A stretch of 64,000 bases of DNA from Rathayibacter sp. VKM Ac-2857. GTDB lineage: Bacteria; Actinomycetota; Actinomycetes; Actinomycetales; Microbacteriaceae. Where the stretch lies: contig NZ_JABMLE010000002.1 in the NCBI RefSeq assembly GCF_013205025.1, positions 785,775-849,774 on the forward strand. The letters run 5' to 3'. A program made the position numbers and the translations under genes. Shown here piece after piece: positions 1-64,000 of the stretch. Below the pieces are notes generated by a model. It did not search any database and had not been told where the DNA came from. It saw only the letters and a program-made list of their open reading frames with translations. The first letter of the stretch is position 1. Every line of letters starts with the position of its first letter.

Positions 1-22
1 CGTACGGAGGTTAGCTGACCGA

Positions 23-146
23 GTGGACGCGTTCCGGGGCCTGCACCCGCTGCAGAGCCCGCTTCGCGTCCACTGAGCACGGCCGCCGCCCTCCACTGGA
101 CGCGTCCCGGGGCCTGCGCCGTAGGCGGCCCCCGCTCCGCGTCCAC
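23..146. repeat. Tandem pair of ~50-nt inverted repeats
   Basis: Two consecutive copies (23-73 and 97-146) each begin with TGGACGCG, continue with a CGGGGCCTGC-like segment, and end with the reverse complement CGCGTCCA. Each copy could therefore fold on itself. The two copies differ in the middle but keep the arms. No open reading frame of substance covers them. Function unknown. Confidence 0.5.
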
Positions 147-260
147 TCGCGAATCTCTGCGGCTCGTGCGGGCGAGAGGACACCGCAGGGCGGCGGCGCG
201 CTCCGCGCGGGTCGAGCAGAAATCGCGCAACCTCATGCTGATCGAGCAGCCGCGCCCCCC

Positions 261-510
261 ATGCTGGTCGAGTAGCCGCGCAGCGGCATATCGAGACCCA
301 CCGTCGCCAGGGCCGCAGCCCTGCACACCACGTCCTTGCGATGGTGGATCTCGATACGCCCTCTCCGAGGGCTACTCGATCAGCATGGATTGCTGACGCC
401 CCGGCTAGAGGAACACGAGTCCGCGCCGACCCCGCAGCGAGCGCGCCCACGCCGGCCGGACGGCCGCACCCATGCTGGTCGAGTAGCCCGCAGGGCGTAT
501 CGAGACCCAC
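261..510. repeat. Hairpin-repeat cluster A (three copies)
   Basis: Three copies of the window-wide element: 261-302 (GGTCGAGTAG, stem CCGCGCAGCGG, TATCGAGACC), about 342-387 in the opposite orientation (stem GCCCTCTCCGAGGGC) and 471-510 (stem GCCCGCAGGGC). The stem sequence differs in every copy but stays self-complementary. The rest of 1-680 has no gene I can support. Confidence 0.75.
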
Positions 511-680
511 GTGTCCGAGCTGAACCCGCACCTCTCGCCCGCATCCGTCGCACGGTTCGACACTTTCTGCGGGTATGAGGCCGGCGAAGCAGCGGAAAGT
601 GGCGAGCGGCGCGCGCGATCCGGCGCGGAGGGTCGTCGTCGGGCGGGGAGGGCGACCGTTTGTGACGGATCGCGCGCGGG

Positions 681-2003
681 TCAGTGCTGGGGGTCGCCGC
701 CGAGCTGGCCGATGGGGGGCAGCGGGCCGCCGTCGTCGGCGCCGGTGCGGCGCCAGCGGGCGACGGCGTTGCCGAGGTGGTAGATCACGAGGGCCGCGGC
801 CGCGCCGAGGACGATGCCGCCGAGCTCGAAGCCGCCGGAGCTGAAGGAGAAGCCGGCGATCGCGATGACGAGGGAGACGGCGGCGGTGTACTGGTTGACC
901 GGGCGGGAGAAGTCGACGCGGTTGTCGATCCAGATCTTGATGCCGATCACGCCGATGAGGCCGTAGAGCGCGGTGGTCGCGCCGCCCAGGACGCCGGCGG
1001 GGATCGAGTTGAAGACGGCGCCGACCTTGGGCGAGAGGCTGAGCAGCACGGCGGTGACGCCGGCCACCCAGTAGGCGGCGGTGGAGTAGACGCGGGTCGC
1101 GGCCATCACGCCGATGTTCTCGCCGTAGGTGGTCGTGCCCGAGCCGCCGAACGCGCCGGAGACGGTGGTCGCGATGCCGTCCGCGATCAGGGCGCGGCCG
1201 GTGTGCTGGTTGACCGAGGAGTCGGTCATCGTCGCGACGCCGCGGACGTGGCCGACGTTCTCGGCGATGAGGACGAGGACGACGGGCAGGAACATCGCGA
1301 TGCCGGACCACGTGGATCCGGACGCGAAGTCGGGGAAGCTGAACGGCGGCAGGCCGACCCAGGCGGCGTCGGCGACGGCGGAGTAGTCGATCTCGTTGCG
1401 GATCAGCGCGACGACGTAGCCGATCACGACGCCGACGAAGATCGAGACGCGGCCGAGGAAGCCGCGGAAGAAGACGCTGCCGAGGATGATCGCGGCGAGC
1501 GTGACCGTCGCGGTGACCGGGGCCTGCTGGAAGCTCGACCAGGCGGTCGGGGCGAGGTTGAAGCCGATCAGGGCCACGATCGCGCCGGAGACGACCGGGG
1601 GCATCAGGCGGTCGATCCAGCCGAGCCCGGCGAACTGCACGACGAAGCCGACGAGCGCGAGCAGCACGCCGACGGCGACGACTCCGGCGAGCGCCGATCC
1701 CGTCCCGCCGACCGCCGTCGCCGCGGTGACCGGGGCGATGAAGGCGAAGCTCGAGCCGAGGTAGCTGGGCAGCTTGTTGCGGGTGATCAGGAGGAACAGC
1801 AGCGTGCCGACACCCGAGAAGAGCAGGGTCGTCGCGACGGGGAAGCCGGTGAGCACGGGCACGAGGAAGGTCGCGCCGAACATCGCGACGACGTGCTGGA
1901 TGCCGATCGCGACGGTCGCGGGCCAGTTGAGCCGCTCGGCGGGGCCGACGACGGCTCCGGGCGCGACGGTGCGGCCGTCGCCGTGCAGGGACCAGATGGG
2001 CAT
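681..2003 (-). CDS. Uracil/xanthine permease, NCS2 family (UraA-like)
   Basis: Membrane symporter that imports uracil, or a related nucleobase, with protons. The 440-aa length is normal for NCS2 and the protein is hydrophobic throughout. The family signature (E-N-x-G-x4-T-R) lies at about residues 295-304. An IAENVGH segment near residue 248 matches the TM8 glutamate region that binds uracil in E. coli UraA. The ATG at 2003 has a GAGGAG ribosome site a few bases upstream. It stands alone, divergent from the sigma-factor gene. Xanthine or urate specificity cannot be excluded from sequence alone. Confidence 0.9.
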   Translation of the reverse strand: MPIWSLHGDGRTVAPGAVVGPAERLNWPATVAIGIQHVVAMFGATFLVPVLTGFPVATTLLFSGVGTLLFLLITRNKLPSYLGSSFAFIAPVTAATAVGGTGSALAGVVAVGVLLALVGFVVQFAGLGWIDRLMPPVVSGAIVALIGFNLAPTAWSSFQQAPVTATVTLAAIILGSVFFRGFLGRVSIFVGVVIGYVVALIRNEIDYSAVADAAWVGLPPFSFPDFASGSTWSGIAMFLPVVLVLIAENVGHVRGVATMTDSSVNQHTGRALIADGIATTVSGAFGGSGTTTYGENIGVMAATRVYSTAAYWVAGVTAVLLSLSPKVGAVFNSIPAGVLGGATTALYGLIGVIGIKIWIDNRVDFSRPVNQYTAAVSLVIAIAGFSFSSGGFELGGIVLGAAAALVIYHLGNAVARWRRTGADDGGPLPPIGQLGGDPQH

Positions 2004-2144
2004 GGGGCTCCTCGGCGGGAAGGGGATGGGGGCGCTTCAGAGTAGCGACGCGGCGGGCGGGCGGCGCCGCCCTCCCGTGACGCAGCCGGGAGCCGAGTCG
2101 GCGCGCCGGTGAAAGAACGGCGGGCGTGCCGGACAGGAGGGAGC

Positions 2145-2690
2145 ATGAGGCACATGCCAGCTCCCCTCGCGGGTCCCGACCGCTTCGCCGTGCTCGCCGG
2201 CGTGGTCGCCGAGCCCGTCCGCCGCTACCTGTGGCGCCGCACAGACGAGGCCACCGCCGACGACGTGCTCGCCGCCACCCTCGCCGTGCTCTGGCGCCGC
2301 GTCGCCGACGTGCCGGAGGACGACCCGATCGCCTGGTCGATCGGGGTCGCCCGCCTGCAGCTGCAGAACGCGCGCCGGATGCAGCGCCGCCAGGTCCTGC
2401 TCACGCACCGGATCGCCGTGGTCGATCCGCCGCAGGTGGTGCGCGACGCCGACGGACCCTCGGCCACCGACGACGCCGTGCGCTTCGTCCTCTCGCGGCT
2501 GCGCGAGTCCGACGCCGAGCTGCTGCGGCTGTGGTCGTGGGAGGAGCTCGACGCGCGCGGGATCGGCGAGGTCCTCGGGATCACGCCGAACGCGGCGTCC
2601 ATCCGCCTGCACCGCGCGCGCCTGCGCTTCGCGGAGCTGTACGAGGGCCGAGCCGAGAATCCGTCGACGACAGAAGGAGGAGCACGATGA
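2145..2690 (+). CDS. ECF-type RNA polymerase sigma factor
   Basis: A 181-aa sigma-70 family extracytoplasmic-function factor that directs RNA polymerase to a small regulon. The N-terminal half is a divergent region 2. The C-terminal half carries a clear region 4 helix-turn-helix (LRLWSWEELDARGIGEVLG, then NAASIRLHRARLRF). An upstream in-frame ATG exists at 2109, but the ATG at 2145 has a strong AGGAGGG site and fits family length better. The stop overlaps the next gene's start by ATGA, so the two are co-translated, as is usual for an ECF factor and its anti-sigma. Confidence 0.82.
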   Translation: MRHMPAPLAGPDRFAVLAGVVAEPVRRYLWRRTDEATADDVLAATLAVLWRRVADVPEDDPIAWSIGVARLQLQNARRMQRRQVLLTHRIAVVDPPQVVRDADGPSATDDAVRFVLSRLRESDAELLRLWSWEELDARGIGEVLGITPNAASIRLHRARLRFAELYEGRAENPSTTEGGAR

Positions 2691-3331
2691 CCGCGATCGA
2701 GGACTCGGAGCTGCGCCGGCTGGTGCGCTCGACCGACCCGGCGGAGGGGCTCGCCCCGCTCACCCGCGCGCAGCTCGCCGAGCACCGGGACCGGGCGATG
2801 GGCGCGCAGGCGACGGGCGGGCAGGCGCTGGGCGAACCGGGCACCGACCCCGGCGACTCCGACCCCACCGCCGTCCGCCGCCGCCGCTCCCCCTGGCTGA
2901 TCGTCGGGGTCGGCGCGCTCGCCGTGGGCGCCGCCGCGTCGCTCCTGCTCCCCTTCGCCCTCGGCGTCACCACCGGCGGCTCCGCCTCGGCACTCAAGCT
3001 GCCCGCGACCGGAGGCCCGATGGACCAGTGCGCCCCGGTCACCGCCGAGGCCCTCGCTCCGTCGCAGCTCGCCTTCCGCGCCGAGGTCGCCTCGATCGAC
3101 GACGGCACCGTCACCCTCCGCGTCCTCGACCGCTTCGCCGGCGACGTCGGCGACGCCGTCTCGGTCACCCAGGCGCCGGAGTCCGCTGTCGACGGCGCCC
3201 CGATCGTCTTCGAGCGCGGAATCGACTACCTGATCGCCGCCGACGGCGACATGATCCTCACCTGCGGGCTGAGCGCCGCCGACTCCCCCGAGCTGACGAG
3301 CCTGTACCGGGAGGCGTTCGCCCAGCGCTAG
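2687..3331 (+). CDS. Membrane protein, probable anti-sigma partner of the upstream ECF factor
   Basis: A 214-aa protein with a soluble N-terminus of about 60 aa (ELRRLVRSTDPAEG start), one membrane segment at about residues 65-90 (WLIVGVGALAVGAAASLLLP) and an exported C-terminal domain of about 115 aa with two cysteines. Topology and the 4-bp overlap with the sigma gene fit a transmembrane regulator that sequesters the sigma factor. No zinc-binding H-x3-C-x2-C motif is visible, so it is not a classical ZAS anti-sigma. A co-regulated lipoprotein-like sensor is an alternative. Confidence 0.6.
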   Translation: MTAIEDSELRRLVRSTDPAEGLAPLTRAQLAEHRDRAMGAQATGGQALGEPGTDPGDSDPTAVRRRRSPWLIVGVGALAVGAAASLLLPFALGVTTGGSASALKLPATGGPMDQCAPVTAEALAPSQLAFRAEVASIDDGTVTLRVLDRFAGDVGDAVSVTQAPESAVDGAPIVFERGIDYLIAADGDMILTCGLSAADSPELTSLYREAFAQR

Positions 3332-3385
3332 GCGGGCCTCAGGCGGTAGGCGCGGACCTCAGGCGGTACGCGCGGGCCTCAGGCG
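3331..3385. repeat. Short tandem repeat, ~20-bp unit
   Basis: About two and a half copies of a unit close to GCGGGCCTCAGGCGGTACGC lie between the ends of two convergent genes. The last copy carries the stop codon of the 94-aa minus-strand gene. Confidence 0.55.
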
Positions 3386-3663
3386 AACAGCCCGAGCACC
3401 CACCCGATCACCAGCGGGCCGAACGCCACGGCGAGCACCCCGAGTCCGAGCACGAACCCGACGAGGCTCACTCGTGCGCCGCGAAGCGTCTCGTCCGCGC
3501 GCAGCCGGTTCCGGGCGCCGAGCGCCAGCACGATCGCGACGACGGCGAGCGCCGACGCGAGCAGCGGGACGCCGACCAGCAGCGCGCCGAGCACCGCGAC
3601 GCCCGCGCTCGCGAGCGCCCGGGAGTCGACCGGTCGCGGAGTCGTGCGGGTCTGCTCAGTCAT
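3379..3663 (-). CDS. Small two-TM membrane protein, DUF4190-like
   Basis: A 94-aa protein with a short polar N-terminus (MTEQTRTTPRPVDSR) followed by two long hydrophobic stretches (about residues 16-46 and 63-92) around a basic loop. This is the shape of DUF4190-like small membrane proteins common in actinobacteria. Role unknown. The start at 3663 is the only ATG giving a polar N-terminus. It converges on the anti-sigma-like gene. Confidence 0.6.
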   Translation of the reverse strand: MTEQTRTTPRPVDSRALASAGVAVLGALLVGVPLLASALAVVAIVLALGARNRLRADETLRGARVSLVGFVLGLGVLAVAFGPLVIGWVLGLFA

Positions 3664-3882
3664 GCTCCGAGCCTCGCACAGCCATCCGACGGCGGCCCAG
3701 ACCCTCGACGGAGGCGCACCCGGACTCCGCGCAGTCCCCCGGGCCTCGGAGCACTCACCCGCGCACCCCGCGCACCCCACGCGCCCGCCCGGGTCGCACG
3801 CGCACCCCCTCGGTGGCAAGGGGCTCTGCAAACGCCCCCAGCGCGGCGGAGGGTGGAGGCACCGACGATCCTTCTGGAGGCA

Positions 3883-4839
3883 ATGGTGTACTTCCACGTT
3901 CAGCGACTCATCAACGACATCGAGCAGGACGAGCCGGATCCGGCCGCCGCGAACGCGCTGCAGGAGGGCCTCGGCGGGCAGTTCGGCGAGATGCGCACGA
4001 TGATGCAGTACCTCTTCCAGGCGATGAACTTCCGCGGCGCCGACGCGAAGCCGTACCGCGACCTGATCCAGGGCATCGGCACCGAGGAGATCGGCCACGT
4101 CGAGCTGATCGGCACGACCATCTCGCGCCTGCTCGACGGCTCGCCGCGCTACCAGGGCAAGCCGACCGACCCGCTGGACACCCCGGGTGCCGGCGGCGCG
4201 ACCCCGCTCAACATCGCGCTCGACACGGGCAACATCCACCACTACCTGGTCGGCGCGCAGGGCGCCCTGCCCGTCGACTCGGTCGGCAACCCGTGGAGCG
4301 GCAGCTACGTCTACAACTCGGGCAACCTCGTGCTCGACCTGCTCTACAACCTCATGCTCGAGTCCACCGGGCGCCTGCAGAAGTGCCGCATCTACGAGAT
4401 GACGCAGAACAAGACCGCGCGCTCGACGATCGCCTATCTGATCGTCCGCGACCAGGCGCACGAGAACGGCTACGCGAAGGCACTCGAGACCCTCGGCATC
4501 GACTGGAGGAAGACCCTGCCGATCCCGAAGACGAACGCCGAGAAGTTCCCCGAGGTGAAGAAGCTGGTCGACCTCGGCCTGCAGAGCAAGCAGTTCACCT
4601 TCGACCTCGAGGGCGCGTCCGAGGCGGGCAAGATCTTCCGCGGCGCCTCCCCCTCGAACGACGGCACCGACCTCTCGGCGAACGAGCAGGCCCCCGAGGG
4701 CGTGCCGTCGACGATCGCGCCGGAGCGCTTCGAGGAGTTCTCGCCGGGCCTGGACCCCGAGCTGCTGAAGCTCATCCAGACCACCGCCGAGATGGAGCTG
4801 GACGAGATCACCTCGTTCTACGGCCCCACCGCGAAGTAG
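3883..4839 (+). CDS. Manganese (non-haem) catalase
   Basis: Cytosolic di-manganese catalase that disproportionates hydrogen peroxide. The 318-aa protein has all ligands of the di-Mn centre in family spacing: E36, E69 and H72 (EEIGH), E160 and H193. The last two are 33 residues apart, as in the Lactobacillus plantarum enzyme. The C-terminal tail (residues 250-318) is longer and ends ITSFYGPTAK. The ATG at 3883 follows CTGGAGG. The gene is followed by an 11-bp-stem hairpin before the MurE-like gene, suggesting its own transcript. Confidence 0.93.
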   Translation: MVYFHVQRLINDIEQDEPDPAAANALQEGLGGQFGEMRTMMQYLFQAMNFRGADAKPYRDLIQGIGTEEIGHVELIGTTISRLLDGSPRYQGKPTDPLDTPGAGGATPLNIALDTGNIHHYLVGAQGALPVDSVGNPWSGSYVYNSGNLVLDLLYNLMLESTGRLQKCRIYEMTQNKTARSTIAYLIVRDQAHENGYAKALETLGIDWRKTLPIPKTNAEKFPEVKKLVDLGLQSKQFTFDLEGASEAGKIFRGASPSNDGTDLSANEQAPEGVPSTIAPERFEEFSPGLDPELLKLIQTTAEMELDEITSFYGPTAK

Positions 4840-4850
4840 CACCACCCCTC

Positions 4851-4882
4851 CGGTCCCGCGCGGCCCCCTCCGCGCGGGACCG
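4851..4882 (+). terminator. GC-rich hairpin after the catalase gene
   Basis: A perfect 11-bp stem (CGGTCCCGCGC / GCGCGGGACCG) with a 10-nt loop starts 12 nt after the catalase stop. There is no U-tract, so termination would be of the weak GC-hairpin type common in actinobacteria. Confidence 0.55.
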
Positions 4883-4905
4883 GTCCGTTCCCAGGAGACA
4901 GGCCC

Positions 4906-6420
4906 ATGCCGACGTTCCGGCTCCTCGAACCCCGCCGCGTCGCGGGTGTCGCCCTGCGCGAGCTGGGCGACGCGTCCGCGCTCACCGGAGACGGCGACGT
5001 CCTGATCCGCAGCGTCACCCTCGCGCACCGCGAGATCTTGCCCGGCGCACTGTTCGCCGCCCTCCCCGGCCGACGCCGGCACGGTGCCGACTTCGCCGAC
5101 GAGGCCGCGGCGGCCGGAGCGGTCGCCGTACTCACCGACGAGGCCGGATTGGCGGCCGCGCGAGCGAGCGGCCTGCCGGTGCTGCTGTCCGCGGACCCCC
5201 GGGCCGCCCTCGGCGGGATCGCCGCCCACGTCTACGGCACCGATCGCGACCGCCCCCAGCTGCTCGGCGTCACCGGCACCAACGGCAAGACCAGCACCGT
5301 GCACCTGCTCGACGCGGTGCTGCGCCGGCTCGGCGTTCCCTCGGGCCTCAGCTCGACCGCGGACCGTCGCAGCCGCGACACCGTCGTCGCCAGCCGGCTG
5401 ACCTCGCCCGAGGCGCCCGAGCTGCACGCGCTCCTCGCCCGGATGCGCGAGGACGGCGTCGAGTCCGCCGCGATCGAGGTCAGCGCGCAGGCGCTCATCC
5501 GCTCGCGGGTCGACGGACTCGTCTTCGACGTCGCCGGCTTCACCAACCTCAGCCACGACCACCTGGACGACTTCGGCGATCTCGGCGCCTACCTCCGGGC
5601 GAAGCAGCGGCTCTTCCGCCCGGACCGCAGCCGGCGCGGCGTCGTCGTGGTCGACACTCCGGAGGGGCGCACCGTCGCCGCGGAGGCGGAGGTCCCGGTC
5701 GTCACCGTCGGCTCCACCGCGGAGGCGGACTGGCGCGTGGACGTCCTCGCGCTCAGCGCCGACGCGACCCGGTTCCGCCTGACCGCGCCCGACGGCTGGA
5801 CCCTCACCACCTCCGTCCCGCTGATCGGCCGGCACATGGCGTCGAACGCGGCGCTGGCCCTGGTGATGCTCGTGACGGCGGGCCACGACCGCGACGCGAT
5901 CGCCCGCGCCGTCGCCGACGGCATCGACGTCGCCGTCCCCGGCCGCACCCTGCTCGTCTCCGGCGAGGCCGGCCCGCGCCTCTACGTCGACTTCTCGCAC
6001 ACCCCCGACTCCGTCGCCCGCACCGTCGACGCCCTCCGCGAGGTCACCTCTGGCCGCGTGCTGGTGATCCTCGGCGCGGACGGCGACCGCGACCCGAGCA
6101 AGCGCGCGCCGATGGGCCGCGCCGCCGCCGAGCGCGCGGACCTGCTGATCGTCACCGACCACCACCCGCGCTTCGAGGACCCGGCCCGGATCCGCCGTGC
6201 CCTGCTCGACGGCGCCCGCGACGGCCGCTGCGAGGTGCAGGAGATCGCCGAGCCCGCGCTCGCCGTACGCGCCGCCGTCGGCCGGGCCGGGGCGGACGAC
6301 TCGATCCTCTGGGTCGGCCCGGGCGACACCGACTACCGCGTGGTGCTGGATCAGGACCTGCCGTACTCACCGCGCGCCGATGCGGCGCTCGCCCTGGCGG
6401 AGGCGGGCTGGGCGGTCTGA
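4906..6420 (+). CDS. MurE-like Mur ligase paralogue
   Basis: A 504-aa ATP-dependent amide ligase of the Mur family, closest in pattern to MurE (UDP-MurNAc-tripeptide synthetase). It has the MurE-type N-terminal substrate domain, the P-loop GVTGTNGKTS at residues 121-130, the central FTNLSHDHLDDFGD segment with the lysine that is carbamylated in MurE (YLRAKQRLF), and the C-terminal domain (DFSHTPDSVARTV, ADGDRDPSKR). Where diaminopimelate-adding MurE has DNPR, this protein has DHHPR (TDHHPRFEDP), so the amino-acid pocket differs. It is isolated from any division/cell-wall cluster. It may add an unusual third residue or act on another substrate. Confidence 0.75.
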   Translation: MPTFRLLEPRRVAGVALRELGDASALTGDGDVLIRSVTLAHREILPGALFAALPGRRRHGADFADEAAAAGAVAVLTDEAGLAAARASGLPVLLSADPRAALGGIAAHVYGTDRDRPQLLGVTGTNGKTSTVHLLDAVLRRLGVPSGLSSTADRRSRDTVVASRLTSPEAPELHALLARMREDGVESAAIEVSAQALIRSRVDGLVFDVAGFTNLSHDHLDDFGDLGAYLRAKQRLFRPDRSRRGVVVVDTPEGRTVAAEAEVPVVTVGSTAEADWRVDVLALSADATRFRLTAPDGWTLTTSVPLIGRHMASNAALALVMLVTAGHDRDAIARAVADGIDVAVPGRTLLVSGEAGPRLYVDFSHTPDSVARTVDALREVTSGRVLVILGADGDRDPSKRAPMGRAAAERADLLIVTDHHPRFEDPARIRRALLDGARDGRCEVQEIAEPALAVRAAVGRAGADDSILWVGPGDTDYRVVLDQDLPYSPRADAALALAEAGWAV

Positions 6421-6482
6421 GCCGCCGGCGCCCGCGGCCCCGTGCTTGACTGGCCGGGTCGTCACGACCGGAGGGGGTGCAG

Positions 6483-7190
6483 GTGTTCTCCTCCCTCCCC
6501 GTGCGCCGGGTGCAGAAGCACCCGGCCGCGCTCGAGTCCGACGTCTGGCCCGCGACCCTGCCGCCGGTGCGCCAGGTGCTCGACGAGGGCTGGGACCTCG
6601 GCCCCGTCTCGGTGATCACCGGCGAGAACGGCTCCGGCAAGTCGACGCTGCTCGAGGCGATCGCGCTCGCCTACGGGCTGAACGCCGAGGGCGGCTCGAC
6701 CGGCGCGATGCACTCGACCCGCGTCTCGGAGTCGGACCTCTCCCAGCAGCTGCAGCTCGTGCGCGGGGCGGGCGCCTCGAAGCGCGGCTTCTTCCTCCGG
6801 GCGGAGACGATGCACGGCTTCTTCACCTACCTCGAGGACATCGGCCTCGGTGACGCGGACTACCACGAGCGCTCCCACGGCGAGTCGTTCCTCGACATCG
6901 TCATGAACCGCTCCCGGATCCGCGGGCTGTGGCTGCTCGACGAGCCGGAGTCGGCGCTCTCGGTCTCAGGCTGCCTGGCGCTGATCGGGCAGCTGCGGTC
7001 GCTGGTCGCGGGCGGCTCGCAGGTGATCCTCTCGACGCACTCGCCGGTGCTCGCGGCGCTGCCGGGCGCGGACCTCTACGAGCTCGGCGAGTGGGGCCTG
7101 CGCCGCGCGGAGTACGACGACCTGGACCTCGTGCGGACCTGGCGCGGCTTCCTCGGCGACCCGCAGCGGTACCTCCGGCACCTCGACTGA
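6483..7190 (+). CDS. AAA family ATPase (ABC-type nucleotide-binding fold)
   Basis: A soluble protein of about 235 aa with Walker A GENGSGKST near residue 48, Walker B LWLLDEPESALS at about 155, and a STHSPVLAALPGA histidine-switch region. This is the single-domain ABC/SMC-like ATPase seen in many stand-alone AAA genes. It has no membrane partner and no nuclease domain. In-frame GTG codons at 6477 and 6483 are both possible; 6483 is better spaced from the GGAGGGG site. Cellular role unknown. Confidence 0.75.
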   Translation: MFSSLPVRRVQKHPAALESDVWPATLPPVRQVLDEGWDLGPVSVITGENGSGKSTLLEAIALAYGLNAEGGSTGAMHSTRVSESDLSQQLQLVRGAGASKRGFFLRAETMHGFFTYLEDIGLGDADYHERSHGESFLDIVMNRSRIRGLWLLDEPESALSVSGCLALIGQLRSLVAGGSQVILSTHSPVLAALPGADLYELGEWGLRRAEYDDLDLVRTWRGFLGDPQRYLRHLD

Positions 7191-7198
7191 CCGGGTCC

Positions 7199-7272
7199 GC
7201 GCACACCATCAGCTGAGAAGGGTGGGCCTCCTCTGTGGGGGGAGGGACCCCCTTCTCAGCTGATGTTGTGCA
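7199..7272. repeat. Long imperfect hairpin, family 'ACATCAGCTGAGA'
   Basis: Arms of about 30 nt (GCACACCATCAGCTGAGAAG at 7201-7220 and its near complement CTTCTCAGCTGATGTTGTGC at 7251-7270) enclose a G-rich loop. It lies between two convergent genes. The same outer arm sequence recurs in a second hairpin at 11920-11991, so this is a dispersed element and not a one-off terminator. Confidence 0.7.
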
Positions 7273-7276
7273 GAGC

Positions 7277-8305
7277 TCACCGGCAGGCCGGCGCCGTCAG
7301 GCCGTTGAAGGCGAGGCTCTCGCCGGGATGGGCGGGTCGGATCGACGTGCGCAGGTGCTCGAAGGCGGCCTGCGTCGTCGCGCCCGCTCCGGGCGTCGCC
7401 GCGCACTGCAGCGACGAGGAGGCGAAGGAGTCGACGACCGGGCCGGAGCCGTCGGCCGCCTCCGCCGCGATCTCGGCGCCGATCGCGTAGCCGCTCCCCC
7501 GGTCGGTCAGCGCCGTCATCGTGCCGAGCACGCGCGGCCAGACGACGGAGTCGCGCAGCGAGCGCGGGGCGGCTGTTCCGGGTGCGCCCGCCAGCGCGAC
7601 GTTCAGCACCGCGCCGTTCAGGTGGACCGTCGACTCCCGCACCCCCGAGAAGGAGCCGTCGATCTCGCGGGCGAGGCGGACGATCTCGTCGGCCGGGCGC
7701 TCCTCCTGCACGCGGATCACGGCGGCGCCGCGCGCGTCGGTCGCGGGCTGCACGATCGTCCAGTCGAGGTCGCCCCCGGTGATCGCGGAGCGCTGCTCGA
7801 GCAGCAGGTCGAGCGCGTCGAGAGCGGTCGCCGCGCCGGTCGGGGCGAGGGTGATCGCGAGGACGGGGTAGCTCTCGACCGTGCGCACCGAAAGGCTCCC
7901 GTCGATGCCGCGGCGCAGGGCGTCCCAGGCCCCGACCGGAACCTCGCGATCCCGCGGATCCGCGATCGCCAGGGAGTCGTCACCGACCAGCAGCACCAGC
8001 TCGCTCGAGCGCTGCCCAGCCGGAGCCGTGCGGAGCGCCGCGTCGATCGCCTCCGACGCCGTCGCCGCGAGCGCGACCAGGCGATCCGTCGGACAGTCGT
8101 CCCGCGCGATGACGTCGACGTCGAAGACCGCCGGCTCGTCCCGCGCGAGCGGCAGCACCGGCCGCCACTCCGCCCTCGCGCTCTCGACGCAGTCGTCCGC
8201 CGACAGCGCCAGCTCGAGCCCCTCCGCCGGCCCCGTGCCGGTCGCGACGACCGCGATCGCCAGCAGCACCGCCGCGCCCGTGAGCGCCCGTCCCCGTCGT
8301 CCCAT
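7277..8305 (-). CDS. Exported hypothetical protein
   Basis: A 342-aa protein with a typical signal peptide (MGRRGRALTGAAVLLAIAVV, cleaved near the GTGPAEG segment), so it acts outside the membrane. Two cysteines lie close to the mature N-terminus and two near the C-terminus. I recognise no family. It contains two alpha/beta-like stretches, one with VLLVGDDSLAIADPRDREVP. It is divergent from the DUF2975 gene; the two share a 126-bp control region with a palindrome. It could be a cell-envelope or lipoprotein-like factor. Confidence 0.6.
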   Translation of the reverse strand: MGRRGRALTGAAVLLAIAVVATGTGPAEGLELALSADDCVESARAEWRPVLPLARDEPAVFDVDVIARDDCPTDRLVALAATASEAIDAALRTAPAGQRSSELVLLVGDDSLAIADPRDREVPVGAWDALRRGIDGSLSVRTVESYPVLAITLAPTGAATALDALDLLLEQRSAITGGDLDWTIVQPATDARGAAVIRVQEERPADEIVRLAREIDGSFSGVRESTVHLNGAVLNVALAGAPGTAAPRSLRDSVVWPRVLGTMTALTDRGSGYAIGAEIAAEAADGSGPVVDSFASSSLQCAATPGAGATTQAAFEHLRTSIRPAHPGESLAFNGLTAPACR

Positions 8306-8350
8306 GCCGAAGCCCCCGTCTCCCCTTGCCGCTCTGCGGTCGAGGTGACA

Positions 8351-8389
8351 GTATCGACATTCGATACGAAACGCACGTCTTTCGATACG
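8351..8389. promoter_or_regulatory. Candidate operator in a divergent promoter region
   Basis: A perfect palindrome, GTATCGA-CAT-TCGATAC (8351-8367), is followed by another TTCGATACG half-site ending at 8389, between divergent genes. The HTH regulator at 8896-9147 is a natural candidate to bind it. This is inferred from symmetry and position only. Confidence 0.4.
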
Positions 8390-8431
8390 CGCCCCGCTCG
8401 ACACGCACCCGTCACGACCCAGGAGCCCCGC

Positions 8432-8896
8432 ATGCCCCGACCCGTCCTCCTCGCGCTCCGCACCCTCCTGCTGGTGCTGCTGCTCGGCTGCGTGCTCGTG
8501 CAGCTCGCCGTCGGCCCGGTCGCCCGGGAGGCGCTCGACGGCGGGCCGGTCGACGCGGTGCTCGTCGCGGTCGTGGTCGCCGGGCTGCTCTGCGTCGAGG
8601 CCGTGCTGATCGCGGTCTGGCGGCTGCTCAGCCTGGTCCGCGACGACACGCTCTTCGCGGGCGACCACCGCTCCGACCTCTGGGTCGACCTCGCGATCGG
8701 CGCCTTCGTCTTCGGCGCGGTCCTCGCCGTCGTCGGCGCCGTCGCCTCGCTCACCGCGGTGCCCGCGCCCCTGCCCGCCCTCGCCTTCGGGCTCGTCGCC
8801 GTGGCGAGCGCCACGACCGCGCTCATCGTCGTGGTGATGCGGCGCCTGCTGCACCTCGCGGTGGAGCAGCGCAGCGAGCTCGCCGAGGTCGTCTGA
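8432..8896 (+). CDS. DUF2975 family membrane protein
   Basis: A 154-aa integral membrane protein with four hydrophobic segments (about residues 8-30, 42-65, 88-110 and 117-137) and a short cytoplasmic loop containing LVRDDTLFAGDHRSDLW. This matches the DUF2975 pattern (four helices and an F-x-x-D/N loop). Its stop codon overlaps the start of the next gene, an XRE-type regulator, which is the standard DUF2975 arrangement. Function unknown; such pairs are usually treated as membrane-linked regulatory modules. Confidence 0.75.
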   Translation: MPRPVLLALRTLLLVLLLGCVLVQLAVGPVAREALDGGPVDAVLVAVVVAGLLCVEAVLIAVWRLLSLVRDDTLFAGDHRSDLWVDLAIGAFVFGAVLAVVGAVASLTAVPAPLPALAFGLVAVASATTALIVVVMRRLLHLAVEQRSELAEVV

Positions 8897-9147
8897 TGGC
8901 GATCGTCCTGCACCTCGACGTCGAGCTCGCCAAGCGCAAGATGTCGGTGACCGACCTCGCCGCGGCGGTCGGCATCACCACCGCGAACATCTCGATCCTC
9001 AAGAACGGCCGCGCCAAGGCCGTCCGCTTCTCCACCCTCGACGCGATCTGCGCGGTCCTCGACTGCCAGCCCGGCGACATCCTCAGCCACGTCCCCGACG
9101 AGGAGGGGAGCGATGCCGTACTCGTCGGAAGCGATGCGGACGGCTGA
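8896..9147 (+). CDS. Small XRE/YozG-like helix-turn-helix regulator
   Basis: An 83-aa DNA-binding protein. Nearly all of it is one HTH domain: MSVTDLAAAVGITTANISIL is followed by the recognition-helix tail KNGRAKAVRFSTLDAIC and the CQPGDIL ending typical of YozG-type regulators. It is translationally coupled to the DUF2975 gene (TGATG overlap). It probably controls its own operon, possibly through the GTATCGA palindrome upstream of that gene. Confidence 0.85.
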   Translation: MAIVLHLDVELAKRKMSVTDLAAAVGITTANISILKNGRAKAVRFSTLDAICAVLDCQPGDILSHVPDEEGSDAVLVGSDADG

Positions 9148-9784
9148 TCGGAGGCTCCCGCCGGGCGAGCGGGTCCTGGCGGCGGGCGTCGTGCAGCTGG
9201 TGGTCGTCGTCGTCCTCGCCGTCCTCGGGCCGCTCGCGCCGACCTACGGGCTGCTCGGCGCCGACCGGGGGGAGGCGCTGTGGTGGGGCACGATCGTCCT
9301 CGGGGACACCGTGCCGACGGTCCTCGGGATCGAGCTGGTCCTCCTCGCGAGCGGCTGCCTCACCGCTCTCGTCGGCGTCTGCCTGCCGTGGACGCAGCGG
9401 ACTCCGTCGACGACCCGGAGCGTCGTTTCGGGCGTGGCCGGTCTGGCCCTGGCGATCTGCGTCGTGTGCTCCGTCTTCTTCTCGCTCGTCTTCGCTTTCA
9501 GCGCCTACCAGGTGCTCCCCGGCGCGAGCGGCTCGGGCTGCCGCCTCGTCGTGCGGGAGTCCGCTTTCCTCCTCCTGGCCGACGGCGCGATCGGCGTGCT
9601 CCGCCCCGGGTCGGCGGTCGTCGAGTGGCAGGAGGACTACTCCGCGGACGACGGCCACGCGCCGTTCAGCGCGGACGACTACGAGCTGCGGTGGAGCGGG
9701 GACGTGGCGCAGCTGCGGCTGGGGATGAAGCGGATCCAGCCCGTGTGGCTCGAGGGTGACGGCCTGCTCGACTGCTCGCGCTGA
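9113..9784 (+). CDS. Membrane protein with extracytoplasmic C-terminal domain
   Basis: A 223-aa hypothetical protein. Three or four membrane segments in residues 20-130 are followed by a soluble domain of about 90 aa with paired cysteines (SGCRLVV and the C-terminal LLDCSR). The start lies inside the HTH gene (35-bp overlap) but has its own GAGGGG site, so it belongs to the same operon. No family recognised. Confidence 0.6.
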   Translation: MPYSSEAMRTADRRLPPGERVLAAGVVQLVVVVVLAVLGPLAPTYGLLGADRGEALWWGTIVLGDTVPTVLGIELVLLASGCLTALVGVCLPWTQRTPSTTRSVVSGVAGLALAICVVCSVFFSLVFAFSAYQVLPGASGSGCRLVVRESAFLLLADGAIGVLRPGSAVVEWQEDYSADDGHAPFSADDYELRWSGDVAQLRLGMKRIQPVWLEGDGLLDCSR

Positions 9785-9920
9785 GAGCGCTCCCTCCAGA
9801 CCCCTCGAAGGGGGACATGGTGCGCGCTCGATCGTCTCGGCGCCGTAACAGCCGCGCAACACGAGGCTCCGAGACTGGGGAGGCTCCAAGCCCCCTCCCA
9901 CTCGATCCGAAGGTTGTCGC

Positions 9921-11861
9921 TTGTCCACCACCCCCTCGTTCCGGAGGGTCGCCCGACTCTCCGCCGCCACCGCCCTGTGCACCGGACTCGCACTCGGCAC
10001 CGCCCTCGCCGCCCCCGCGGCGCTCGGCGCGACCACTCCCCCCGTCGACGTGGCCGCCCCCGCGGTCGTCGACCTGAGCATCACCGACGCCCTGGCGCTC
10101 CTGCAGTCCGGCGCGACGACGTCCGTCGCCCTGACCCAGCGCTACCTCGACCGTATCGCGGCCTACGACGACCCCTACGGCGACCAGCCCGGACTCGCCG
10201 CCGTCATCCTGGCCAACCCGGACGCGCTCGCCACCGCGGCCGAGCTCGATGCCGAGCGCGCGGCCGGCTCGATCCGCGGACCGCTGCACGGCATCCCGAT
10301 CCTGGTGAAGGACAACTACGCCACATTCGACATGCCCACCACCGCGGGCAGCGCCTCCCTGCACACGTACCAGACGAAGCTCGACTCGACGGCCGTGCAG
10401 CGCCTGCGCGACGCCGGCGCGATCATCCTCGCGAAGACCAACATGGCCGAGTTCGCCTGGCACGGCACCTACACGCTCAGCTCCGAGCGCGGCCGGACCA
10501 ACAACCCCTACAACCAGGCGAACAGCGCCAGCGGCTCGAGCGGAGGCACCGGCGCGGCCGTCGCCGCCGGCTACGCTCCCGCGGGCCTCGGCACCGACAC
10601 CTGCGGCTCGATCGTCGGACCGAGCGCGCACCAGAGCCTCGTCGGCTACCGGCCGACCATGGGCCTGACCAGCGTCACGGGCATCGTCCCGCTGTCGCCG
10701 CGCCAGGACGTGTCGGGCCCGATGACGACGACCGTCACCGACGCGGCCCTGCTGATGGAGGTGCTGGCCGGCTACGACCCGACCGACCCGCTGACCGTCA
10801 TCGCGGACCAGCAGGACAGCTCGACCTACGTCGAGGGGCTCAGCGACACCGCGCTCGAGGGCAAGCGCATCGGCTACGTGCAGTGGGACTACGAGGAGGA
10901 CCCGGCCCGCCCGGGCCTCGCCGAGACCATTGGACTCGTCGACCAGGCCGTCCGCGATCTGGCGGCGCAGGGCGCCGAGATCGTGCCGGTGCCGACCTTC
11001 ACCCGCGAGTTCGTGTCGGAGACGCTCGTCAGCGGCGGCTACCTCGACATGCGCCCGAGCATCGACAAGTTCTTCGCGGACACCGACGCGACCTGGCCCG
11101 AGGGCCTCGCCGGACTGACGGAACCGGCCGACGCGCTGACCTTCTCGGACGTCATGGCGGACGGGAAGACCTCGCTGCTGCCCGGCGACGTGGACTTCTT
11201 CAACAGCAACGCGGACATCCCGAACCCCGAGTACGACGCGGCGATCGCGGCCCAGGACGCGGGCAAGCTCGCGATGGACCAGTTCTTCCTCGACAACGAC
11301 CTCGACGCCCTGGCGATGCCGACCAGCGCGACGGCGGCGACCCCCGACTGGGCGGGCACGACGTTCTGCGACGTCGGCGCGAACACCGGGGTGCCGACGG
11401 TCTCGCTGCCCGCGGGCTTCACCTCGACCGGGACGGCCGCCGGCCTCGAGCTGGCCGCCCCGCGTAGCCAAGACGCAGCGCTGCTGGCGATGTCGTACGA
11501 CTACGAGCAGGCGACACTGAACCGCGTCGCCCCGGCGTCGACCCCGGAGCTGGCCGCCGCGCCGACTCCGGAGCCGACGGCCACGCCGACCGCGCCGCCG
11601 GTCGGGCCGACGGCGGAGCCCACCGTGGCGCCGACTGCTGAGCCGACCGTGGCGCCGACCGCTGTGCCGACCGCGACCGCCGGGCCCGTCGCTCCGGCGC
11701 CGACCGCAACGCCGAAGCCCACGGCGAAGCCCTCCGCATCGCTCGCGCACACCGGCGCCGAGGGCACGACGGGCCTGGCCGCGCTGGCCTTCGCCCTGAT
11801 CGCCGGCGGCGCGGGCGCTCTCGCGCTCACCGCGACGCGCAGGCGCACCGCCCAGAAGTAA
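9921..11861 (+). CDS. Secreted, sortase-anchored amidase (amidase signature family)
   Basis: A 646-aa amide hydrolase. Signal peptide at residues 1-36, then an amidase-signature domain of about 460 aa with the catalytic lysine in ILVKDNYAT and the serine/glycine motif SGSSGGTGAAVA followed by DTCGSIVGPS (usually DTGGSIR; a cysteine replaces one glycine here). A Pro/Thr-rich spacer with VAPTAEPT repeats follows. The C-terminus is LAHTG, a hydrophobic segment and a basic tail, the class E sortase (LAxTG) sorting signal. It is therefore surface-attached. Start is TTG. The natural substrate cannot be read from sequence. Confidence 0.85.
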   Translation: MSTTPSFRRVARLSAATALCTGLALGTALAAPAALGATTPPVDVAAPAVVDLSITDALALLQSGATTSVALTQRYLDRIAAYDDPYGDQPGLAAVILANPDALATAAELDAERAAGSIRGPLHGIPILVKDNYATFDMPTTAGSASLHTYQTKLDSTAVQRLRDAGAIILAKTNMAEFAWHGTYTLSSERGRTNNPYNQANSASGSSGGTGAAVAAGYAPAGLGTDTCGSIVGPSAHQSLVGYRPTMGLTSVTGIVPLSPRQDVSGPMTTTVTDAALLMEVLAGYDPTDPLTVIADQQDSSTYVEGLSDTALEGKRIGYVQWDYEEDPARPGLAETIGLVDQAVRDLAAQGAEIVPVPTFTREFVSETLVSGGYLDMRPSIDKFFADTDATWPEGLAGLTEPADALTFSDVMADGKTSLLPGDVDFFNSNADIPNPEYDAAIAAQDAGKLAMDQFFLDNDLDALAMPTSATAATPDWAGTTFCDVGANTGVPTVSLPAGFTSTGTAAGLELAAPRSQDAALLAMSYDYEQATLNRVAPASTPELAAAPTPEPTATPTAPPVGPTAEPTVAPTAEPTVAPTAVPTATAGPVAPAPTATPKPTAKPSASLAHTGAEGTTGLAALAFALIAGGAGALALTATRRRTAQK

Positions 11862-11875
11862 CCACCGCACGGCAG

Positions 11876-11905
11876 GCGGGGTCGGCGGAGTTCCGCCGGC
11901 CCCGC
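11876..11905 (+). terminator. Hairpin terminator after the amidase gene
   Basis: A 13-bp stem with one G-U pair (GCGGGGTCGGCGG / CCGCCGGCCCCGC) and a 4-nt loop begins 14 nt after the stop. The following bases are TTCC, only weakly U-rich. Confidence 0.6.
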
Positions 11906-11919
11906 TTCCGCGTGCCCGG

Positions 11920-11991
11920 CCGCACAACATCAGCTGGGAGCACGTCTCATCGCCGATGAGCGATGAGGCCCACTCTCAGCTGATGTTGCGG
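11920..11991. repeat. Second long hairpin of the 'ACATCAGCTGAGA' family
   Basis: The outer arms CGCACAACATCAGCTGGGAG and CTCTCAGCTGATGTTGCGG pair almost fully. A separate inner stem (CTCATCGC / GCGATGAG) closes the middle. The outer arms match the hairpin at 7199-7272, while the loop is unrelated. Confidence 0.7.
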
Positions 11992-12018
11992 AGAGCTTCC
12001 GTGGCTCGGGCGGCGCTC

Positions 12019-12244
12019 CATGCTGATCGAGTGGCCCGCGCAGCGGGCGTATCGAGATCCACCCGCCCGCAGAGCCACCCTGCTGGGGACGCCGGGTCTC
12101 GATACACCGCTGCGCGGCTACTCGACCAGCAAAGATCTGCGGGCGTCCCTCCAGGTGACGCAACCATCGGACGCCGACACGGCCGAGACCGGCGTCGCCC
12201 ATGCTGATCGAGTAGCCCGCCCTGCGGGCGTATCGAGATCCACC
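12019..12244. repeat. Hairpin-repeat cluster B (three copies)
   Basis: Copies at 12019-12063 (stem CCCGCGCAGCGGG), about 12093-12131 in the reverse orientation (stem CCGCTGCGCGG) and 12200-12244 (stem CCCGCCCTGCGGG). They fill the 417-bp space between the amidase gene and the convergent membrane-protein gene, together with the terminator and long hairpin. No gene is visible there. Confidence 0.75.
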
Positions 12245-12278
12245 ACCGCCAGAAGTCGAGTCAGCAGACCCCGCACCC

Positions 12279-13394
12279 TCAGGCCGCCACCGCGACCGGC
12301 TGCATCCGGGCCCGCGGCGCCCAGCCGAGCGCGATCGCCGCGACCGCGAACGAGAGCTGCCCCACCCACGGCAGCACCGCCGACACGACCGACGCGTCGC
12401 CGCCGCTGGTCGCGAAGGAGTCGGCGATCGACATCCCGATGCCGAAGCCCGTGAAGAAGCGGAAGAAGATCGCCGCGCCGACGAGCGAGAGCATCACGAT
12501 GACGAGCCGCCTCGGAGTCAGGGCGTCGCCGACGCGGTGCACGGCGAGCGCCGCCACCAGCAGCGCGGGCACCGTCCAGAAGGCCGCCCAGATCGCGGTC
12601 GCCACCAGCGTCCCCGTGAGCGAGAAGCCGTCGCGCTCGGCCAGCAGCCGGTAGATCGTGGCGAGGTCCGTGCCCGGCACCTTGGTGAGCGGGTTCCAGA
12701 CCAGCAGGTCGACCCCGCCGACCACGACCACCGCGACCACCAGCGCCGCCCCGCCCAGTGCGATCGGCACTCGCTGCGCCCGCGACGAGCTCCGGTACTC
12801 CCACGCGATCGGCCGCGTCCCGCCGATCACCGCGACCCCCGTCGCCAGCCCAGCGCTCGACACCAGAAAGCCGAGCAACGGCAGCCACCACGGCGCCCCC
12901 GGCACCAGCACGCCGCCCGCCACCATCGCCGGCCCCGCGATCGCCGCGAGCAGCGACACCCGCGCCGTCCGGGTCTCGGCGGCTCGCGCCGCCCCCGCCA
13001 TGTGCGCCGCGCCGACCAGCCCGACGACGAGCGCCAGCCCGATCAGCACCCGACCGGTCGCCTGCATCACCGTGAGCACCCCCGCGGAGACCCCCTCCTG
13101 CACCACTCCCCCGCCGGTCAGATACCCGCCGATCAGGATCACCGCGGCCGCCGTGAGCAGCCCGAGCCCGCGTCGCGCCAGCCGCCGCGGCCGGAGGAAC
13201 CGCGGCTCCCCCGAGTGCACCGGCAGCGCGCGATCGAGCGTGGCGCTGAGCACGAGCGCGCCGAGCACGACGTCGCGGCGCCGCAGCCCCGCCTCGCCAG
13301 CGCCGGCGACGTCGGCCCGCCACTCCTCGAGGTAGCGCTCGCGGGCGAGCGGAGGGAGGAGCAGGGCCAGGATCCGCAGCAGCAGGTCGATCAC
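12279..13394 (-). CDS. Multi-pass membrane protein co-transcribed with PadR regulator
   Basis: A 371-aa hydrophobic protein of about 8-9 membrane segments. It begins with a short cytoplasmic LARERYLEEWRADVAGAGE motif, typical of PadR-linked membrane proteins of actinobacteria. No transporter signature is recognised. The GTG start at 13394 overlaps the PadR stop by 4 bp (GTGA), so the two are co-translated. Probably the main target of that PadR repressor. Confidence 0.65.
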   Translation of the reverse strand: MIDLLLRILALLLPPLARERYLEEWRADVAGAGEAGLRRRDVVLGALVLSATLDRALPVHSGEPRFLRPRRLARRGLGLLTAAAVILIGGYLTGGGVVQEGVSAGVLTVMQATGRVLIGLALVVGLVGAAHMAGAARAAETRTARVSLLAAIAGPAMVAGGVLVPGAPWWLPLLGFLVSSAGLATGVAVIGGTRPIAWEYRSSSRAQRVPIALGGAALVVAVVVVGGVDLLVWNPLTKVPGTDLATIYRLLAERDGFSLTGTLVATAIWAAFWTVPALLVAALAVHRVGDALTPRRLVIVMLSLVGAAIFFRFFTGFGIGMSIADSFATSGGDASVVSAVLPWVGQLSFAVAAIALGWAPRARMQPVAVAA

Positions 13395-13711
13395 GCGCGG
13401 GCCTCCGCTCCGGAGAGCCGGACCGGCCGGGCGGCGACCGCCTCGAACCGCGCCACGGCGCTCGTCGCCGCCTCCGCCCCGTCGCTCGTCAGCTCGTAGA
13501 GCCGGCGCCGCGGACCGCTGCGCTCCGTGTCCGCCTCCCATGCCGACGACACCCAGCCGGCCCCCTCGAGCCGCTCCAGGATCGGGTACACACTGCCCGC
13601 CGGACGCCCCGTGGACTTGATGACGAGCATCCCCCAGGTCGGCCCGGTGGCGTCGAGGAGCGCACGGAGCACGTCCGCGGTCGCGGCGGTCATGCGGCTG
13701 AGCGGAGTCAT
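13391..13711 (-). CDS. PadR family transcriptional regulator
   Basis: A 106-aa winged-helix repressor of the short PadR-s2 type. The DNA-binding core runs through TADVLRALLDATG, GRPAGSVYPILERLEGAGWV and the wing SGPRRRLYELTSDGAEA. The long C-terminal dimer helix of larger PadR proteins is absent. It sits first in a two-gene operon and probably represses it through the CCTAT/ATAGG site just upstream. Confidence 0.88.
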   Translation of the reverse strand: MTPLSRMTAATADVLRALLDATGPTWGMLVIKSTGRPAGSVYPILERLEGAGWVSSAWEADTERSGPRRRLYELTSDGAEAATSAVARFEAVAARPVRLSGAEARA

Positions 13712-13723
13712 GCGGCGAGGCTA

Positions 13724-13739
13724 CCTATATAGAGATAGG
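13724..13739. promoter_or_regulatory. Candidate PadR operator
   Basis: An AT-rich inverted repeat, CCTAT-N6-ATAGG, begins 13 nt upstream of the padR-like start codon, in otherwise GC-rich sequence. It overlaps where the promoter should lie. PadR proteins commonly autoregulate through such palindromes; binding is inferred. Confidence 0.45.
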
Positions 13740-13771
13740 CAGGTCAACCGCGCGGCTGCGATACTCGCGGC

Positions 13772-14425
13772 ATGACCGCCTACAACCCCGCCGTGTATCC
13801 CGAGCCCACCCCCGGCACCGGCCCGCAGCCCCCGAAGACCGGCAACGGCCTCGGGCTCGCCTCGCTGATCATCGGCATCGTCGCGCTGGTCGGCGCCGTC
13901 ATCCCGATCGTCAACTACGTCTCGGGCTTCGTCGCCTTCGTCGGCCTGGTGCTCGGCGTCATCGCGCTGTTCCTCAAGGGCAGGAAGAAGGGCACGGCCA
14001 TCGCCGGCACGATCCTGAACGCCGTGGCGATCGTGCTCGCGATCATCCTGGCGATCGTCTACACCGCCGGCTTCGCGAGCGGCATCTCGAACGCCATCGC
14101 GACGGCGCAGGCCTCGGCCACCTCCGGGACTCCCCAGGCCCTGGTGTACGAGGTGACCGGCGCCGGCACGGACACATCGATCGTCTACTCCACCCTCGAC
14201 GGCGCGAACTCCGGCGTCGAGCAGGCCGCCGCCCAGCCCCTCCCCTTCACTAAGGAGCTGCAGGTCGACAGCACCGCCTTCCAGGCGTTCTCCGTCACCG
14301 CGACGAACGGCGCCGACGACGAGGGCGACATCACCTGCCGCATCACCCTGGACGGCGAGGTCCTCGCCGAGGAGACCAGCACCGGCGCCTTCGCCTCGGC
14401 CGTCTGCATCGCGACCCCGCAGTAG
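13772..14425 (+). CDS. DUF4190 membrane protein with MmpS-like C-terminal domain
   Basis: A 217-aa protein. Proline-rich N-terminus (residues 1-25), two membrane segments around FLKGRKKGTAIAG that fit DUF4190, then an exported domain of about 110 aa (YEVTGAGTDTSIVYSTLDGA ... DITCRITLDGEVL). The exported domain has the beta-sandwich pattern and two cysteines of MmpS-type domains. Probably surface-exposed; role unknown. Divergent from the PadR operon and directly upstream of the PD-(D/E)XK-like gene, with 2 bp between. Confidence 0.65.
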   Translation: MTAYNPAVYPEPTPGTGPQPPKTGNGLGLASLIIGIVALVGAVIPIVNYVSGFVAFVGLVLGVIALFLKGRKKGTAIAGTILNAVAIVLAIILAIVYTAGFASGISNAIATAQASATSGTPQALVYEVTGAGTDTSIVYSTLDGANSGVEQAAAQPLPFTKELQVDSTAFQAFSVTATNGADDEGDITCRITLDGEVLAEETSTGAFASAVCIATPQ

Positions 14426-14427
14426 CC

Positions 14428-14997
14428 GTGTCGTCCGAGCCGTTCGAGCAGCCCGCCGCCGCGGCGGGGCTGCGCGGCGACGAGGCGTTCGTCGGGATCG
14501 ACGCGCGGGTCCTCGACTTCTGGCGCTTCGCGATGAGCGACCTCCGGATGAACAACACCCGCGGCTACCTCGCGGAGTTCCTGGTCGCGAGAGCCCTCGG
14601 TCTCCAGGACGTCCGCCGCGTGGAGTGGGAGGCGTACGACCTGCTCTTCGAGGGCATCACCATCGAGGTGAAGTCGTCCGCCCGACTGCAGGCCTGGCCG
14701 CAGCAGCGGCACAGCCGGTTGTCGTTCAGCGGGCTGCGCACTGGTCCGAGGGGCTTCCGGACTCTGAATGCGGACGTGTACGTGTTCTGCACGCAGACGT
14801 CCCTCCAGCACTCCGAGTACGACCCGCTCGATCTGGCCGCGTGGACCTTCCACGTCGTCTCCCGGACGGCGCTCGATGCTGCCGCCGGCGACTCGATCGG
14901 TCTCGCAGGAGTAGAGAAGGTCTCGCAAGGCGCGACGCCCTGGGCAGGGCTCGCCGATGCCGTCCGCGACGCTCACCGAGCATCCCCGGAGCGCTGA
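14428..14997 (+). CDS. PD-(D/E)XK-like nuclease domain protein
   Basis: A 189-aa soluble protein. It shows the core nuclease-fold motif series: GYLAEFLVARALG (helix with glutamate), EAYDLLFEG (the aspartate) and ITIEVKSSARLQAW (the E-x-K strand). All three catalytic positions are present. No DNA-binding domain is visible. It starts at GTG 2 bp after the DUF4190 gene and precedes the exonuclease/BRCT gene, so it may work in nucleic-acid processing. Many such single-domain proteins remain unassigned. Confidence 0.6.
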   Translation: MSSEPFEQPAAAAGLRGDEAFVGIDARVLDFWRFAMSDLRMNNTRGYLAEFLVARALGLQDVRRVEWEAYDLLFEGITIEVKSSARLQAWPQQRHSRLSFSGLRTGPRGFRTLNADVYVFCTQTSLQHSEYDPLDLAAWTFHVVSRTALDAAAGDSIGLAGVEKVSQGATPWAGLADAVRDAHRASPER

Positions 14998-15141
14998 CCC
15001 GGCCCCGCCGGGATCCGAGGCACTCTGAACAGGCACGATGCCGGTCCTTCCGGATGCTCCGAGTAGAAGTGCTCTCCCGTCTCCAGGACGCGCGTCGCTG
15101 TCTGCCAGCATGAAGACCTGCGCTCGACGAGGGGGACATCT

Positions 15142-16728
15142 GTGGGGATCGTGAAGTGGCTTCTGAGCCTGTTGGAGTCTGGGCCGACGCCCGAGAAGCC
15201 GGTGAGGACGACGAGCGCAGGGGTTCCCGCCTTCGCCGTCATCGACGTCGAGACGACGGGCCTGTCCCCCCGCCAGGATCGCATCCTCGAACTCGCGATC
15301 GTCCGCACCGATGCAGCCGGAGTGGTCGTCGACGAATGGGTCTCCCGGTTCGACCCGGAAGGACCGGTCGGCGCCACGCACATCCACGGCATCCGGGCAT
15401 CGGACGTCGCCGGCGCGCCGCTCTTCCGCGACCTCGCTCCGACCATCGCCGCCGCTCTCGGCGGAGTCACGATCGTCGCCCACAACGCGAAGTTCGACAC
15501 GGCCTTCCTCCGCGAGGAGTTCCAGGCGGCGGGATGGGCGGTCCCCACTCTGTCGACCTTCTGCACCATGGACGGGAGCCACCACTACCTCCCGGACCTT
15601 CAGCGCCGACGCCTCGCAGACTGCTGCTGGGGTGCCGGCGTCGAACTGGTCGACGCCCACTCGGCGCTCGGCGACGCTCGCGCCACGGCAGCACTGCTCC
15701 GCAGCTACCTCACCGCCGATCGTCGTCGCCCGCACCCGACTCTGGCCGCACTTCCGCGCACTCCGCTCTGGCCGAGCGCGCCGTCCCGAGCCGCCGTCTC
15801 GCGGCACCGCACCACCGGATCGCGGACGAGCGCTCCCGTCCGCATCACGCCGAAGCGCCCGGAGCAGCAGCCCCTCGTGCAGCAGCTGACGAACGTCGGC
15901 CTTCTCGAGCTCATCGACGAGGGCGCGCCGGTCGGAACGATCGCCTACCTCGAGCTGCTGCTCGACTGCCTCACCGACGGCGACCTCTCGGTGTCGGAGG
16001 CGTCCGCCCTCGACGAGCTGACCCGGACTTTCGGCCTCTCCGCGGCGGACGTCGCATCCGCCCACACGGCGTTCCTGCAGGCGCTCGCGCACCGAGCACT
16101 CGACGACGGCCGGGTGTCGCAGTCGGAACGGCAGCAGCTCCTGGCCCTCGCCGCCCTGCTGTCCGTCCCCGCGAACTCGGTCAAGACCCTCATCGAGCGC
16201 GCGGACGCCGCGCGCATCGCCCGGCTGAGCGCCGGACTCGGGCCGCTGCCCCGGATCTGGTCGCACGGCGCTCCCCTCCACGTCGGCGACCGCGTCGCCT
16301 TCACCGGCTGCGACGAGCGTCAGCGCGAGAAGCTGGAACGACGCGCCGAGCAGCTCGGGGTCCGCGTGCTGGGGAACGTCTCCCGCCTGACGGCCGTCCT
16401 CGTGGCGGACGGCTCCTTCTCGGGCGGCAAGCACGAGCGCGCGCTCGAGCACGGCACCCGGATCGTCCATCCGGACACCTTCGAGATCCTCCTCGAGCAC
16501 CTGCAGCCGGCCCGCTCGTCCGCCGAGCCGGAGCGGCGCTCGACGCCTGCTGCGCCGCGCTCCCGGCCCGCCGAAGTGATCGTCGCCGTGCCGTCCCCGA
16601 CGCCATCGACGGCGTCCCCCTCCGAGATCCGCAGCTGGGCGCTGGCGAACGGCCACGAGGTCGGCGTTCGCGGGCGGCTTCCGAAGGACGTGGTCGCGGC
16701 GTTCGAGGCAGCGCGCCCGAGGCTCTAG
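15142..16728 (+). CDS. DEDDh exonuclease - TerB-like - BRCT - Lsr2-type fusion protein
   Basis: A 528-aa multidomain protein. Residues 30-190 form a DnaQ-like 3'-5' exonuclease with all acidic motifs (AVIDVETTG, HNAKFDTAFL, DAHSALGDA). About 240-340 is an all-helical acidic domain resembling TerB. About 370-450 is a BRCT domain as in DNA ligase (VAFTGCDERQREKLERRAEQ). The last 35 residues match the C-terminal DNA-binding domain of Lsr2 (IRSWALANGHEVGVRGRLP), including the RGR that enters the minor groove of AT-rich DNA. GTG start with a GAGGGGG site. Likely a DNA-damage or foreign-DNA processing enzyme; the role is inferred. Confidence 0.8.
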   Translation: MGIVKWLLSLLESGPTPEKPVRTTSAGVPAFAVIDVETTGLSPRQDRILELAIVRTDAAGVVVDEWVSRFDPEGPVGATHIHGIRASDVAGAPLFRDLAPTIAAALGGVTIVAHNAKFDTAFLREEFQAAGWAVPTLSTFCTMDGSHHYLPDLQRRRLADCCWGAGVELVDAHSALGDARATAALLRSYLTADRRRPHPTLAALPRTPLWPSAPSRAAVSRHRTTGSRTSAPVRITPKRPEQQPLVQQLTNVGLLELIDEGAPVGTIAYLELLLDCLTDGDLSVSEASALDELTRTFGLSAADVASAHTAFLQALAHRALDDGRVSQSERQQLLALAALLSVPANSVKTLIERADAARIARLSAGLGPLPRIWSHGAPLHVGDRVAFTGCDERQREKLERRAEQLGVRVLGNVSRLTAVLVADGSFSGGKHERALEHGTRIVHPDTFEILLEHLQPARSSAEPERRSTPAAPRSRPAEVIVAVPSPTPSTASPSEIRSWALANGHEVGVRGRLPKDVVAAFEAARPRL

Positions 16729-16749
16729 ACCTCACCGGGCTCGCCAGCG

Positions 16750-16820
16750 ACGCGACGGCGGGATTCGAACCCGCGTCAGCGGTGTTGCAGACCGCTCCCT
16801 GGCCTCTCGGGCACGCCGCG
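16750..16820 (-). tRNA. tRNA-Cys (GCA anticodon)
   Basis: A 71-nt cloverleaf without encoded CCA. Acceptor arms CGCGGCG / CGTCGCG pair with one G-U, the D-stem is CCC/GGG, the anticodon stem GCGGT/ACCGC encloses loop CTGCAAC, and the T-arm is GCGGG-TTCGAAT-CCCGC. U73 is the expected discriminator for cysteine. The first pair is C-G, not the usual G-C. Confidence 0.93.
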
Positions 16821-16990
16821 ACGGCGGCGGAGAGTGCGCTCGGGGAGCGCGTTCCGCCTCCGACCAGGGTGGTCCGGACGGAGGCGGGACGGAAGGCGCG
16901 TGACGCCGTGTGGCCGATCGTTGCGGAGCGTGACGGCGCCGCGCAGGAGTGAGGCGGACCCGCCGAGATCGGCGGATCCGCCGCGGACGA

Positions 16991-17545
16991 CTACTTGCGG
17001 AACATCCGGGCGGTCGTCTCGAACAGGCCCTTCACGGGGCGCTGCTGCTCGCCCTGCTGGGCGCCGAGGATGATGATGACGGCGGTCAGCACGGGGATCG
17101 CCCACTGGGTGACCTTCTGGACGCGGAGCGCGGTGGTCAGCTCGTCGGAGTTGCTCGACGACGCCTCGGTGACGCCCTTCGCGCCCTCGTCGGCGTGCTT
17201 GGCCTGGGTCGCGCCGGCGATCGCGGCGGTGACGGAGGCGGCGCCCGCGAGACCGGTGACGATCGTCTTCACGACCGTGTTGGTGCGGCTCTCCTGCTGG
17301 TTCGCGAGGCGGGTCTTGTTGGCGAGGATCAGGCCGATGCCGCCGACGCCGTGCGCCGCGATCGCCGCGAGCTGCACGGGGGTCCAGCGGGCCCAGCCGT
17401 TGGAGGCGAGGCGGAGGCGCTCCGAGGGGTCGGACGAGGTGGACGCGGCGCCGTTCAGGCCGACGGCGCCCATCAGGGACCCGCCGAACCAGGCGGCGGC
17501 GCCGAGGTCGTGGAGGCTGCGGACGAGCGTGTTGCGTGAGGGCAT
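16991..17545 (-). CDS. Hypothetical membrane protein
   Basis: A 184-aa protein with about four hydrophobic segments: GAAAWFGGSLMGAVGLNGA, the QLAAIAAHGVGGIGLILAN stretch, a segment near residue 100 (TIVTGLAGAASVTAAIAGA) and one near 150 (WAIPVLTAVIIILGA). A polar KHADEGAKGVTEASSSN loop lies between the last two. The ATG at 17545 is preceded by a GAGG-type site. The preceding 170 bp down to the tRNA hold nothing I recognise. No family assigned. Confidence 0.65.
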   Translation of the reverse strand: MPSRNTLVRSLHDLGAAAWFGGSLMGAVGLNGAASTSSDPSERLRLASNGWARWTPVQLAAIAAHGVGGIGLILANKTRLANQQESRTNTVVKTIVTGLAGAASVTAAIAGATQAKHADEGAKGVTEASSSNSDELTTALRVQKVTQWAIPVLTAVIIILGAQQGEQQRPVKGLFETTARMFRK

Positions 17546-17683
17546 GGAGGCCTCTTCCTGTGCGTGGGTGGTCTCGGACGGCTGACTCCCGACGCTACGC
17601 GCGTGGCCGCGGATGGCACGGGGCTTGACCTCTCGCCCGCGGGGCGCTCGAGTGGAGCGGTACCGAACCGAGGAGCGAGCACG

Positions 17684-18034
17684 ATGAGCGACGACACGAC
17701 CGACGACGAGAAGCGCGGGATCCGCGACGACTTCCACGACGCCGTGAACATGACGGCGAAGGAGCTCGAGTCGTGGCTCGAGGAGGACGAGTCGAAGGAG
17801 GTCGGCCAGAAGCCGGCGAGCGGAGGCGAGTCCGTCGGCCACCACAGCGGGCGCCGGATCATCGAGATCCTCGGCACCAAGCAGGCCGACCTCAGCGAGG
17901 ACGACTACGCGCACATGAAGAAGGTCACCGGCTACGTCGCCCGGCACTCGAAGCAGCGGCCCTCCGGCGACGTCACCGAGACGAAGTGGCGGTACTCGCT
18001 GATGAACTGGGGGAACGACCCGCTGAAGGGGTGA
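17684..18034 (+). CDS. DUF3140 domain protein
   Basis: A 116-aa acidic soluble protein. It contains the DUF3140 core: FHDAVNMTAKELESWL, ESVGHHSGRRIIEIL and a C-terminal HMKKVTGYVARHSKQRP followed by TKWRYSLMNWGNDPL. Family function is unknown; many members sit next to DNA-binding or stress genes. Divergent from the neighbouring membrane-protein gene. An AGGAGCGAGC site precedes the ATG. Confidence 0.8.
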   Translation: MSDDTTDDEKRGIRDDFHDAVNMTAKELESWLEEDESKEVGQKPASGGESVGHHSGRRIIEILGTKQADLSEDDYAHMKKVTGYVARHSKQRPSGDVTETKWRYSLMNWGNDPLKG

Positions 18035-18135
18035 GCCGGGCCTCGCTGACGAGGCGTCCCCGAACGGTCGAGACGTCCCTGTACACCGGGACGCCTCGAC
18101 GGGAGCGGGACGCCTCGACGGCCGACGTGCCTGCG

Positions 18136-18397
18136 GTGGGCGGATCTCGATACGCGCGCTGCGCGCGCTACTCGATCAGCATGAAGGGGGCGCCCGCCGG
18201 ACGTCCGGCTCCGCCATGCGGCCCTGCATGCTGGTCGAGTAGCCGCCGCAGGCGGCGTATCGAGACCCGCCCAGCTCAGCACTGCCGCCGCAGGCGTCAC
18301 CATGCTGGTCGAGTAGCCGCGGGACGCGGCATATCGAGACCCACCCCATCGGTAGGCGGGTCTCGATACGCCCCTCCAGGGCTACTCGACCAGCATG
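18136..18397. repeat. Hairpin-repeat cluster C (four copies)
   Basis: Copies at 18136-18183 (stem GCGCGCTGCGCGCGC), 18228-18272 (CCGCCGCAGGCGG), 18300-18345 (CCGCGGGACGCGG) and 18355-18397 (CCCCTCCAGGGG-like), in mixed orientation. They fill the space between two convergent genes. Confidence 0.75.
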
Positions 18398-18430
18398 TTC
18401 TCAGGCGTCTCTTCCCAGGAGGCCCCGCCG

Positions 18431-19084
18431 TCAGTCGACCGCGCAGCTCGCGTCGATCGGGCCGATCACGCCGTCGGTCACCGGCACGATGCCGCAGTTC
18501 GGGAAGCCCGCGCGCGGACGGTGCGCGGGGTCGATGGCGCGCAGGAGGCTGCCGAGCACCGTGCCGTGGGTGACGACGAGCACGTCGCCGTGCTCGGCGG
18601 CCGGCAGGATCAGCGCGAGCGCCGCCTCCACGCGCTCCCGCACCGAGGCGGCCGTGTCCGCGCGGCCGGACGGGTCGTGCCGGTGGATCGCGTCGATCAC
18701 GCTGTCCAGGCCGGCATCGGTCATCCGCGGCCAGTCCGCCGAGGCGGGCACGTAGGAGTAGCCGTGGTCGGCGAAGACCGGCTGCCAGAGCGACGCGTTC
18801 GGCTGCCCCTCGAAGCCGCCGAAGTGCCACTCCCGCAGCGTCGTCGTCGGTACCGGCTCGACCGACGGATGCCCCACGAGCGCCGCCGCGGCCGTGGTCC
18901 GCGTCCGGGTCAGGTCGCTCATGAAGGCCGCGACCAGCGGCACCCCGCGCATCCGCTCGCCGAGGGCCGCGATCTGTCGCTCACCCCGCGCGGTCAGCGG
19001 CGAGTCGCACCAGCCCTGCAGCTGGCCGTTGACGTTGAACAGCGTCTGGGCGTGCCGGACGAAGTGGACGGTGCCGCGGGTCAT
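18431..19084 (-). CDS. Histidine phosphatase family protein
   Basis: A 217-aa phosphohydrolase of the phosphoglycerate-mutase-like superfamily. The phospho-accepting RHAQTLFN motif is at residues 10-17. The second catalytic arginine lies in SDLTRTRTTAA, the acid residue near LREWHFGGFEG, and the closing histidine in VVTHGTVLGSL. It is the last gene of the beta-glucoside PTS operon, 41 bp after the antiterminator. It could dephosphorylate a sugar phosphate from that pathway; substrate unknown. Confidence 0.85.
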   Translation of the reverse strand: MTRGTVHFVRHAQTLFNVNGQLQGWCDSPLTARGERQIAALGERMRGVPLVAAFMSDLTRTRTTAAAALVGHPSVEPVPTTTLREWHFGGFEGQPNASLWQPVFADHGYSYVPASADWPRMTDAGLDSVIDAIHRHDPSGRADTAASVRERVEAALALILPAAEHGDVLVVTHGTVLGSLLRAIDPAHRPRAGFPNCGIVPVTDGVIGPIDASCAVD

Positions 19085-19125
19085 GGTGCTCTCTCCGTAG
19101 TGACTGACAGGGACTCGAACGCGCC

Positions 19126-19956
19126 CTACTCCGGCGCCGCCCGCGCGATGTGCAGCGCCAGGAACGCCACCTCCTCGTTCGGCAGCTCCGCACCGTACTC
19201 CGCCCGCACGAACGCGCGGACCCGCTCCGCCGTCGCCACCGCCCGCGGATACCGCGTGCTGAGGCTGGTGAAGAGGAAGTCGTCCGAGCTGACCAGCAGC
19301 CCGCCCGAGAAGAACCGCTCCGCGAAGTACTGCAGGTGCGCCACGAAGCGCGCCGAGCGCAGGTCCTCGCGATCCAGCGCCGCCCCGCTCGTGTGCTGGA
19401 TGATCGCGGTCACCGAGCGGATCAGCTGCACGATCCGCAGCGAGTCGATGCCGACCTTGCCCAGCTCCGCGTTGGCGAGGTGGAAGGCCACGTTCGCCGC
19501 CTCGTCGTCCGGCACGTCCACGCCCAGCCGCGAGCGCATCGCCGCGACCGCCCGCTCCCCCACCGCGTACTGCACCGGGTACACCGAGCGCATCTCCCAG
19601 GCGAGTCGGTTGGCGACCGCGAGACCGCGCCGCTGCCGCTCCACCGCGAAGTGCAGGTGGTCGGTCAGCGCGAGGTACACGTGCGGATCGAGCTTCAGCC
19701 CCTGCTCCTCCGCGTCGGCGACGACCGCCCGGGTCAGCTCGACGAACTCCGGCGGGATCTGCGCGAGCAGCTCGACGAGGTTCCGCTGGTCGGCGTCGTC
19801 GAGCGCGACGAACACCTGGTCCACCGCGGACGCCTCGATCACCTCGCCCGCCTTCGCGCCGAAGCCGATCCCCTTGCCGAGCAGCACCCGCTCGGCGCCG
19901 CGCTCGTCGACGACGAGCACGACGCTCGAGTTGAGCACCTTCTTGATGGTCTGCAT
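19126..19956 (-). CDS. BglG/LicT-type transcriptional antiterminator
   Basis: A 276-aa RNA-binding regulator. The CAT domain (residues 1-55, KKVLNSSVVLVVDERGAE, GKGIGFGAKAGEVI) binds the RAT hairpin. Two PRD domains follow (about 65-170 and 175-276) with the histidines that PTS phosphorylates: DHLHFAVER, FHLANAE, HLQYFAERFF and LALHI. With substrate present it would stop termination at the site 23472-23515 upstream of the PTS gene. Unusually, it lies third in the operon it should control. Confidence 0.9.
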   Translation of the reverse strand: MQTIKKVLNSSVVLVVDERGAERVLLGKGIGFGAKAGEVIEASAVDQVFVALDDADQRNLVELLAQIPPEFVELTRAVVADAEEQGLKLDPHVYLALTDHLHFAVERQRRGLAVANRLAWEMRSVYPVQYAVGERAVAAMRSRLGVDVPDDEAANVAFHLANAELGKVGIDSLRIVQLIRSVTAIIQHTSGAALDREDLRSARFVAHLQYFAERFFSGGLLVSSDDFLFTSLSTRYPRAVATAERVRAFVRAEYGAELPNEEVAFLALHIARAAPE

Positions 19957-20012
19957 GCGTGTCTCCGTCGACGGCGTCTGCGCGGCCCGGCGGGCAACTG
20001 GAGCGAGGAGGG

Positions 20013-23352
<3,340 letters not shown>

Positions 23353-23471
23353 CGGTACTCCTTCGGGTGTGTGGGGGACGCGCGCTTCCCTGCGCTGTGC
23401 TGCGTCGCGTTCTTGCTGCTTCCGTCGCTGTCCCCGCGCCATCATCGGCGCGTCAGGAGGCGTCCGGGCAC

Positions 23472-23515
23472 AAAAAAAGGACCCGACGACGCTTCGTACG
23501 CGTTCCGTCGGATCC
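23472..23515 (-). terminator. Intrinsic terminator in the PTS operon leader
   Basis: On the minus strand a 10-bp stem (GGATCCGACG / CGTCGGGTCC) with a 17-nt loop is followed by seven T residues. It lies between the promoter and the PTS start codon and shares its first arm with the RAT element, so the two structures are mutually exclusive. Confidence 0.85.
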
Positions 23516-23540
23516 TGCCTGCACGACCAGTCACATGTCC
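23510..23540 (-). promoter_or_regulatory. RAT (ribonucleic antiterminator) site for the BglG-type regulator
   Basis: The minus-strand sequence reads TGTGACTG, five bases, then GCAGGCAGGATCC. This matches the BglG/LicT/SacT RAT consensus (TGTTACTG ... GCAGGCAAAACC) at most fixed positions, with GG/CC closing pairs. It overlaps the terminator stem by 6 nt, the textbook geometry for protein-dependent antitermination. Confidence 0.8.
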
Positions 23541-23547
23541 GAGAGCG

Positions 23548-23576
23548 AACGTAACACGGGGTGGCGGGGGCGTCAA
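23548..23576 (-). promoter_or_regulatory. Sigma-70-type promoter of the beta-glucoside PTS operon
   Basis: On the minus strand TTGACG (-35) and TACGTT (-10) are separated by exactly 17 nt. The RAT site begins 7 nt downstream of the -10, so it would lie at the start of the transcript. Confidence 0.6.
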
Positions 23577-24001
23577 AGACGCGGGGCGGCTGGCACCGAC
23601 CAGCCGGCTTCTCAACCGCCTCACCGCGCAGATCTGGTCGCCACTTCACGGCCACATGCATCAAACGGAAGACCTCGTCACGTCCTCGTGTTCCGACATC
23701 CGAACAGAAGACCCGCTCAGCCCGCTCCCGCAAGCGGTCGGTGTCCAGGTCTCATTCGAGGTTGCTCGTGACCTTCTTCACTCATGAGCGCGTAGGTTTT
23801 CGACATCGTGTGGTGCGTGGCGCAGCCGCGCGACTAGCGACCGTCGGGGCACGGCCATCTACTGTTCCGGGAAGGTGACGTCGACCAGCAGCGCAGAACC
23901 GAAGGCGACGCTCCAGCAGCAACGTCGTGGTCTCAGCTCGTTGGGTGCCATCCTAGAATCAGGGTCCCCTGCCTTGGGGGCGCGAGACGAAGGCGAGAGT
24001 C
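23577..24001. other. Non-coding stretch at the left edge of the defence island
   Basis: No gene is supported here; the frames are short and lack start sites. Base composition begins to shift from about 70% GC toward the lower GC of the island. No integrase, tRNA or obvious direct repeat was seen. Confidence 0.5.
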
Positions 24002-24238
24002 ATGGCGCGGATCAGAGCACTTCACCCGGGCACACAACGGGTCAGCCGGCACCCGACCGAGGTGGACTGTTCCTACCAGGAGATCATCTCCAAGGACGGC
24101 ACCAAGTACATCCACCTATCAACTTTCGGTTCGGACGACCGCAAGTCGGCACCCAAGAGCAGTCAGTCGATTCAGCTCGACGAGCAAGCGGCGCGGGAAC
24201 TCGTTGAGATCCTCGTCTCAGCGTTCAGGATCACCTAA
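24002..24238 (+). CDS. Small hypothetical protein at the head of the restriction island
   Basis: A 78-aa soluble protein: basic N-terminus, then RHPTEVDCSYQEI, HLSTFGSDDRKSAP and the C-terminal SIQLDEQAARELVEIL helix. I recall short proteins of this pattern (HPTEVDC ... STYGSD ... SQTLQLD) next to restriction and phage-defence genes, some mis-annotated as methionyl-tRNA formyltransferase. It has no HTH, so it is not an obvious C-protein. Its orientation matches the methyltransferase. Role unknown. Confidence 0.6.
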   Translation: MARIRALHPGTQRVSRHPTEVDCSYQEIISKDGTKYIHLSTFGSDDRKSAPKSSQSIQLDEQAARELVEILVSAFRIT

Positions 24239-24551
24239 GCATCCGCTTGGAGCCGGAAATGTGGCGTTCCCGGTTGGGCGATCCACGCATCGGCCCGGCG
24301 CCAACCCCGCCCCGTACCTGTCGGTACTGCGCAGCGAGTCCATCCACGCAGGGTCTCGGGTGACGAGCCAGTGCTCCACCGGCCGCAGCCGTCGCGCGCC
24401 GCCAGCACAGCTCGCGTAACTCAACCGGCGACGTCGGAGGTCACGGCTACGGTGTACAGAAGCTCAGAACATGGGCCGGTCGGTCGGACGTGGCCAGGAC
24501 GACCTTCGATTGCAAACTGACAGGCGATCACAGCACATGAGGAGAACCAGA
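24239..24551. other. Intergenic region upstream of the methyltransferase
   Basis: About 310 bp with no supported gene. It contains a GTACCTGTCGGTAC inverted repeat near 24313-24326, which could be regulatory. The promoter for the downstream operon should lie here, but no strong -35/-10 pair is evident. Confidence 0.4.
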
Positions 24552-25919
24552 GTGCAAGGCTCGACGCCAGCTTTCCGCTTCATCGATTTGTTTGCGGGCT
24601 TGGGAGGTTTCCACGTCGCCCTCGAAGGCCTCGGTGGATCAGGCGTGTTCGCAGCAGAGTGGGAACCCAACTTAAATTCCCTCTACCAGAAGAACTTTGG
24701 CCTAGCACCGTGGTTCGATGTGAGCACGCTTGACGACCAGGTAATCGAAGGACGCGTACCCGACCATGACGTTCTAGCCGCAGGATTTCCTTGTCAACCA
24801 TTCTCGAAGTCCGGCAAACAACAGGGCTTTGAGCACACTGAACAAGGCCGTCTCTTTTTCAAGGTGCACGATATACTGCGTATTAAACGCCCGGCCAAAT
24901 TTATTCTAGAAAACGTGCCAAACATCCTTAAGCACGACGGAGGCCGTACCAAGGATGTAATCAAAACAAAGCTCGAGGAACTCGGCTACTCAGTGGACAT
25001 CCACCGCCTCTCTCCGCACCAATTCGGCATTCCCCAGGTAAGAGAGCGTGCGTACTTTGTTGGCTCAATCAACGGGCTAGACGAATTTAGTTGGCCGACC
25101 GCAATATCTGCGCCGACGACGATAGCCTCCGCGCTGCATAAGCAGACGAAGTCGGGACGACCGATACCAGATCAGACAAAGCGCGCAATTGAGATGTGGA
25201 ATGACTTCCTGCACCTTTCGCCCGCAGATACTAAGCTTCCATCATTCCCAATCTGGGCTATGGAGTTTCGAGCAACATACCCATACGAGGACTTCACCCC
25301 TCCAGGGGCGTGGGCTCGTAATCGATCGCGTGATCTCGACTGGAGTTACGGATCATTCGGGTTTCCGCTCGCGGGACTGAACTCCGATGAGCAAGCCGCA
25401 CGAATTCCAAGCCACTCCCGGCGCCCCGGAGACTTCAACTTTCCGACGTGGAAACGTACCTTCATCCGGCAAAATCGCGACTTTCACAGGGAGAATAGAA
25501 GTTGGATCAATCCCTGGCTTAATAAATGGCGCCCTTGGGAACTGCACTCGAGCTTCCAAAAGTTCGAATGGAACGCTCAGGGCGGATCACGAGACATTGA
25601 TGATTACATCCTCCAGGTTCGAGCGTCGGGCATTCGGGTGAAAAGACCGAATACAGCGCCAAGCCTGATTGCTATGACACACACACAGGTACCCATTCTG
25701 GGCGCGAATATCTCCGGGACCGGATCAAGAAGATATCTTACTCCTCAAGAGTGCGCCGAACTTCAAAGTTTGGGAGATATCGACTTGCCCGAAAGCGAGT
25801 TGGCAGCATATAAGGCCCTAGGTAATGCCGTAAACGCTCGAGTTGTCGGCGCGATTGCAGAATCCCTAACCGAGACATTCCGCCCAGTCGGCCGCACGAC
25901 AACCACTATAGCCGCCTGA
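24552..25919 (+). CDS. DNA (cytosine-5-)-methyltransferase
   Basis: A type II-like m5C methyltransferase of about 455 aa that transfers methyl from AdoMet to cytosine. The conserved motifs are in order: I FIDLFAGLGGFH, IV GFPCQPFSKSGKQQG with the catalytic cysteine, VI ENVPN, VIII QVRERAYFVG, and X YKALGNAVN at the C-terminus. The target-recognition region is about residues 190-380. The GTG at 24552 has an AGGAG site 7 nt upstream; an in-frame ATG at 24537 is the alternative. Codon use is far less GC-rich than the flanks. It leads the DUF262/Z1/DUF4420 operon and would protect self DNA. Confidence 0.93.
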   Translation: MQGSTPAFRFIDLFAGLGGFHVALEGLGGSGVFAAEWEPNLNSLYQKNFGLAPWFDVSTLDDQVIEGRVPDHDVLAAGFPCQPFSKSGKQQGFEHTEQGRLFFKVHDILRIKRPAKFILENVPNILKHDGGRTKDVIKTKLEELGYSVDIHRLSPHQFGIPQVRERAYFVGSINGLDEFSWPTAISAPTTIASALHKQTKSGRPIPDQTKRAIEMWNDFLHLSPADTKLPSFPIWAMEFRATYPYEDFTPPGAWARNRSRDLDWSYGSFGFPLAGLNSDEQAARIPSHSRRPGDFNFPTWKRTFIRQNRDFHRENRSWINPWLNKWRPWELHSSFQKFEWNAQGGSRDIDDYILQVRASGIRVKRPNTAPSLIAMTHTQVPILGANISGTGSRRYLTPQECAELQSLGDIDLPESELAAYKALGNAVNARVVGAIAESLTETFRPVGRTTTTIAA

Positions 25920-25962
25920 AAAATATATTCCCCTACTCGACTTGCTTAAGGAGCGCGGATCT

Positions 25963-27846
25963 ATGACAGACGCCATAACCGAAAAGTCCCTCAACGACGA
26001 GGAAAACATGTCGCAGCTTCAGGAACGAATTGCAGAACTTCTGTCGGAACTATCGGATGCCGCCGATTCCCCCAAAGGAGTAAGCGCCACCTCACGATTT
26101 GCGCCCGAAGACGTGCGGTTCGACTCTGACTCATGGATGGCCCGTCTCATTGAGGTCCAGGGCTGGCTCAGGCTGGCCGAAGATCTTCCGACAACCGGAC
26201 CGCATGACCTGCTAAGTAGTCTTGCCGCGAGCCTCGGTTTTGAAGATGAGTCCGAGGCAATCGAGTACCACGGCACGACGCCAAGCTTGAGCAACACCGC
26301 GCTGGAGCGACTAAGCGCAAGGTCAGAGTTAGCCGCGCGTCTTCAACAAGTATTTTTCGCGAACTTAGATGCTGACGGCGGGACGCGGACCTCCGCTACC
26401 ACCTACTGGGATGAAGCTTGGGTTGCGCGTGAAGACGATGAGGAGACGATCGATTCCGAGCCCGTCACAGCAAAAGCCGATGTCTGGCACATCTTCACCC
26501 TGACGAAAAAGAAGCTAAATTTGACTCCGTCATATCAACGCGGAGACGTCTGGCGAATCAGCGATCGGCAGGCCTTGATTGAATCGATTCTGCGAGGAAT
26601 TCCTCTTCCTTCAATCATCCTTCTCCGAACGGGCGGCACTGCGCCGAACGACGTCGTCGACGGAAAGCAAAGGCTGACAAGCATTCTACGGTTCGTGGGG
26701 CTCCATCCCAGAGCACTCGAGAAGGTTGGCCAACTCGATCGAGACTTCCCTGACGCAGGCTTCGCGAGCCTCTTCCACAACGACTACCCAAAGTTCCGAG
26801 CGGCATGGAAAAATGCAATGATCTACCCACTTACCGCGAAACTTGAAGACGACTTCTATTTCCCGTTCAAGCTGCGAAGTGACGCCAATGGCGGCCTCGT
26901 CGGCACCGATCTGGAACCGTTACGCGGCAAGTACTTCACGCAGATAAAGGACAGCACAATCAAGGTTGCCGACCAAGAGGTGACCGTCGATGACCTCTTC
27001 GGCGGAGCTCCGGACTATAAGGTGCCCGTCATTGAATACACCAAGGCCACGCAACGCCAGATTCACGAAGTTTTCAAGCTATACAACAAGCAGGGCATGC
27101 ACCTAAATGCCGAGGAAATTCGCAACGCTGTTTATCACGACATCGAACTCACTCGCGCGATTCTGGTTGCTGCCGGTGACGCTAGTTCGCAAAGTAAGAT
27201 CGCGGATGTAGCCCCCTCGCTTATGAATGTGCCCAATATTGAGGACCTTGGTACAACGCTCTCCGAATACGGGTTTGGCGAAGCAAGATATCGGCGAACT
27301 AAGGTGTTGGGCTGGATCGTTGCAACACTGGTTTGCGACTCGAATGGCAAGCTTTTGCCTTCGACCTCGCGCCACACGGATCAGCTTCTCAGCCAGGTGC
27401 AAGAAAAGCCGGACCACCCGCTTCGCAGTTCTGTACGGATCGCCGATCTCTTCGGCCTCATATCACAAGCCGCCGACCTGCACGCCTCGTACGGGGAGCT
27501 TTGGCCGGATGCGTTCAAAGGTGATGGGAAGTCATCAAAATGGCAAGATCTACAGTTAGTCGGGTCACTAGTAGGAATTGCTGTGGCGCTCGCGGGGTCA
27601 CCTGATGACATCGAGGCTAGGATAGTGCAGCACGCGAAGGCAATACGCGAAGCTGCGCCGACGGAGTGGAAGCGTCCCGAGAAAACTCAGACTCGTTCGC
27701 AGTGGCAATACATTGCGAAACTTGTCGAGGGGATTAACGAGACGCTTGGAGTCGATCTCACCACGGCTTCTAATTCAATGCGCGCACGCTTTGGATCCTC
27801 CGGAATCGAGTCGCTTCTCGGTTCTGCTCAGAAAATTGCTAAGTAG
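25963..27846 (+). CDS. DUF262 (ParB-like/GmrS-like) domain protein
   Basis: A 627-aa protein. N-terminal part of about 160 aa, starting with a predicted coiled coil (SQLQERIAELLSELSDA). A DUF262 domain follows at about 175-420 with the diagnostic PSYQRGDVWR, LIESILRGIPLPSIIL and DVVDGKQRLTSILRFV motifs, the last being the nucleotide-handling DGxQR. No DUF1524 HNH half follows, so it is not a complete GmrSD enzyme. Reading frame and spacing (9 bp before the Z1 gene) place it in the methyltransferase operon. TAAGGAG precedes the ATG. Confidence 0.85.
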   Translation: MTDAITEKSLNDEENMSQLQERIAELLSELSDAADSPKGVSATSRFAPEDVRFDSDSWMARLIEVQGWLRLAEDLPTTGPHDLLSSLAASLGFEDESEAIEYHGTTPSLSNTALERLSARSELAARLQQVFFANLDADGGTRTSATTYWDEAWVAREDDEETIDSEPVTAKADVWHIFTLTKKKLNLTPSYQRGDVWRISDRQALIESILRGIPLPSIILLRTGGTAPNDVVDGKQRLTSILRFVGLHPRALEKVGQLDRDFPDAGFASLFHNDYPKFRAAWKNAMIYPLTAKLEDDFYFPFKLRSDANGGLVGTDLEPLRGKYFTQIKDSTIKVADQEVTVDDLFGGAPDYKVPVIEYTKATQRQIHEVFKLYNKQGMHLNAEEIRNAVYHDIELTRAILVAAGDASSQSKIADVAPSLMNVPNIEDLGTTLSEYGFGEARYRRTKVLGWIVATLVCDSNGKLLPSTSRHTDQLLSQVQEKPDHPLRSSVRIADLFGLISQAADLHASYGELWPDAFKGDGKSSKWQDLQLVGSLVGIAVALAGSPDDIEARIVQHAKAIREAAPTEWKRPEKTQTRSQWQYIAKLVEGINETLGVDLTTASNSMRARFGSSGIESLLGSAQKIAK

Positions 27847-27855
27847 AGGATCCCT

Positions 27856-30639
27856 ATGAGCGGCTTTGACGCGGAGCAGATATATCTCGACGGACCGCCA
27901 CCGGACCAAGAGTCATGGTGGGGCCGTTACGCGTCGACTCTTTCGGGACTTACCTCGACAGGTTTGAATGCGCTGCGTGCTGACTCCGAGCATATTCTGC
28001 GTCGCGGTATCTTCGGGGCGGGTAAACCGACTGATAATCGGTGGAAAACGAAGATCAGAACCGGCCTCGTCATGGGCTCCGTACAATCTGGGAAGACGGC
28101 GTCAATGTTCGGCGTCTCAGCACTCGCATTAGATGAGGAAATCGACATTGTCGTGATTCTCGCGGGAACGCGGTTGTCCCTATGGCGACAGACGTATGAG
28201 CGAATGGCAGCGCAACTGGATTCAGGTGAGGATGGAGTCGAAAAGGCAAATAGGCGTCTTCTGATCCCTAACCCCGGTGTGGCACTATCTCGATCGTCGA
28301 GTTCTCTATCAGACGTTTACAGGATGCAGACAGCGCAATTTCGACGAAAGTTGTCGGACAAAGCGCCTTTGATCATCGTTGCAATGAAGCAAACAGACCA
28401 CCTGTATGCGCTCGGGAGTTCGTTGCGAAAAAGCGTGTTTCCGGCGATCCTAAGCGAGGACAGACCCGTCCACATGCTTGTTCTCGATGACGAAGCTGAC
28501 GACGGCTCAGTCCTTGATGCGGCAGTGGAAGCGGGTCACGATTCTCTCTGGTCAGGCTATAAGCAGATTCCACGAGCTATTGCCGACCTTTGGGAACCTC
28601 GATCGACTGGTTCGCCTCCAAACCTTTACACAACGTACATTGGCTACACAGCCACACCACAGGCCAATCTCCTGCAAGAAGAGCACAATCCGCTAGCGCC
28701 CCGCGACTTCGTCATTGCTCTACGCACACCTGCAGATAGGGGGCACCCAGTTGACCTGACTTCGACAGACGCCCCACGTTCTTCTAGCTACCCGGAGCCG
28801 ACCGGTCTGTCCAATTACTACACTGGCGGGGATGTTTTCTACCGTCGCGGCGCATCAGCTGAGCTCTGTGTGGACCTCACAGGCGAAGAAGACCAGGATC
28901 TCGGGCGGGCGCTTCGAGCGTTCCTCGTTGCTGGTGCAGTCCTCCGGGCGCGGAATCCCAACGGCGATCGTCTGACAGAGATCCAAAGCACTCGCTTTTC
29001 AAGCGAGTGGGACGCGAGCGTGGCATCGCCTGAGCCTCACTCGATGCTGATTCACCCCGCTTCAGAAATTAACAAGCATTTCGAAACAGCGGAGGATATT
29101 CTTCTATGGGCTGGCATCCCAAGTCGTGCGACCGCAGCTGCAATCGTCGAATCCGGGGAGGGCTATCTTCCTCCTTCTCTGCTCGACCGAATTGAGAATG
29201 AAGAGCCTCTGTGGGAGGAATGGGCTATACGCTACCAACAGTCATCCTCACTGATCGAGGATGAGTTTGATTTGATGACCTCCCGTCCCGTCCCGGAATG
29301 GTCCGTCCTGAAGGACATACTTACGACTGAGATCATTCCTGGAACGCGGGTATCCGTCGTCAATAGCGATCCGAACGCGGATGATCGACCCTCGTACAAG
29401 CCGCGCTACGATCAAGAAGAGCGCGTGTGGAGAGCCGCACGAGATCTGTCCACGATTTTCGTATCGGGAAACGTGATGGCGCGCGGTCTAACCCTCGAGG
29501 GCCTAACCACCGCTCTTTTTCAGCGTGACACCCTAACCCCACTTGCGGACACGCAGATGCAGATGCAGCGCTGGTTTGGATACCGTGGGAAGTATCTCGA
29601 GTTGTGTCGAGTATTTGCTACTGAGCAACAGTTCAACCTTTTCCGCAGCTATGACGACATCGATGAAGCGATACGGATTGCGATTCTTTCGGCAGCTAAT
29701 AGTGATGACGTCACGCCCGACGTGCTTCATGGTATGCAATTTTTGGCCACTGGGAAGATCTCGAACCTCAGCCGAACGCCCCTATGCCCCGGGCCCAGGC
29801 CTTTTATAACTACTGTTAACAGCGGTGAAATGGAGGATCCGAACGCAAGATATGTCGCAGACTTGTTCCGGATGATTCCTTCCGCTGAAGTTACCGCAGG
29901 AGGGGTCGTCCGAGGACGGGCGTTAGATCAGCAGCTCTCCATGACGGAGGCTGCGGACTTGCTCGATAATCTGACCTACACCGGCTATTACCCCGGTGAA
30001 AAAAGTGATCTAGCTCAACTGTGGTCAAAAATCGAATCGAGAGTTTCGGCGGTTCGCCCTCTCGCGGCCGGCGGCTTATACCGGGCGCCAGGCCCGACAG
30101 ATGGGGGCCGGGCTTCCGCACCGATGCTGAACTGCCCCTACTCAATCGCTGCGTACCTCCGCTTGTGGGACGCCTGCTTGACTCGTTCGGTGCAGGGCCT
30201 TTTCGTGACCGGATCACCGTCGGATCTTTGGTCGATGGTCAACTTGACTGAGAAACAAAGCCAACAGCCGACGTTCACGGTCGGCATCCGCTACGGAATG
30301 GGTGCTTCGCTAGAGAATGAGGTCTTCGGCCTGCTCGGCGCGAAAGCCACAACGAAGCGAATTGGTTCCGATGGAACCATGGAGACTCGCTGGGGTGCAA
30401 ATAACCCGGCTGCCGATAGCACTCAGTATCGGGGCGACGAGTTCTTCGACTATTATCACCGCGGCGATCGCATCGCTCTTTCGTCGAATGGTAGTTCATG
30501 GCGTCCATCAGGAGAGCCGGGTCAGATTCTTTTCTACGTTAATCAACTGGCCGAAGGAGAGCAGCCGGTAGTCGCCGTCGGCGTATGTATCCCTTCCGGG
30601 GGCCCAGAACAGTTCTCCGCCACAAGAGTCACAGGTTAG
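27856..30639 (+). CDS. Z1-domain superfamily II ATPase
   Basis: A 927-aa ATPase of the Z1 type known from restriction-modification gene clusters. Walker A GSVQSGKTAS at residues 74-83, the Walker B-like MLVLDDEADD near 208-217, the helicase motif III-like YIGYTATPQAN, and the Z1 region with FVSGNVMARGLTLEGLT followed by QMQRWFGYR (arginine finger). It probably couples ATP hydrolysis to movement on DNA and delivers substrate to the nuclease encoded next. Start at ATG 27856 with a GAGGA site. Confidence 0.88.
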   Translation: MSGFDAEQIYLDGPPPDQESWWGRYASTLSGLTSTGLNALRADSEHILRRGIFGAGKPTDNRWKTKIRTGLVMGSVQSGKTASMFGVSALALDEEIDIVVILAGTRLSLWRQTYERMAAQLDSGEDGVEKANRRLLIPNPGVALSRSSSSLSDVYRMQTAQFRRKLSDKAPLIIVAMKQTDHLYALGSSLRKSVFPAILSEDRPVHMLVLDDEADDGSVLDAAVEAGHDSLWSGYKQIPRAIADLWEPRSTGSPPNLYTTYIGYTATPQANLLQEEHNPLAPRDFVIALRTPADRGHPVDLTSTDAPRSSSYPEPTGLSNYYTGGDVFYRRGASAELCVDLTGEEDQDLGRALRAFLVAGAVLRARNPNGDRLTEIQSTRFSSEWDASVASPEPHSMLIHPASEINKHFETAEDILLWAGIPSRATAAAIVESGEGYLPPSLLDRIENEEPLWEEWAIRYQQSSSLIEDEFDLMTSRPVPEWSVLKDILTTEIIPGTRVSVVNSDPNADDRPSYKPRYDQEERVWRAARDLSTIFVSGNVMARGLTLEGLTTALFQRDTLTPLADTQMQMQRWFGYRGKYLELCRVFATEQQFNLFRSYDDIDEAIRIAILSAANSDDVTPDVLHGMQFLATGKISNLSRTPLCPGPRPFITTVNSGEMEDPNARYVADLFRMIPSAEVTAGGVVRGRALDQQLSMTEAADLLDNLTYTGYYPGEKSDLAQLWSKIESRVSAVRPLAAGGLYRAPGPTDGGRASAPMLNCPYSIAAYLRLWDACLTRSVQGLFVTGSPSDLWSMVNLTEKQSQQPTFTVGIRYGMGASLENEVFGLLGAKATTKRIGSDGTMETRWGANNPAADSTQYRGDEFFDYYHRGDRIALSSNGSSWRPSGEPGQILFYVNQLAEGEQPVVAVGVCIPSGGPEQFSATRVTG

Positions 30640-30648
30640 GGACTGATT

Positions 30649-31716
30649 TTGCGTAATATGGAATCTGGCTATGAGAACATCAGGCAGCGCGTCGCTGCGA
30701 TCCCAAATGCATCCGACCCCTCGAGCCGCGTTGTCGCGTGGCTATCGCCTGCGCAAGTGCTCGGTGTTGCTCGAGACACGGATGGCCGAATCGAAATCTT
30801 CCTGCGAGGAGAGCGAGTCGCCCCACTCCTGAAGGTTGTACGCGACGCAATTGACTACCGCGTGGTTCATCGGAAGGGACACCCTCCGTTCGATGCGAGT
30901 CGTGTACTTCTTCCTGCGATTGACTATTTTGACAACGTAGCTGCTTTCATTTGCACCGAACTCCTTCGCACCGGCGTTGACGACACGTTAGAGGCTGCCT
31001 TCGCGGCGACGGAGCCTCTCATCGCGCTCGCAATCAACCAGTTCATGCTCACTCAAGACGCAGTTATTGGCCTTGCAGGTGAGCTTCTGGTTTTAGACGC
31101 TCTGTGTCGCAGGGCCGAGGGATCTCAGATTGCTCTAGTCGTATCTGGCTGGCAAGGATGGAAGCGGTCAGCGAGAGACCTGACCGTGGGTGGAGTGGGA
31201 ATCGAAGTTAAGACGACGGTTCAAGCGTTCTCAATTCACCATATTGAAGGGACGCACCAGGTAGAGGTTCAGACCAATTCGGGCGGCGCAAATAGCGAGG
31301 ACAGTCTTATTCTAATCAGCGTGGGGCTACAACACGATGTCTCAGGAGATTCGGGGTTCACCATCCCAATGCTCGTTGATCGGATAGTGTCAAGGATGGA
31401 GCATGCGGATGCGTCAGAGGGAACGATCGCGACGTTCTTAGCGCGTCTCTCTGAGTACGGGAATAGCACGGGGGGTGGCTATGTCCATTCTGCGGAATCC
31501 ACGCAGCCACAGTATCTGCAGGCGTTCCATCCTGCATTCATGCGTGCATACGACATGGCCGATCCGGAGATTGCGATTCCGCGGACTGAGGGGCTGGTCG
31601 ACTTCATTCATCTGCAACCAGATTCTATAAAGTTCGAGGTTCGCCTGCCCGCGACATTAAATTCAACGAATCCCGTTGCTGGCGCGAACCGAATCGCGAA
31701 GGCCATCATCGGCTGA
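30649..31716 (+). CDS. PD-(D/E)XK motif protein (DUF4420-like), candidate restriction nuclease
   Basis: A 355-aa protein. The nuclease core is at about residues 140-190: GLAGELLVLDAL (glutamate helix), SARDLTVGGVGIEVKTTVQA (aspartate and E-x-K). This is the order found in DUF4420 proteins, which accompany Z1 ATPases. It is the last gene of the island operon, 9 bp after the Z1 stop. The TTG at 30649 is best placed after TAGGGA; the ATG at 30658 is the alternative. Expected to cut unmodified DNA; activity is inferred. Confidence 0.8.
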   Translation: MRNMESGYENIRQRVAAIPNASDPSSRVVAWLSPAQVLGVARDTDGRIEIFLRGERVAPLLKVVRDAIDYRVVHRKGHPPFDASRVLLPAIDYFDNVAAFICTELLRTGVDDTLEAAFAATEPLIALAINQFMLTQDAVIGLAGELLVLDALCRRAEGSQIALVVSGWQGWKRSARDLTVGGVGIEVKTTVQAFSIHHIEGTHQVEVQTNSGGANSEDSLILISVGLQHDVSGDSGFTIPMLVDRIVSRMEHADASEGTIATFLARLSEYGNSTGGGYVHSAESTQPQYLQAFHPAFMRAYDMADPEIAIPRTEGLVDFIHLQPDSIKFEVRLPATLNSTNPVAGANRIAKAIIG

Positions 31717-32083
31717 TCTCCTCGTGTCGACGTCGTTCTTCGCGGACTGCTGAATCACCGCTCCGCAGGATTTCGCATGCTGGCATGCTCCTGACATCTT
31801 CCGCACATCGAGCCACGGTGCTCGCTTCGCCCGTCTGGTCCTCGGAGGTTGTGGCCGGTCAACCGTTTGAAGATCCTGAGTTCTGATAATGGCTGCTCCG
31901 ATACCGAAGGCCTCCGTTTCAGCCGAGAGCGCGACAGCGCCCCCTACAAGCCTCGCCGGATGTGACGGCAGGCGCGCGTCGACGGCCCACCGGACTCGTT
32001 CAGCCTCGAGGATGTCGAGCCCTGGTGCAATGTCTCCCACCGGCAAGCGCAAGCCGGTCTCCTCGACCCGTGCGCCGCAGCAT
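31717..32083. other. Intergenic region at the right edge of the island
   Basis: About 370 bp between the end of the nuclease gene and the convergent membrane-protein gene. GC content climbs back to the chromosomal level. One minus-strand frame of 129 codons is open but has no start site or recognisable motif. No terminator or attachment repeat seen. Confidence 0.4.
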
Positions 32084-32491
32084 TCAATGCACCGCGACGA
32101 AGACCAGGCCCGACGCGAGCAGGAACGCGAGGACGGCGACCACTGTCCCGGTCGCGGGGATCCACCAGATCCGACGCGACCTGTTCGGTCGGACGAGTGC
32201 GACGACCGTCACGAGGAAGGTCAGGGCGACGACTCCGGGGACGAGCACGGTCGTCGTGCTCAGGAGCCCGTAGTCGCATTCGCCCGGGGCTCCGCCGCAC
32301 CGATCCATCGCCAGCTGCTCGACCAGGACGAAGAAGGACAGGACGACACCGAGGACCAGCAGGAGGACGAGCAGCAGGATCGCGGTCACGCGGTCCGCCC
32401 GAGCGGGGAGTCCTCGGCGGGGCGGCGGCGGAGGTGCCCACCGATCGAACGGGTCCCCTTCGCCCCAGTCCGAATCCGAGTCGAAGGCCAT
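32084..32491 (-). CDS. Small membrane protein at the end of the tubulin-like operon
   Basis: A 135-aa protein. Acidic, proline-rich cytoplasmic N-terminus (DSDSDWGEGDPFDRWAPPPP), then three or four membrane segments with a short cysteine-containing loop (MDRCGGAPGECDYG). No family recognised. It lies 64 bp downstream of the HNH gene on the same strand and may be the last gene of that operon. An in-frame TTG at 32503 is an alternative start. Confidence 0.6.
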   Translation of the reverse strand: MAFDSDSDWGEGDPFDRWAPPPPPRRGLPARADRVTAILLLVLLLVLGVVLSFFVLVEQLAMDRCGGAPGECDYGLLSTTTVLVPGVVALTFLVTVVALVRPNRSRRIWWIPATGTVVAVLAFLLASGLVFVAVH

Positions 32492-32555
32492 GATGCCGCT
32501 CAAGATAGCGGAGCAGGGCGGCTGAGCATCGTCGGTCGCAGGGCACCAGTGCGGG

Positions 32556-33461
32556 TCAGCACCCAGCCAGCACGGCTTCCGCCGCCTCCCGGTCCTCCGC
32601 CCCGACCGCCAGCCCGTACCCGCCCAGCACCCCGACGAACTGCTCCACGTACCCGCAGCGCAGCTCCGGGGCCGGCGGCAGCCACTCCCCCGGGCCGGCG
32701 TCGCTCTTGGACTGGTTCGTGTCGTCCGAGGCGGCGACGAGGTTCGCCGGGTCGTTCGCGAACGTCAGGCGCTGCTCGTCCGTCCACGCCCACGCGCCGT
32801 GGTGCCAGGCCCAGCCGAGGGCGACGACGTGGTCGATCTGCACGAGCCGGGACGTGTCGCTCCCGGAGACGAACGACACCGCGGTGCCGTCGTACGGGTC
32901 GACCAGGGTGCCGGAGAGGACCTTGCAGTCGCGGGTACCGGCCTTGAAGACCGGGTCGAGCAGGTCGCGGCCGAGGACGTCGTTGCGGGTGTCGCAGCCG
33001 TTGCGGTCGACGTCCTTCCAGGACTCGCCGAAGAGGTCGCGGTCGTAGGGGACGTCGGCGCGGCCGTCGTCCACGGGCAGCGCGGCGAGGGTCGCCAGTG
33101 CGAGGGCGGCGGGGTCGGCGGAGTTCGCCGTCGGTGACGCGGCGACGGACCCGGACACGGTCGGCGCGCTCGCGGCGGACGGAGTGTCCGTCGCAGGAGC
33201 GGCCGAAGCAGGAGCGGTCGACGCAGGTCCAGCATCGGCGCCGGACGACGCAGACCCCGCCCCCGGCACCCCCACCGTCTCCCCCGCGCCCACCACCGCG
33301 AACGCGACCGCAGCCACACCGACGGCAGCCACGATCCACGCCCACCACGGCGTCCGCCGCACCCGCCGGTACCGGGCCGGAGCCCCCGGACGCCCAGCAC
33401 CGCGCCCCGGAACCGCCCGCCGCACCGCGGGAGGCCGCGGCGGCGGCGGCCTGCCGACCAC
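32556..33461 (-). CDS. Membrane-tethered HNH nuclease (DUF1524 / GmrSD C-terminal type)
   Basis: A 301-aa protein. Basic proline-rich N-terminus, one membrane segment (WWAWIVAAVGVAAVAFAVVG, about 38-57), a Ser/Ala/Pro linker to about 115, then an exported HNH domain. Catalytic region LVQIDHVVALGWAWHHGA (DH motif), the NLVAASDDTNQSKSDAGPGE asparagine/histidine-metal segment and WLPP. Such DUF1524 domains are found in secreted nucleases. GTG start 3 bp after the upstream 1045-aa protein gene, so it is part of the operon. It probably degrades extracellular DNA. Confidence 0.82.
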   Translation of the reverse strand: MVGRPPPPRPPAVRRAVPGRGAGRPGAPARYRRVRRTPWWAWIVAAVGVAAVAFAVVGAGETVGVPGAGSASSGADAGPASTAPASAAPATDTPSAASAPTVSGSVAASPTANSADPAALALATLAALPVDDGRADVPYDRDLFGESWKDVDRNGCDTRNDVLGRDLLDPVFKAGTRDCKVLSGTLVDPYDGTAVSFVSGSDTSRLVQIDHVVALGWAWHHGAWAWTDEQRLTFANDPANLVAASDDTNQSKSDAGPGEWLPPAPELRCGYVEQFVGVLGGYGLAVGAEDREAAEAVLAGC

Positions 33462-33464
33462 CGA

Positions 33465-36400
33465 CTACACCCCCGAGTCGCCGTCAGCCGGGACGGCGGG
33501 CGCCGAAGCCCGCACCGCCCCGTCCCACAGCCGGATCGCCGCACGCGGCACCGGTCCGACGACGTCCACCCGCCACACCAGATCCACCGGCGACCCGGTC
33601 GACGCCTCGAACGGCACCACGTGGATGGGCGCGGACGGGTCGAACCGCAGCCGCTCCTGCAGCCGCGACGGTGCGACGAGGAAGCTCGTCACACGCTCGT
33701 GGTAGCGCTCGCCCACCTGCAGCTCGGTCAGCACCGTGGCGCTCACCGGGGTCATCGGGTCGGCGCGGGTCAGCGAGTCGAGCAGGAAGTCGTCCCACGG
33801 CACGTCGAGCTCGACGCCCTCGAAGTCCTCGGGGCGGCGCAGCGCGTTCAGCGGATTCGTGCCCATCGGGCGGACCCGCGGGCGGGCGATCGCCTCCTCG
33901 TCGCGCTGCACGGAGGCGACGATGTCGGCCAGGCGCGGGGCGGCGATCCGGGTGAGCAGCGACTCGTCGTCGAGGGCCCGCAGCAGCATCCGCCGGGTGT
34001 GGTTCGACGAGTGCGGGAGGTCCTCGTCCAGCGCCGACAGGCCGAAGCCCTGGCCGGCTCCGTAGTCCGCGGCCATCTCCTGCACGAGCGACTCGAAGGC
34101 CTCGTGCCGCCAGCCGCGGCGGACGAGCTTGGACGTCATCGCGGCGCGCATGCGGGCCACCGCCGCCGTCTCCTCGCCGCTGACGGTCGCGAGGCGCACG
34201 GCGAACGGCATGGCGCCGCGCTCGACGTCGAAGGTCTCGTGCTGCGTCCACACGGGCGGCACGTGCCACGGCCGGTGCACGGCCTTGGACAGCAGCACCA
34301 GCCACTCGACGGCCTGGCGGTGCACCGAGCGCAGGCGCGCGGCCTCCTCGCGGGCGCGGCGGGCGCTGCGGCCGTAGTGCGCGAGGCGGGTGCGCTCGAG
34401 CTGGATCCGCCGCTCGAAGCGCGACCAGCCGGCGTGGTACCGGACGAGCGAGACCAGCGTGATCAGCACTCCGGCGCCGGCCAGGCCGACCAGCACCCAC
34501 AAGAGCACAGAGGTGATCAGCCCGGGATCGAAGGAACCGTCAGCCTGCCGCGAGGCGTAGTCGTTGACGAACCAGATGCCGACGCCGACCACGATCGCGA
34601 GCGCCAGCACGGTGACCCAGCCGACGAGCAACGTGCGGTGGAACTCGCGGCGCAGGCCCAGCAGCTCGCCGGGGCGCTGGGGGCGGATCGCGTCGATCTC
34701 GCCCTTGAGGTACGCGACCTCGTCCTCGGCGCGGCGGCGCTCGGCGCCGATCCGGTCGAGGAAGCGCCAGACGAACGAGGAGCTCTGCCGGCCGGCCCAG
34801 AGGTCGTACTCGCCGAGCGCCTGCAGGCGGCCGGAGCGGCGCGCCTCGGCGTCGGAGGCGGAGACGGGCGGCTCCGCGGGCTCGGGAGCCTCCTCCGCGG
34901 GGACCTCGATCTGCACGACGGTCCGCGGCTCGGCGGCCTCGCCCTCGACGAGCGTCTCCTGCGCGGGCGGCGCGAACGCGGCGGAGTCGGAGGGCTGGTC
35001 CGAGGGCTCCGGAGCGACCGGCGCCTCAGCCGAAGAGACCTCCGGTACCGAGGCCGCAGCAGCCGCCGCCTCCGACGCCGACACCCAGTTCTGCAGCCTC
35101 TCCCGCGGATCCGCGAGCGCCAGCGCGTACCAGTCGACCCGCTCCGGGAACCCCGGCGGCACGTCGTACCCGCTCGACACCCACGGGTCGTCCGGCAGCG
35201 CGAGCACGTCGCCCACGCGCCCGAACACGGGCACGGCCCCCTCGACGGGCGCGAAGCCCGCGTCGCGGAGGTCGGCGCTGCCGTCGAGCGCGCCGAAGAC
35301 CAGCTCGCGCAGGCCCGCCCAGAGCTGCGGCGTCGTGCGGACGTGCGCCATCGCGGCGGGCGCGTCGGCCTCGGCGCGGGCGCGACCCTCGTCCTCGCGC
35401 AGGTGCTCGAGGTCGGCGACGAGGAGCCGGTCGCGGACGTCCAGGACCTCGTCGTAGTCGGCCCCGACGACGGCCGAGCCCTGCGAGGTGTGCAGGGCGC
35501 GGGTCACCGAGCGGTTCGCGCTCGAGGTGATCCAGAGCACGGCCCAGCGCGGGATCTGCACGAGCTTGCCGGCCGAGAAGGCGAAGAAGCGGCCGATCTG
35601 CGCCCAGAAGCCGATCCGCTCGGGCTCCGGCACGTCGAGCGAGCCGGCGGAGTCGTAGGTGAGCGCGCCACCGTCCAGGCGCAGGGCACCGGCGACCATG
35701 CTGTCGACGTAGCCGGCGATCTGGCCGTCGTCGATGTAGGCGGTGCCGGGCGGCGGCGGACTGACGCTCGGGTCGATCAGCAGCGAGTCCGGGCGGGCGG
35801 CGTTCTCGAGCACCCCGGCGGCGACGCGGCGGCCGAGCGACTCGGTCAGCACCGCGTTGAGGAACACCCGCGAGATCCAGACGGAGTCGCCGCCGTCGGA
35901 CTCGCGGCTCATCAGCTCGACGCTGCCGTCGGTGACGCCGTTCCACAGCCCGGCGACGCTCGCCAGGTGGGTGAGCGTGAAGCCGGTGAAGCGCTCGTCG
36001 TCGCGGACGAAGGCGTCGCCGGACCACGGGCTCGAGCGGTCCTCGGGCGAGGCGATGACGACGAAGCCGTGCTCGTGCGCCTCCACCCGCTCACGCAGCT
36101 GGAACGCGGTCGGCGCGCAGATCAGCGTGACCCGGCGGAGCTCCGTGGTCTGGTCGGCGAGGGTCGCCGACGGATTGGGCAGCGGCATCGAGGTGCGCAC
36201 CCAGCGGCTGACGAGGTCGGCGACCGCGTCCTGCGCCTCGTCGGTCTCGCGCTCGGGCAGCGCGGAGCGGAGGGTGACCAGGCGGACGAGGGCGAGCGGC
36301 TCCTCCGCGAGCGCCTCGAACAGGTCGACCGCGATCGCGACGGACTCGAGGTCGGCGCCCACGCCGAGCACCACGGCCTCGATCTGCGGCGGCGCGTAGG

Positions 36401-36602
36401 GCGAGGTCTTGACGTGCTCGGGCAGCACCCAGAGGGCCTGGCCGAGCAGGCCGGTCTTCGTCCACTGCGCCGCCAGCTCGAGCAGGGTCTCGCCCTGCGC
36501 GCCGCTGGGCAGCAGGACGATCGCCGCCTTGCCGTCGGGCCAGAAGCCGGCGTGCCCGTAGCCGGCGTGCCCGTAGCCGTCCGGGCGAGTCTCCGGGGGC
36601 AC
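33465..36602 (-). CDS. Large two-TM protein of the tubulin-like operon
   Basis: A 1045-aa protein with no family I recognise. Residues 1-510 form an alpha/beta region with repeated GYGHAG near the start. About 520-575 is an acidic Pro/Ala linker. A coiled coil (RRRAEDEVAYLKGEIDAI) precedes two membrane helices at about 650-675 and 690-715. A second coiled coil (ERRIQLERTRLAHYGRSARR) and a 300-aa C-terminal domain follow. It starts at GTG 2 bp after the tubulin-like stop. Probably anchors or regulates the tubulin-like protein at the membrane (inference from operon and topology). Confidence 0.7.
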   Translation of the reverse strand: MPPETRPDGYGHAGYGHAGFWPDGKAAIVLLPSGAQGETLLELAAQWTKTGLLGQALWVLPEHVKTSPYAPPQIEAVVLGVGADLESVAIAVDLFEALAEEPLALVRLVTLRSALPERETDEAQDAVADLVSRWVRTSMPLPNPSATLADQTTELRRVTLICAPTAFQLRERVEAHEHGFVVIASPEDRSSPWSGDAFVRDDERFTGFTLTHLASVAGLWNGVTDGSVELMSRESDGGDSVWISRVFLNAVLTESLGRRVAAGVLENAARPDSLLIDPSVSPPPPGTAYIDDGQIAGYVDSMVAGALRLDGGALTYDSAGSLDVPEPERIGFWAQIGRFFAFSAGKLVQIPRWAVLWITSSANRSVTRALHTSQGSAVVGADYDEVLDVRDRLLVADLEHLREDEGRARAEADAPAAMAHVRTTPQLWAGLRELVFGALDGSADLRDAGFAPVEGAVPVFGRVGDVLALPDDPWVSSGYDVPPGFPERVDWYALALADPRERLQNWVSASEAAAAAASVPEVSSAEAPVAPEPSDQPSDSAAFAPPAQETLVEGEAAEPRTVVQIEVPAEEAPEPAEPPVSASDAEARRSGRLQALGEYDLWAGRQSSSFVWRFLDRIGAERRRAEDEVAYLKGEIDAIRPQRPGELLGLRREFHRTLLVGWVTVLALAIVVGVGIWFVNDYASRQADGSFDPGLITSVLLWVLVGLAGAGVLITLVSLVRYHAGWSRFERRIQLERTRLAHYGRSARRAREEAARLRSVHRQAVEWLVLLSKAVHRPWHVPPVWTQHETFDVERGAMPFAVRLATVSGEETAAVARMRAAMTSKLVRRGWRHEAFESLVQEMAADYGAGQGFGLSALDEDLPHSSNHTRRMLLRALDDESLLTRIAAPRLADIVASVQRDEEAIARPRVRPMGTNPLNALRRPEDFEGVELDVPWDDFLLDSLTRADPMTPVSATVLTELQVGERYHERVTSFLVAPSRLQERLRFDPSAPIHVVPFEASTGSPVDLVWRVDVVGPVPRAAIRLWDGAVRASAPAVPADGDSGV

Positions 36603-36604
36603 GC

Positions 36605-39600
36605 TCAGACTCCGGAGTCGCGCGGACCGGTCGAGACGACCGACGACACCAGGCCGAGCAGCGCCTCGCGGAACTGCTCGCGCATCTCCCAGGTCACCGG
36701 GTAGTCGTAGACCGAGACCATGTCGTCCTGCAGCACGATGTCGCTGTCGAAGCGGGCGATCTCGGCGGTCAGGTAGGCCTGCACGGCGGAGCGGCGCGAC
36801 GCGAGGTCGCCGTCCGCACTGCCGGCGCGGGACGACTCCGGCACTGGGGCGCCGGCCGGCAGCGCGCCGGTCTGCAGCCACTCGGCCAGGTCGGTGTCCT
36901 CGTCGCGACGCCCGAGCGACATCAGCACCCGGTAGGCGGCGAGCGGCGCCAGCGTCCCGTCGACGTTGCAGAGCGCCATCGCGATGGCGAGCGACTGCAG
37001 CACGACGCCGGGGAAGTCGGCGGGGCGGGCGTTGCGCTCGCTCAGCAGCGGGTGCGGGAAGTCCGCGAGCGCGCGGGTCGACGGGTCCCAGACGGAGAGC
37101 TTGGGGCCCTTCTCGCCCTGCGAGCCGTCGACGGCGAGGCGGCCGAGCGCCTTGGCGACGTACCAGCCGCGGATCATCGACTCGATCGCGCGCGGGTCGG
37201 CCGGGATGCTCTCGCCGAGCAGGCGGGCGCGCTTGAACTTCCAGAACGCCTCGCGGCTGTCCTGGGTGTTCGACTGCGCGAGCCAGCCGCGGGCGATCGG
37301 CTCCATCACGGAGTCCATCACGATGGGCTCGTAGGGGAAGCCGGACATCGCGAAGACCTCGATGCCGTCGACCTTCTGGTCCTGGAACCACGACTCGCTG
37401 GTCGCGTCGTCCCAGACGCCCATCTGGCCGAGCACGCCCTTGGTCACCTCGTACATCTCGGTGCCGGCGCGGAACGGGATCGAGCTGAAGACCAGCGAGG
37501 TGTCCTCGTTGATCGCCTTGCCGTGCACCGCGCGCAGCAGCGCCGGGTTGAGCTTGACCAGCGGCTCGCTCGCGCCGAGGGCGGCCTGGAGCTGCTCGCG
37601 GTAGCGGTCGCGGCGGGCGGCGAAGACGTCGGGCGGCAGCACCTCGGAGTCGAAGAAGCCGAGCAGGTCCTCGCCGATGTAGGCGGCGAACGGCGTGCCG
37701 TCGCGCTTCATCCAGGCGCGGGCGCGGCCGACGTAGACCTCGGGGTCGGTCGCGAGCTCGAAGGAGGCGCGCTGAGCCGGGTTGGCGACGGCCGGGTCCG
37801 CGGTGACGGTCGGCTTCCAGGTGCGCGGGTTGCCGACGAGCGACCAGGCGCCCGCGTCCGACTCGCTGTCCGGGCTGACGCCGACGAGCTGGTCGGCGAG
37901 CACGCGCAGGACGGCGTCCTGGTACTTGGCGTCGCCGTCGACGGAGGCGCGCACCAGCTTCTGGAACTCGGCCGGGTACTTCTCCGGCTCGACGAGCATC
38001 CGCTCGTTCGGCGCGGGCGAGTACTTGCGCGGCACGGTCTCGTCGACGCGGCGGGGCCAGAACTCGTAGGCGTTCTCGCGGTCGTCGCTGGTCTTGCGGG
38101 AGTGCACGCGCTGCAGCAGCGCGGTGCGCGAGCCGTCGAGGTAGTCGGCGAGCGGGCCGAGGAAGGTCTCGCGCAGCTCGGCGAGCAGCGCCCACGCGGA
38201 GTCGCGCAGGGCGGCCTCGGAGGACCACTCGAGCGCCTGGCCGAGGCGCTGGATGGCGAACTGCACCGCCTCCTGGTCCGGACGGATCGACTGCTGGTTG
38301 GCCGAGGTGCGCAGCTCGTCCGAGACGAGCGAGCTGAGGGTGCCCACCCACTCCTCGTGCTGGCGGGCCTCGACGCGCAGGGCGTCGACGGTGCCCTTGA
38401 GGCCGCGCTCGAGGCGGCGGAGCATCGCGGTGACGACCGGCAGGCCGTCCTGGGCGACGTAGCGCGAGACGGTCTCGAGGATGTGTCCGGGCATCGTGCG
38501 CGTCCACTCGTCGAGGCGGCGCTGGCGGGCCTCGCGATCGCGCTGGAGCAGGCGCGGGCTGTGCCGGGTGAACTCGTTGACGAGGCGGTCGGTCCAGGTG
38601 GTGATGTCGGTGCCGCCCTGGCGGTCGAGCGACTCGGGGCGGGCCAGCTCGTCGTCGGCGCCGCGCTGCAGCTCGGCCTTGATCAGGTCGAGGGTGCTCT
38701 GATCGCGCAGCGCGTCGGTGACGTCGTTGTGCTCGGCGGTCTCCTCGTTCAGGCGCAGCTCGCGGAGGAAGCGCTGGTACTCGCTGTCGGACGCCTTCTT
38801 GATGTACTCCGACTCGGTCATCCGCTCGAACTGCGGGTCCTCCTCGGCGTGCGCGAAGAGCATCCGGTCGATCGCGGAGCGGGCGAAGCGCTCGGCGGAG
38901 TACTCCAGGAAGCGCTCGCGGCCGAGGGTGACCCGGCCGAAGCCGATCGAGGAGAACGGCGGCGAGTGGTGCGCCGGGCTCATCAGGCCGGAGTTGTCGG
39001 GCAGCACGTTCGCGGCCGAGCGGGCCTGCCAGTTGCCGGACGAGTAGGCGATCATGTCGTCCTGCACGCGCTCGTCGATCATCCACGCGGTGAGGCTGGT
39101 GGCGACGGCGTCGTAGACGGCGTTCTGGTCCTCGAAGGTGACCTTGCTGTTGCTGCGGCCGACGATGAAGGGGTACGCGGCGCCGACGCGGTCCATCGCG
39201 GCGCCGTAGGAGGGCGCGACGCCCTTGGTGCGCAGCAGCTCGAGGGTCGCGGCGGAGGGGGTGTCGGTCCAGAAGCCGTTCATCGTCTCGGAGATCGCGG
39301 CGAGCGCGTTGCCGGGCATGCCGGCGGTGACCGAGAGCTGATCGAAGACGTCGGGCGCGTAGAGCATGCTGAAGAACTGGTTCGACCACGGGTACTGCTT
39401 CGCGGTCGACTTGATGATCTCGATGATGTCGAGGAACTGGCCGGCTCCCGAGCCGCCGGCGACCGACGAGATCACGATGACGATCGGGCTGCCGTCTCCG
39501 CCGTCGTCGCGGGCGCGCAGGCGCTGGCCGAGGGTCTGCAGCTCGGCGAGCGACTCCGCGTCGTTCATCTTGCCGATCGCGAGGCGCGCGGCCTGGGCGA

Positions 39601-40003
39601 TCTCCTTGGTGGCGGCGAGCGCGACGGCGCGGCCGACGGCGCGGTACTGACCGGCGCCCTTGGTCACGTCGACCTTGACCAGGCGCGGGTCGGGCAGCTG
39701 GCGCTCGATGTCGTGGCGCATCGCGTTGTTGGTCGCGTGGGCGCTCGTGATCGAGCCGTGCACGATGTCGAAGGTCGCCGCGGTGCTGACCAGGCCGCGG
39801 TAGTCCTGCCGGGGCAGGAACGGCGCCTGGTACTCCATGCCGTCCTGGACGGTGGGGGTGTCGAAGTGCAGGAAGCGCCAGGCGGCGGGGATGCCGCCCT
39901 CCCAGCCGAGCTGCTGGAGCTTGAGCTCGAGCTGGTACTTGATGCCGCGGAGGGTCTTGCCGCCGGAGCCGCCGACTCCGATCAGGAGGAAGGGTCTGAG
40001 CAT
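36605..40003 (-). CDS. Tubulin-like protein (Tubulin_2 type), 1132 aa
   Basis: A very large cytosolic GTPase-like protein. Residues 1-450 carry the tubulin/FtsZ-like fold. An N-terminal glycine loop LLIGVGGSGGKTLRG (7-21) binds nucleotide as in FtsZ. The tubulin signature SSVAGGSGAGQFLDI is at 179-193 (GGTGTG-like), followed by NQFFSMLYAPDVF and an FtsZ-like GNALAAISETMNGF. The C-terminal 650 aa are all-helical and family-specific. About three times the size of FtsZ. It sits between a vWA gene (85 bp upstream) and a two-TM protein gene. Whether it polymerises is unknown. Confidence 0.85.
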   Translation of the reverse strand: MLRPFLLIGVGGSGGKTLRGIKYQLELKLQQLGWEGGIPAAWRFLHFDTPTVQDGMEYQAPFLPRQDYRGLVSTAATFDIVHGSITSAHATNNAMRHDIERQLPDPRLVKVDVTKGAGQYRAVGRAVALAATKEIAQAARLAIGKMNDAESLAELQTLGQRLRARDDGGDGSPIVIVISSVAGGSGAGQFLDIIEIIKSTAKQYPWSNQFFSMLYAPDVFDQLSVTAGMPGNALAAISETMNGFWTDTPSAATLELLRTKGVAPSYGAAMDRVGAAYPFIVGRSNSKVTFEDQNAVYDAVATSLTAWMIDERVQDDMIAYSSGNWQARSAANVLPDNSGLMSPAHHSPPFSSIGFGRVTLGRERFLEYSAERFARSAIDRMLFAHAEEDPQFERMTESEYIKKASDSEYQRFLRELRLNEETAEHNDVTDALRDQSTLDLIKAELQRGADDELARPESLDRQGGTDITTWTDRLVNEFTRHSPRLLQRDREARQRRLDEWTRTMPGHILETVSRYVAQDGLPVVTAMLRRLERGLKGTVDALRVEARQHEEWVGTLSSLVSDELRTSANQQSIRPDQEAVQFAIQRLGQALEWSSEAALRDSAWALLAELRETFLGPLADYLDGSRTALLQRVHSRKTSDDRENAYEFWPRRVDETVPRKYSPAPNERMLVEPEKYPAEFQKLVRASVDGDAKYQDAVLRVLADQLVGVSPDSESDAGAWSLVGNPRTWKPTVTADPAVANPAQRASFELATDPEVYVGRARAWMKRDGTPFAAYIGEDLLGFFDSEVLPPDVFAARRDRYREQLQAALGASEPLVKLNPALLRAVHGKAINEDTSLVFSSIPFRAGTEMYEVTKGVLGQMGVWDDATSESWFQDQKVDGIEVFAMSGFPYEPIVMDSVMEPIARGWLAQSNTQDSREAFWKFKRARLLGESIPADPRAIESMIRGWYVAKALGRLAVDGSQGEKGPKLSVWDPSTRALADFPHPLLSERNARPADFPGVVLQSLAIAMALCNVDGTLAPLAAYRVLMSLGRRDEDTDLAEWLQTGALPAGAPVPESSRAGSADGDLASRRSAVQAYLTAEIARFDSDIVLQDDMVSVYDYPVTWEMREQFREALLGLVSSVVSTGPRDSGV

Positions 40004-40087
40004 GAGGTCCTGCTTTCGTCTGGTCGCGCGGTGTTCCTGCGGTAGCGCGGTGTGTCGTGAGGCGTGTCTGAGTAGGGCGCGTCGCCG

Positions 40088-42898
40088 TCAGCGACTGCGG
40101 GGCGGAGGGGTGCGGGGTCCGGCGCGCCCGGGCGGCGGGGGCGGCGTGGACCCTCCCGGTCGCGGCGGCGGCGGTCCGCCGGGGCGGCCGGGCGAGCCCT
40201 GGGTCCGCGGGGGCGGGCCGCCGGGACGCGGCGGCGAGGAGGGGCGCGGAGGCGTGGCCGTGGGGATGCCGTTCGTCGCGCCGCCCGAGGAGGCGCTCCG
40301 TGGCGGGACGGACGAGTGCGGCTCGGCGGCGGGCGCGGGCTGCTGGGGCTCCCTGGGCTCCGGTCGCTTCGCCGCGCGCTCGCGCCGCAGCCCCTCGACG
40401 GTCTTCCACGCCGGCTCGCCGGAGTCGCGGAGCAGGTCCTCGAGGCGGCGGTCGTACTGGCCCTCGTCGTCGCGGTCGACGCGGTGGTAGAGCACCGCCG
40501 TCGCGCGGACGGGCTCGTCCCCGCGGGGGCGCTCGAGCTCCTGCTCCGAGACGACGATCGCCCAGAAGACGTCGAGCGGAAGCGCCGTGAACTCGACGCC
40601 GCCGTTGCCGAGCGGGCGCCCGGCGGAGGTGCCGCGGGTGCCGGTGCGCGAGGCGATGATCACGCCGCCGGCGGGCGGGCCGACGCGGTAGCTCGGGGCC
40701 TTCAGCGGCCACCACGGCACGTGCGAGCGGAGCCGGCCGAGCTCGGGGTCGGGCAGCTCGCGCACGCCTTTCTCGCTGCGGAGGTAGCGGAAGCGCTCGT
40801 CGAGGCGGCCGCTGGTGAGCGCCGAGCGGACGCCCTCGGGCGTGATCTCGACCGGGAGGGTGCCGCGCTGGAACGAGCCCTCCATCGCGATCTTTGCCTT
40901 CGACCGGTTGAACAAGTACAGGCCGAGCAGCGGCAGGAGCACACCGAGCAGCAGGAGGACGAGCGCGACCAGTCCGATCGCCGCCGCGTTCACCGGGTAG
41001 GTCGAGGGGAACGAGAGCGCGACCGTCTGCGGGGCGCTGCTGCCGTCGCTCGTCCGGATGTCGAGGGGCAGGATCGCCGAGACCGTGGAGTCGGCGGGGG
41101 TGTCGTTCTCGGCGACGACGGTCAGCGCCGCGGAGGCGCCGGTCGCGACGACGACGCAGTCGCCGGGCAAGAGCGCCGTGCCGGTCGGTCCGACGAAGGT
41201 CCAGCGCCAGCCGCCGTCGCGGTCGGCGTTGTCGCTGGTGACGGTCGGGGCGGCGGTGAGGCAGACCTGGCCGTCGGTGCCGGCCGTGGGTCCCTGAATG
41301 GCGAGGGTGCCCTCCGCGCGGCCGTCGGCGCCGGTTAGCTCGCTGAGCACCAGCGGCGAGGCGACGCTCGGGAAGGCGGCGGGCAGCACGGTCGTGATCC
41401 GCTGCTGCGTGGTGACCGGTGCGAGCTCGATCGCGTGCTCGGCGGTGATCAGCGGCTCGAGCGAGGCGGTGACGAGCAGCTCGGAGGCGGTGACGTCGGA
41501 GGGCAGCGGGATCGTGATGACGCCGGAGGCCGCGTCGATCGCGGCACCCGGCAGGTCGGCGGTCGCGCCGTCGGCGGTGCTGGTCGCGGTGAAGTCCGCC
41601 TGCCCGAAGACGGAGAGGTCGACCGGCTGGCCGTCCGGGTCCTGGACGCGGGCGGTGAGGGCCGCGGAGAGCGTGCCGTCCTCACCGCGCTGCACCTGGT
41701 TGGCCTCGTCGAAGACGATCCGCAGGTCGCTGAACGCGAAGACCTCGGTGGTGCCGGGCGAGGTGAGCGTCCACTGCCCCTGCAGCTCGGGCCGGTCGAC
41801 GGTGATCTCGAGGCGCGAGACGCCGGAGGACTGCGTGACCGTCACCTCGGGGACTCCGGAGGAGGCGGAGATCGTGCCCAGGCCGGAGGCGGCGGGCGCC
41901 TGCAGCGTCCAGCCGTCCTTCACGACGGCCTGGATCCGCGCAACGCCGGGGTCGATCCAGAAGGAGCCGTTCGCGTCGAGCGCCTCGGACGCGCCGCCGG
42001 CGATGCGGGCGCCGAGCTGGAGGAAGACGGAGGCGAGCGCGTCGGGGTCGGAGGCGTCGACCACGGCCCCGCGGACGGAGCCCTCGGGCGCGACGGCCGG
42101 CCCGCAGGTCGCAGTGCCGCTCCCGTACGCCCCGCTGCCCTCGACGAGCGGCCACATCACGCGGGCCTCCTCGCGCTGCTCGCCGTCGGCCAGGAGCGTG
42201 CCGAGCACGACGACGCCGGCCTGGCGGAGCGCCGCGAGCAGGCCGTTGCCCTCGGGCTCGTCGCCGTCGGGGTCGATCCGGACACCGCAGAGCGCGTTGG
42301 TCGCGTCGGCGGTGGCCTGCGCGGAGCCGAGATCGATCTCGCCGTCGGTCAGCCAGATCACCAGCTGGCACGCGGAGCCGGCGCTCGGCTGGCTCTGCAG
42401 CGCGGTCTGCACGCCCTGCAGTCCGGCGAGCCAGTTGGTGCCGCCGCCGGGCGTCTTGTCGCGGATGACGCCGGCGAGCGCCTCCGGGCTGTCCTGCGCC
42501 CAGGGCCGCCAGTCGACGGCCGGCTCGAAGGCCCGGCTGAAGAAGGCGGCGCCCCAGTTGACGGTGAGCGAGTCGCGGAGGCCGCCGAGCTCCTGCAGGC
42601 TGCCTGCGAGGATGCCGGCCCGCGCGATGTCGGGGTCGGAGCCGCGGCCGTCGTCGCCGCCGGTGTTGAGGGAGCCGGAGCTGTCGACGAGGTAGTAGAC
42701 GTTGAGGACGTCGGAGGAGGAGAGGCAGGTGCGCAGGTCCTCGATCGCGCCGCGGCCGATGTCGGTGAGCGAGGCGGTGCTGGACGTGGTGCCGGTGGTC
42801 GCCGCGCTCGCGGGCTGCGCCGCCGCCCCGAGCCCGAGGGTGAGCAGGAGCGCGGTGACCGCGATCGCGAGGGCGCGGCGGATCACGTGCCGAGCCAC
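40088..42898 (-). CDS. Membrane-anchored von Willebrand factor A protein
   Basis: A 936-aa exported protein. Signal peptide at 1-32, a vWA domain at about 60-300 with MIDAS residues in YYLVDSSGSLN (72-76), GGGTNWLAGL and VIWLTDGEID, then three or four beta-sandwich domains to about 640. One membrane helix (AIGLVALVLLLLGVLLPLLGLYLF) follows, with a cytoplasmic region that ends in a long Pro/Gly/Arg-rich tail (PPPPRPGG type). The vWA faces outward and the tail inward, toward the tubulin-like protein. Its start overlaps the upstream small membrane gene by 16 bp. Confidence 0.85.
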   Translation of the reverse strand: MARHVIRRALAIAVTALLLTLGLGAAAQPASAATTGTTSSTASLTDIGRGAIEDLRTCLSSSDVLNVYYLVDSSGSLNTGGDDGRGSDPDIARAGILAGSLQELGGLRDSLTVNWGAAFFSRAFEPAVDWRPWAQDSPEALAGVIRDKTPGGGTNWLAGLQGVQTALQSQPSAGSACQLVIWLTDGEIDLGSAQATADATNALCGVRIDPDGDEPEGNGLLAALRQAGVVVLGTLLADGEQREEARVMWPLVEGSGAYGSGTATCGPAVAPEGSVRGAVVDASDPDALASVFLQLGARIAGGASEALDANGSFWIDPGVARIQAVVKDGWTLQAPAASGLGTISASSGVPEVTVTQSSGVSRLEITVDRPELQGQWTLTSPGTTEVFAFSDLRIVFDEANQVQRGEDGTLSAALTARVQDPDGQPVDLSVFGQADFTATSTADGATADLPGAAIDAASGVITIPLPSDVTASELLVTASLEPLITAEHAIELAPVTTQQRITTVLPAAFPSVASPLVLSELTGADGRAEGTLAIQGPTAGTDGQVCLTAAPTVTSDNADRDGGWRWTFVGPTGTALLPGDCVVVATGASAALTVVAENDTPADSTVSAILPLDIRTSDGSSAPQTVALSFPSTYPVNAAAIGLVALVLLLLGVLLPLLGLYLFNRSKAKIAMEGSFQRGTLPVEITPEGVRSALTSGRLDERFRYLRSEKGVRELPDPELGRLRSHVPWWPLKAPSYRVGPPAGGVIIASRTGTRGTSAGRPLGNGGVEFTALPLDVFWAIVVSEQELERPRGDEPVRATAVLYHRVDRDDEGQYDRRLEDLLRDSGEPAWKTVEGLRRERAAKRPEPREPQQPAPAAEPHSSVPPRSASSGGATNGIPTATPPRPSSPPRPGGPPPRTQGSPGRPGGPPPPRPGGSTPPPPPGRAGPRTPPPRSR

Positions 42899-43287
42899 TC
42901 GGAGATCGGCACGCTGATGTTGAGGACGTGCCAGGCGCCGAGGACGAGCGCGGCCGCCGACAGCCAGTAGAGGGCGCGGGTGAAGCGGGCGTCGGGCACG
43001 AAGCGGCGGGCGTCGCGGAGGGAGTGCGCGCGCTGGGAGGAGAGGTCCCAGCCGGTCGCGAGGAAGACGAGCAGCGGAGTCAGCAGGTAGCCGGCGACGC
43101 TCAGCCAGACGGCGCCGCCGCGCACCAGCGGCAGCGGCACCCCGAGCACGCGCACGGGCGCCGACGCGACGGAGGCGGCCACGACGGCCAGCACAAGGCT
43201 CACCACGAGCCCCGCGGCACCCACCGCGAGAGGCAGGATGCTGGCGGTTCGGCGGGCCGCGAGGGCCCGGTCACGCACGGTCGACAC
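42883..43287 (-). CDS. Small membrane protein, first gene of the tubulin-like operon
   Basis: A 134-aa protein with four hydrophobic segments, including ILPLAVGAAGLVVSLVLAVV and an AGYLLTPLLVFLATG stretch, and an intracellular SSQRAHSLRDARRF loop. The GTG at 43287 follows GGAGGGTGGAGCG. It has no recognised family but is translationally overlapped with the vWA gene, which supports a shared function. Confidence 0.65.
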   Translation of the reverse strand: MSTVRDRALAARRTASILPLAVGAAGLVVSLVLAVVAASVASAPVRVLGVPLPLVRGGAVWLSVAGYLLTPLLVFLATGWDLSSQRAHSLRDARRFVPDARFTRALYWLSAAALVLGAWHVLNISVPISEWLGT

Positions 43288-43397
43288 CGCTCCACCCTCC
43301 GCTGTCGCAGCTGAACGCTCCCTATTGGGGGCGGTCCTCCAGTATGCGGACCCCACCCCGACCCGCCAAACCCCGCGCTGGGCCCCCGGGTCTCGAG

Positions 43398-43579
43398 CAT
43401 GCTGATCGAGTAGCGCGCGGAGCGCGCGTATCGAGATCCACCACCCCCTGCACGCCAGGTCTCGATACGCCGCTCCGCGGCTACTCGACCACCATGGCTT
43501 GCCCGCTCATCGAGCAGCGCGCGAAGCGCTCCTCCCCGCTGATCGAGTAGCGCGCCCCGCGCGCGTATCGAGATCCACC
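43398..43579. repeat. Hairpin-repeat cluster D (three copies)
   Basis: Copies at 43398-43444 (stem GCGCGCGGAGCGCGC), about 43459-43495 reversed (CCGCTCCGCGG) and about 43538-43579 (GCGCGCCCCGCGCGC). Another degenerate half (CTGATCGAGTAG-like, ATCGAGCAGCG) lies near 43508. They occupy the gap between divergent genes. Confidence 0.75.
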
Positions 43580-43630
43580 CCGCCCGCACCCCCCGGCCGC
43601 CCGCCCCCGCTCGGATGGTTGACTGGCCCC

Positions 43631-44665
43631 ATGGAGATCGTTCTCGCGCTCGTCGGCCTGCTCGGCGGCCTCATCGTCGCGGCCGCCGCCGTGGTCGCCG
43701 TCGTCATCGGCCAGCGCCGTGCGAAGCCGGCCTCGCTGGTCGACATCGACGTGCGCCTGTCGCACGCGGGCGACGACTGGTGGCGGGTCACCGCGACGGT
43801 CCGCAACCTCGGCCGCACCGACCTCCCGCCGACGACCTTCGTCGCGGACCGCCCGATCTCCTTCACCCTCGCCGGCTCCTCCTCCGCCGAGTGGTACGGC
43901 GCCCCGCCGCAGACGCCAGAGTGGTCGATCGACCCGTCCGGCTCCTTGCTGCTCGCACCCCTCCTCCTCTCCCGCGGCGTCCCCGTCAGCGCGACGGCCG
44001 TCGTCCGCGGCCGGCCGGAGGTGCGCATCGACGCGCCGCTGCGCTACATCCCCGTCCGCGAGAACGTGGTCGAGACGACGGGAGCGGCGCCCACCTGGGG
44101 CGAGCCCGCCGCCGCCTCCGCCACCCCTTCTCCCGCGTCCTCCACCCCGCCCGCTCCGCAGCGCCTCGTCGACGCCCCCCTCGAGCCGCGCCCCGAGCGC
44201 GAGAGCGTGCTCCGTGGCGGCTTCGGCATGTGGTCGGCGATGGCGGCGGGAGGGCTCGGCGCCGTCTTCATCGGCGTCGGGATCGCTCTGTCGCTGGCCG
44301 GCCTGAACTCGACGCCCCTCGGCTCCGCCGGCGTCGTGCTGATCGGCGCCGGCCTGACCGGCCTCGTCGGCACCCTCGTCGTCCGTCTGCTCCGCCGCTG
44401 GCTCGAGCCGCCGGCCCTCTGGCGCACCCCGCGGCAGCGCCTGCGCCGCCCCGGCACTATCGTCGTGCTCGTCCTCGCCTACGTCGGCCTTGCACTGTTC
44501 TGCCTCGAGTTCCTGGTCGAGGACGTCAGCGGCGACACCACCTGGGTCGCCGGAGTCGCTGTGCTGCTGCTCTTCGCCGCGCTGCTGGGCACGGGCCTGG
44601 TCGGCTTCCTCCGCCTGGTCGTGCTGCTCGGCGTCCGGCGCGCCACGAACGGCGCGACGGCCTGA
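43631..44665 (+). CDS. Hypothetical multi-TM protein with a soluble beta-rich insert
   Basis: A 344-aa protein. One membrane segment at residues 3-28, an extracytoplasmic or cytoplasmic domain of about 150 aa (VDIDVRLSHAGDDWWRVTA ... VRIDAPLRYIPVRENVV), a Pro/Ala linker, then four membrane segments between 200 and 340. No family recognised. Alone in its transcription unit; the convergent LacI gene ends 25 bp downstream. Confidence 0.6.
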   Translation: MEIVLALVGLLGGLIVAAAAVVAVVIGQRRAKPASLVDIDVRLSHAGDDWWRVTATVRNLGRTDLPPTTFVADRPISFTLAGSSSAEWYGAPPQTPEWSIDPSGSLLLAPLLLSRGVPVSATAVVRGRPEVRIDAPLRYIPVRENVVETTGAAPTWGEPAAASATPSPASSTPPAPQRLVDAPLEPRPERESVLRGGFGMWSAMAAGGLGAVFIGVGIALSLAGLNSTPLGSAGVVLIGAGLTGLVGTLVVRLLRRWLEPPALWRTPRQRLRRPGTIVVLVLAYVGLALFCLEFLVEDVSGDTTWVAGVAVLLLFAALLGTGLVGFLRLVVLLGVRRATNGATA

Positions 44666-44689
44666 ACCCCGCCCGCACCGAGCAGGGGT

Positions 44690-45718
44690 TTAGGCGCGCG
44701 GCGGGGCCGTCGACTCCCGGAGGACGAGGCCGGTGGCCAGCTCGATGCGGTGCGAGAGGGGCGGGATGCCGTCGTGCATCCGGACCAGGGTCTCAAGGCC
44801 GAGACGGCCGAGGTCGTGCATGGGGGTGTGCACGGTCGAGAGCAGGACGGCGGTCGGCAGCGCGGCGAAGGTGTCGTCGTAGCCCATCACGCTCAGGTCC
44901 TCGGGGACGCGGAGGCCGGCCGCGTTCGCGGCGCGGATCGTCTGCAGGCCGTCGATGTCGTTCGTCGCGACGACGGCGGTCGGCGGATCGTCCAGCGCCA
45001 GGAGCGCCGGCACCACGTGCTCGGCCGACCCCATCCCCCGCTCGGAGACGAGGGCCGGGTCCTCGGGCAGGCCCGCCGCGGCGAGCGCCTCGCGGTAGCC
45101 GCCGTAGCGGGCGCGCAGCCCCGGGTTGCGGGCGTCGCCGCCGACGAAGGCGATCCGCCGGTGGCCGAGCGAGACGAGGTGCTCGGTGGACTGCTGCCCG
45201 CCCACCCAGTGGTTCGAGCCGACGCTGACCACGGACGGGTCGAGCGGGTTGGGCGCGTCGACCGCGACGAGCGGCAGCCCGGCCTCGGCAGCGGCGGCCA
45301 CGATCTCCGCGTCGATCGCGGTGGTCACGGCGAGGATCCCGAGGTGCCCCTTCGCCGCGACCGAGCGGACGAACGCGGCGTCGAAGCGCAGCGTCTCGTC
45401 GGCGGAGCCGCTCGGCGCGAGGACGCCGGTCGTGACGTCGACGCGCTCGCTCTGCGCACCTCCGACGACGCCCTCGAGGACGCGCAGGGAGTAGACGCTG
45501 AGCAGGGTGTCGAAGACGACGGTGACGCCGCCGCCGACCCGGGGCGCCCGGGTGCTCGGGCTGTAGCCGAGCTCGCGGAGGGACTGCTCGACCCGCGCGC
45601 GCGTCGCCGCCGACGCGCCGGGCCGCCCGTTGAGCACCTTCGACGCGGTCGCCTTCGAGACGCCCGCGTGCGCCGCGACGACGTCCAGCGTGACGCGGGT
45701 GTCCGGCGTGCGGGCCAC
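44690..45718 (-). CDS. LacI family transcriptional regulator
   Basis: A 342-aa repressor. N-terminal HTH and hinge (TLDVVAAHAGVSKATASKVL, ATRARVEQSLRELGY), then a periplasmic-binding-protein-like effector domain. GTG start with a strong AGGAGGG site. It is divergent from two FAD oxidoreductase genes. A GAAACAGTTTC palindrome lies 34 bp upstream of its start, so it may regulate itself and the oxidoreductase operon. Confidence 0.9.
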   Translation of the reverse strand: MARTPDTRVTLDVVAAHAGVSKATASKVLNGRPGASAATRARVEQSLRELGYSPSTRAPRVGGGVTVVFDTLLSVYSLRVLEGVVGGAQSERVDVTTGVLAPSGSADETLRFDAAFVRSVAAKGHLGILAVTTAIDAEIVAAAAEAGLPLVAVDAPNPLDPSVVSVGSNHWVGGQQSTEHLVSLGHRRIAFVGGDARNPGLRARYGGYREALAAAGLPEDPALVSERGMGSAEHVVPALLALDDPPTAVVATNDIDGLQTIRAANAAGLRVPEDLSVMGYDDTFAALPTAVLLSTVHTPMHDLGRLGLETLVRMHDGIPPLSHRIELATGLVLRESTAPPRA

Positions 45719-45751
45719 AGGCCCTCCTCTCAACGGTCCCCCGACCCTACC

Positions 45752-45762
45752 GAAACAGTTTC
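45752..45762. promoter_or_regulatory. LacI-type operator
   Basis: GAAAC-A-GTTTC, a perfect inverted repeat of the core used by many LacI-family repressors, lies between the LacI gene and the FAD-oxidoreductase operon. Confidence 0.5.
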
Positions 45763-45802
45763 CTGCCTGACCCCCTGACCTGGCGCGCGCCCCGTCGCGC
45801 CC

Positions 45803-45863
45803 CGCGAGATGCCACTTGTGCACGCGACACGCCGAGAGAAGCGTGCACAAGTGGCATCTCGCG
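45803..45863. repeat. Perfect 23-bp inverted repeat
   Basis: The arms at 45803-45825 and 45841-45863 are exact reverse complements (CGCGAGATGCCACTTGTGCA followed by CGC, and its complement), with a 15-nt spacer. It lies between divergent genes, so it is not a simple terminator. Confidence 0.85.
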
Positions 45864-45934
45864 GAGGGGAGAAGGGGGACTCGGGGCGTCATATCGATTC
45901 GACCGGCAGAGGTCGCGCTGGTTGGATACCGAGT

Positions 45935-47173
45935 ATGAGTAGGCATGTCGTCGTCGTCGGGGCCGGTCTCTTCGGGGCCGCCACCGCACTGCACCTCGCG
46001 CGCGCGGGCGCCCGGGTCACGCTGGTCGAGTCGGGGGACGCGGCGCGCGGCACCACGGCGGCCGGCGCGGGCTTCGTCGGGCTGTGGGCCGCGGGCTACG
46101 CCTGGTACTGGAACGAGTCCGAGCGCGACCTCGAGCAGTACGGCCTCGACTTCTACCGCGCCCTCGCCGTCGACCCCGACCGCGGCGGCGTCGACATCCT
46201 CCTCCGCGAGACGGGCAGCGCCTGGCTCGCCGTCACCGAGGAGGCCGTCCGCGACCACCTCGGCCCGCTCGCCGAGCACCCGCTGCGGCCGGAGGGCTCC
46301 CGCGAGCTCTCGCCGCAGGAGGCCGCCGAGCTCGTCCCCGGCCTCGACGCGAAGGCCGTCGCCGGCGGCTTCCTGCAGCCCGGCGGCATTCAGATCAGCG
46401 CGCCCGACGCCGGGCTCGCGCTGATCGCCGCGGCCCGCGCGGCCGGCGTCGAGATCGTCGAGCACGCGCCCGTCACCGAGGTCCTCGCGACGGACGGCCG
46501 GGCGAGCGGCGTCCGCACCGCCGACGGCCGCACCTTTTTTGGCGACAGCGTCGTGCTCGCCGCGGGCTCCTGGACCAACGAGCTGCTCGCCCCGCTCGGC
46601 CGCCGCCTCCCGCTGGCCCGCGTCGTCGCGAGCCGCCTCACCACCACTCCCTTCGGCCTCCCGCACCTGCCGACGCTGATGGTGCCCGAGCTCGGCGGCC
46701 TCTGGGTCCGCGAGCACCTCGGCGGCCTCACCTACGGCAACGGCGTCGGCTACGAGCCGCTCGGCGAGGTCGCTGCCGACCGCCGACCTCAGCGCACCGA
46801 CCTGGTCGAGGCGATGGACGCGCACCTCGCACCGCTGATCGCCCACCTGATCCCCGCCTCCGCCGACGCGCTGCGCGAGACCGAGTGGACGCAGGGCGTC
46901 GTCTCGTACACCGCCGACCGCCGCTTCCTGGCCGGCCCCGTCCCCGAGCTGCCCGGGCTGTTCGTCGCCGCGGGTGACAACGAATCCGGAGTGACGCACG
47001 GACCCGGTCTCGGCCGTCTCGTCGCCGAGCTGGTCCTCCAGGGCAGAACCACCCTCGGCGACGCCGAGCTCTACGCCCCCGCCCGCTTCGCCGCCCAGCA
47101 GTTCCCCGACGAGGCCGCCGTGCGCGCGGCCATGCCGGCCCGGCGACTGGTCGATGCAATGGGCGGCCGATGA
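45935..47173 (+). CDS. FAD-dependent oxidoreductase (DAO family)
   Basis: A 412-aa flavoprotein of the D-amino-acid oxidase/glycine oxidase superfamily. It has an N-terminal FAD-binding motif (VVVVGAGLFGAATALHLARAG, residues about 5-25) and a C-terminal FAD motif (VAAGDNESGVTHGPGLGR). Probably oxidises an amine or amino acid. Longer in-frame starts exist upstream but would read through the inverted repeat; the ATG at 45935 places the FAD motif normally. Its stop overlaps the next oxidoreductase start (ATGA). Confidence 0.85.
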   Translation: MSRHVVVVGAGLFGAATALHLARAGARVTLVESGDAARGTTAAGAGFVGLWAAGYAWYWNESERDLEQYGLDFYRALAVDPDRGGVDILLRETGSAWLAVTEEAVRDHLGPLAEHPLRPEGSRELSPQEAAELVPGLDAKAVAGGFLQPGGIQISAPDAGLALIAAARAAGVEIVEHAPVTEVLATDGRASGVRTADGRTFFGDSVVLAAGSWTNELLAPLGRRLPLARVVASRLTTTPFGLPHLPTLMVPELGGLWVREHLGGLTYGNGVGYEPLGEVAADRRPQRTDLVEAMDAHLAPLIAHLIPASADALRETEWTQGVVSYTADRRFLAGPVPELPGLFVAAGDNESGVTHGPGLGRLVAELVLQGRTTLGDAELYAPARFAAQQFPDEAAVRAAMPARRLVDAMGGR

Positions 47174-48276
47174 CCGGCCGCGACGTCGTCGTCGTCGGCG
47201 CGGGCCTCGTCGGCGCCGCCGCCGCTCGCACCCTCGCCGAGCGCGGCGACCGGGTGCTGCTGCTCGAGCGGTTCGAGCGCGGTCACGACCGCGGCTCCTC
47301 GCACGGCGAGACCCGCATCTTCCGCCGCGGCTACGCGGAGGACGACTACCGCGCCCTGACCGGACGGGCCGCCGCCGAGTGGGCGCGGCTCGAGCGGGAG
47401 TCGGGCCGGAGCCTCTTCACCGCGACCGGCGCGATCGACCACGGCGACGCCTCCGCCCTGCTCGCGATCGAGGAGGCCTTCGCCCGCGACGGCATCCCGG
47501 TCGAGCGCCTCGACGCGGCCGAGGCCGCCCGGCGCTGGCCCGGCCTGCGCTTCGAGACCGACGTGCTGCTGCACCCGGAGGGCGGACGACTCGACGCGGC
47601 CGCCGCGATCGAGGCGCTGCTCGGCTCCGCGGAGTCGCACGGCGCCGTCGTCCGGGCGAGCACCGGTGTCCGGGCGATCGAGGAGCGCGAGGGCGGCGTC
47701 CGCGTCGTCACCGACGAGGGTCCGCTGCTCGCCGACGCGGTCGTCGTCGCGGGCGGCTCCTGGACCCCGGGACTCGTCGGCGGGCTGGTCGCCGCGGCCG
47801 GCCGCTCCCTCCCGCCGCTGCGGATCACGCAGGAGCAGCCCGCGCACTTCACGACGGACCTGCCGCTCGACGCCTGGCCGAGCTTCGTGCACCACCGCGG
47901 CGACGAGCCGACGATCTACGGCCTGGCGACCCCCGGGGTCGGCGTGAAGGTCGGCGAGCACGGCACCGGCCGCGTCGTCGATCCGGATCAGCGCGACTTC
48001 CGCGCCGAGCCCGAGCGCCTCGCCCGGCTCGTCGAGTACGTCGCCGACTGGCTGCCGGGCGTCGACGCGGCGAGCGCCGATCCGATCTCCTGCCTCTACG
48101 ACAGCACGCCGACCGAGGACTTCGTGCTCGACCGCGTCGGCCGCGTCACCCTCGCGACCGGCTTCTCCGGCCACGGCTTCAAGTTCGGGCCCGTGCTCGG
48201 CGAGCTGCTGGCCGACCTGGTCGACGGCGCCGACGCCCTCGAGCGCTTCCGGCTCGCGACCCTCCAGCCCCGCTGA
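47170..48276 (+). CDS. Sarcosine oxidase/N-methyltryptophan oxidase-like FAD enzyme
   Basis: A 368-aa monomeric sarcosine-oxidase-like flavoprotein. FAD motif VVVVGAGLVGAAAARTLAER near the N-terminus, SSHGETRIFRRGY (the isoalloxazine-contacting loop), and SCLYDSTPTEDFVLD, whose cysteine is the one that covalently binds FAD in MSOX-type enzymes. GFSGHGFKFGPVLGELLADL closes the FAD domain. Likely oxidises an N-methylated or imino compound. Translationally coupled to the upstream oxidoreductase and 41 bp before the solute-binding protein. Confidence 0.85.
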   Translation: MTGRDVVVVGAGLVGAAAARTLAERGDRVLLLERFERGHDRGSSHGETRIFRRGYAEDDYRALTGRAAAEWARLERESGRSLFTATGAIDHGDASALLAIEEAFARDGIPVERLDAAEAARRWPGLRFETDVLLHPEGGRLDAAAAIEALLGSAESHGAVVRASTGVRAIEEREGGVRVVTDEGPLLADAVVVAGGSWTPGLVGGLVAAAGRSLPPLRITQEQPAHFTTDLPLDAWPSFVHHRGDEPTIYGLATPGVGVKVGEHGTGRVVDPDQRDFRAEPERLARLVEYVADWLPGVDAASADPISCLYDSTPTEDFVLDRVGRVTLATGFSGHGFKFGPVLGELLADLVDGADALERFRLATLQPR

Positions 48277-48317
48277 CCCCCCGACCACACCCCCGCACCA
48301 CGGACGAAAGCAGCAGC

Positions 48318-49892
48318 ATGCAGACACTCCGCGCCCTCGGCGCCCTCGCCGCCCTCGGCACCGCCGTCGCCCTCGCCGGCTGCACGGCCCCCGGCGCCTC
48401 GACCGGCGACTCCGCCTCGGGCGAGCGCCTCGTCATCGGCACGACCGACTCGATCGTCTCGCTCGACCCGGCCGGCGCCTGGGACCGCGGCAGCTTCACG
48501 CCGCAGAACCAGATCTACCAGCACCTCCTGAGCTACGCGGACGGCTCGACCACGCCCGTCCCCGAGGCCGCCGAGGAGTGCGGCTTCGACGACGCGACGA
48601 CCTACCGCTGCTCGATCGCGCCCGGCCTGACCTTCTCGAACGGCGACGAGCTGACCGCGTCGGACGTCGTCTTCTCGTTCCAGCGGGTCGTCGACATCGC
48701 CGCGGACAACGGCCCGTCGCCGCTGCTCGCGAACATGGAGTCGGTCGCGCAGGACGGCGACGACGTCGTCTTCACCCTCGCCGTGCCGAACGACCAGACC
48801 TGGCCGTACGTGCTCTCGAGCATGGCAGGGCCGATCGTCGACGAGGAGGTCTTCCCCGCCGACGCGCTGCTCGACGACGCCGACGTGATCGGCTCCGGGC
48901 CCTACTCCGTGCAGAACTACGAGGCCGGCGGACTGCTGCAGCTCGCGGCGAACGAGTCGACCTCGAGCCCCGCGCCGAAGACCGCCGACGTCGTGCTGAA
49001 GCCGTACACCTCGTCGACCAACCTGCGCCTCGACGTCGAGAACGGCGCCGTGGACGTGGCCTACCGCTCGCTCACCGCGACCGACGTCGAGGACCTCCGC
49101 GGGAACTCCGACCTCCAGGTCGTCGACGGCCCCGGCGGCTCGGTGCGCTTCCTCACCTTCAACGTGAACACCCAGCCCGGTGGCACCCCCGAGCAGAAGC
49201 TCGCGATCCGCCAGGCCGTCGCCTCGCTGGTCGACCGCGACGAGCTGTCGGAGCAGGTCTACCGCGGCACCTACACGCCCGCCTACTCCGTGGTGCTCGA
49301 CGGGCAGACCGGTGCGACGCAGGCCTTCGCCGACGCGTACGGCACGACCCCCGACGCGGACGCCGCCGCCGCGATCCTCAGCGCCGCCGGCGTCTCGACG
49401 CCGGTGACCCTGCCGCTGCAGTACACCTCGGACCACTACGGCCCCGACTCCGACCAGGAGTACGCGCTGATCAAGTCGCAGCTGGAGTCGACCGGCCTCT
49501 TCACCGTCGACCTGCAGTCGACCGAGTGGACCAGCTACGTGAAGCAGCTCTCGCCGGACGCCGGCTACCCGGCCTACCAGCTCGGCTTCTTCCCGGACTA
49601 CCCGGACCCGGACAACTTCCTCCGCTCGGCCTACTCGACCACCGGCGCCTCGGTCGCCAACGGCTACTCGAACCCGGCCGTCGACGCGCTGATCGACACG
49701 GAGGCGACCGCCACCGACCCGGCCGCGCGCGCCACCGCGATCGAGGCGATCCAGGAGCAGACCGCCGCGGACGCTCCGATCATCCCGCTGCTCCAGGGCC
49801 GCGAGACCGTCGTCGCGGCATCGGGCGTCACCGGCATCGAGGACACCCTCGACGCGACGTACCTCTTCCGCTTCGGAGCCCTCGCGAAGTAG
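48318..49892 (+). CDS. Family-5 ABC solute-binding lipoprotein
   Basis: A 524-aa extracellular substrate-binding lipoprotein of the dipeptide/opine/nickel type. Lipobox VALAGC places the acylated cysteine at about residue 22. The SBP_bac_5 pattern is present: PVPEAAEECGFDD, FSNGDELTASDVVFSFQRV and YPDPDNFLRSAYS near the C-terminal third. It delivers a peptide- or amine-type ligand. No permease or ATPase gene follows. It shares its transcript with two oxidoreductases, which hints at an amine or amino-acid derivative as substrate. Confidence 0.88.
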   Translation: MQTLRALGALAALGTAVALAGCTAPGASTGDSASGERLVIGTTDSIVSLDPAGAWDRGSFTPQNQIYQHLLSYADGSTTPVPEAAEECGFDDATTYRCSIAPGLTFSNGDELTASDVVFSFQRVVDIAADNGPSPLLANMESVAQDGDDVVFTLAVPNDQTWPYVLSSMAGPIVDEEVFPADALLDDADVIGSGPYSVQNYEAGGLLQLAANESTSSPAPKTADVVLKPYTSSTNLRLDVENGAVDVAYRSLTATDVEDLRGNSDLQVVDGPGGSVRFLTFNVNTQPGGTPEQKLAIRQAVASLVDRDELSEQVYRGTYTPAYSVVLDGQTGATQAFADAYGTTPDADAAAAILSAAGVSTPVTLPLQYTSDHYGPDSDQEYALIKSQLESTGLFTVDLQSTEWTSYVKQLSPDAGYPAYQLGFFPDYPDPDNFLRSAYSTTGASVANGYSNPAVDALIDTEATATDPAARATAIEAIQEQTAADAPIIPLLQGRETVVAASGVTGIEDTLDATYLFRFGALAK

Positions 49893-49948
49893 CGGGGAAG
49901 CCGCTTCGCGTCTCGGTGGTGAGCGAGAGGACGCGGCGGCGCCGCGAC

Positions 49949-50371
49949 ATGCTGGTCGAGTAGCCCCGCAGGGGCGTATCGAGACCCGCCACCACCAGCA
50001 GAGCGGGTCTTCAGACTCAGCGTTCTGACGGTGGTGGATCTCGATACGCCCGCTCCGCGGGCTACTCGATCAGCATGGTTTTCCCATACGTACTAGGTGA
50101 TCTTTCCTAGGAGGCCCACCGTCCTCAGCACGGCGGGTCTGCAGACTCAGCGTTCTGACGGTGGTGGATCTCGATACGCCCGCTCCGCGGGCTACTCGAT
50201 CAACATGAATGCCACTGCGGACGACGGCTCCGGCCTCCCCTTGCTGGTCGAGCAGTCGCGCAGCGGCCCTTGCATGCTGGTCGAGTAGCCGCGCAGCGGC
50301 GTATCGAGACCCGCGTTCCATCGGACGGCGGATCTCGATACGCCCCTCCGGGCGCTACTCGATCAGCATGG
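49949..50371. repeat. Hairpin-repeat cluster E (five copies, one duplicated block)
   Basis: Copies at 49949-49989, 50032-50077, 50162-50207, 50274-50312 and about 50322-50371. The blocks 50012-50077 and 50142-50207 are nearly identical over about 66 bp (TCAGACTCAGCGTTCTGACG lead-in plus the element), a recent local duplication. It occupies the entire gap between the solute-binding protein and the minus-strand genes. Confidence 0.8.
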
Positions 50372-50378
50372 TCCCCCG

Positions 50379-50693
50379 TCAGCGCTCGACGAGCTCGCCC
50401 TCGACCCAGCCGTCGGGGGCGGCCTCTTCCGCGGGCTCCTCCGCATGCACCCGCCGGTGCTGCGCCACCGCCGCGACCACGAGCACGACCAGCAGCCCGA
50501 GCGCCACGGTCATCAGCGGCACGGCCGCCCGCGAGAGCGTCTCCCGCCAGATGATCTCGATCGGGGCCGTCAGCGAATCGCCCTGCCACTGGTTCGGCAG
50601 CACGAGGATGATCGCCGGGATCGCGAGGAGCGCGGCCCAGAGGACCAGGTCGAGGACGACCGCCCCGACCCACCAGGCGCGACCCGGTGTCAT
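50379..50693 (-). CDS. Small two-TM membrane protein, paralogous pair 1, second gene
   Basis: A 104-aa protein with two membrane segments (WWVGAVVLDLVLWAALLAIP at the N-terminus and MTVALGLLVVLVVAAVA) and an acidic C-tail (EEPAEEAAPDGW). Overlaps the upstream partner by ATGA. Its layout matches the 116-aa gene at 51291-51641. Confidence 0.6.
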   Translation of the reverse strand: MTPGRAWWVGAVVLDLVLWAALLAIPAIILVLPNQWQGDSLTAPIEIIWRETLSRAAVPLMTVALGLLVVLVVAAVAQHRRVHAEEPAEEAAPDGWVEGELVER

Positions 50694-51220
50694 GCGCGCG
50701 ACCGCCGGACGGCCTGCACCACGACGGCGGCCGCGAGCGAGGCGAGGCCCACGGTCAGCAGAGGTGTGGCGCTGAACTGCAGCAGCAGCCGGAGGTACTG
50801 GTCGTAGCCCAGCTGCTCGTAGACGGTGCTCGTCGTGTAGATGGCGAGCGTCGACCACCACAGCGAGGCCAGCCCGAGCGGGATCAGGACCAGGCCCGCG
50901 ACGGCGAGTGTCACCGGCACCCGCCGGCCGATCGGCCGAACGGCGGCCGGTGCCTCGGCCCGCGCCTTCTCCTCGACCTCCCGATCCTCGGCGGCCTCGA
51001 ACTCGGCCGGATCCGGCACGAACGAGAGCCCGGCGAACGGCGACTCCGGCTCGGCCGCCTCCACGCGCGGGCTCGGATCCACGCGCGCGACCCGTCCGCC
51101 CGGCCACCGGGGGCGCCGGTACGCCTCCTCCTCGCGGCGGCGCACCTCCGGCGCCGGCCCCTGGTAGCCACGCTGATAGGCGGCGTCGAACCGCGGATCC
51201 GTTCTGCTGCTGTCGACCAT
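50690..51220 (-). CDS. Membrane protein, paralogous pair 1, first gene
   Basis: A 176-aa protein. It starts MVDSSRTDPRFDAAYQRGYQ, a motif nearly repeated in the gene at 51638-52216. An acidic/basic cytoplasmic region of about 85 aa and two membrane segments (VTLAVAGLVLIPLGLASL and LLTVGLASLAAAVVVQAV) follow. No family recognised. Forms a translationally coupled pair with the 104-aa gene. Confidence 0.65.
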   Translation of the reverse strand: MVDSSRTDPRFDAAYQRGYQGPAPEVRRREEEAYRRPRWPGGRVARVDPSPRVEAAEPESPFAGLSFVPDPAEFEAAEDREVEEKARAEAPAAVRPIGRRVPVTLAVAGLVLIPLGLASLWWSTLAIYTTSTVYEQLGYDQYLRLLLQFSATPLLTVGLASLAAAVVVQAVRRSRA

Positions 51221-51290
51221 GACCGCCCCCGCCTCGTGCGCTCGGAGTCTCATCCTGTCGCACGGCCCGGCGAGGAGCGAGGCCGCGGCG

Positions 51291-51641
51291 TCAGGAGCGG
51301 CGCCCGGCGCCTCCCGTGGTCGGCAGCTCGACGAGGACGCCCTCGCCGAGCTCGACGTCCTCCTCCTCCGGGTCAGCGTCGACGTCCGTGGACCCGCGAC
51401 CGGCGCGGACGAGTCCGATCGCGAGGGTCGCCGCGGTCATCGCGAAGGCGGCGGTGCCGAGTGCCGGCGCGACCGGCCACAGCAGACTCGACACGATCGC
51501 CGCCAGCGGCACGTCGTCACCCTCGGAGTAGCTCCAGTCGTCGGGTTGCACCGCTGCCAGAACGCAGGCCCCGAGGGCCAGCGCCCACAGCAGTGCGGTG
51601 TATCCCAGGAGCAGACGCCACCAGCCGCCGCGTCCGGTCAC
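51291..51641 (-). CDS. Small two-TM membrane protein, paralogous pair 2, second gene
   Basis: A 116-aa protein with two membrane segments (LLLGYTALLWALALGACVLA and APALGTAAFAMTAATLAIG) and an acidic tail (DVDADPEEEDVELGE). GTG start overlapping the partner's stop (GTGA). Layout equals the 104-aa gene of pair 1. Confidence 0.6.
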   Translation of the reverse strand: MTGRGGWWRLLLGYTALLWALALGACVLAAVQPDDWSYSEGDDVPLAAIVSSLLWPVAPALGTAAFAMTAATLAIGLVRAGRGSTDVDADPEEEDVELGEGVLVELPTTGGAGRRS

Positions 51642-52216
51642 GAGCGCGCCACCCGCACGGCGATCGCCGCGCCGACCGAGAGCAGCCCGATGGTGATCGC
51701 CGGGCCGGCCAGGTAGCTGGTCAGCGCGCTGACGAACTGATCGAACTCGGTCTGCTGGAACCCGACAGTGCCGTACATCGTCGTGGTGACGTTCCAGACC
51801 AGGCCCAACCCGGCCATCAGGAAGAGCAGTCCGAGCGCGGCGAGCGCGATCGGGACGCGCCGATCCAGCGCGGACGGCCGCCGCGGCTGGGCCGGCGCGG
51901 TCTCCGTCTCGACGTCATCGACCGGCGCCTGGTCCGGGTCGACGACCGCGGCGCCACTCGGCAGTGGCGAGGCGATCGGCGGAAGCGAGGAGCTCGGCAG
52001 CCGCGCCGGGCTCGGTCGCCGCACGCGGACCGGCGCGTCCTCCTCGGGAGCCGTCGCCCGGCGCCGACCGCCGACCGAGTCGCCTCCGCGAGGGCGCCGG
52101 AACCGCTCCTCCGAGGACACCGCCCGATCCGCCCGGAGCCCCGAGCCGCCCTGCCCCTGATACCCCCGCTGGTAGGCGGGATGGAACCGCGGATCCGTCC
52201 GGGTGCTGTCGGTCAT
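51638..52216 (-). CDS. Membrane protein, paralogous pair 2, first gene
   Basis: A 192-aa protein opening MTDSTRTDPRFHPAYQRGYQ, then about 105 aa of charged/proline-rich cytoplasmic sequence and two membrane segments (VPIALAALGLLFLMAGLGLV and ITIGLLSVGAAIAVRV). Paralogue of the gene at 50690-51220. The ATG at 52216 follows GGGGGAC; a GTG at 52228 is an alternative. Confidence 0.65.
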   Translation of the reverse strand: MTDSTRTDPRFHPAYQRGYQGQGGSGLRADRAVSSEERFRRPRGGDSVGGRRRATAPEEDAPVRVRRPSPARLPSSSLPPIASPLPSGAAVVDPDQAPVDDVETETAPAQPRRPSALDRRVPIALAALGLLFLMAGLGLVWNVTTTMYGTVGFQQTEFDQFVSALTSYLAGPAITIGLLSVGAAIAVRVARS

Positions 52217-52280
52217 GAAGTCCCCCACTCCGTGCGCGAGCCCCCATCCTGTCGCAGAAGCGCGGCGACCGGCCAGGCCG

Positions 52281-53489
52281 TCAGCGCGCGGAGGCGACGC
52301 TCGCGCGGCTCGGCAGGCTCACGCAGCCGGCGCCGACGAGCAGCAGGGCGATCATCACCGCGGTCAGCGCGCCCCAGCCGCCCGCCTCGACGACGAAGCC
52401 GAGCAGCCAGCCGCCGACCCCGGAGCCCACGTAGAACGCGATCGTGTAGACGGCGCCGGCGTGGCCGCGGAGGGCGGGGGCCGCCCGCGCGCCGGTCCAG
52501 GCCGCGCCGGTCGCGTGCACGGCGAAGAAGCCGGCGGAGAAGAGGACGAGCCCGATGACGACGACCACGATCAGGTCCGACAGCATCACGAGCAGGCCCA
52601 GGACCATCGCCGCGACGCCGATCCGCATCAGCACCCGCGGGCCGAGGCGCGGCGCCCAGACGCCGGCGAGCCGGGAGGTCGCGGTGCCGGCGAGATAGGT
52701 GAGGAAGAGGAGCGAGACGAGCGCGGGCGGCAGCGCGAACGGCGCGGCCTCGAGCCGGAAGGCCAGGTAGTTGTACACCGCGACGAACACCCCGACGACG
52801 AAGAACGTCTGTGCGGCGACCGCGAGCAGGACCGGATCGCGGAGGACCTGCGCGATCTTGCCGCGCCAGCCGCCCTCGCTCCGCGGCGCCCCCACGACAC
52901 CGCCGCGGGGAGCGAGCAGGACGAACGCGACGGCCGCGAGGGCGCAGACGATCGTCACGGCGAGCAGCGCGCCCCGCCAGCCGACCACCGCGGCGAGCGG
53001 ACCGGCGAGCAGCCGGCCGGCGGCTCCGCCCAGCGTCGTCCCGGAGACGTAGGCCGCGGCGGCGGCGGTCGCGCCCGCCCCGCCGACCCGGTCGTGGATC
53101 GCCGCGACGGCGAGCGCCGGCACCGCACCGAGCGCCGCTCCGCTCAGGAAGCGCAGCACGAGCAGCACCTCGAAGGACGGCGCGACGCAGGCGAGCAGGG
53201 CGAGAACCACGGAGGAGAGCACCGCGATCCGCATCGACTCCAGCCGCCCGATCCGCTCGGCGATCGACGCCCAGGGCAGCACCATCAGCGCGAGTCCGAC
53301 GGTCGCCGCCGAGACGGTCAGCGCGGCGTCCGAGGCGGAGATCCCCCACTCGCGCGAGAACTGCGGCAGCACGCCCTGCACGGCGTAGAGCTCGGCGAAG
53401 GTCGCGACCCCGGCGGCGAGGAGGGCGATCGTCAGCCGGCGCTGGGAGACGGGAGGAGCGTCGACGGCGGGGCGGACGCTGGTGCTCAT
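52281..53489 (-). CDS. MFS transporter (YnfM-like)
   Basis: A 402-aa 12-TM major facilitator protein. N-terminal half contains ELYAVQGVLPQFSREWGIS and a loop (WASIAERIGRLESMRI) fitting the motif A position; central loop LAPRGGVVGAPRSEGGWRGK. Likely exports a small hydrophobic compound or drug. Divergent from a LysR regulator gene, 69 bp away, which may control it. Confidence 0.85.
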   Translation of the reverse strand: MSTSVRPAVDAPPVSQRRLTIALLAAGVATFAELYAVQGVLPQFSREWGISASDAALTVSAATVGLALMVLPWASIAERIGRLESMRIAVLSSVVLALLACVAPSFEVLLVLRFLSGAALGAVPALAVAAIHDRVGGAGATAAAAAYVSGTTLGGAAGRLLAGPLAAVVGWRGALLAVTIVCALAAVAFVLLAPRGGVVGAPRSEGGWRGKIAQVLRDPVLLAVAAQTFFVVGVFVAVYNYLAFRLEAAPFALPPALVSLLFLTYLAGTATSRLAGVWAPRLGPRVLMRIGVAAMVLGLLVMLSDLIVVVVIGLVLFSAGFFAVHATGAAWTGARAAPALRGHAGAVYTIAFYVGSGVGGWLLGFVVEAGGWGALTAVMIALLLVGAGCVSLPSRASVASAR

Positions 53490-53558
53490 CCTCCGAGGCT
53501 AGAACCGCGGCGAACGCATGACCAATGCCTGTCGCGTGCTGACCTATACGCTGGAGGC

Positions 53559-54458
53559 ATGAACGAGCCCGCGATCCTCCGGCTGCTGCCGATGCTCGTC
53601 GCCGTCGCGCAGACCGGGAGCGTCACCGCCGCGGCCGCCGAGCTCGGCGTGCCGCAGCCCACCGCGAGCCGCTCGCTCGCTCGCCTGTCGGAGCTGATCG
53701 GCGCTCCCCTGGTCCGCCGCGAGGGCCGCGGCGTCGTGCTGACCGAGGCCGGGCGGCGGCTCGCGGACGTCGCGCAGGACGGCCTGGCGCTGATCCGCGC
53801 GGGCCTGACCGAGGTGCAGCAAGCCCGCGACCTGGAGGACGGCCGCATCGCGATCGCCTTCCAGACCCTGCTCGGCGAGACCTTCGTGCCCGACGTGATC
53901 CGGCGCTTCCGCCGCCGCTGGCCCCGCGTCGGCTTCGGTCTGCGCCACGGTTCCCGCGCGCTGTGCCTCCGGGCCGTCGCCGACGGCGAGTCGGAGCTGG
54001 CGATCGTCGCCGACCCGCCGGAGCTGCCGGGCACCACCACGACCACCCTCTACACGGAGCCGCTGCTCGCCGTCGTCGACGACCGGCACCCGCTCGCCTC
54101 CCGCCGCTCGGTGACGGTGGCGGAGCTGCGCGGCCTCGACCTGATCATGCTCTCCCCCGGCTACGGCCTGCACGAGTCGGCCCGGCGCCTGCTGTCCTTC
54201 GAGGGGCGCGACCCCGAGCCGGCCTTCGAGGTGGGCGACTACCGGGCCGCGCGCGGACTGGCCGCCGCGGGACTCGGGCTGACCATCCTGCCGCCGAGTC
54301 CGTCGTCGATCGAGGACGGCGTGCGCGAGATCCCGATCGACGACCCGCGGGCCGTCCGCGAGATCGGGGTGCTGGTCCGCGACACCGGGAATCCGGTGGT
54401 GCCGGAGTTCGTCGAGGCGCTGCGGGCGGCGGCCGGAGCGCGCGCCCGGGTGCGCTGA
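53559..54458 (+). CDS. LysR family transcriptional regulator
   Basis: A 299-aa regulator. Winged HTH at residues 5-65 (LLPMLVAVAQTGSVTAAAAE, VPQPTASRSLARLSELIGAPL), linker helix to about 90, then the LysR substrate-binding domain (FVPDVIRRFRRRWP, LAIVADPPE). Divergent from the MFS transporter, the usual arrangement for an activator or repressor of its neighbour. ATG with GGAGG close upstream. Confidence 0.9.
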   Translation: MNEPAILRLLPMLVAVAQTGSVTAAAAELGVPQPTASRSLARLSELIGAPLVRREGRGVVLTEAGRRLADVAQDGLALIRAGLTEVQQARDLEDGRIAIAFQTLLGETFVPDVIRRFRRRWPRVGFGLRHGSRALCLRAVADGESELAIVADPPELPGTTTTTLYTEPLLAVVDDRHPLASRRSVTVAELRGLDLIMLSPGYGLHESARRLLSFEGRDPEPAFEVGDYRAARGLAAAGLGLTILPPSPSSIEDGVREIPIDDPRAVREIGVLVRDTGNPVVPEFVEALRAAAGARARVR

Positions 54459-54572
54459 CGCCGGAGGACTCTTCTGTCAAGCACAGGCACACGGGGCTCC
54501 TGTGCAGGATGCTCGGAGAGGATCCACTTCCCCCCTCACCGCGCACCACCAGCAGCCAGGACGGTCCCGGTC

Positions 54573-54932
54573 ATGATCCTTCTCCGCACCCACTCCAACC
54601 GCTGGATCGCCCGCGCCCGCCGCACCGGCGTCGTCCACGGCCTGATCACCTTCGCCGACGACCTGCCGCAGCCGGTCTTCCGCACCCTCCGCCTGGACAC
54701 CGCGACCGGCGAGCGCGTCCTGCTGCGCGACACCGACACCCTCGAGGTCGCCTTCGCCGTGCTGATCGCGGCCGTCGAGCGGGTGCGCCTCGCGGAGGTC
54801 GCGGCGCCGGCGGAGGACGACGCGGACTCCGCAGCGCACGCCCCTCTCGCGCCGGTCGCGGTCCTCGCCGAGCCGGACTCCTTCGAGCCGGACGAGCCCA
54901 CCGACCCGCTGGAGGACGCCGTCGCGGCGTGA
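54573..54932 (+). CDS. Hypothetical soluble protein
   Basis: A 119-aa protein. The first 80 residues are alpha/beta (MILLRTHSNRWIARARRTG, VLLRDTDTLEVAFAVLIAAV); the last 40 are acidic and proline-rich. No family recognised. Stands alone between the LysR gene and the palindrome-controlled toxin-antitoxin-like unit. Confidence 0.5.
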   Translation: MILLRTHSNRWIARARRTGVVHGLITFADDLPQPVFRTLRLDTATGERVLLRDTDTLEVAFAVLIAAVERVRLAEVAAPAEDDADSAAHAPLAPVAVLAEPDSFEPDEPTDPLEDAVAA

Positions 54933-54958
54933 CCCGCGCGACGAACCGCGCCAGTTCT

Positions 54959-54996
54959 CTAAAACCTTCCGAACGATTTCGTTCGTATGGTTTTAG
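54959..54996. promoter_or_regulatory. 38-bp near-perfect palindrome upstream of the AbiE/MenAT-like unit
   Basis: Two 18-nt arms, CTAAAACCTTCCGAACGA and TCGTTCGTATGGTTTTAG, are separated by TT and match at all but three positions. It ends 9 nt before the ATG at 55006. Position and symmetry fit an operator for autoregulation by the first gene's HTH domain. Confidence 0.7.
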
Positions 54997-55005
54997 ACTG
55001 AGGAC

Positions 55006-55971
55006 ATGACCCGCGACGACCTCTCCGCACGCCTGAGCGAGCTGCTGCTCGACGCCGGGCTCAACACGCGCATCACCGGCTTCCGCGAGCTGCAGATCAT
55101 CACCCCGTCCGGCGCGGACCTGCACGTGCGCCTCGTGATCACCCCTCGGCCACCCACCGCCTCCGAATTGCGCGACCAGGCCTCGCGATCGACCGACAGT
55201 GCCGTGACCGGGTTCGTCGTGCCGCGAGCGAATGCGATCGCGCGGCGACTCGCTCTGGACGACCCGCGGCTCGCGCTGTTCGGCACGGACGACGGCACGG
55301 TGATCCTGGACAGGCAGGACCTGTCGTTCGCGACGGACGATCGACCCGCCGTCCCCCGGCGGGTGCCGTTCGCGCGCTTCGCCCTCCTCCGCACCCTCGT
55401 ACGGAGCCGCGAGCCCCGCACGCAGGCGGAGCTCGCGGCGGAGTGCGGCGTCTCGCAGATGTCGATCTCGAAGCTGCTCCGCGCCGACCCGCCCCTCGCT
55501 GAGCGGACCGAGCACGGCTGGACCGCCCGCGACCCGCAGGCACTCGTCCGGCACTTCCTCGCGGAGTACCCGGGCCCGGGTGGGCTGTCCCAGTACTGGT
55601 ACTCCCTCCGGCCGGTCATCGAGCAGGGGGAGCGAGCGCTGATGACGGGGCTTCCGGCACTGCTGTCCGGCGACTCCGCCGCCGATCGCCTCCAGCCGTG
55701 GAGAGTCCCGCGTCTGGCCGTCGTCTACGCCGACCGTGGACTTCCCTTCGAACCCGTCGATTTCACGGAATCGGATTCACGGGAGGGCACTCTCCGGGTC
55801 ACTGTTCCGAAGGATCCGACCATCCGGGCGACGGCGACCGCGTGGTATCCGAACGGCCGCACAGTCGACCCGCTCATCGCGGCGTGGGACCTCCGCACCA
55901 GCGAGGGTCCCGACGCCGAGGAGGCCGCGGATCGCCTGCTGAGGCGAGAGACGAAAGCCTGGACGCCATGA
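55006..55971 (+). CDS. HTH-containing protein, candidate antitoxin (AbiEi/MenA-like)
   Basis: A 321-aa protein. N-terminal alpha/beta region (residues 1-110, LSELLLDAGLNTRITGFREL), a winged-helix domain at about 118-170 (RTQAELAAECGVSQMSISKL), then a C-terminal domain of about 150 aa (PGGLSQYWYSLRPVIEQGE). It overlaps by ATGA the nucleotidyltransferase-like gene. Such pairs with a DNA-binding first partner are typical of type IV-like AbiE and mycobacterial MenAT systems. Probably binds the palindrome and neutralises the partner. Confidence 0.6.
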   Translation: MTRDDLSARLSELLLDAGLNTRITGFRELQIITPSGADLHVRLVITPRPPTASELRDQASRSTDSAVTGFVVPRANAIARRLALDDPRLALFGTDDGTVILDRQDLSFATDDRPAVPRRVPFARFALLRTLVRSREPRTQAELAAECGVSQMSISKLLRADPPLAERTEHGWTARDPQALVRHFLAEYPGPGGLSQYWYSLRPVIEQGERALMTGLPALLSGDSAADRLQPWRVPRLAVVYADRGLPFEPVDFTESDSREGTLRVTVPKDPTIRATATAWYPNGRTVDPLIAAWDLRTSEGPDAEEAADRLLRRETKAWTP

Positions 55972-56720
55972 GGTCCGTCACCCTGCCCTCGACCTCAGGA
56001 TCCGACGATGCCGCCTTCCGCGCCCTGTACGACGCCTCGGCAGCGATGGACCAGCTGCAGGAGGCGTGCATCGTCGGCGGACAGATGGTGGCCCTCCTCT
56101 GTGCCGCGTTCCCCAGTGCCGGGATGATCGCTCGAAGAACAGCGGACGCGGATGCCGGCATCTCCCCCGTCATCGCCGCAGCAGGAACGCTTCACGCTCT
56201 CCTGATCGATCGCGGGTACACGCCGCAGCGAGGGAACCACTACACCTGCGGCGATCGTGAGATCGACGTCCTCGTTCCCGCGAGGACGCATCTCTTCGAG
56301 AGTGCGGAGTACGGCGGGCGGGTCTTCGACAGCGCACCCGGCCTGGGTCTGGCCTTGACGGAGCTGCTCGAACTCCAGGTGACGGCGGTCCTCCTCGACG
56401 GCACTCCACTCACCTTCCACACCCGAGTCCCGGGAGTGGAACGCGCCTTGATCGTGAAAGCCCTGTCCTACGAATCCCGGAGGAGCAGGAACGACATGAT
56501 CGACCTCTTCAACCTCCTGCAGATCAGGCACTCGAACGAACCCGCCGAGATCGGAGGCTGGCGGATCGGAGACCGCGCGGACGCAGGAGCGCGACGGGAC
56601 GCGGCGACCGCGCTGCACCGACTCGCCGGTGCGCCCGGTCTCCGCTTGAGTCTCAGAGGGTCCGACATCCCGCCGTCGCAATTCAGCGCACTGCTCCGCA
56701 GGTACATCACCGCCGTCTGA
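55968..56720 (+). CDS. Nucleotidyltransferase-fold protein, candidate toxin (AbiEii/MenT-like)
   Basis: A 250-aa protein with the polymerase-beta-like layout: IVGGQMVALL (GG motif near residue 37), RRTADADAGI (R-x-T-x-D-x-D, residues 57-66, the catalytic aspartates), REIDVLVP with a third acidic position near residue 100, and a C-terminal KALSYESRRSRNDMIDLFNLL helix (R-x-x-x-D-x-x-D). The pattern matches AbiEii/MenT toxins, which modify tRNA. The N-terminal spacing fits; toxicity is inferred. Followed by a strong hairpin. Confidence 0.65.
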   Translation: MRSVTLPSTSGSDDAAFRALYDASAAMDQLQEACIVGGQMVALLCAAFPSAGMIARRTADADAGISPVIAAAGTLHALLIDRGYTPQRGNHYTCGDREIDVLVPARTHLFESAEYGGRVFDSAPGLGLALTELLELQVTAVLLDGTPLTFHTRVPGVERALIVKALSYESRRSRNDMIDLFNLLQIRHSNEPAEIGGWRIGDRADAGARRDAATALHRLAGAPGLRLSLRGSDIPPSQFSALLRRYITAV

Positions 56721-56740
56721 GATCTCACCGGCGGACCCGC

Positions 56741-56771
56741 AGGGGGCCGACCCTCGACAGGTCGGCCCCCT
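56741..56771. terminator. Bidirectional terminator hairpin
   Basis: A perfect 12-bp stem (AGGGGGCCGACC / GGTCGGCCCCCT) with a 7-nt loop sits between the convergent nucleotidyltransferase-like gene and the rhamnosidase gene. No long U-tract. Confidence 0.75.
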
Positions 56772-56777
56772 CCGCAC

Positions 56778-59027
56778 TCAGAGCGTCAGCGTGTGCGCGC
56801 CCGAGGCGAGCTCGCGGTCCTCGGCGCCGGCCGTGCGGACGACGGCGGTCGCGCCCTCCGGGACGGTGACGGCCAGCTCGATCGCGTCGCCGCGGCGGTC
56901 CCAGCGGACCGAGGCGAGGCCGTGCGGGGTCTCGAGCGTGGACTCGGCCCAGTCGAGGTCGGTGCCGGGCTGCGGCGCGACCAGCAGGCGGGAGTAGCCG
57001 GGCTCCAGCGGCGCGAGGCCGCCGACGACGCGGTGCAGCCAGTCGGCGACGGCGCCGAGCGCGTAGTGGTTGAAGCTCGTCATCTCGCCCGGGTTGATGG
57101 TGCCGTCGGGCAGCATCGAGTCCCAGCGCTCCCAGACCGTGGTCGCGCCCATCGTCACCGGGTACAGCCACGACGGGCACTCGCGCTGCAGCAGCAGGCG
57201 GTACGCGGCGTCGATGTGCCCGGTCGAGGAGAGCGCGTCGGTGATGAAGGGCGTGCCCGCGAAGCCCGTCGAGATCGTGTAGCCGCTCTCGGCCACGAGC
57301 TCGGCGAGGCGGTCGCCGGCCCAGCCGAGCTCGTCGTCGTCGAGCAGGCCGAAGACGATCGCGAGGGAGTAGACGGTGGTGCAGTCGCTGAAGACGCGCT
57401 GGTCGGCGACGTACTTCGCGCGGAAGGCCTCGCGCAGCTGCGCCGCCATCTCGGCGAACTCCCGCTCGTCGTCGGTGCGGCCGAGCACGGCGGCGCTCTC
57501 GGCGACGATGCGAGCGGTGCGGTAGGCGCAGGCCGTGGCGACGACGCCGGTGTCGGCCTTCGCGTCGGCGGGCTTGTCGGGCGCCGCGTCGGGGTCGAGC
57601 CAGTCGCCGAACTGGAAGCCGGTGTCCCAGACCCCCGAGTCGGAGAGCTTCGAGCGCACCCGGCGGGCGTGCGAGGCCATCGACGCGAACGACTCCTCGA
57701 GCACCGTCGGGTCGCCGTACGCCTCCCAGACCGCCCACGGGACCCAGGCCGCGGCGTCGCTCCAGAGCGCGGTGGAGTCCATCGGAGGGAAGCTGGTCTC
57801 GGCGGCGCGGCGCTTCAACACGTCCGGCACGACGAACGGGACGGCGCCGTCGTGGTGCGCCTGCTCGAGGGCGAGGTCGCGCAGCCAGTCGCGGAGGAAG
57901 TCCTCGGCGTCGGCGAGGTAGACGGCGGTCGAGGCGAACGCGGCGATGTCGCCGGTCCAGCCGAGGCGCTCGTCGCGCTGCGGGCAGTCGGTCGGCACGT
58001 CGAGGAAGTTGCCGACCATGCCGCGGTAGACGTTGTCGTGCAGCTGGTTGACGAGGTCGTCGGAGCTGCGGAAGGTGCCGATGCGGCGCAGGTCGCTGGA
58101 GACGACGACCGCGGTCAGCGCGCCGTCCGCGATGTCTCCGGGCCAGCCCTCGACCTCGGCGTAGCGGAAGCCGTGGAAGGTCAGCGTCGGCTCGAAGACG
58201 TCCGCGCCGCCCGAGAGGGTGAAGCGGTCGGTGGCCTTCGCCTCGCGCAGTGGGCGGACGCCCAGCTCGTCGTCCTCGAGGACCTCGGCGTGGCGCAGCG
58301 TGACGGTGCTCCCCTCCGGACCGGTGACCTCGACGCGCAGCCAGCCGACGAGGTTCTCGCCGAAGTCGACGAGGGTGCGGCCGGACGGGCTCGTCCAGAT
58401 CTTCTGCGGCGCGACCTCGCGCAGGCGGCGCACCGGCGGCGCGATGTAGGGCTCGAGCGTGGAGAGGTCGACGTCGATCTCGCGGGTGGCGGTCCAGGCG
58501 GAGTCGTCGAAGCCGGCGCTCTTCCAGCCCTGCGGCTCGAGGCGGGCGTCGATGTCCTGGCCGTCGTAGATGCTGTCGGCGGTCGTCGATCCGGTCGCGG
58601 CGCGCCAGGAGTCGTCGGTCGCGACGATCTGCTCGGCGCCGTCGGCGAAGGTGATCCGCAGCTCCGCGAAGCCGGCGATCTCGGTGCCGTAGGGCTCGGC
58701 GCCCTCGCCCCAGGTCAGGCGGCCGCGGTACCAGCCGTCGCCGAGCGCGAGCGCGAGCACCACGGAGTCGCCGGAGATCAGGCTCGTGACGTCGTGCTCG
58801 GAGTAGCGCAGGCGCCACTCGTAGCTCGTCCAGCCGGGAGTGAACAGCTCGTCGGAGACGGGCGCGCCGTCGATCCAGGCCTCGACGATCCCGAGCGCCG
58901 AGAGGGCGAGGGTCGCGGAGACGACGTCGCCGTGCCCGGTCTCGAGGGCGGTCTCGCGGCGGAGCAGGGGGGCGGCGTCCAGGGCGGCGGCGGGCGCCGT
59001 GAAGCGGGCGGTCCAGTCGGTCATCAT
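56778..59027 (-). CDS. Alpha-L-rhamnosidase, GH78 family
   Basis: A 749-aa cytosolic glycoside hydrolase that removes terminal L-rhamnose. N-terminal beta domains (VSDELFTPGWTSYEWRL, VLALALGDGWYRGRL, DFGENLVGWLRVEV), then the (alpha/alpha)6 domain with DCPQRDERLGWTGD (general acid/base E) and GFQFGDWLDP, closing with PVTMGATTVWERWDS and FNHYALGAV. No signal peptide, so the substrate must be imported. Next to a LacI repressor and divergent from an ABC sugar importer. Two start ATGs in a row (59027, 59024). Confidence 0.92.
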   Translation of the reverse strand: MMTDWTARFTAPAAALDAAPLLRRETALETGHGDVVSATLALSALGIVEAWIDGAPVSDELFTPGWTSYEWRLRYSEHDVTSLISGDSVVLALALGDGWYRGRLTWGEGAEPYGTEIAGFAELRITFADGAEQIVATDDSWRAATGSTTADSIYDGQDIDARLEPQGWKSAGFDDSAWTATREIDVDLSTLEPYIAPPVRRLREVAPQKIWTSPSGRTLVDFGENLVGWLRVEVTGPEGSTVTLRHAEVLEDDELGVRPLREAKATDRFTLSGGADVFEPTLTFHGFRYAEVEGWPGDIADGALTAVVVSSDLRRIGTFRSSDDLVNQLHDNVYRGMVGNFLDVPTDCPQRDERLGWTGDIAAFASTAVYLADAEDFLRDWLRDLALEQAHHDGAVPFVVPDVLKRRAAETSFPPMDSTALWSDAAAWVPWAVWEAYGDPTVLEESFASMASHARRVRSKLSDSGVWDTGFQFGDWLDPDAAPDKPADAKADTGVVATACAYRTARIVAESAAVLGRTDDEREFAEMAAQLREAFRAKYVADQRVFSDCTTVYSLAIVFGLLDDDELGWAGDRLAELVAESGYTISTGFAGTPFITDALSSTGHIDAAYRLLLQRECPSWLYPVTMGATTVWERWDSMLPDGTINPGEMTSFNHYALGAVADWLHRVVGGLAPLEPGYSRLLVAPQPGTDLDWAESTLETPHGLASVRWDRRGDAIELAVTVPEGATAVVRTAGAEDRELASGAHTLTL

Positions 59028-59073
59028 CGTCCTTCTGTCAGGAGTGGTCGGGGTGGTCGGAAGTGGGTGGGTG

Positions 59074-60147
59074 TCAGGAGTGATCGGGGCCGTCGGCGGC
59101 GAGCGCAGCGGTCCGGAGCGGGGCGGAGGACCCGCGGGCCCGGAGCACCGGGTCGACCTCGAAGTGCACGGCCTCGGTCCGGCCGGCGATCCGCTCGAGC
59201 AGCAGCTCGACCGAGCGGGCGCCGAGCGTCTCGCCGTGCTGGTCGATCGTCGTGAGCGACACCCCGGGGTGGGCCGCGATCTCGATGTCGTCGTAGCCGA
59301 CGATCGAGAGCTCGGAGGCGTCGAGTCCGGCGTCGCTCCGGGCCCAGAGCGCGCCGAGCGCGAGCGAGTCGTTGCCCGCGAAGAGGGCGGTGGGCCGGTC
59401 CGGCGAGCGGAACAGCTCCAGTGAGCGGACCCGGGCGTCGCTGCGGGCCGCGTCGACGTGCACGATCCGCGTCTCGCTCTCGAGGCCGGCCTCGCGCATC
59501 CGCTCCTCGTACCGGACGCGCCGGACGAAGTGCGGCGCCTCCGCGAGCCGATGGGTGACCTGGCTGCTCTCGGTGAGGTGCACGATGCGGCGGTGCCCGA
59601 GGGCGAAGAGGTGGTCCATCAGGAGATCCGTCCCGGCGACGTCGTCATTGGTGACGGTGTCGTAGCCGACGGACGCGTCGTGCCGACCGAGCATGACGAT
59701 CGGGATCCGCGTCGACTGCCGCTCGAGCCAGGCGTGGCTGACCACGGGCGAGACGGCGATGAGCCCGTCGACCTGGCGGTCGACCAGGGCCTCGATGGCG
59801 CGCAATCCGTCGTCGCCGAAGTCGCTCTGCACCGGCGCCACCACCAGCTGGTAGCGGGTCCCCTCCAGGGCGGTGCTCGCGCCGGTGACGATGCGGTTGA
59901 AGAAGGCGTTGTCGAGCGAGGGCACCTCGACGCCGAGGGTGTAGCTGGAGCCGCGCATCGCGCGCGCCGCGACGCTGGGCCGGTAGTCGAGCTCCTCGAT
60001 CGCCGCGGTGACCCGCTCGCGCATCGAGGCGCTGACGCCGTAGGCGTTGCGGATGACCTTCGAGACCGCGGCGCGGGAGACGCCGGCGTGCAGGGCGACG
60101 TCCTGGATGGTCGCGGGCCCGGTGTGGCCGGTCTCGATCGAGCTCAT
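59074..60147 (-). CDS. LacI family repressor of the rhamnoside locus
   Basis: A 357-aa regulator. HTH and hinge (TIQDVALHAGVSRAAVSKV, MRERVTAAIEELDYRP) at residues 10-65, then the sugar-binding core (VTNDDVAGTDLLMDHLFALG, TALFAGNDSLALGAL). The second of two consecutive ATGs (60147) is better spaced from AGGAGG than 60150. Divergent from the ABC transporter; two TGtAACGgTTCA/TGAcACGTTTCA operators lie between. It likely represses both arms until a rhamnoside binds. Confidence 0.9.
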   Translation of the reverse strand: MSSIETGHTGPATIQDVALHAGVSRAAVSKVIRNAYGVSASMRERVTAAIEELDYRPSVAARAMRGSSYTLGVEVPSLDNAFFNRIVTGASTALEGTRYQLVVAPVQSDFGDDGLRAIEALVDRQVDGLIAVSPVVSHAWLERQSTRIPIVMLGRHDASVGYDTVTNDDVAGTDLLMDHLFALGHRRIVHLTESSQVTHRLAEAPHFVRRVRYEERMREAGLESETRIVHVDAARSDARVRSLELFRSPDRPTALFAGNDSLALGALWARSDAGLDASELSIVGYDDIEIAAHPGVSLTTIDQHGETLGARSVELLLERIAGRTEAVHFEVDPVLRARGSSAPLRTAALAADGPDHS

Positions 60148-60258
60148 CATCGCCTCCTCGCGCTGTCGCTGCTGTCGTACTGCCGTGCTGCGTTGCTGCC
60201 GTGCTCTGTTGCTGCCGTGCTCCGACGGTGGCCCGATCGGGGCCTCCGCGAACGCCAC

Positions 60259-60270
60259 TGTAACGGTTCA
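60259..60270. promoter_or_regulatory. LacI-type operator 1
   Basis: TGTAACGGTTCA, two mismatches from the symmetric TGAAACGTTTCA core used by many LacI-family repressors, lies 112 bp upstream of the LacI start on the LacI-proximal side of the divergent control region. Confidence 0.5.
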
Positions 60271-60312
60271 TTCTCGATCGTGTAGATCGATCCACGAATT
60301 TGCCCGATTTCG

Positions 60313-60342
60313 TTGACACGTTTCACGACACGGACGTAGGTT
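60313..60342 (+). promoter_or_regulatory. Promoter of the ABC sugar-importer operon with overlapping LacI-type operator
   Basis: TTGACA (60313-60318) and TAGGTT (60337-60342) are separated by 18 nt. The operator-like TGACACGTTTCA (60314-60325) lies on the -35 hexamer, so repressor binding would block the polymerase. Confidence 0.6.
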
Positions 60343-60448
60343 CTCCCTGCGTCGCCCCTCGGCCCGGCCTTCCGAACGGTCCGGCGAGCAGGACGACAGC
60401 CCCCGGGCACCCCCGCAACGAAGAAGTTGTCCCTACATGGAGGTAGTG

Positions 60449-61771
60449 ATGTCGACCCGACAGAACCGGCGAGCAGTGCTCGCCCTCGGCGCAGGAGGAG
60501 CGGCTCTCGCTCTCGCGCTCACCGGCTGCAGCACCGGAGGCGGCGGCGGCGATTCCGCCGACGGCTCCACGCTCAGCGTGCTCATCGACAACCAGACGGC
60601 GACCGTCGAGCTCTGGGACGCGCTGAAGACGAAGTTCGAGGAGGAGAACGACGGCATCACCCTCGACATCGAGACCCGGCCGCAGGGCAGCGAGGGCGAC
60701 AACCTGATCAAGACGCGCCTCGCCACCGGCGAGATGAACGACGTCTTCGCCTACAACTCGGGCTCGCTGTTCCAGGCGCTGAACCCCGACCAGAACCTCG
60801 CGCCGCTCTCGGACGAGGCGTGGGTCGACTCGCTCGACGAGGGCTTCCGCACCGTGGTCTCGACCGACTCGGACCTCTACGGCATCCCGCTCGGCCAGGC
60901 GATGGGCGGCGCGGTCCTCTACAACAAGGACGTCTACAGCTCGCTCGGCCTGACCGTGCCGAAGACCTGGGACGAGTTCATCGCGAACAGCGAGAAGATC
61001 AAGGCCGCCGGCGACGTCGCGCCGATCATCCAGACCTACGGCGACACCTGGACCTCGCAGCTCTTCGTGCTCGGCGACTTCGCCAACGTGCTGGAGCAGG
61101 ACCCGGAGTGGGCGACCCAGTACACGGCCAACGAGGCCAAGTACGTCGACGAGCCGGCGCTGGCCGGCTTCGAGCACCTGCAGCAGGTCGCCGAGTCGGG
61201 ACTGGTGAACGAGGACTACGCCTCCGCCACCTACGACGACGGCGTCCGCATGGTCGCGACCGGCGAGGGCGCGCAGTACCCGATGCTGACCTTCGCGGCC
61301 GGCCCGCTGATCCAGAACTACCCGGACTCGCTCGACAAGGTCGGCCTGTTCCCGCTGCCCGGCGAGTCGGCCGACTCCAACCCGCTGACCGTCTGGCAGC
61401 CCAACGCGGTCTACGTGCCGAAGTCGACCGAGGGCGCGAAGCTCGAGAGCGCCAAGAAGCTGATGGCCTTCCTGGTCACCCCCGAGAGCTGCGACATCCA
61501 GAGCGAGATCGCCGCGCCCCAGGGTCCGTTCGTGATCGACGGCTGCACGCTGCCCGACGACGTGCCCGCCCTCGTGTCGGACATGCAGCCCTACTTCGAC
61601 AGTGGTGACACGGGTCTCGCGCTCGAGTTCCTCTCGCCGATCAAGGGACCGGCGCTCGAGCAGATCACCGTCGCCGTCGGCTCGGGCATCACGCCCGCCG
61701 CGGAGGGTGCTCAGCAGTACGACGACGACGTCACGAAGCAGGCCAAGCAGCTCGGCCTCGACGGCTGGTGA
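60449..61771 (+). CDS. Family-1 ABC sugar-binding lipoprotein
   Basis: A 440-aa extracellular carbohydrate-binding lipoprotein. Lipobox LALTGC gives the acylated cysteine at about residue 27, followed by a GGGGG linker. SBP_bac_1 pattern: LWDALKTKFEEENDGITLDI, LATGEMNDVFAYNSGS, VPKTWDEFIANSEKIK, VTPESCDIQSEIAAPQGPF. The ATG at 60449 follows GGAGG; the ATG at 60437 lies inside that site. Likely binds a rhamnose-containing oligosaccharide, inferred from the neighbouring rhamnosidase. Confidence 0.9.
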   Translation: MSTRQNRRAVLALGAGGAALALALTGCSTGGGGGDSADGSTLSVLIDNQTATVELWDALKTKFEEENDGITLDIETRPQGSEGDNLIKTRLATGEMNDVFAYNSGSLFQALNPDQNLAPLSDEAWVDSLDEGFRTVVSTDSDLYGIPLGQAMGGAVLYNKDVYSSLGLTVPKTWDEFIANSEKIKAAGDVAPIIQTYGDTWTSQLFVLGDFANVLEQDPEWATQYTANEAKYVDEPALAGFEHLQQVAESGLVNEDYASATYDDGVRMVATGEGAQYPMLTFAAGPLIQNYPDSLDKVGLFPLPGESADSNPLTVWQPNAVYVPKSTEGAKLESAKKLMAFLVTPESCDIQSEIAAPQGPFVIDGCTLPDDVPALVSDMQPYFDSGDTGLALEFLSPIKGPALEQITVAVGSGITPAAEGAQQYDDDVTKQAKQLGLDGW

Positions 61772-61870
61772 GCCTCAGGGCCGGGAGCGGAGGCAGCCCC
61801 TCCGCTCCCGGCCCCTTCCCCCGGGCGCACCGCCCTCCCACCCTCCCCCCGGCCGATCGACGGAGATCTG

Positions 61871-62806
61871 ATGACCGCAACGATGGAGAAGCGCCCGGCC
61901 CGGCGCTCCGAACCCTCCCGCTCCCCCGAGCCGCCGAAACGGCGCAAGGCCATGAAGAGCCCGTACCCGACGTGGTTCTACCTCCCGGCCGGCGTCTTCT
62001 ACGTGGTCCTCTTCCTCGTCCCGACGGTCGCCTCCCTCTACTTCTCCCTCACCCGCTGGACGCTCTTCGACTCGACCTTCATCGGCTTCGAGAACTTCGT
62101 CGAGTTCTTCCAGGACCCGGCGCTGACGACCGGCTTCGTCAACACGTTCATCTACGCGGCGATCACCTCGGGCCTCAAGATCGTGCTCGGCATGGCCCTC
62201 GGTGTGCTGCTGAGCTCGCAGATCATCGGCCGCGGCTTCCTCCGCAGCGTGGTGTTCTTCCCGGTGCTGGTGTCGACGATCGGCATCGGAATCACCTTCA
62301 AGGTGCTGCTCGACCCGTTCGACGGCCTGATCAACCAGGGCCTCGCGACGATCGGCCTCGCCGGCCCGGGCTGGCTCACCGACCCGCAGTGGGCGCTCTT
62401 CTCGGTCGCACTCGTCGACGTCTGGAAGGGCGTCGGACTCGCGACGCTCATCTACATCGCCGGCATCGTCGCGATCCCGCAGGACTACTTCGAGGCCGCC
62501 CGCGTCGACGGCGCCGGCGCCTGGCACAACTTCCGGCACATCACGCTGCCGCTGCTGCGCCCCGCCACCGTGACGGTGATCCTGCTCTCGTTGATCGGCG
62601 GACTGCGCTCCTTCGACCTGATCTGGGCGATGACCAAGGGCGGGCCGGGCTTCACCAGCGACGTGGTCGCCTCGGTCATCTACAAGCAGTACCAGGCCGG
62701 CTTCTACGGACTCTCGACCGCCGGCAACGTCATCCTCTTCCTCGTCGTCGCAGCGCTGATCTTCCCGCTGTCGGCCTGGCTCAACCGGAAGGACAAGGAG
62801 CTGTGA
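61871..62806 (+). CDS. ABC sugar transporter permease (MalF-like)
   Basis: A 311-aa inner-membrane permease with six helices. The charged N-terminus is about 28 aa long. The EAA loop that contacts the ATPase is FEAARVDGAGAWHNFRHITL at about residue 210. Its stop overlaps the start of the second permease (GTGA). No ATPase gene is present here; many actinobacteria supply MsiK-type ATPases in trans. Confidence 0.92.
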   Translation: MTATMEKRPARRSEPSRSPEPPKRRKAMKSPYPTWFYLPAGVFYVVLFLVPTVASLYFSLTRWTLFDSTFIGFENFVEFFQDPALTTGFVNTFIYAAITSGLKIVLGMALGVLLSSQIIGRGFLRSVVFFPVLVSTIGIGITFKVLLDPFDGLINQGLATIGLAGPGWLTDPQWALFSVALVDVWKGVGLATLIYIAGIVAIPQDYFEAARVDGAGAWHNFRHITLPLLRPATVTVILLSLIGGLRSFDLIWAMTKGGPGFTSDVVASVIYKQYQAGFYGLSTAGNVILFLVVAALIFPLSAWLNRKDKEL

Positions 62807-63726
62807 CCACCACGCCGCTCACGCCCGCCCCGCTCTCGCCGACCCCGCTCCAGGACGACCCGCTGCGCGCGAAGGTGCGCCAGCGCGGTGTCGGCCGCGG
62901 CTCCCGGACCTGGCGCTACGGCGGCGGGATCCTCGCGATCGTCCTCGCCGTCCTCGTCTTCATCGTCCCCTTCCTCTTCATCGTGCTCACCGCCGCGAAG
63001 ACGCAGCAGGAGTCGTCGCTGCTCGGCTTCACCCTGCCGACGCAGTGGGTGTTCCTCGAGAACCTGCAGGAGGTGGTCTCGGCGCGGAACTTCGTGCTGC
63101 TGCGGGCCTTCGCGAACAGCGCGATCCTGACGATCGTCTCCGTGACGGTGATGGTGGTCCTGGCCGCGATGGTCGGCTACGTCCTCCAGCGCCGCCGCTC
63201 GAAGTGGAACCCGCTCGTCAACGGCTTCGTCCTGGCCGGCCTGATCATCCCGCCCGCCGTCGTCCCGACGATCTGGGTCCTGCAGGGCCTCGAGCTCTTC
63301 AAGACGCTGCCCGGCCTGATCGCGGTGCACGTCGCGTTCGGCCTCTCCTTCTGCATCCTCCTGTTCCGCGCCTTCGTCTCGACGATCCCCCGCGAGCTGG
63401 ACGAGGCGGCGACCATCGACGGCGCCGGTCCCTTCCGCCTGTTCTTCACGGTGGTGCTGCCGCTGCTGAAGCCGGTGATCGTGACGGTGATCGTCGTCCA
63501 GGCCGTGACGGTCTTCAACGACTTCACCTACGCGCTGTACTTCCTGCCCGGCGACGACAACGCGACCGTGCAGCTGACGCTGTACAACTTCTCCTCGCAG
63601 TCGGTGTCCTCCTGGAACCTGCTCTTCATGGACGTGCTGCTCATCACCGTCCCGCCGCTCGTGATGTACATCTTCTTCAACCGCCAGATCGTCGCCGGCA
63701 TGACCTCCGGAGCGGTCAAGGGCTGA
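62803..63726 (+). CDS. ABC sugar transporter permease (MalG-like)
   Basis: A 307-aa partner permease. Proline-rich N-terminus, about six membrane helices, EAA motif LDEAATIDGAGPFRLFFTVV at about residue 200, and the C-terminal FFNRQIVAGMTSGAVKG typical of the MalG group. GTG start with AAGGAG 2 nt upstream, translationally coupled to the first permease. A strong terminator follows, so the operon ends here. Confidence 0.92.
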   Translation: MTTTPLTPAPLSPTPLQDDPLRAKVRQRGVGRGSRTWRYGGGILAIVLAVLVFIVPFLFIVLTAAKTQQESSLLGFTLPTQWVFLENLQEVVSARNFVLLRAFANSAILTIVSVTVMVVLAAMVGYVLQRRRSKWNPLVNGFVLAGLIIPPAVVPTIWVLQGLELFKTLPGLIAVHVAFGLSFCILLFRAFVSTIPRELDEAATIDGAGPFRLFFTVVLPLLKPVIVTVIVVQAVTVFNDFTYALYFLPGDDNATVQLTLYNFSSQSVSSWNLLFMDVLLITVPPLVMYIFFNRQIVAGMTSGAVKG

Positions 63727-63758
63727 GCCGGGCCGCCGGACCACCACGCCGTTCCGAG

Positions 63759-63808
63759 CCGCCGTCGAACTCCTCCCGTTCCATTGGGAGATGTTCGGCG
63801 GCGGTTTT
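63759..63808 (+). terminator. Rho-independent terminator of the ABC importer operon
   Basis: A 19-nt arm starting CCGCCGTCGAAC and its near complement (GGGAGATGTTCGGCGGCGG) form a stem with three mismatches and an 8-nt loop, followed directly by TTTT. It begins 33 nt after the second permease stop. Confidence 0.8.
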
Positions 63809-64000
63809 ACGTTCGGGCTGTTACTCAGATCCCCGAGCGGGAGCAACGCCGAAGTCGGAACGCGGTGAATCGAAGATAGCTGCTAGCCCTTCTCCTTCTC
63901 GGCTCTGCGGAAGTACCAGGTGATTCCGATCCGGAGGATCGAGACCGATCCGCTTCGAGACTAGAAGACGCAACGGGTCGAATGCCGAGCCTCTCAATTT
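63809..64000. other. Window end without a supported gene
   Basis: A minus-strand fragment ending in a TAG near 63882 reads SILRIGITWYFRRAEKEKG. An upstream in-frame TAG interrupts it, so it cannot be called as a gene from this window. Confidence 0.4.

Follow-up and report, generated by a model that had tools for sequence, protein, structure and literature searches.

The window analysed here is a stretch of 64,000 nucleotides from Rathayibacter sp. VKM Ac-2857. An earlier note on this DNA had described six minus-strand open reading frames as one operon; all six are present where it placed them, and their genes and features are as follows:

42883..43287, minus strand: small membrane protein, 134 aa from the GTG at 43287 (157 aa are possible in frame)
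40088..42898, minus strand: vWA protein, 936 aa, with signal peptide, vWA domain, middle region, one TM segment and cytoplasmic proline-rich tail
42344..42685, minus strand: MIDAS region of the vWA protein, residues 72-185 (D72, S74, S76, T154, D185)
40925..40981, minus strand: single strong TM segment of the vWA protein by hydropathy, residues 640-658
36605..40003, minus strand: Tubulin_2 (FtsZl1) protein, 1132 aa, without TM segment (PF13809)
38870..39988, minus strand: Tubulin_2 domain by Pfam, residues 6-378
39953..39979, minus strand: N-terminal glycine loop GVGGSGGKT, residues 9-17, with invariant glycines
39440..39460, minus strand: tubulin signature loop AGGSGAG, residues 182-188, with invariant glycines
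33465..36602, minus strand: 1045-aa partner (p1045), large N- and C-terminal parts flanking a two-TM hairpin
34452..34631, minus strand: the two TM segments of the 1045-aa protein by hydropathy, residues 658-717
32556..33461, minus strand: membrane-tethered HNH nuclease, 301 aa, with TM segment at 41-59, linker, GmrSD_C domain at 157-286 and four cysteines
32604..32993, minus strand: HNH (GmrSD_C) domain, PF07510
32084..32503, minus strand: small three-TM protein (sixth gene), probably outside the system

In gene order the junctions are a 16-bp overlap and gaps of 84, 2, 3 and 52 bp; the overlap and the 2- and 3-bp gaps are as previously claimed, and the claimed 85-bp gap is in fact 84 bp. From the junction spacing, most of the operon genes may be co-translated, as the earlier note had it; for the 1045-aa protein and the HNH nuclease it is uncertain which start codon is used. 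The Ka/Ks ratios of the first five genes are 0.10-0.40 in five comparisons within Rathayibacter; Ka/Ks against Clavibacter and locus L065 is higher, 0.32-0.78. Membership of the sixth gene (32084-32503) in the operon was not borne out, and it is probably no part of the system: it is confined to Rathayibacter (L019, L020 and L025 only, among 15 loci compared), was found in three of the five Rathayibacter comparisons, and has the highest Ka/Ks (0.37-0.58). Its product matches DUF6264 below the Pfam cut-off.

The 1132-aa protein matches PF13809 (Tubulin_2) over residues 6-378 (E 5.8e-39, 134.8 bits against a cut-off of 27) and is the sole Tubulin_2 match in its own genome, in which canonical FtsZ is encoded by a separate gene. 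Its GVGGSGGKT and AGGSGAG loops are intact, as had been claimed, and the loss of nucleotide-binding residues in relatives, which the earlier note had named as a refutation, was not found: G9, G11, G12, G14, G15 and T17 of the first loop and A182, G183, G184, G186 and G188 of the second are invariant in all 19 tubulin proteins of type B (defined below), that of the window included. In a wider set of 62 aligned tubulin proteins AGGxG is present in every one and GxGG[S/A]GG in 42; four of the other 20 have a variant loop, and 16 start at or after it because the gene caller chose a late start, the starts of many type-A tubulins being cut off in this way. Similarity to FtsZ is not significant by profile comparison (hhalign E 0.27 over 44 columns around the signature loop, a weak test with an FtsZ alignment of 16 close relatives), and the pairing there of the AGGSGAG loop with the FtsZ GGGTGTG loop is likewise non-significant. 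The earlier description of the protein as a cytoskeletal GTPase is therefore unproven, and its tubulin fold is predicted from the Pfam match. Proteins of the FtsZl1 kind are expected to have an extended coiled coil and a helical C-terminal domain; the PDB matches of the window protein are weak and mostly to helical or designed helical proteins (best E 0.0011), the helical ones falling between profile positions 422 and 761.

Pfam gives no match for the 1045-aa protein, whose PDB matches are to helical or designed helical proteins only (best E 0.00063). Hydropathy gives strong TM segments at 658-676 and 699-717 and a weaker one at 74-92; two TM segments are found in most of the listed relatives, and four to six in the p1045 proteins of L072, L074, L086, L087, L090-L093 and L098. 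The co-occurrence that had been proposed as a check was found in a genome-wide profile search, with p1045 in 15 of 15 relatives bearing the tubulin, full-length except in G014 (contig end) and G071 (pieces on two contigs). Among the 84 relatives without the tubulin there are one full-length orphan (G033) and two partial weak matches.

The vWA protein matches VWA_2 below the Pfam cut-off (E 0.0029), a model matched at E up to 0.01 by 24 of the 30 aligned vWA proteins, and its PDB profile match is to TRAP vWA domains (E 3.4e-05). D72, S74, S76, T154 and D185 are invariant in all 30; T154 and D185 are presumably MIDAS residues along with the first three. Hydropathy gives a signal peptide at 5-23, a TM segment at 640-658 and a weaker segment at 219-237, and the vWA domain with its MIDAS is predicted to lie outside the cell. 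The DxSxS motif of vWA domains is quoted in PMC2875224. As to the FNIII and beta-rich domains of the membrane vWA protein in GAP1-N2/DO-GTPase systems, the window protein has weak matches only (Invasin_D3, E 0.064; TRIM3, E 0.022), and no FNIII domain was recognised in Pfam and PDB profile searches. Profile comparison among the operon families uncovered no hidden relations below E 0.01 (vWA against vWA2 gives E 0.016) except among the small TM families tm7, tm11 and tm12 (pairwise hhalign E 7.5e-05, 1.2e-05 and 6.1e-13); a small TM gene lies upstream of the vWA gene in 88 of the 95 loci with room. The HNH nuclease matches GmrSD_C (PF07510, E 2.5e-13), the only such match in its own genome. It has one TM segment by hydropathy (41-59); residues 1-40 include 11 K/R and no D/E, residues 60-100 lack K/R, and its cysteines are conserved among operon-associated nucleases. 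These predictions support the envelope-spanning set that had been proposed, with a tubulin-like protein in the cytoplasm, a vWA protein facing outward and a nuclease tethered at the surface.

Gene order was counted in 107 loci, retrieved by way of the tubulin protein and deduplicated (ten duplicate loci were dropped, here and from the hydrolase-neighbour counts below). With family models built from these same loci (p1045 was additionally searched genome-wide), the gene after tubulin is p1045 in all 99 loci with room, and the gene before it is vWA in 95 of 98. The vWA miss at L024 is a distance artefact; the gene was found there in a separate survey. The core order is far beyond chance, since it recurs in records of both Actinomycetes and Acidimicrobiia. 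A tubulin tree (FastTree, 81 sequences, duplicates and broken copies left out, with a long-branch warning) has one split, with support 100, into two groups that we call type A and type B, the latter being in this tree those with no GAP1 in available DNA with more than 8 kb of room. Type A has four further genes downstream, with GAP1 (GAP1-N2), DO-GTPase and a second vWA-like protein among what it carries. Type B, to which the window operon belongs, is the smallest form seen, with four core genes and without the GAP1 and GTPase genes. Pfam finds no GAP1-N2 in the window operon or its genome; there is no DO-GTPase in the operon, and none in the genome by PF19993, an insensitive model that missed the DO-GTPases following GAP1 in G004, G006 and G080 (found by a custom model). 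GAP1-N2 occurs in one of the 12 type-B genomes, Rathayibacter G006, which carries operons of both types and in which it adjoins the separate type-A tubulin; type-B G008 has two unlinked PF19993 matches.

The operon is present in 15 of 99 relatives and is patchy within the genus, where 9 of 15 genomes have type A or B and G002 has the empty site. In the Rathayibacter genomes compared it occupies one chromosomal site, a feature unlike a mobile defence gene which we counted against a conflict role. Co-mobility with a restriction-like island at 24-32 kb was rejected, as the island is absent from operon-bearing G003, G005 and G008; the island's GmrSD_N gene (25942-27846) belongs to a separate gene set on the opposite strand. 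None of the six proteins had a match in PHROGs, phages gave no tubulin match, and plasmids gave two divergent Rhodococcus tubulin matches, on large replicons. In PADLOC the six proteins yield a single weak match, to PD-T4-6 (E 0.013), over nuclease residues 32-107 and thus outside the catalytic domain.

Type B is often adjoined by an N-terminally anchored HNH nuclease, trypsin-like protease or fusion of the two. An HNH, trypsin or TIR match lies near 28 of 44 type-B loci with room (the other 16 have none) against 4 of 55 type-A loci, a comparison that favours type B because type A's own genes fill the downstream space and because the available DNA often ends after type A. These counts use an HNH model cleaned of trypsin genes (L092, L093) and include a weak L070 trypsin match (26 bits, at a distance of 2.2 kb); some of the same loci went into building the HNH and trypsin models, and the loci are not independent. 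Among the 37 HNH, trypsin or fusion matches listed, six of which are the same stretch present twice, 35 have at least one TM segment ahead of the catalytic part, the exceptions being L019's second copy and the one in L216. L087 encodes a trypsin-HNH fusion, joining both enzyme types, and in L096, a divergent type-B locus, the last gene (0-1 bp junctions) encodes a TIR-WD40 protein without TM segment, with NB-ARC and WD40 genes alongside. Other neighbours at this position or beyond it appear unrelated (UPF0114, DUF2269, ribosomal L13 and uracil-DNA glycosylase). HNH genes of the GmrSD_C family are common (at least one in 81 of 99 relatives), and the window operon matches plasmid genes in its HNH part but not in the rest; adjacency to the operon may therefore be loose. 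A tethered enzyme beside type B is not described in the literature text searched.

What has been computed is the order of the genes, their conservation, the predicted topology, the split into two lineages and the recurrence of a nearby tethered hydrolase. The reading of these results that we favour, at a probability of about 0.4, is that the type-B actinobacterial tubulin-vWA system is a membrane-spanning surveillance machine of biological conflict, whose operon dispenses with the DO-GTPase/GAP1 switch and whose output is at the surface. We infer nucleotide binding, polymerisation, protein contacts, sensing, a target and a conflict role for type B, as follows. The outward vWA region would sense or grip something at the cell surface, and its TM segment and proline-rich tail would relay the signal into the cytoplasm; the Tubulin_2 protein would bind nucleotide and assemble at the membrane via the two-TM 1045-aa protein; and this assembly would gather or activate a hydrolase that is tethered to the membrane and faces outward. 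In the window operon this would be the HNH nuclease, and it might attack incoming DNA (e.g. a phage genome or plasmid) before that DNA reaches the cytoplasm. Support for a conflict role comes from type A, because it carries the set for which such a role is proposed in the text available of PMC7159879. We also counted in its favour the core order, the co-occurrence of p1045 with the tubulin, the A/B split, the tethered hydrolases, the trypsin plus NucA-type HNH conflict system of PMC7159879, the TIR-WD40 protein of L096 and the patchy occurrence, and against it the 16 of 44 type-B loci without an enzyme, the loose HNH adjacency, the unrelated neighbours, the weak PADLOC match and the non-significant similarity to FtsZ. 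A bolder form, in which type B is an unrecognised ancient envelope defence whose tubulin-like NTPase and vWA sensor control interchangeable surface hydrolases without a GTPase switch, is unlikely; if true, a surface nuclease or protease would destroy invaders' DNA or proteins before entry.

A rather improbable alternative, though the strongest, is a membrane remodelling or vesicle machine, in which tubulin-like filaments bend or organise the membrane, the vWA protein is a surface anchor and the nuclease an accessory or bystander. The family and its vWA partner are the same as the FtsZl1 of PMC2875224, for which Makarova and Koonin proposed filament-based membrane remodelling, and the conserved core, under purifying selection at one site, looks housekeeping-like; on the other hand, only 15 of 99 relatives have the operon, hydrolases recur beside it, Pfam recognises no membrane-bending domain in the six proteins, and a reviewer remarked in PMC2875224 that the membrane separates vWA from tubulin. 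Also unlikely is a device without any part in conflict, in which the machine governs an exported nuclease or protease that serves nutrition, DNA uptake, biofilm DNA or the processing of surface proteins: the N-terminal TM anchors of the enzymes, the conserved nuclease cysteines, the MIDAS-bearing vWA domain also predicted to be outside and the Excalibur domain on the nuclease of the type-A locus L101 would all suit such a device, but the enzyme is a nuclease at some loci and a protease at others, often there is none, and the TIR-WD40 member without TM segment fits poorly. That the nuclease is an unrelated neighbour, the four-gene core alone being the unit and having a cytoplasmic role, is quite improbable: the HNH gene does differ in position and orientation between genera (downstream, upstream divergent, upstream codirectional or downstream convergent) and is missing from many, yet these genomes have one to three HNH copies each and in 9 of the 12 type-B genomes a copy lies next to the operon (in two of the remaining three the contig ends at the operon), and the variety of its positions around one and the same operon points to repeated association.

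Remodelling, conflict and surface-enzyme control should be easier to tell apart by experiment in type B because a minimal core and a nuclease with readable activity share one operon, and G006 makes types A and B comparable within one genome. Should the conflict reading be true, a tubulin-like cytoskeleton would be serving cell-surface defence. The FtsZl1-vWA family has been predicted since 2010 (PMC2875224), and our literature search (titles and the starts of abstracts) found no experiments on it.

The assembly is not without precedent: FtsZl1/vWA operons were published by Makarova and Koonin in 2010 (PMC2875224), and an actinobacterial tubulin-vWA operon with GAP1 and DO-GTPase, with a proposed conflict role, by Kaur et al. 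in 2020 (PMC7159879). The core is thus already known as a kind, and the window operon is a simpler sister of a predicted conflict system. As in the former operons, to go by the text available of PMC2875224, there are an N-terminal Tubulin_2 domain with a long C-terminal part, an adjoining vWA gene, membrane proteins in the operon and a canonical FtsZ elsewhere in the genome; the actinobacterial FtsZl1 proteins form a clade there. Unlike those operons, the window's six proteins include no P-loop GTPase, protein kinase or OmpA by Pfam, neighbours that are frequent but not universal, and the text available of PMC2875224 describes neither the 1045-aa partner nor the tethered hydrolase. The branch of Kaur et al., in the available text of PMC7159879, and the window operon both have one tubulin gene, whose product ends in a long C-terminal region, together with a vWA protein of the membrane. 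Type A fits that description; where type A has its four downstream genes, the window operon has an HNH gene. Pfam shows no HRDC-FNIII protein among the six window proteins or the type-A proteins scanned. Another conflict system in the same source ("System 3", PMC7159879) has trypsin and a NucA-type HNH nuclease, and resembles the present loci in combining an HNH-superfamily nuclease with trypsin, fused or adjacent, several with TM segments; here the HNH family is GmrSD_C and lies beside a tubulin-vWA core. The window nuclease domain is like that of the GmrSD restriction enzymes in matching GmrSD_C, but it lacks GmrSD_N and has a TM anchor and cysteines instead. Zorya type II is a membrane-embedded machine beside an HNH nuclease, with a MotAB-like motor and a cytoplasmic nuclease; by description only, it and the window operon are alike in pairing a membrane machine with an HNH nuclease.

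In the window, part of a Rathayibacter genome, the operon has five tightly spaced genes, and a sixth gene follows them:

43287 to 32556, minus strand: five tightly spaced genes, in the order small membrane protein, vWA protein, Tubulin_2 protein, 1045-aa protein, HNH nuclease
after the HNH gene, minus strand: sixth gene, small TM protein

The junctions are a 16-bp overlap and then gaps of 84, 2, 3 and 52 bp. The Pfam matches are firm for Tubulin_2 (E 5.8e-39) and for the nuclease (GmrSD_C, E 2.5e-13) and weak for the vWA protein (E 0.0029, under the cut-off). VWA_2 is matched by 24 of 30 aligned members of the vWA-protein family, whose profile matches solved TRAP vWA domains with E 3.4e-05, and the MIDAS positions are invariant in all 30. 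The canonical FtsZ of this genome is encoded apart from the Tubulin_2 gene, and an hhalign comparison of the Tubulin_2 family with FtsZ was not significant, in agreement with the view, expressed in PMC9871819, that a direct link between the history of Tubulin_2 proteins and that of FtsZ/tubulin is improbable. The stretch ahead of the nuclease's TM segment contains eleven basic residues and none that are acidic, so from its sequence this protein most likely faces outward.

The core of small TM gene, vWA gene, tubulin gene and the gene for the 1045-aa two-TM protein (p1045) is strongly conserved. In a set of 107 deduplicated loci, all retrieved via the tubulin protein, p1045 follows the tubulin in 99 of the 99 loci with room for it, a vWA gene precedes it in 95 of 98, and the small TM gene lies farther upstream in 88 of 95. 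Tested genome-wide in 99 relatives, p1045 was present in every one of the 15 with the tubulin; the 84 tubulin-negative relatives gave a single full-length orphan, in G033, and two weak matches over part of the protein. The orphan (locus L171, about 6813-10108) lies near a vWA2-like gene, with no tubulin in its neighbourhood. Four loci (L072, L074, L089, L187) encode p1045 as two consecutive ORFs, which suggests that it has two separable parts. Ka/Ks values of the five genes are 0.10-0.40 in five Rathayibacter comparisons. Among the Rathayibacter genomes compared, the operon's flanking DNA is common to the window and G003, G005 and G008, and G002 has an empty site, where only about 180 bp separate flanks whose window positions are near 17.6 kb and 43.6 kb. 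In locus L025 (G006) the tubulin is 90% identical to that of the window and p1045 96-97%, with a higher tubulin Ka/Ks (0.32); recombination is a possible cause.

These operons fall into two types. Type A, the larger set, is found in Mycobacterium, Rhodococcus, Gordonia, Nocardia, Williamsia and others, and has four extra genes downstream, encoding a protein of unknown type, GAP1-N2/GAP1-M, a weakly vWA-TerF-like protein and a DO-GTPase. Type B ends after p1045, and includes the window, other Microbacteriaceae, Cellulosimicrobium, Georgenia, Occultella and Acidimicrobiia. Microbacterium flavescens and Cellulosimicrobium terreum are examples of type-B hosts that are non-pathogenic. The genome of Corynebacterium glutamicum, used as a control, matches PF13809, PF20013 and PF19993. 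In an unrooted tree of 81 tubulins, which contains long branches and 8 unlabelled short-ended loci, 42 type A and 31 type B sequences are separated by one change with support 100. A genome-wide search found GAP1-N2 in 6 of the 99 relatives: all four genomes with a type-A tubulin (G004, G006, G080, G091), on the tubulin's contig and about 6 kb from it, and two others (G021, G040). G006, which carries both types (its type-A operon is L031 and L219), is the one genome with GAP1-N2 among the 12 of type B, the window's own counted. The absence of the DO-GTPase from type B is less firm, because the Pfam profile missed those that follow GAP1 in G004, G006 and G080, which were found with a purpose-built model. 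The Pfam match in G091 is on a contig other than the tubulin's, and type-B genome G008 has two unlinked Pfam matches.

TerD is present near some type-A operons: it lies upstream in Nocardioides, Nocardiaceae and Gordonia (L100-L102, L104-L106, L109, L112, L114, L123, L133), and in Rathayibacter G004 and G006 it comes after the DO-GTPase, on the downstream side (L218, L219). The Tubulin_2 genes of L172-L176 and L178-L180, from class genomes, score weakly with the type A/B tubulin model (27-56 bits) and are a different branch; three have a weak DO-GTPase match close by. Records named Planococcus (L065, which groups with Microbacterium in the tubulin tree) and Bifidobacterium breve (L085) carry type-B genes and are probably mislabelled or contaminated.

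The gene place beside the type-B core, here called the slot, varies. The HNH gene of the window's operon is the only one of the GmrSD_C-type family in its genome, and such a gene adjoins the core in 9 of the 12 type-B genomes (G000, G003, G005, G006, G007, G008, G012, G020, G072), which, belonging to three genera, amount to about three independent cases; it does not do so in G059, and the G014 and G071 contigs end there. Further HNH loci belong to named records from Clavibacter, Microbacterium, Cellulosimicrobium, Georgenia and Occultella, among others. A trypsin-like protease (L072, L090, L092, L093) or a trypsin-HNH fusion (L087) takes the slot in Acidimicrobiia and a small number of MAGs; elsewhere it contains an NYN gene (L064), an Excalibur gene (L070), a lamin-tail match under the cut-off (L095), or a TIR-WD40 protein that is last in a chain of 0-1 bp junctions (L096); ordinary-looking genes (UPF0114, DUF2269) occupy it at other type-B loci. 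Overall, 28 of the 44 type-B loci with room have an enzyme match nearby (22 HNH, one being the fusion, 5 trypsin and 1 TIR) compared with 4 of 55 type-A loci (three of them Williamsia), a biased comparison among loci that are not independent. The layout is TM segment and then catalytic domain in 35 of the 37 listed enzyme matches. Four cysteines, separated by nearly fixed distances of 20-23, 86-90 and 32, occur in the HNH proteins; the exceptions are the second copy in L019, which has three, and the fusion, which has just the last two.

L019 (902-4922, in G005) has three consecutive HNH matches downstream of the core, with a small TM gene among them. In L096 (1-23012, a MAG), NB-ARC-TPR, WD40-repeat and RyR-domain genes flank the tubulin operon. 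Within the HNH part of the window's operon, stretches of 48-316 bases match plasmid records H3-H12, which come from Curtobacterium, Citricoccus and Rhodococcus fascians, among others, and several of the matched genes carry an HNH or DUF1524 annotation; the rest of the operon had no plasmid match among the matches listed.

The core and the Tubulin_2/vWA family are already known. Neither the GAP1-free sister class as such nor the tethered nuclease or protease of type B was found in the literature searched; type-B loci may already be listed in the supplements of PMC2875224 and PMC7159879, and some may well be included among the actinobacterial operons of Makarova and Koonin. With the vWA region on the outer face of the cell, the tubulin and the bulk of p1045 in the cytoplasm, and the tethered enzyme once more on the outer face, the arrangement suggests a chain across the membrane in which these would be sensor, scaffold and output, respectively. 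Makarova and Koonin proposed membrane remodelling (PMC2875224), but the swapping of enzymes and the TIR member fit better with a conflict system, a membrane-spanning surveillance machine, and we therefore tentatively prefer the latter, at a probability of roughly 0.4. The type-A relatives have been placed by Kaur et al. (PMC7159879) among NTP-dependent conflict systems in which a constant core is combined with variable effectors, and type B, with its constant core and swapped enzyme, shows a comparable pattern.
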